Part shown: piece after piece, positions 1-17,419 of the stretch
Layout of the letters: each line of letters begins with the position of its first letter
Position numbering within the stretch: the first letter of the stretch is position 1
Source: Bacteroides sp. OF04-15BH
GTDB taxonomy: Bacteria > Bacteroidota > Bacteroidia > Bacteroidales > Bacteroidaceae
DNA length: 17,419 bases
Reading direction: 5' to 3'
Assembly (NCBI RefSeq): GCF_003477995.1
Contig: NZ_QUEM01000044.1
Location: 475-17,893, forward strand
Made by a program: the position numbers and the translations under genes
Notes under the pieces: generated by a model
Database searches by the model: none
The model's input: the letters and a program-made list of their open reading frames with translations, nothing else
Told to the model about the DNA's origin: nothing

Positions 1-1196
1 TGGTCAGTTTCTTTTGTTTCTCTGCGCTGCATCAGCTTGTCCATGTCCTTGGATATCTTGTCATCGGTGATGACGGCATAGACCTGGGTGCTTCGCAGGT
101 TGGAATGCCCCATCATCTTGGCGATGCTTTCCATTGATATGCCCGAAGTAACCATGTTTACTCCGAATGTATGTCTTGCAACGTGTGCGGTAAGGTTCTC
201 ATTTATACCCAAAGCCACACCGAGTGAATGAAATTCAAACCACATGGAATCACGTGAAGAAAGAGGGAAAACAGGTTTGCTATCATCAGCTGTATTGTAT
301 AGCGACATTATTTGTTCAGCTATCGGGTGCAAGGGAATGAACGCTTCGTTGTTGGTCTTTGCTCTTTTCTCACGGATGTATTTTCTACCGTCTGCCGTCA
401 TCCCGATATGGTGTGGATACAGGTTACGTAAATCGACATAAGCCAAACCTGTAAGGCTGGAGAAAACAAACATTCTTCGTGCCAACTCCAAAGCCTTATC
501 CTCCATAGGAGTCTCCATAATGAGCAGCAAGTCATTTCTGGATATATGTCTACGCTTTGGTGAGCCTTTCTTTTCATATCCGACATCTTCCAATGGATTG
601 AATTTCAGCAGACCTCTGTCAACAGCGATATAAACCAAGCGTTGCAGCCAACAAAGATTATGGTTCGTATTGGATGCACTATACCCTTTGCCAATCAAGA
701 ACAACTTATAAGATTTGCCAAATTCCTCAGTCAAATCTTCAAATGCAATGTCATTCATTCCTCGTAACCCGATGAACTCTCGCAAGTTGAGCTGCGATGT
801 CTTAGATTGGCGATAAGAAGATGTTGAGTTAATACGGATGGAGCGCAGCCTAAGGCGTTCACGCTCCTCCTCGCCAGTGGCAAGCAATGTCATCGGGATA
901 GTATTTGCATCAACAATAACATTCTTCAGAATCTCGGCGGTAACGATGCCCTTTTCCTTTGTTGCCTGCTCGTAGGCTTCGTCAATTCTTAGTCTGAACG
1001 CTTGCAGTTGTCCGTTCACTCTTGCATTCTTGGCTTCACCTTTTTTCGTGTCCCATTCTTCGGGAGCACAGTAAAGACCAGTTGCTATGGCTGACACTTT
1101 GCCGTCAATCGTGATACGGCAAAATATAGATGTGGTTCCGTCTGCCTTTACTCTGCCACGGTTGATATAATAAAACTGCTTGTATGTACTTCTCAT
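1..1196 (-). CDS. IntDOT-like tyrosine recombinase, 3' end cut by window edge
   Basis: Site-specific tyrosine recombinase, probably for integration and excision of a mobile element. Translation from the ATG at 1196 stays open to the left window edge (398 codons visible, no stop). Most of the family has 400-410 residues, so only a few are missing. The C-terminal catalytic residues are visible: H338-x-x-R341-H, H364 in a GHSN motif and the nucleophile Y373 in QVYA. The place of the first catalytic arginine reads TGLAYVDL, so Arg I is absent; IntDOT of CTnDOT is also known to lack a canonical Arg I. The N-terminal part has the SAM-like/arm-binding look of Bacteroidetes integrases. The gene starts 31 bp after the stop of the upstream integrase, with a purine-rich AGAAAGGAA before the ATG and no separate -7 element seen, so the two are probably cotranscribed. 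Confidence 0.9.
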   Translation of the reverse strand, partial: MRSTYKQFYYINRGRVKADGTTSIFCRITIDGKVSAIATGLYCAPEEWDTKKGEAKNARVNGQLQAFRLRIDEAYEQATKEKGIVTAEILKNVIVDANTIPMTLLATGEEERERLRLRSIRINSTSSYRQSKTSQLNLREFIGLRGMNDIAFEDLTEEFGKSYKLFLIGKGYSASNTNHNLCWLQRLVYIAVDRGLLKFNPLEDVGYEKKGSPKRRHISRNDLLLIMETPMEDKALELARRMFVFSSLTGLAYVDLRNLYPHHIGMTADGRKYIREKRAKTNNEAFIPLHPIAEQIMSLYNTADDSKPVFPLSSRDSMWFEFHSLGVALGINENLTAHVARHTFGVNMVTSGISMESIAKMMGHSNLRSTQVYAVITDDKISKDMDKLMQRRETKETD

Positions 1197-1227
1197 TGTT
1201 ATGTTCCTTTCTTATTTTGTGATAATA

Positions 1228-2457
1228 TTACAGGACAAACTTGAAGTCCTTGTTAGCTTCGATGAACTTGTCCATATCCTCAAATAGCTTTTTCGGGGTG
1301 ACACGTGCATAGATTTGCGTGGTCTGAATGTTGTTGTGACCAAGCATTTTGCTGATAGTCTCTATCGGAACACCTTCTTCGAGCGTAACGAGCGATGCGA
1401 AACTGTGCCGTCCAACATGATAGACCAAATCCATACTTATGCCAGATAGTACTCGGAGACTTTTCATGTTACCTCTCAGCACTCGAAATTCCTGTGGCGG
1501 TAAAAGAGTAGGTCTTGTCGGGTCTTTGTATTTCTCCAACATGGCAAGCGCCTCTGGCAGTAACTTCACACGTGCAAGCATCTTGTTCTTCTTTCTGTGG
1601 TATTTCAGCCAAAGGCTGCCCTCCTCATCACGAAAGAGGTTTTCTTCCGTGATGGAAACCGTATCGGCATAAGCCGTGCCTGTATAGCAGGCGAAAAGAA
1701 AAAGGTCACGGGTCAAAGCCAACGATTTTCTTCGCTCTGGTATTTCGAGGTCACGAATTTTCAGGAAGTCCTCACGTGTCAATGCCTTTGGTGGATTCTC
1801 TTTCTTTTGAGGTAGCTTGAAGTGCATGAAATGATAACGCTCGGAGTGTCCTGCCTTGAAAGCTATTCGGCAGGTCTTCTTCAATATGGCGAGATAGTGG
1901 CGGACTGTATCAAGTGCAAGACCTCTCTCGTCCAAGCAAAAGTCCATGTACTCACGGATAAACTGCTCGTCAAGCTCACCGAATGCCACATCGTCAGTTC
2001 CATAACGCTTCTTGACGAACAATCCCAATGTCAGGCGAGTGTACTGGTAGTTTGGAAGCGTGCCTTTCTTGTAGTCGATGCCGATTCTTGACTCAATGTC
2101 CGCAATGATGGCGTCAAGCTGCTTCAACAAGGTCATCTGAGTGTCTGCACTGCATTGAAACAGATCCTTTATCGCCTTTGCGTCAAAATCCGTCTTGCGC
2201 TCCACAAGTGACTCGTAGGCTGAGTTTATTGCCAGCAACAGCTTGTCAATCTTGGCGTTCACTTCCACAGCCTCCTTGCTCTTGCCGTCAAGTCTGCTCT
2301 CACGTGGATTCCATAACTTTGGCGTACATGACAACTTGCAACCGAACTGCGCCATTGTTCGGTTGAGGGTGATGCGTCCCATGATGGGAGCCTTACCGTT
2401 CTTGTCCAATCCGCTCTTTTTAAGGTAGAGCAACACCTTGAATTTTTCAACTTTCAT
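1228..2457 (-). CDS. IntDOT-like tyrosine recombinase
   Basis: Complete 409-residue site-specific tyrosine recombinase, first gene of a two-integrase operon. The catalytic set is H347-x-x-R350-H, H374 in LGHNN and the nucleophile Y383 in QIYAR, followed by a helical tail. The stretch that normally carries Arg I reads TGTAYADT, so that arginine is replaced by alanine, as in the neighbouring integrase. The N-terminal half holds the arm-binding and core-binding regions. The protein is clearly divergent from its neighbour, so this is a functional pair rather than a recent duplication. The ATG at 2457 lies 20 bp from a good -7 element (2477-2485). Tandem recombinases are found on several Bacteroidetes transposons and integrative elements; which one acts on which site cannot be told from sequence. 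Confidence 0.93.
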   Translation of the reverse strand: MKVEKFKVLLYLKKSGLDKNGKAPIMGRITLNRTMAQFGCKLSCTPKLWNPRESRLDGKSKEAVEVNAKIDKLLLAINSAYESLVERKTDFDAKAIKDLFQCSADTQMTLLKQLDAIIADIESRIGIDYKKGTLPNYQYTRLTLGLFVKKRYGTDDVAFGELDEQFIREYMDFCLDERGLALDTVRHYLAILKKTCRIAFKAGHSERYHFMHFKLPQKKENPPKALTREDFLKIRDLEIPERRKSLALTRDLFLFACYTGTAYADTVSITEENLFRDEEGSLWLKYHRKKNKMLARVKLLPEALAMLEKYKDPTRPTLLPPQEFRVLRGNMKSLRVLSGISMDLVYHVGRHSFASLVTLEEGVPIETISKMLGHNNIQTTQIYARVTPKKLFEDMDKFIEANKDFKFVL

Positions 2458-2476
2458 CTGCTTACTTTTTTAGTTT

Positions 2477-2485
2477 GCAAAAATA
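2477..2485 (-). promoter_or_regulatory. Bacteroides -7 promoter element of the integrase operon
   Basis: On the minus strand this reads TATTTTTGC, an exact fit to the Bacteroides -7 consensus TAnnTTTGC, 19 bp before the ATG of the first integrase. No convincing -33 TTTG partner is seen at the usual spacing, which may mean activator dependence. Confidence 0.55.
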
Positions 2486-2527
2486 ATCAATCAGTAAGCA
2501 TTCTCCGTCATTGAAAGTTGTGCAGAA

Positions 2528-2619
2528 CAGTGCAACAAACACTGGTGACAAACTATTTGTTTTTCACCTCGTTAGCAGTGTTGGTTTCGGTAACTGACCG
2601 CTAACGGTTTGGTAACTGA
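2528..2619. repeat. Cluster of short direct and inverted repeats upstream of the integrases
   Basis: The noncoding strip 2458-2744 contains: CAGTG at 2528-2532 facing CACTG at 2540-2544; AACACTG at 2538-2544 facing CAGTGTT at 2576-2582; CGTTAGC at 2570-2576 facing GCTAACG at 2600-2606; and a direct repeat GGTTTcGGTAACTGA at 2583-2597 versus GGTTTGGTAACTGA at 2606-2619 (one-base indel). Such clusters next to an integrase and close to an element end are typical of integrase arm sites or excisionase and repressor sites. Function is inferred from position only. Confidence 0.6.
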
Positions 2620-2744
2620 AATAACTCAATATCCTGCTCGGCTTTGCTTTTCAGACAATTGGCAGAATTATGAAATATTGCTCATTCTCAACCACTTGCA
2701 GTTCATTTCTCTCATCTTCACTTTCCGTTGCTTTTGCTTAAATT

Positions 2745-2930
2745 GTGCACCTGGCACGTCACACGTTTGCTACGACCACTACTCTGGCTAAAGGCGTGCC
2801 GATTGAAACGGTGTCGAAAATGCTGGGGCATACGAACATTGAAACGACGCAAATCTATGCCCGCATAACCAATGAGAAGATAAGAAAGGATATGGAGGTC
2901 CTTGCGGGAAAACTGGATGCCATGTTATGA
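2745..2930 (+). pseudogene. C-terminal remnant of a third tyrosine recombinase
   Basis: About 61 residues with the catalytic end of an integrase: LARHTF (Arg II and its histidine), MLGHTN and the nucleophile tyrosine in TQIYAR, followed by the usual charged C-terminal helix. Everything upstream is missing: in this frame a TAA stands at 2739-2741, and 2620-2740 has no integrase similarity. The GTG at 2745 is therefore probably an accidental start. It points in the opposite direction to the twin integrases and differs from both. The simplest reading is that the original integrase of the resident element was cut at about 2740 by insertion of, or recombination with, the element carrying the twin integrases. 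It lacks the fold needed for activity. Confidence 0.85.
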
Positions 2931-2974
2931 CCTCCATGCTGAGATTCCATATATAATGTATAAAAGCAACTATT

Positions 2975-3388
2975 ATGGTGAGATTTGGCAATTTTGAAGT
3001 GGAATATAACCGCAATGCACCTGATAAGGTGAGCGTAAGGATAGAAACGGACGACAAGGGCGAGGTATGGTTGCCGAAATGCGACATCGCACGGGCGTAT
3101 GGCGTGTTTGTACAGTCGGTAAATGCCGGACTGAAATCCCTTGCAAAAACCGGTGACTTTGATGAATACCGGGATGTGCGGGTGGAACATTTCACCTATA
3201 ACGGAAAAAATTGCAGTGTGGACCTCTACAGTCTGGCAACCATCATTGCACTGGGATTCCGCATGAAGGGACTGAAATGCGAGGCATTCAGAAAGTGGGC
3301 TGCAAGACGGTTGGCAGAATCATTTGAAAAGAAGAAAAGTACGGTGATTCTTTGCATGAGCGGCGAAAAGAGAAACAGCTGGAACTGA
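2975..3388 (+). CDS. Small RhuM-like protein
   Basis: A 137-residue protein. The central part (a WLPKCDIARAYGV stretch, then SVNAGLKSLAKTGDFDEYRDVRV and a DLYSLATIIALGFRMKG segment before FRKWAARRLAE) follows the layout of RhuM-type proteins: a helix-turn-helix-like recognition of a gene-regulatory kind, then the sequence asking for D-x-IIA-x-G-[YF]-R and FR-x-WA. The biochemical role of RhuM-like proteins is not settled. It follows the integrase remnant by 44 bp and ends before a strong terminator at 3412-3457. Odd point: its last codons (3360-3375) are one copy of the dispersed GGCGAAAAGAGAAA word, here read as GEKRN rather than in the EAKREN frame used elsewhere, so the natural C-terminus may have been replaced. 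Start chosen at the first in-frame ATG. Confidence 0.7.
   Translation: MVRFGNFEVEYNRNAPDKVSVRIETDDKGEVWLPKCDIARAYGVFVQSVNAGLKSLAKTGDFDEYRDVRVEHFTYNGKNCSVDLYSLATIIALGFRMKGLKCEAFRKWAARRLAESFEKKKSTVILCMSGEKRNSWN
3360..3375 (+). repeat. Dispersed purine word, copy 1 (alternative reading frame)
   Basis: GCGGCGAAAAGAGAAA, one mismatch from the consensus GAGGCGAAAAGAGAAA, at the very 3' end of the RhuM-like gene. It is read here in a frame shifted relative to the copies in the DUF3945 and methylase genes. Confidence 0.75.
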
Positions 3389-3411
3389 AAGCCGCAGGAT
3401 ATGGCGGATAT

Positions 3412-3457
3412 ACGTGTCGGGATAGTCTCCCCTGTTCGGGAGGCTGTCCCGACACGT
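3412..3457 (+). terminator. Strong intrinsic terminator hairpin
   Basis: ACGTGTCGGGA at 3412-3422 pairs perfectly with TCCCGACACGT at 3447-3457. The stem continues inward with seven Watson-Crick pairs and two G-T pairs to a 20-bp stem around a six-base loop (3432-3437), followed by GTTTTATAT. It lies 24 bp after the RhuM-like gene and would end that transcript. Confidence 0.85.
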
Positions 3458-3485
3458 GTTTTATATAAGTTAAAAAATATAAAAC
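3458..3485. repeat. 9-bp inverted repeat directly after the terminator
   Basis: GTTTTATAT at 3458-3466 faces ATATAAAAC at 3477-3485, with ten bases between. It abuts the terminator stem. It could be a second weak hairpin, making termination bidirectional, or a protein-binding site in the leader of the phosphoribosyltransferase gene. No clear -7 element is seen between here and 3566. Confidence 0.6.
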
Positions 3486-3565
3486 CGCAAACGCGCTTAT
3501 CCGTAAACCGATAATAATGTGTAACTTATGTCCCTCTTAAACCTGTAATTAAAGACAGAAACGGT

Positions 3566-4507
3566 ATGGTGGAAGAATTTGACCTGCTTGAAGAGGTGGA
3601 AGTGCAGTTCTGCGATGAGGAATGCACGGAGTCGGTATGGCACGGAGTGAATTACAGCGAAAGCCTGTTCTGCAGGGAGAAACCGAAGTCGGAACTGACG
3701 GTAGTCATCAGAGAGGAAGGCATGATGTACTTCCTGACTGCGGACATAAAGGAGTTTGCCGGTCTGTGCCGGAAACACGGGTGGTACATCGTCTCGCACC
3801 AGCGGTTCAGCGAGGCGATGGAAATCGGCATGTGCCTGATGGAAGCCGGGAAACATGCGGGATGGTATTCGCTGGGCAGGTCGAAGGAATGGAATGCCAT
3901 GATGAGGGATGTGCTGAACTTTACGTTTGAAAGGGAGAAGAAAATGGACTTCTACCCGTACGAAACGATGTTCAAGGGAGAAGTTCTTATAGACGGGTGC
4001 AGGTGTCACTACCTGCATGACTATTACCCAACGAAGATTGAAAAGACGAATGCACACCAAAAACGGGTAAGCAACCTGATATTCCGTTTTAAGGAAGGAG
4101 GACACTGTGGCGAGCTGGTCGCACGGATACTGGCACTGTGTCTGAAACATGCGGGATTCAACGGAAAGAAGGAAGACACGGTACTGATACCTATACCCGC
4201 ATCAACAAGGGAAAGACAGCGGAAACGCTTCCCGGTGGTATGCTACTACCTGTCGGAATGGCTGGGCATTACGGACGGTTTCAAGGCCATCTGGATAGAG
4301 GAAGACCGCGAGCAACTGAAAGGAAAGGGAAAGGATAAGGACATACTGCGGAACCTGCAATTCACACGGCGGTATATCAGAGGAAAGAATGTTGTCCTGC
4401 TGGATGATGTACTCACGACCGGGGAGAGCTTCAGGCAACTGCAACGAAAGATGAAACAACTGGGGGCATTGTCGGTTATCGGGGTGTTTCTGGGGAAGAC
4501 GGTGTGA
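3566..4507 (+). CDS. Phosphoribosyltransferase-domain protein (ComF-like C-terminus)
   Basis: A 313-residue soluble protein. The C-terminal half is a type I phosphoribosyltransferase fold: a VLIPIPAS strand near residue 205 and the PRPP-binding loop VVLLDDVLTTGES at about residues 276-288, with the paired acidic residues and TTG expected of the family. Spacing and the HDYYPT segment before it resemble ComF-type proteins, but the double-zinc finger of ComF is not visible. The N-terminal 110 residues are unrecognised. Proteins of this kind occur in Bacteroides conjugative elements; substrate and role are unknown. The reading frame has the balanced base composition of the element core, and its TGA at 4505-4507 is one base from the convergent stop of the AT-rich cassette. 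Confidence 0.75.
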   Translation: MVEEFDLLEEVEVQFCDEECTESVWHGVNYSESLFCREKPKSELTVVIREEGMMYFLTADIKEFAGLCRKHGWYIVSHQRFSEAMEIGMCLMEAGKHAGWYSLGRSKEWNAMMRDVLNFTFEREKKMDFYPYETMFKGEVLIDGCRCHYLHDYYPTKIEKTNAHQKRVSNLIFRFKEGGHCGELVARILALCLKHAGFNGKKEDTVLIPIPASTRERQRKRFPVVCYYLSEWLGITDGFKAIWIEEDREQLKGKGKDKDILRNLQFTRRYIRGKNVVLLDDVLTTGESFRQLQRKMKQLGALSVIGVFLGKTV

Positions 4508-4508
4508 G

Positions 4509-5405
4509 TCAGTCGTATTTCATTTTCAAAAGTTGCCCTAATTCACTGTCTTTAAAGTTTGGGGTACTTTTTATTCGAGATACAATCTGTTGTGCTGCTT
4601 TAGATGAAACTGGATTTTTTTCAATCAGAGATTTCTGTAAATCCGACCGTTCAAAAAGACACTCTATAATGCGGTTGTCATTTATTGTCCAATCTTCGAT
4701 GAACGTCGTTTTTTCATATTCTGGTAGATTATTAACCAAGTATCCATATTCAAAGTCACCACTAGTTGAAGGCAATAAATCTGCAAAAAATATAAAGTTT
4801 GGGCACTTGCAAAAAAAGGCACAATTAATCATTATATCTAAGTTGTCTGTAATAACTCCAAAATCACAACTTCTTTTTAAATAAAATAGTAAATCAGCAT
4901 TATCGGAAAATTCTGAGATGATATTATCAAAAGTTGCAATATAAATATTGGAATATATCTCAGGAATATCCCCTCCATTCAAATATTGCTTCCATTCTTT
5001 TTCTGCATCTATAACCAAGTCATAAATCTGTTTGTTTTTAAAGGCACTTTGAAAATTATCAGGGTGAAGATGCATTAAATAATGGATGGAACGCCATAAT
5101 AAGGATACTGAGAAATAAAATAATTCATTTCTCATCTTTATTGGCTGAATGATTGTTTTTTGTTTATTATGATAATAATCAAACACGTTTTCTTTAAACC
5201 ATTTTTCTTGTTTTGAAAATAATAGTTCTGCCTTATTTCCCAAAAGAGGAATTTTAATACCGTCTTTATGCTCTAATTTAGGATTATAAGTAGAACGAAA
5301 ATAGCAGCCTCCTTTTTTCTTTAAATCAGCATAAAAGAATTTTGGTATGATATGTGAGGCTTTTAAATCAGTTACTTCTCCTGTTAGTGCACAAAATTTA
5401 TTCAT
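4509..5405 (-). CDS. SHIIPKF-family protein, degenerate HNH-like
   Basis: A 298-residue protein, last gene of the cassette. The N-terminus has C5-A-L-T-G, then SHIIPKF (residues 17-23), then DGIKIPLLGNKAELLFSKQE (residues 48-67). This is the layout of a family often annotated as HNH endonuclease-like, found in and around bacterial defence islands. In typical members a C-x-x-C pair and a second cysteine pair (C-x-x-C-E-x-x-F-S) surround the histidine; here only C5 is present and the second pair reads G-N-K-A. Zinc binding and nuclease activity are therefore doubtful. The rest is helical, with aromatic-rich segments and no membrane span. It starts 73 bp after the putAbiC-like stop. A role as effector, or as a partner of the membrane protein, is only inference from gene order. 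Confidence 0.6.
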   Translation of the reverse strand: MNKFCALTGEVTDLKASHIIPKFFYADLKKKGGCYFRSTYNPKLEHKDGIKIPLLGNKAELLFSKQEKWFKENVFDYYHNKQKTIIQPIKMRNELFYFSVSLLWRSIHYLMHLHPDNFQSAFKNKQIYDLVIDAEKEWKQYLNGGDIPEIYSNIYIATFDNIISEFSDNADLLFYLKRSCDFGVITDNLDIMINCAFFCKCPNFIFFADLLPSTSGDFEYGYLVNNLPEYEKTTFIEDWTINDNRIIECLFERSDLQKSLIEKNPVSSKAAQQIVSRIKSTPNFKDSELGQLLKMKYD

Positions 5406-5477
5406 GTCTATTGATTTATATATTTTTCAATGTATAGCTTTTATAATACTGTTAGTAACAATATGTGTTGTAACTGG

Positions 5478-6542
5478 TTAAGTATATTTTGCTTCTAAAA
5501 TACTTCTTTCTCTTGGAATTGTTATAGAAGCTTCAAAATTTATATTGGGATAAAATTTTATAGGAGAATATTTATCTTCTTCCCCCAATGGAATATTTTT
5601 AATGAAATTATATTTTGTAATAAGTTTATCATTTATATTGTTGGCATTATACTCCCATTCAGCCCCTAAATCACTTATTGTATCATAGAATAATAACTTT
5701 TCTTCTGTATTAGACATCTGACATCTTAAAATCTTTATATATTCATATTTCTCCATATAATGTAAAAACCGCTGCTTATTCACATATTTTACGCACTGAA
5801 ATAGTGTTCTAAAATAATTACCACTTTCATGTTGAAATCCTGTGTAATATTTGTTGTCATTATTTATAATATTTGAATATTCAATAGGACCATGATATAT
5901 TGCTATATTGTTACTGCCATTTATCCTTAAACGAAAACTTTTTAAAATATCATTTATGACATCTTCATTATATTTTTTCAGATACCTATTTTTCAAAAGA
6001 TTGTATCCATATTTCTTTACGCCAAAGAAAACAATCAAAAAACTAATATTAATAATGGTACGCTCTTTTAACAACTCTTTCCATTTATTTTGGTCTTTAT
6101 TGAATTCATTAATATCAGCGTATACAGTATCAATTTCTGCACCACTAATAATCTCATCTACAATTACTATAGCTTCTTCAATCTGTTTAACAAAGAACTC
6201 CATAAACTCAATAGACAAATCCTGATTAGGATTTTTATTGAGCAGTGAATTGGCTTTTTCTCTATTAAATTTTATCAATTCAAAATATTTGCTTTCAAAA
6301 TTTTGAATTTGAAACTGCCTTCCTTGTTCTTTCAGAGTCTGATATAAATAATAAATACTTATAAAGGCTGCTATACCACCCAGAAATGAACCATATTTAT
6401 CCAAATAATCTGCATCAAATAACCAACTTAAACCAGTTTGAATAATCAAAGTTATTGCAGCATAAATTAATAGTAATATGGTTATGCCTAAAATAATATA
6501 TTCTATTCGTTTACAGTTCCTGAAAATTAATTTCATGAGCAT
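5478..6542 (-). CDS. putAbiC-like putative phage abortive infection membrane protein
   Basis: A 354-residue membrane-anchored protein. Two hydrophobic helices lie at about residues 14-35 and 51-68, followed by a polar, probably coiled segment. The C-terminal domain carries the signature of the putative phage abortive infection family (putAbiC, PF16872): H238-E-S-G-N-Y-F-R-x-L-F-Q-x-V-K-Y-V, then YIKILRCQMSNTEEKLLFYD at about 268-287. Family members are associated with abortive infection; the molecular mechanism is not established. Its ATG at 6542 lies inside the 3' end of the SIR2-like gene (32-bp overlap, different frame), so translation is likely coupled. A second in-frame ATG (6536) follows two codons later. 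I expect a membrane-tethered cytoplasmic effector or sensor; that is inference. Confidence 0.75.
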   Translation of the reverse strand: MLMKLIFRNCKRIEYIILGITILLLIYAAITLIIQTGLSWLFDADYLDKYGSFLGGIAAFISIYYLYQTLKEQGRQFQIQNFESKYFELIKFNREKANSLLNKNPNQDLSIEFMEFFVKQIEEAIVIVDEIISGAEIDTVYADINEFNKDQNKWKELLKERTIINISFLIVFFGVKKYGYNLLKNRYLKKYNEDVINDILKSFRLRINGSNNIAIYHGPIEYSNIINNDNKYYTGFQHESGNYFRTLFQCVKYVNKQRFLHYMEKYEYIKILRCQMSNTEEKLLFYDTISDLGAEWEYNANNINDKLITKYNFIKNIPLGEEDKYSPIKFYPNINFEASITIPRERSILEAKYT

Positions 6543-7817
6543 TAGCTTGAATTATAGTTAATTGTGATTTTCTCTTTGCCGAATGACCTTGGATACTCAT
6601 AGACATATAAGAATTAGAAGAAAATCCATACAATTTTTCCATCTTCTTTATTACGTTGTCTACATTTGTATCAATAATAAATATAGGTTTAGATATACAT
6701 TCATGTAATATACTATTAAAGTGCTCATCAGATTTATTGAATGAATAACCTACAATAATAATTTTGTCTGCTTCTTTCATTTTTTGCTCTGCTTTATACC
6801 ATGTTTGAATAAAGGTCTTAGAAAGCACAGGTTTAATTTTTATTGGTGGCAAAAACTCAGGAATAGAATACTTTATATTATCCTCCTCAAAGTTTATATT
6901 GGGAGTTAATTGGTTTTCAATAAATGAAATAATATCTAATGAGCAATATTCTTGATCTTCAATTTTTATTTCTGTTTTATTCTGGATATCTACATAATTC
7001 ATCAAATTACCATGAAAATATAATGCAGGATAGTCCTTTCCTTTTGTAAAGAAATATGCAAATGAAGAGTAGTTAAAAGTAACAATCTGCCAATCTTCCG
7101 GAATCTTAGAATATACGGGAAACTCATGCATTCGTTCACTATATGTTGTATATATATCATTTTCCTTCTTTTTAAATATACCCACAACATCCATGATATA
7201 TAAATGTAATTTTTTATAGATGCTGGCTTGTCTATATAAAAACCGATAAAATAATTCATCAACAAATCTTCAATATCTAATAAATTATGATATACGTGTT
7301 TTAATATAGGATGATTAGGCTCTTGCATACTTCTTTCCAAAATCTGTCTCATAACACTTTTAAAGGTGTCAGTATATACTAATTTTGAAAAATCGATAAT
7401 TGATTCATCTGTAACGGCAAAGTTTTCTCCAAAAACCTCTTCAATTAATTCAGCAGTTTCTTGATCCAATGTAGCCCCTGTTTTCATTGATTCTACCTTA
7501 TTCATAATAGCAACAATCAATTGACCCATTTTTTGGTTTTCAGGACTCAATGTGTTATCATTAGTAAGAACAGTTTGTACCCCCTCTTTAATTTTAGTAA
7601 TTTCTCTACCAAAATCTTGTACAAATCTTTCTATTGTATCTTTTATAAGTTTGTCAAAATGAAATCTTAATGATGGAATAATATTACGTAGCTTCTCATC
7701 TATTTCTCGTCCATCATTTTTTATAAAATCATTAATTTGAGGAATAAGTTCATTTGTCAATGGCATTTCAATACCAGATGTTGCATCTACTCCAGCTCCT
7801 AAAACTATAACTGTCAT
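6511..7817 (-). pseudogene. SIR2-like defence protein gene, broken by a single frameshift
   Basis: Two overlapping reading frames (7817->7002, 271 codons; ATG 7194->6511, 227 codons) together make one SIR2-like protein of about 435 residues if one base is restored in the A6 run at 7210-7215. The first frame carries the Rossmann signature GAGVDATSGIEMP (residues 7-19). The second carries FNYSS (N249 in the restored numbering), the YFHGNL histidine (H269) and the IIVGYSFNKSDEH strand (about 355-367). These fit SIR2/SIR2_2 domains of defence sirtuin-like NADases, where Asn and His are catalytic. Past the run the first frame becomes unrelated tail sequence. Either the gene is inactive, or the site permits slippage (A_AAA_AAT is a -1 slippery heptamer in the upstream frame), or the base is a sequencing error. 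The first residues follow a good -7 element. Confidence 0.8.
7210..7215 (-). other. Frameshift site in the SIR2-like gene
   Basis: The minus strand reads ATA AAA AAT in the upstream frame. A -1 slip on A_AAA_AAT, or one added A by transcriptional slippage, joins the N-terminal SIR2 part to the C-terminal part with no stop between (…PASIK-K/N-LHLYIMDVVG…). No obvious stimulatory hairpin is seen just downstream, so a plain one-base deletion or a homopolymer sequencing error is at least as likely. Confidence 0.65.
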
Positions 7818-7838
7818 ATTTGATATTTTAAATTTCTT

Positions 7839-7847
7839 GCAAAGATA
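7839..7847 (-). promoter_or_regulatory. Bacteroides -7 promoter element of the defence-type cassette
   Basis: The minus strand reads TATCTTTGC, an exact match to TAnnTTTGC, 21 bp before the ATG at 7817. The predicted transcript would have a very short leader. A -33 TTTG box is not clear; TTTTC/TTCTT sequences lie near the expected distance. Confidence 0.6.
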
Positions 7848-7903
7848 ATGATAATAAACAACTTATAAGAAAATCAGGAAGGAAAACGAGGAAAATCATT
7901 CCC

Positions 7904-7922
7904 TACTATGGAAATACTATGG
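7904..7922 (+). promoter_or_regulatory. Paired TACTATGG operator-like repeats
   Basis: TACTATGG occurs at 7904-7911 and 7915-7922, repeated with an 11-bp period (one helical turn), directly upstream of the -33 region of the excision-operon promoter. Position fits an activator site. In CTnDOT this operon is controlled by RteC, but the known RteC site is not the same sequence as far as I can tell. Confidence 0.5.
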
Positions 7923-7923
7923 A

Positions 7924-7953
7924 TTGTGCCTGCGCGGAGTTGCGCACCTTTGC
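7924..7953 (+). promoter_or_regulatory. Promoter of the excision-type operon
   Basis: TTG at 7924-7926 (-33) and CACCTTTGC at 7945-7953 (-7, one mismatch to TAnnTTTGC) are separated by 18 bp, near the usual spacing. A purine-rich GGAAGG at 7968-7973 sits before the ATG at 7976. Confidence 0.5.
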
Positions 7954-7975
7954 AGCGTAACCAATACGGAAGGAT

Positions 7976-8329
7976 ATGGAAATAATAACGATGGACAATG
8001 AGGTCGTGAAGACGATGATGGAGAAGATAGACCGCATAGCGGACTATGTTTTCAAGAAAGACAATGTGCCGAAGGAGGAAGCGGAAATCCTGCTGACGAG
8101 CGAGGAGGCGGCGGACCTGCTGAAAATCAGCACGAGGACACTGCAACGGATGCGAAAGGACAAGACTATTCCCTACATGATGGTGAGAAGCAAGTGCCGG
8201 TACAGACTGACGGATCTGGAGGAATGCGTGAGACGGAAAATCGTACACTGCAATCCCAAGACGCTGGAGGAGTTCAAGCATAACTACCTGATGACAAGAA
8301 AGGAGGCGGATGATGGAAGGGATTGGTAA
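7976..8329 (+). CDS. Excisionase-type helix-turn-helix protein (Xis2c-like position)
   Basis: A 117-residue DNA-binding protein. Residues 41-68 (TSEEAADLLKIS then TRTLQRMRKDKTIPY) form a winged-helix excisionase-type domain (HTH_17/MerR-like), with the wing in the following CRYRLTDLE segment. The N-terminal 35 residues form an amphipathic helix, likely for dimerisation. It is the first gene of an operon whose order (small HTH protein, small HTH protein, middle gene, topoisomerase) matches the CTnDOT excision operon xis2c-xis2d-orf3-exc, so a role in bending DNA at the element ends and in controlling transfer genes is likely. The next gene starts 20 bp before its stop. I see no element-specific feature that would allow the symbol to be given with certainty. 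Confidence 0.85.
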   Translation: MEIITMDNEVVKTMMEKIDRIADYVFKKDNVPKEEAEILLTSEEAADLLKISTRTLQRMRKDKTIPYMMVRSKCRYRLTDLEECVRRKIVHCNPKTLEEFKHNYLMTRKEADDGRDW

Positions 8330-8729
8330 GGATGTGTTCGAGGAATGGATGAAGCGCCTCATGGAACGGATTGACCGGCTGGACAGCATCATATCGGTGC
8401 TGATAAACAAGGAAGCGGCGGGCGTGAAGTACATGGACGGAGAACGGCTGTATGACAATCAGGACCTGTGCGAGATGCTGAGAACGAGCAAACGGTCGCT
8501 ACAGCGGTTCCGCAGCGAATACGGACTGCGTTACCAGAAAATCAGCCGCAAGACCTACTACAAGGAATCGGACGTGCTGGAGTTTATCAGCCGGAACATG
8601 GAAGAGGTGACGCAGGACGGCAAAAAGGTGCTGAAAGTGAAGGAAGGAACGGGAAAGAAAGCTCCGAGCAAAACGGCGAAAGGGAAAAAAGGAGGCAGAA
8701 GGAATACCGGGACTGAAAAGCGTACGTGA
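8310..8729 (+). CDS. Second helix-turn-helix protein (Xis2d-like position)
   Basis: A 139-residue DNA-binding protein overlapping its upstream neighbour by 20 bp, which suggests translational coupling. Residues 9-33 form an amphipathic helix; residues 46-74 (RLYDNQDLCEMLRTS, then KRSLQRFRSEYGL) are a winged-helix domain, with the wing in YQKISRKTYYKESDV. It resembles its neighbour and probably arose from the same ancestor. The last 35 residues are a Lys/Gly-rich basic tail (KKAPSKTAKGKKGGRR), likely disordered and able to contact DNA nonspecifically. In CTnDOT the gene in this position is xis2d, needed for excision. An ATG doublet at 8310 and 8313 makes the exact start uncertain by one codon. 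Confidence 0.85.
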   Translation: MMEGIGKDVFEEWMKRLMERIDRLDSIISVLINKEAAGVKYMDGERLYDNQDLCEMLRTSKRSLQRFRSEYGLRYQKISRKTYYKESDVLEFISRNMEEVTQDGKKVLKVKEGTGKKAPSKTAKGKKGGRRNTGTEKRT

Positions 8730-8907
8730 AACGGAGGCGAAAAGAGAAACCGGAAGTGGATGGTGAACCGGATGTAAACGGGAAGCTGAGGGTATGTCTG
8801 ATGCAAACCGGGACTGTAAGGTGAACGGGAAACCGGAACAAAAAGAAAAACAGACCTGCACGGGAATACCGGCGGGACTATGATCAAACAATAAAAAAAA
8901 TCAATCA
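8730..8907 (+). repeat. Repeat-rich spacer with an intergenic copy of the dispersed word
   Basis: A 178-bp gap inside an otherwise tight operon. It contains a perfect GGAGGCGAAAAGAGAAA at 8733-8749, five bases after the upstream stop and outside any gene. It also has short direct repeats reaching back into the upstream gene tail: GGAATACCGG at 8701-8710 and 8863-8872, and ACCGGGACTG at 8706-8715 and 8807-8816, plus several CCGGAA/ACGGGAA words. No promoter or terminator is evident; it could be degraded repeat expansion. Confidence 0.65.
8734..8749 (+). repeat. Intergenic perfect copy of the dispersed purine word
   Basis: GAGGCGAAAAGAGAAA with ACG before it and CCGG after it, five bases downstream of the second HTH gene stop (8729) and far from the next start (8908), so it is not protein-coding. 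Confidence 0.85.
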
Positions 8908-10728
8908 ATGGAACAGAAAAAGAAAAAGCAAGAGGATGTACTGGTCGTCCGCGACGAGAAGACGGGCGAAATCAGTGTGGTTGCCGGACTGGATGCCAGG
9001 GGCTATCCCAAGAGGGCACAGGCAAAGGCGGAACACTCGCAGGAGTTTTTGCGCTTTGACCGCCACGGGGATGCGATAGACAATTTCATGAGAAATTTCT
9101 ACCGTCAGTGTAAGGAGCCGACGCGATTCGGTTTCTACAGGGTGGCAGCGGACACGGTGGAAGCTCTGCTTCCGGTTATCAAGGACCTGCTGAAAGACCC
9201 AGTGGCGAATGCTGACCTGCTCGCACCGCATAAAGTGGATACATCGGCGTACCAGCAGGCTGAGGAACAGCAGACTACAGAGGAGGCGAAAAAAGAAAAT
9301 GCCGAAACGGAGACTGAAGAACAACAGACTGCGGAGGAGGTGAAAAGAGAAAATACTGAAACGGAGACTGAGGAACAGCAGGCTGCGGAGGAGATGAAAA
9401 GAGAAAATGCCGAAACGGAGGCTGAGGAACAGCAGGCTGAGGAGGAGGTGAAAAAAGAAAATACGGAAGAAAACAATGTGGAACAGAAAACGGACGAGAA
9501 AATGAAAGAAATGAAACAGAAAAATCAGGAACAGCAGCCGCAGGCAGCGGAAACGCAGACGGCACAGGGACAACAGCCCGCACAGGAAGGGCAAGCGCAG
9601 GCAAAACCGGAGAAACCGAACCTGATTGCGGACAGCGATGTGGACTGGAAGGAACTGGAGCAGTTCGGTGTGAAAAGGGAAAACCTGTCTGAAAAGGACA
9701 TGAAAGCCCTGATGAACTACGGGAAGACAAGGCTGGTGACGGTGGAACCGGTGCTGGGCGGAGAACGCTATGAGTTGCAAGCCCGACTCTCGTTGCAGAA
9801 AGCGGAAGACGGAAAGCTGAAACTTACCCCCCACTTCGTACGCCATGAGCCGAGACTCGACGTGCCATACAACGGCTATACATTCACGGACGAGGACAAG
9901 CAGGCACTGAAACAGACGGGTAACCTGGGCAAGCTGGTTAACGTTGCCGATACGAAGACCGGAGAGATGCGCTTGGCGTACGTAAGCATCGACCGACTGA
10001 CGAATGAGATAGTGGACGTGCCAACGAACAAAGTGCGCATCCCGAACCGGATCGGACTGACGGAACTGTCGAAGGCGGAACAGGAAATCCTGCGTGCGGG
10101 GCTGGCACTGCCCAAGGAGGTGACACTGAAGGGCGGGCGCAAGTTCGAGGCCATGCTGCAGGTGAACGCTGACAAGCGCGACGTGGAGTTTGTGCCGGAG
10201 CATCTGTGGCAAGGACAGTCGCAGCGACGCGGAAACGGACAGGAGAAAAAACAGAAAAGCCCGGAAGCCTCGGATGCTACCGGACAGCAGCAGAAGGAAG
10301 ACGGGAATCAGGAGAACGGACAGCGGCGCAACCGCTCGTGGACGAACGAGGACGGAAGCATACGTCCGATAGGCAAATGGAAGGACGACAAATTCACGGA
10401 ACAGCAGAAGGCGGACTATGTGGCGGGTAAGGTCGTGGTGCTTGCCAACGCGAAGGATGACAAGGGACAGCCCTGCACAAAATACCTGAAGTTCGACCGT
10501 GAGAAAGGCAGACCGCTGACCTATTCGGAAAACCCTGACCTGGCACAGACCGTTGCCCCGTCGAACGAGAGCCGCACACAGCTTGCGGTGAACAACGAGG
10601 GCAAGACGAACGAGGCCACCAGACATGTGAAGGAGCCGCTTCAGCAGGGACAGACCGCACCGAAGGACGACGCCCAGAAACAACAGCAGGAAAAACCGAA
10701 GAAGAGCAAAGGCATGAAGGTATCCTGA
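8908..10728 (+). CDS. DUF4099/DUF3945-type protein with KREN repeat array (orf3 position)
   Basis: A 606-residue hydrophilic protein with no signal peptide. Residues 1-110 are a conserved N-terminal region (LVVRDEKTGEISVV, then RFDRHGDAIDNFMRNFY). Residues 126-195 are four 18-residue repeats with cores EAKKEN, EVKREN, EMKREN and EVKKEN separated by acidic AETETEEQQ-type linkers; a Gln-rich linker follows. From about residue 244 (DWKELEQFGVKREN) there is a DUF4099-like and then a DUF3945-like region, with a further short conserved block near 475-560 (NEDGSIRPIGKWK). These domains are typical of Bacteroidetes conjugative elements and usually precede the topoisomerase gene; function is unknown. 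The C-terminal 60 residues are Gln/Lys-rich. The repeat array, in charged and probably disordered linker, may have expanded by slippage at the 54-bp unit. It is followed by the topoisomerase gene after 147 bp. Confidence 0.85.
   Translation: MEQKKKKQEDVLVVRDEKTGEISVVAGLDARGYPKRAQAKAEHSQEFLRFDRHGDAIDNFMRNFYRQCKEPTRFGFYRVAADTVEALLPVIKDLLKDPVANADLLAPHKVDTSAYQQAEEQQTTEEAKKENAETETEEQQTAEEVKRENTETETEEQQAAEEMKRENAETEAEEQQAEEEVKKENTEENNVEQKTDEKMKEMKQKNQEQQPQAAETQTAQGQQPAQEGQAQAKPEKPNLIADSDVDWKELEQFGVKRENLSEKDMKALMNYGKTRLVTVEPVLGGERYELQARLSLQKAEDGKLKLTPHFVRHEPRLDVPYNGYTFTDEDKQALKQTGNLGKLVNVADTKTGEMRLAYVSIDRLTNEIVDVPTNKVRIPNRIGLTELSKAEQEILRAGLALPKEVTLKGGRKFEAMLQVNADKRDVEFVPEHLWQGQSQRRGNGQEKKQKSPEASDATGQQQKEDGNQENGQRRNRSWTNEDGSIRPIGKWKDDKFTEQQKADYVAGKVVVLANAKDDKGQPCTKYLKFDREKGRPLTYSENPDLAQTVAPSNESRTQLAVNNEGKTNEATRHVKEPLQQGQTAPKDDAQKQQQEKPKKSKGMKVS
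9283..9460 (+). repeat. Tandem 54-bp repeats built on the dispersed purine word
   Basis: Four copies of GAGGYGAAAARAGAAA start at 9283, 9337, 9391 (GAGATG variant) and 9445, exactly 54 bp (18 codons) apart, all in the gene's own frame as E-A/V/M-K-K/R-E-N. A related VKREN occurs at about 9669-9683 in the conserved domain. Confidence 0.9.
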
Positions 10729-10747
10729 GTGCCACCACTAAATCCAT
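10729..10747 (+). repeat. Left arm of a 19-bp inverted repeat flanking the topoisomerase gene
   Basis: GTGCCACCACTAAATCCAT starts one base after the stop of the DUF3945-type gene. Its exact reverse complement is at 13075-13093, just after the topoisomerase gene, and its last 13 bases recur in direct orientation at 13513-13525. The remainder of the gap to 10875 shows no gene. Confidence 0.9.
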
Positions 10748-10875
10748 TACAAGAGAATAAACAACGGATTGAAACGGGGCCTCATGCGCCATGTACCGCA
10801 TATCCCACGGATAACCGGCGTACCCCGTTCCACTCCACAAGGAACAAAAGTATCAATGATTAAAACAGAAAATGT

Positions 10876-13011
10876 ATGATTACCATATTGGCAGAAAAAC
10901 CGAGCGTGGCACGTGAGATAGCACGCATCGCCGGAGCAACAAGAAAGGAAGAAGGATTTTATACAGGAAACGGATACCATGTGACATGGGCACTGGGGCA
11001 TCTGGTACAACCTGCCCTGCCTGAGGGCTACGGTTTCAAGGGATTCAGCAGGGACAGCCTGCCGGTGATACCGGAGGAGTTCATGCTGATACCACGCCAG
11101 GTAAAGACGGACAAGGGCTACAAGGCGGACGCGGCAGCGGTGAAACAGATAAAAGTGATTACGAAACTGTGGAACGAGAGCGACGGCATAATAGTGGCAA
11201 CGGACTGCGCACGCGAAGGGGAACTGATATTCAGATACCTGTATGCCTATACGGGCTGTACGCTGCCCTTCCGCCGCCTGTGGATAAGCTCGCTTACGGA
11301 CACCGCCATCCGCAAGGGATTGAAGGAACTGAAGGACGGGCATGAATATGATGACCTGTATCTGGCGGCAAAGGCACGCAGCGAGGCGGACTGGCTGGTG
11401 GGCATCAACGGCACGCAGGCACTGACCGTAGCCGCCGGACGGGGCACGTATTCGGTAGGACGCGTACAGACACCCACGCTGGGTATGGTCTGCAAGAGGT
11501 ACTGGGAGAACAGACGCTTTACGCCGGAACCGGTACACCAGCTGCATTTCTCGGTGACACCGGCGGGTACGGATACGATAGTGAAGTTCTCCTCGGTAAA
11601 GAAATGGCAGGATAAGGAAGAGGCGGCTGCATCATACAATAAGGTAAAGGCGAAGATGTGCGCCACCGTCACCAAGGTGGAAAAGAAGGAGAAGGTGGAG
11701 AACCCGCCGCTGCTGTACGACCTGACCACACTGCAGAAGGAGGCGAACACGAAACATGGATTCACGGCGGAACAGACGCTGGAGCTGGTGCAGAAGCTCT
11801 ATGAAGCGAAGCTCGTCACCTATCCGAGAACATCGAGCCGCCATATTCCGGAAGATGTGTTTGCTGAAATACCGCTGCTGTTTGAACGGCTGGCAGGACA
11901 CTCCGCCCTTGCGGAGAAAATCAGGGAACTGGGAGAACTGAACCGCCGTTGTGTGGATGCCTCGAAAGTGACTGACCACCATGCCCTGCTGGTGACACCC
12001 AACCGCCCGCTTGCCCTGTACAAGAACGAGCAGATCATCTACGACATGATTGTCGGACGCATGGTAGAGGCATTTTCGGAGGAATGTGTGAAGGATACGG
12101 CTACCGTAGTAGCGGAGGTGGTGCCGGACGCAGGCGAAAGATGCGAGAGCCTGACATTTGAGGCGAAAGGCTGCATCGTGCGCAAGGCAGGCTGGCGCGG
12201 CGTGTACGGAGAGTACGGCGAGGACAGCGGCAATACGGCATTGCTGGACTGGGCAGAAGGTGACACACTGGTGATGGCAGGATGCTCGATGAGTTCGGGC
12301 ATGACCCGACCGAAACCGCTGCATACGGAAAGTTCGCTGCTGGCAGCGATGGAGACCGCCGGACGCGATGATGTGGAGGATGAGGAGGCACGCCAGGCCC
12401 TAAAGGACTGCGGTATCGGCACACCCGCCACACGTGCCGCAATCATCGAAACGCTGCTCAGAAGGGAATACATGGTGCGTGTGAAGAAATCACTGGTGCC
12501 GACGGAGAAAGGGCTTGCCCTGTATTCCATTGTCAAGGAGATGGACATCGCCAATGTGGAGATGACCGGACGCTGGGAAGCGGAACTGGCAAAGATAGAA
12601 CAGGGAAAGACACCGCATGAGGCTTTTATGAGGGACATAGAAAGCTATACCCGCAAGATTACCACGGACCTGCTTGCGTGTGACCGTATTTTCGGGCACA
12701 AGGCATCGGGCTGTACCTGCCCCAAATGCGGCACGGGCACGATGCAGTTCTACGGCAAGGTTGTGCGCTGCGACAATCCGGAGTGCCTGCTACCCGTGTT
12801 CCGCCAGATAGCGGGCAAGACACTCACCGACGAGGAAATGACCGGTCTGTTGACGGAAGGAAAGACGGCGATGCTCGGCGGGTTCAAGAGCAAGCAAGGC
12901 AAGCTCTTCAGCGCTGCAGTAACTTTTGATGCGGAGTTCAATACGAAGCTGGTGTTTGCGGAGAGTAAAGGCGAAAGAAAAGGTACGAAAACGAAAGGAA
13001 GAAGAAAATAA
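10876..13011 (+). CDS. Topoisomerase III of the conjugative element (Exc-like)
   Basis: A 711-residue type IA topoisomerase, which passes DNA strands through a transient 5'-phosphotyrosine break. The TOPRIM domain begins at LAEKPS (E7) and has the ATDCAREGELIF motif near residues 108-119; the second position of the DxD pair is Ala, as is common in TopB-type enzymes where the motif reads DAG. The catalytic tyrosine is Y316 in LVTYPRTSS. A C-terminal zinc-finger-like group (C615, C618, C632, C637) precedes a basic tail. Size and position (after two HTH genes and the DUF3945-type gene) match exc of CTnDOT, which is needed for efficient excision in the natural regulatory setting. The gene lies between the two arms of a 19-bp inverted repeat and ends before a strong terminator at 13089-13118. 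Confidence 0.92.
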   Translation: MITILAEKPSVAREIARIAGATRKEEGFYTGNGYHVTWALGHLVQPALPEGYGFKGFSRDSLPVIPEEFMLIPRQVKTDKGYKADAAAVKQIKVITKLWNESDGIIVATDCAREGELIFRYLYAYTGCTLPFRRLWISSLTDTAIRKGLKELKDGHEYDDLYLAAKARSEADWLVGINGTQALTVAAGRGTYSVGRVQTPTLGMVCKRYWENRRFTPEPVHQLHFSVTPAGTDTIVKFSSVKKWQDKEEAAASYNKVKAKMCATVTKVEKKEKVENPPLLYDLTTLQKEANTKHGFTAEQTLELVQKLYEAKLVTYPRTSSRHIPEDVFAEIPLLFERLAGHSALAEKIRELGELNRRCVDASKVTDHHALLVTPNRPLALYKNEQIIYDMIVGRMVEAFSEECVKDTATVVAEVVPDAGERCESLTFEAKGCIVRKAGWRGVYGEYGEDSGNTALLDWAEGDTLVMAGCSMSSGMTRPKPLHTESSLLAAMETAGRDDVEDEEARQALKDCGIGTPATRAAIIETLLRREYMVRVKKSLVPTEKGLALYSIVKEMDIANVEMTGRWEAELAKIEQGKTPHEAFMRDIESYTRKITTDLLACDRIFGHKASGCTCPKCGTGTMQFYGKVVRCDNPECLLPVFRQIAGKTLTDEEMTGLLTEGKTAMLGGFKSKQGKLFSAAVTFDAEFNTKLVFAESKGERKGTKTKGRRK

Positions 13012-13074
13012 TGAGTAATTTTGCCACTGATTCATGTCATAATCTGTTTCAACCTGGTTGTACTTTTTATTTAC

Positions 13075-13093
13075 ATGGATTTAGTGGTGGCAC
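13075..13093 (-). repeat. Right arm of the 19-bp inverted repeat
   Basis: ATGGATTTAGTGGTGGCAC on the plus strand is the exact reverse complement of 10729-10747. Its last five bases are the first bases of the terminator stem at 13089-13097, so pairing with the left arm and folding of the terminator would compete in RNA. Confidence 0.9.
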
Positions 13094-13118
13094 CCGGAGG
13101 GATACCGGGTGCCTTTTT
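13089..13118 (+). terminator. Terminator of the excision-type operon
   Basis: GGCACCCGG (13089-13097) pairs perfectly with CCGGGTGCC (13105-13113) around a seven-base loop, then TTTTT at 13114-13118. The stop of the convergent cargo gene starts at 13119, so the two transcription units meet here. Confidence 0.9.
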
Positions 13119-13469
13119 CTAATCTTCCATCCAGCGATATTTGCGCGTGTATCCACCCTCCGTTTCAAAAATGCGGTCATCATCTGATAATACGCTTTTC
13201 AATATATGTCCAGCATCTTTGGCTGCTTGCTCAAAAGCGTAATCATGAGGTTTGCCAGCATTTATGTAACGGAAATACAATACTCCAAGTGGATAATGTT
13301 CCCAATAATAATTATCTCCACCGATAAAATCTCTTGCTGAGAACCATTCTCCCTTGCGATTTTTACACCAGCAATAAACGGCTCCTTGTAAAAAATCTCT
13401 TATACGCTGCATGTCGCTTGCGCTGATTCCATGAACAACTTTAATGGTTGTATTATCTCCTTTAAGCAT
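13119..13469 (-). CDS. Small conserved-looking protein of unknown function (cargo gene)
   Basis: A 116-residue soluble protein I do not recognise. It is rich in aromatic residues (YCWCKNRKGEWF, DNYYWEHYPLGVLYFRY), acidic at the C-terminus, with no membrane span or signal peptide. It runs against the surrounding plus-strand genes, is less GC-rich than them and has its own -7 element, so it looks like an inserted single-gene cargo unit between the topoisomerase and DUF1896 genes. It is bracketed by 13-bp inverted repeats (13075-13087 and 13513-13525). Small single genes placed this way in conjugative elements are often defence, anti-defence or regulatory genes, but nothing in the sequence decides this. 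The start at 13469 gives the best distance to the promoter element at 13495-13503. Confidence 0.7.
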   Translation of the reverse strand: MLKGDNTTIKVVHGISASDMQRIRDFLQGAVYCWCKNRKGEWFSARDFIGGDNYYWEHYPLGVLYFRYINAGKPHDYAFEQAAKDAGHILKSVLSDDDRIFETEGGYTRKYRWMED

Positions 13470-13494
13470 ATGGTTTTATATAAAAATTCTAATT

Positions 13495-13503
13495 GCAAAG
13501 TTA
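13495..13503 (-). promoter_or_regulatory. Bacteroides -7 promoter element of the cargo gene
   Basis: The minus strand reads TAACTTTGC, an exact match to TAnnTTTGC, 25 bp before the ATG at 13469. No clear -33 TTTG is seen. Confidence 0.55.
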
Positions 13504-13512
13504 TCAATAAAT

Positions 13513-13525
13513 CCACTAAATCCAT
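13513..13525 (+). repeat. Third copy of the inverted-repeat core
   Basis: CCACTAAATCCAT, identical to 10735-10747 and to the complement of 13075-13087. It lies six bases before the ATG of the DUF1896 gene, at a position comparable to the left arm ahead of the topoisomerase gene. Confidence 0.85.
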
Positions 13526-13531
13526 CATAAA

Positions 13532-13981
13532 ATGAAACAGAACAAGAAAACCGCTCCGGCGGAGCTGTCCTACTACGGGCTGTATCTGCTGGACTATCTG
13601 AGAAAATATCATCCGGACAAAGTATCAGACACCCCATTCATTACTGGAAGGGAGGAAGCCGCCTCGGAAACATTCGAGAAGGAAAGGACGGCGGGAAGTA
13701 CGGTGGAAGCCGCACAGGAGGAAGCCATGCGCGTCCTGCTCGAAGGGTTGCACTTCTCCCCCTACGCACTGTTGCTTGAGGTGGTGGAAAACGAGTTTTC
13801 CGAAGAGGTGCAGGAACAGGAACGCGAGGCGTTCTGCCGGGAGATATTCCCGCATCTGAAAAACCTGTTTGCCGGCTATCCCACAACGGACGACACATTC
13901 GCCCTGTCGCCCGAACACGACCTGCTCTATACGGAGCTGACGGGTGCGATAATGCTTTATCTGGAGGCTTATGGCGTTTAA
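13532..13981 (+). CDS. DUF1896-type protein
   Basis: A 149-residue soluble, acidic protein of the DUF1896 type (LSYYGLYLLDYLRKYHP, then a central EEAMRVLLEGLHFSPYALLLEVV block and an FPHLKNLFAGYP segment). The family is found almost only in Bacteroidetes conjugative elements, directly ahead of the large methylase/helicase gene; function is unknown. Its last 11 bp overlap the next gene (ATG at 13971), so the two are probably translated together. No -7 element is evident just upstream. The leader includes the CCACTAAATCCAT repeat. Confidence 0.85.
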   Translation: MKQNKKTAPAELSYYGLYLLDYLRKYHPDKVSDTPFITGREEAASETFEKERTAGSTVEAAQEEAMRVLLEGLHFSPYALLLEVVENEFSEEVQEQEREAFCREIFPHLKNLFAGYPTTDDTFALSPEHDLLYTELTGAIMLYLEAYGV

Positions 13982-16900
13982 CAAGAAGCAGAGGCTCAGG
14001 GAAAACATCGAGGCGATACGGACGGCATTCACAATGGAGAAGGAACAGCGTACGCCCACCGCACGGGAAAGGGCGCTGTTGGAGAGGTACTGCGGCTTCG
14101 GGGGACTGAAGTGCATACTGAATCCCGCCAGGGAACTGACGGATGCCGTACACTGGGCGAAATCAGACCTCGAACTGTTTGCCCCGACGGTGGAGCTGCA
14201 CCGTCTGATACGTGAGAACAGCCGGGACGAAACGGAGTACAGGCGGTATGTGGACTCGCTGAAGGCATCGGTACTGACGGCATTCTATACGCCGCAGGCC
14301 ATTGCGGACACCATAGCGGACGTGCTGCACGACCGCAAGGTACGCCCAAGGCTGGTGCTGGAGCCGTCGGCAGGTATGGGCGCGTTCATCAGCCCAGTAT
14401 TGTCGAACAATCCGCAGGCGGAGGTGATGGCATTTGAGAAAGACCTGCTGACGGGCAAGATGCTCGGACACCTGTACCCGCAGCAGAAGATACGCACGGA
14501 GGGTTTCGAGAAAATAGAAAAGCCGTTTCTGAACCATTTTGACCTTGCCATCTCCAATATCCCTTTCGGGGATTTCGGAGTGTTCGATGCGGAGTTCAGC
14601 CGCAGCGCATCCTTCGGCAGACGTTCGGCACAGAAAGCCATCCATGACTATTTCTTTCTGAAAGGTCTGGATGCGGTGCGTGACGGCGGCATCGTGGCGT
14701 TCGTCACCTCGCAGGGGGTGCTGAACAGTTCGAGGGTTTCCGTCAGGAACGAAATGTTCAGCAAAGCGAATCTGGTATCGGCAATACGACTGCCCAACAA
14801 CCTGTTTACCGACAATGCAGGCACGGAAGCCGGCAGCGACCTGATCATCCTGCAAAAAGACCTGCAAAAGAAGGGACTGACACAGGAGGAACGGGTTATG
14901 ACCATCATACAGACGGAACATAACGGCGGACTGACGGACAACGCCTATTTCGCCTACCACACGGAACGTATCATACATACCGATGCGAAGAGGGGTACCG
15001 ACCCGTACGGAAAACCGGCGATGGTATATACGCACAGCGGAGGTGTGGAGGGTATTGCCATAGACCTGTACAGGATGCTGTCGGAAGACCTGTCTGCACG
15101 GCTGGACATGGAACGCTACAACGGCATGGGGCATGAAAGAGAGGATGTGCGGCAGAACATTGCTGTACAGACCGAAGGTATTGAGGCGAAAAGAAAAAAT
15201 ACCCATCCGGTTGCGGGTGAGCTGGAGGAGGTGAAAAGAGAAAATTCCACCTCTGTTGCGGGTGTAACGGACGGGACAAAAAAGGAAGAAAACAGTGTGC
15301 ACCCGAAAGCGCAAGCCATGACCGGCATGTCGCAGGAAGCACCAGGCAGACAGATGGGAGGGACGGTAATGGACCTGTATGACCTGTTCGGTTATACGCA
15401 GGAGGAAAGACGGATGGCTGAACAGGGCCTGAAACCGGACAGAAAGAAAGGGGGAAAGTACAAAGGGAAGAAACCCGTGCAGCCGACACTGTTCTCCCTG
15501 CCAGTGGAGGATACGGGAAGGACAACGGACAAGGGAAATGCGGAAGCGGTTGCCGGCATCAGCCCGGAAGAGGTACGCGAAATGGACGAAATCATACGCG
15601 GCGGAACGGATGCGCCGACGGCTGCCGAAACGGAGGCGGCTGTCCCGACAACAGAAAAGACGGGACCCGGCACCGCAACGGAAGAATCCTATGACCCGGA
15701 AGATGAAGTGTACCGCAGTCTGGACTGGGAAACGAACCCGCCCATCAACGGATTCTATGAAATGATGATGTACCTCACGCCGGAACGACGTGCGGAACTG
15801 CGCCGGCTGGGAAAGACTAAGATGGAAGCCAACACCGCCAGACAAGCGGCCGGAACAACGGAGGCGAAAAGAGAAAAAGCCGATGCAGGGAAAACGGCGG
15901 AAACGCAGGATACGACTGCTACGGTAGTCTATCCGGTGGAAAACGGATTCGAGGCGGAAAGGAAGCGCCGGATTGCGGAGGTGGAAGAAGCCATGCGCCG
16001 TGAGGAAGCCGCCCTGACACCGGAAGAACGGCAGCGCAAACGGGAGGAGGAAATGATGCCGCGCCCGTTCAAGGGCATACTGGAGCCGCACCTGAAGGAC
16101 GGCTCGCTGGCATGGGAATACACGGCAGGCGTACGATTTCAGGTGGGCGTACTGAAGGATGTCACCCGTTACGGCGCCACATTCCAGCCGCTGGACATGG
16201 ACGGGATGCAGGTACAGAAGGCACAGCTATACATAGACCTGCGCAACACCTATGAGCGGCTCTATGCCTACGAAGCGGAAAAGCACGAGGAGAACGAAAT
16301 GCTGCGCCGCCACCTGAACACCTACTATGACGAGTTCGTGATGCGTTACGGTTGCCTGAACGCCAAGCAGAACGTGAAGCTGCTGATGATGGACGCTTCG
16401 GGACGCAACATGCTGGCACTGGAACGCAGCGAGGGCGGCACGATGGTGAAGGCGGACATATTCGACCGCCCCGTTTCCTTTTCGCAGGAAACGGCAGTCG
16501 CCGCGGAATCGCCGGAGGAAGCCCTGTCCGCCTCGCTGAACATGTATGGCGGAGTAAACCTGCCCTACATGGAATCCATCTGCGACATGCCGCAGGCGGA
16601 CATGCTGGAGGCACTGAAAAGACGGGTATTCTACAACCCACTGGCAGAGGGCTACGAGATAGCCGACCGCTTCATAGCCGGGAATGTGGTACAGAAGGCC
16701 GCCGATGTGGAGGAATGGATAAGCGGACACGGGGAGCACGGGATGCTGCCGCAGGCAAGGGAGTCGCTGGAAGCGCTGAAAGAAGCCATGCCGGAACAGA
16801 TTCCGTTTGAGGAACTGGACTTCAACTTCGGGGAACGATGGATACCCACGGGCGTGTATGCCGCCTACATGAGCCGTTTGTTTGACACGGACGTGCGGAT

Positions 16901-17390
16901 AAGCTACTCGGAGAGTCTTGACGAGTATTCGGTGGCGTGCGGCCACAGGACGATGAAAATCACCGACGAGTTTCTGGTGAAGGGGTACTACCGCCACTAT
17001 GACGGGATGCACCTGCTGAAACACGCCCTGCACAACACCTGCCCCGACATGATGAAGAAGGTCGGCGAGGACGAGAACGGGAACGACATAAAGGTGCGGG
17101 ACAGCGAGGGCATACAACTGGCGAACGCGAAGATTGACGAAATCAGAAACGGATTTACGGAATGGCTGGAAGAGCAGTCGCCGGAGTTCAAGAAACGGCT
17201 GACGGACATGTACAACAATAAGTTCAACTGTTTCGTGCGACCGAAATATGACGGCTCGCACCAGAAATTTCCGGAACTGAATCTGAAAGGACTGGGAATC
17301 ACAGACCTGTACCCCAGCCAGAAGGACTGCATCTGGATGCTGAAACAGAACGGCGGAGGAATAGCCGACCACGAGGTGCTGCGCCCATAA
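13971..17390 (+). CDS. N6-adenine methylase/helicase-type protein, interrupted at its Walker A motif
   Basis: The visible 1139 residues are the N-terminal part of a very large protein (normally about 1900-2000 residues) typical of Bacteroides conjugative elements. A methyltransferase domain shows motif I LEPSAGMGAF (residues 130-138) and a motif IV-like NIPFG (196-200, in place of NPPF). A long charged linker (about 400-680) carries three KREN words. From residue 1113 (DLYPSQKDCIWML) the SNF2-like helicase begins, but the conserved sequence stops after GGGIADHEV (residue 1136), where G-x-G-K-T should follow; instead three foreign codons and a TAA occur. The remainder is therefore displaced by an insertion whose start lies at 17376-17379. 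The shortened protein would lack the ATPase domain and is probably inactive as a helicase unless the insertion is an intron that is spliced out. Confidence 0.85.
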   Translation: MAFNKKQRLRENIEAIRTAFTMEKEQRTPTARERALLERYCGFGGLKCILNPARELTDAVHWAKSDLELFAPTVELHRLIRENSRDETEYRRYVDSLKASVLTAFYTPQAIADTIADVLHDRKVRPRLVLEPSAGMGAFISPVLSNNPQAEVMAFEKDLLTGKMLGHLYPQQKIRTEGFEKIEKPFLNHFDLAISNIPFGDFGVFDAEFSRSASFGRRSAQKAIHDYFFLKGLDAVRDGGIVAFVTSQGVLNSSRVSVRNEMFSKANLVSAIRLPNNLFTDNAGTEAGSDLIILQKDLQKKGLTQEERVMTIIQTEHNGGLTDNAYFAYHTERIIHTDAKRGTDPYGKPAMVYTHSGGVEGIAIDLYRMLSEDLSARLDMERYNGMGHEREDVRQNIAVQTEGIEAKRKNTHPVAGELEEVKRENSTSVAGVTDGTKKEENSVHPKAQAMTGMSQEAPGRQMGGTVMDLYDLFGYTQEERRMAEQGLKPDRKKGGKYKGKKPVQPTLFSLPVEDTGRTTDKGNAEAVAGISPEEVREMDEIIRGGTDAPTAAETEAAVPTTEKTGPGTATEESYDPEDEVYRSLDWETNPPINGFYEMMMYLTPERRAELRRLGKTKMEANTARQAAGTTEAKREKADAGKTAETQDTTATVVYPVENGFEAERKRRIAEVEEAMRREEAALTPEERQRKREEEMMPRPFKGILEPHLKDGSLAWEYTAGVRFQVGVLKDVTRYGATFQPLDMDGMQVQKAQLYIDLRNTYERLYAYEAEKHEENEMLRRHLNTYYDEFVMRYGCLNAKQNVKLLMMDASGRNMLALERSEGGTMVKADIFDRPVSFSQETAVAAESPEEALSASLNMYGGVNLPYMESICDMPQADMLEALKRRVFYNPLAEGYEIADRFIAGNVVQKAADVEEWISGHGEHGMLPQARESLEALKEAMPEQIPFEELDFNFGERWIPTGVYAAYMSRLFDTDVRISYSESLDEYSVACGHRTMKITDEFLVKGYYRHYDGMHLLKHALHNTCPDMMKKVGEDENGNDIKVRDSEGIQLANAKIDEIRNGFTEWLEEQSPEFKKRLTDMYNNKFNCFVRPKYDGSHQKFPELNLKGLGITDLYPSQKDCIWMLKQNGGGIADHEVLRP
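15183..15243 (+). repeat. Two copies of the dispersed purine word in the methylase linker
   Basis: GAGGCGAAAAGAAAAA at 15183-15198 and GAGGTGAAAAGAGAAA at 15228-15243, 45 bp (15 codons) apart and read as EAKRKN and EVKREN. A weaker third unit (TKKEEN) follows at about 15276-15293, so this is a small, separate array with a unit length different from the 54-bp array. Confidence 0.85.
15861..15876 (+). repeat. Single perfect copy of the dispersed purine word
   Basis: GAGGCGAAAAGAGAAA, preceded by CG to give the same ACGGAGG context as the intergenic copy at 8734. Read in frame as EAKREK. Confidence 0.85.
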
Positions 17391-17419
17391 GGGCATACTG
17401 TAAATGTAGGTTTGGCAAC
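17376..17419 (+). mobile_element. Possible group II intron 5' end interrupting the methylase/helicase gene
   Basis: After the conserved GAG codon the sequence becomes GTGCTGCGCCCATAAGGGCA and onward. Group II introns such as Ll.LtrB begin GUGCGCCC, then a short loop, then GGG. The GCGCCC-ATAA-GGGC pattern here is close, and the break in the gene is clean. The 5' end is ambiguous (17376 or 17379), and only about 40 bases are visible; an insertion sequence end remains possible. Confidence 0.4.

Follow-up and report, generated by a model that had tools for sequence, protein, structure and literature searches.

A purine-rich DNA word shared by coding repeats of two core proteins and by scattered sites in an apparently CTnDOT-like Bacteroidales element

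Introduction

In-frame minisatellites are variable-number tandem repeats inside bacterial protein-coding genes. Here we describe repeats of this kind, arranged head to tail in one frame and differing in copy number among relatives, in a 17,419-nt stretch of Bacteroides sp. OF04-15BH (contig NZ_QUEM01000044.1), which we call the window (Table 1). Its domains and gene order suggest that the window covers part of a CTnDOT-like Bacteroidales conjugative element. It encodes an integrase, two small HTH proteins, a protein at the position of Orf3, and a topoisomerase, with a DNA methylase downstream, as in the excision module of CTnDOT-type conjugative transposons of Bacteroides. The DUF4099/DUF3945 protein is presumably Orf3-like, judging by its position in that order, and of the two HTH proteins the first alone matches the excisionase family. 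The likeness is one of domains and gene order, and the repeat arrays set this module apart. A related locus (L102) carries ORFs that by eye resemble a relaxase and a coupling protein, neither of which is found in the window. Throughout, we count a site as lying in the element when it is close to the element's core genes.

Table 1. Features of the window and the basis of their assignment.
Feature	Position	Strand	Basis
Tyrosine integrase gene	1228..2457	-	Pfam Arm-DNA-bind_5, Phage_int_SAM_5, Phage_integrase
Word copy, 2 mismatches, antisense to integrase gene, probably chance	1688..1703	+	Word search
RhuM-like ORF, 137 aa	2975..3388	+	Pfam Virulence_RhuM, E 2.3e-07, 30.8 bits, below cut-off 33.7
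Word copy, 1 mismatch, phase 1 (GEKRN), end of RhuM-like ORF	3360..3375	+	Word search, frames
ComF-like phosphoribosyltransferase gene	3566..4507	+	Pfam Pribosyltran and NCBIfam comF, each below cut-off
HTH_17 protein, excisionase-type	7976..8329	+	Pfam HTH_17; NCBIfam TIGR01764 "excise" above cut-off
Second HTH_17 protein	8310..8729	+	Pfam HTH_17
Two related 45-nt segments (8706-8750, 8807-8851), 76% identical, mostly intergenic	8706..8851	+	Repeat family D12
Exact word copy, 4 nt after second HTH stop, taken as non-coding	8734..8749	+	Word search
DUF4099/DUF3945 protein gene	8908..10728	+	Pfam DUF4099 E 9.9e-23, DUF3945 E 1.6e-13
54-nt coding tandem array, 3.8 units; words at 9283, 9337, 9391, 9445	9260..9462	+	TRF
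Topoisomerase III-type gene	10876..13011	+	Pfam Topoisom_bac E 1.2e-114
DUF1896 gene	13532..13981	+	Pfam
N6-methylase gene, 1139-aa ORF	13971..17390	+	Pfam N6_Mtase E 3.4e-10
45-nt-spaced coding repeat, methylase linker 1; words at 15183, 15228	15183..15243	+	Word search
Exact single word copy, methylase linker 2 (EAKREK)	15861..15876	+	Word search

Results

The 16-letter purine-rich word GAGGCGAAAAGAGAAA matches the window ten times at up to 3 mismatches, against 0.26 matches expected, and none of 200 dinucleotide shuffles reached this number (maximum 3). A preliminary description of this DNA listed nine plus-strand copies with 0 to 2 mismatches, all of which were found again, together with a tenth on the same strand, at 1688, that it had missed. 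Seven of the ten copies are in phase 0, read E-[AVM]-K-[RK]-[EK]-[NK], and fall in linkers of two core proteins: the 54-nt array of the DUF4099/DUF3945 protein, the 45-nt-spaced repeat of the methylase, and one further methylase site. The earlier frame assignments (E-x-K in two genes, GEKRN at 3360, and no reading at 8734) agree with ours, and by inspection the C-type word indeed has no stop in any of the six frames, while the GTG variant, which would create TGA in one frame, is seen only in the EVKREN frame. Six copies are units of the two arrays, so the nine originally listed represent about five independent places. The word is also the most dispersed plus-strand 16-mer in the window: with up to 2 mismatches allowed, it occurs at six places separated by more than 300 nt; the top plus-strand 16-mer reaches 3 to 4 dispersed places in the first 18 kb of each of six outgroup loci. 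A further match at 9667 (3 mismatches, read GVKREN), near the conserved DUF4099 domain, was set aside. A search of the window's minus strand for an antisense RNA carrying the complement found no match to the 12-nt core at up to 1 mismatch, and Rfam at gathering thresholds gave no match in the window or in the related loci L079 and L056.

Both arrays vary among relatives. The 54-nt units stand head to tail and in frame (TRF; phase 0). A linker was recovered from 118 of the best 120 of 7992 DUF4099 proteins, and the 107 distinct ones range from 4 to 14 copies; among related loci, L144 has 7 units and L055 none. The methylase linker holds 3 to 7 copies in 66 distinct linkers from the best 120 of 2103 proteins (all 120 recovered), and many of these relatives are about 2000 aa long, with further precomputed domains. 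Both best-120 sets favor sequences resembling the query. The DUF4099 units are mosaic, with 174 distinct among 571 and all four combinations at 33 of 36 pairs of variable positions; many variants come from metagenome assemblies, in which short reads can scramble repeats. The residue after the motif's K is K or R in the DUF4099 array versus R in 289 of 289 methylase units, a difference which argues that the arrays do not now exchange units freely. The patterns used to pick units in both proteins hold part of the motif fixed, which makes conservation at those residues partly a matter of construction. C/T changes occur among the unit variants, and transition-only hypermutation was rejected: the 24 complete of 25 units have 25 transition and 15 transversion minor states, which is not striking. 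Part of these minor states stems from the divergent last unit. Predicted structure confidence for the DUF4099 linker is 24 to 50 in blocks of residues 131 to 230, but the model as a whole is poor (mean pLDDT 61.2), with scores of just 36 to 46 in the conserved first 80 residues, so the low values are weak evidence for linker disorder.

Codon use does not explain the letters that the copies share. Lysine is AAA in 44 of 44 motif copies versus 34% elsewhere in these genes, arginine is AGA in 26 of 26 versus 7%, and linker codon use would spell EAKRE or EVKRE as the word with a chance of 0.6 to 0.8%. Both arrays encode E-x-K-[RK]-E-N in identical codons; the DUF4099 and methylase arrays are identical over 22 nt, and methylase linker 2 is identical to the spacer copy at 8734 over 20 nt. 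Linker 2, a single copy, has six codons with a constant third base while the amino acids vary, which looks like constraint on the DNA. Outside the array genes the window has 2 copies at up to 1 mismatch; 400 permuted words average 0.005 and real purine-rich words (all 1463 that fitted) 0.0055, and none of the latter reached 2. These control counts are partly dependent: orthologous sites recur among related elements, and the word was chosen from this window. The identical letters beyond codon use, the copies outside the array genes, and the non-coding copies in relatives thus indicate identity at the DNA level beyond the protein frame, as the preliminary description had proposed.

Copies outside the arrays are kept unevenly. 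The 3360 copy, which starts 206 nt upstream of the phosphoribosyltransferase gene, has orthologs with 1 mismatch in L079 and L144 and 2 in L053. Orthologs of the spacer copy, which lies in a locally duplicated stretch, have 0, 1, and 2 mismatches, and the one in L144, with 2, contains a TAG in the EAKRE frame. In L101, L056, and L146 the word lies upstream of the phosphoribosyltransferase gene and is kept where indels break the frame and its neighbors have diverged. A copy follows the coupling-protein-like gene in L102 and L175, where by inspection it adjoins a terminator-like inverted repeat. A small ORF in L176 has the word roughly 55 to 80 nt upstream of it; this site has orthologs in L103, L168, L173, L051, and L052, and is conserved no better than its surroundings. 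The word is in sense orientation to the adjacent gene at 10 of 11 compared places. Most sites are not common to related elements, and no site was found that is unchanged between two alleles apart from the presence of a copy in one of them.

The word is particular to this branch of elements: at up to 2 mismatches it is found in none of the 23 loci with 60 to 68% topoisomerase identity and at least once in 9 of the 10 with 80 to 99%. It is absent from the 22-kb core locus of L055, whose element has two to three weaker matches further along (L172, L173), and from the 38 kb downstream in genome G169. In the genomes of seven relatives, 25 of 37 near-matches lie near element core genes, and 11 of the 25 are not in the two array genes; the 12 counted as elsewhere include a G150 copy (C2:649811) 126 kb from its topoisomerase gene and a G042 copy on contig C22 that is the ortholog of the L176 site. 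We reject the idea of a genome-wide host motif, because 199 family genomes, a count that leaves out G001 (14 places) and G150 (7), contain 57 places with at most 1 mismatch versus about 87 for a reversed control. The 18-mer GAGRYGAAAARAGAAAAY matches 3 of 61, 3 of 158, and 12 of 392 genomes in three sets, with more than one match only in G001, G250, G150, and G314, all of which have arrays or the element, and one match in each other matching genome. Among viral contigs, 12 stretches have one 18-mer match each, and the one of them that was followed (L095) is nearly identical to L056. With the topoisomerase or the DUF4099 protein as query, viral contigs gave no relative, and with the methylase they gave one distant relative.

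Discussion

We favor, at a probability of about 0.5, coding repeats in the linkers of two core proteins together with short copying events that spread the word inside the element. Most of the finding is ordinary coding-repeat expansion, since seven of ten copies share one frame and six lie in two arrays. These same numbers, and the variable spacer copy, count against the broader proposal of the preliminary description that the word spreads or is kept as DNA or RNA. The few extra copies elsewhere in the element are not accounted for by protein coding. Identical spelling at unrelated sites could have arisen by short DNA copying within the element followed by local amplification, with slippage and unequal recombination making the arrays grow and shrink. 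The arrays may then serve as length-variable charged tethers between folded domains, and the shared spelling, including the few non-coding copies, would have no dedicated cis function. The sense orientation of 10 of 11 places is not predicted by copying, although purine-rich coding strands favor it.

It is possible, but less probable, that the word is a sense-strand cis-acting site, recognized in DNA or mRNA by an element or host factor and densely clustered in the arrays. The excess of copies outside the array genes over permuted and real purine-rich words, the relatives' copies by the phosphoribosyltransferase gene, coupling-protein-like gene, and small ORF, the concentration of near-matches around core genes in seven genomes, and the constant third bases in linker 2 are all consistent with such a site. 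However, most places are absent from related elements, the spacer copy has decayed in L144, and neither the L055 core locus nor the G169 stretch has a copy. The small-ORF site is conserved no better than its neighbors, and the copy after the coupling-protein-like gene adjoins a terminator-like repeat. In four sets of mob/tra stretches, which have orthologous sites in common, the word is equaled by 0.8 to 2% of purine-rich words when 2 mismatches are allowed and by 0.8 to 4.8% when 1 is allowed (null words, 250 of 893); a fifth set has no word match. For the binding, transfer, or recombination signal suggested earlier, our search gave no evidence of any specific function. A narrower version seems to us doubtful, in which a DNA or RNA site specific to the element and oriented with transcription (core AGGYGAAAAGA) is used throughout it and was turned into coding arrays by two core genes, one sequence thereby serving as both cis site and protein linker.

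Convergence at the protein level, with an E-x-K-R-E-N docking motif favored in both linkers and DNA identity simply following, is unlikely. KREN is nearly invariant across the 289 methylase units while flanking residues vary, though the unit pattern fixes part of it, and both genes belong to one cluster, but the codon choice is far from gene and linker usage, and other-frame and non-coding copies exist. Purine bias and chance alone are highly improbable: the sense strand is purine-rich and the 199 family genomes have fewer near-matches than the reversed control, but counts in the element far exceed those for shuffled, permuted, and real purine-rich words, which already contradicts this explanation.

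As strain markers for this gut conjugative element, the hypervariable arrays in its two core proteins are ready to use, and they point to fast change in a linker of the machinery for excision and transfer. If the word also acted as DNA or RNA, these elements would have in it a control site that no paper listed by our searches of an open-access library describes in its title.

Among known systems, diversity-generating retroelements resemble this locus in having repeats with concentrated variation; this candidate was rejected, as a Pfam scan of ten window proteins shows no reverse transcriptase and the changes include C/T rather than being adenine-only. The palindromic repeats of Rickettsia genes (RPE) are short DNA repeats in unrelated genes and spacers, like the word, but the word is non-palindromic, about 16 to 22 nt long, and mostly in one strand and frame, and no insertion boundaries were seen at its copies. 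In-frame coding minisatellites are similar in their in-frame units (here 54 and 45 nt), variable copy number, mosaic units, and linker position. In contrast to them, two arrays of different unit length in two genes here have a common core of 18 to 22 nt, single copies of which also occur elsewhere in the element.

Results

A mismatch search of the window recovered all nine plus-strand copies of the 16-nt purine-rich word reported in the preliminary description and added a tenth on the same strand (see table; loci of relatives are designated L, and genomes G). The window thus has ten matches at ≤3 mismatches, whereas 200 dinucleotide shuffles average 0.26 and never exceed 3. Among plus-strand 16-mers of the window, the word occupies the highest number of separate places, six (≤2 mismatches, >300 nt apart). 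Within the first 18 kb, the best 16-mer reaches 3 to 4 places in six outgroup loci, and seven in L079, five in L056, and four each in L053 and L077, all relatives.

Profile searches of the window identified genes for an integrase, two HTH_17 proteins, DUF4099/DUF3945, a topoisomerase III-type enzyme, DUF1896, and an N6-methylase, as well as a RhuM-like ORF and a ComF-like phosphoribosyltransferase gene that both score under curated cut-offs. The gene order resembles that of CTnDOT. The first HTH_17 gene matches an excisionase family, and Xis2c is named among the excision functions of CTnDOT (PMC5729914). The closest genome among those compared is G001, with 39% of sampled words in common; L079, from a Phocaeicola barnesiae contig, carries the same topoisomerase gene as G001 contig C1.

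Features of the window and of two related loci
Position	Strand	Feature
1688	+	word, antisense to integrase gene
2745-2930		remnant of a second integrase; its 61 aa match the end of the Phage_integrase domain
3360	+	word, RhuM-like ORF
3412-3457		terminator-like hairpin between RhuM-like ORF and phosphoribosyltransferase gene; arms of 20 nt with 90% complementarity and 6-nt spacing
8734	+	word, exact, spacer after second HTH_17 gene
9283, 9337, 9391, 9445	+	word, DUF4099 array
10735-10746	+	CCACTAAATCCA, upstream of topoisomerase gene
13076-13087	-	CCACTAAATCCA, inverted, between the other two
13513-13524	+	CCACTAAATCCA, upstream of DUF1896 gene
15183, 15228	+	word, methylase linker 1
15861	+	word, methylase linker 2
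L079:8299-8473		masked letters within DUF4099 array of nearest relative
L102:11789-14117		about 40-nt sequence, three times in G150 mob/tra region

Seven of the ten copies encode E-x-K-[RK]-[EK]-[NK] in phase 0: four in the 54-nt DUF4099 array, two in methylase linker 1, spaced by 45 nt, and one in methylase linker 2. Linkers of DUF4099 proteins hold 4 to 14 motif copies each (107 distinct linkers, best 120 of 7992 homologs) and methylase linkers 3 to 7 (66 distinct linkers, best 120 of 2103). The 571 full DUF4099 units are of 174 types, and all four combinations occur for 33 of the 36 pairs of variable positions, as expected under recombination between units; chimeric metagenome assembly may contribute to this mosaicism. 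Among isolate loci, L053 has four array units, L054, L056, and L077 have two each, and L055, L057, L058, L080, and L085 have none; L144, from G314, has seven. The masked letters in L079 may mark a place where the repeat was not fully assembled. In a DUF4099 structure model, blocks of residues 131-230, most of the array, have confidence of 24 to 50, which would be consistent with disorder in a model that is itself poor (mean 61.2; 36 to 46 for the conserved first 80 residues).

The word is not confined to the EAKREN frame of homologous linkers, a case that the preliminary description had set against its own proposal: copies occur outside the two array genes and out of phase 0. Outside these genes the window has two copies at ≤1 mismatch. 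The control means are 0.005 (400 permuted words) and 0.0055 (1463 real purine-rich words taken from other loci, with no word reaching two). At ≤2 mismatches there are three copies, against 0.065 and 0.107, respectively, a count reached by 0/400 permuted and 1/1463 real words. An exact copy lies 5′ of the phosphoribosyltransferase gene in L056 and L101, and one with a single mismatch lies there in L146, in a stretch with frame-breaking indels. Further copies, with genes named by eye, lie downstream of a coupling-protein-like gene (L102, L175), upstream of a small ORF (L103, L168, L173, L176, and orthologs L051 and L052), and in phase 1 within an RteC-like gene (L021). Across seven genomes, 25 of 37 near-matches fall no further than about 70 kb from the topoisomerase or DUF4099 gene of the element, and the other 12 lie elsewhere. 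Of the 25, the two array genes account for 14, which leaves 11 outside them; elements that lack a DUF4099 array, for example that of G127, are among those with outside copies. Mob/tra stretches are enriched in four of five element sets, at the 0.8 to 2% level relative to 250 purine-rich words (0.8 to 4.8% at ≤1 mismatch), and the fifth, from G169, has no copies.

Spelling was counted in nine elements, eight of which have motif copies (44 in total). The Lys codon following the variable residue is AAA in 44/44 (34% elsewhere in these genes and 56% in linker outside the motif), and the next Arg codon is AGA in 26/26 (7% and 19%). With linker codon use, EAKRE or EVKRE would be spelled as the word with a probability of 0.6 to 0.8%. 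Tandem duplication accounts for sameness inside one array and fails between arrays. In the single-copy methylase linker 2, third bases are fixed across five lineages in five motif codons, three with an amino acid change; moving by one codon gives four changing residues, again with third bases fixed. All third bases are fixed in 21 of 868 five-codon windows, among which the two overlapping ones just described are alone in having at least three changing residues. From the column rates, the estimated probability is about 0.001 for a window chosen beforehand, yet nearly one window of this kind would be expected per gene, so the hint of DNA-level constraint is suggestive only.

Other motifs also recur. 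CCACTAAATCCA, exact three times in the window (expectation 0.06 at ≤1 mismatch), and the longer CACCACTAAATCCA, with 1 to 4 exact copies per genome in six relatives, form a putative second repeated leader motif. The about 40-nt sequence of G150 has one further copy there, occurs in at least four places in G428, and lies near the word in L056 and L101.

Discussion

Two variable repeats, both in frame and located in linkers of two core proteins, make up the bulk of the finding. The earlier proposal of DNA-level conservation holds for the spelling shared across unrelated sites, which is real, and not for most of the repetition. By the codon statistics and purine-rich controls, neither codon use nor purine bias explains that spelling. 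Short copying of the word within the element, followed by local amplification, would give identical spelling at unrelated sites, and we consider it the likeliest cause, with a probability of roughly 0.5. The main rival, a cis site oriented with transcription, is less likely, and several observations speak against it. The sequence around the spacer copy has a related second segment 101 nt further along (76% identical). Orthologs of this copy differ (GAGGCGAAAAGAAAAA in L079, TAGGCGAAAAGAAAAA in L144), so consensus is not maintained at the site. The copy in the RhuM-like ORF encodes the C-terminus GEKR, common to the RhuM-like protein of L053; the 22-kb core locus of L055 has no match at ≤2 mismatches; and the copy past the coupling-protein-like gene flanks, by inspection, a terminator-like inverted repeat.

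By the features tested, the repeats are not a diversity-generating retroelement. An open-access literature search found no paper titles on these arrays. Palindromic coding insertions differ from the word in size and symmetry. The window repeats show both of the features tested for a coding VNTR.
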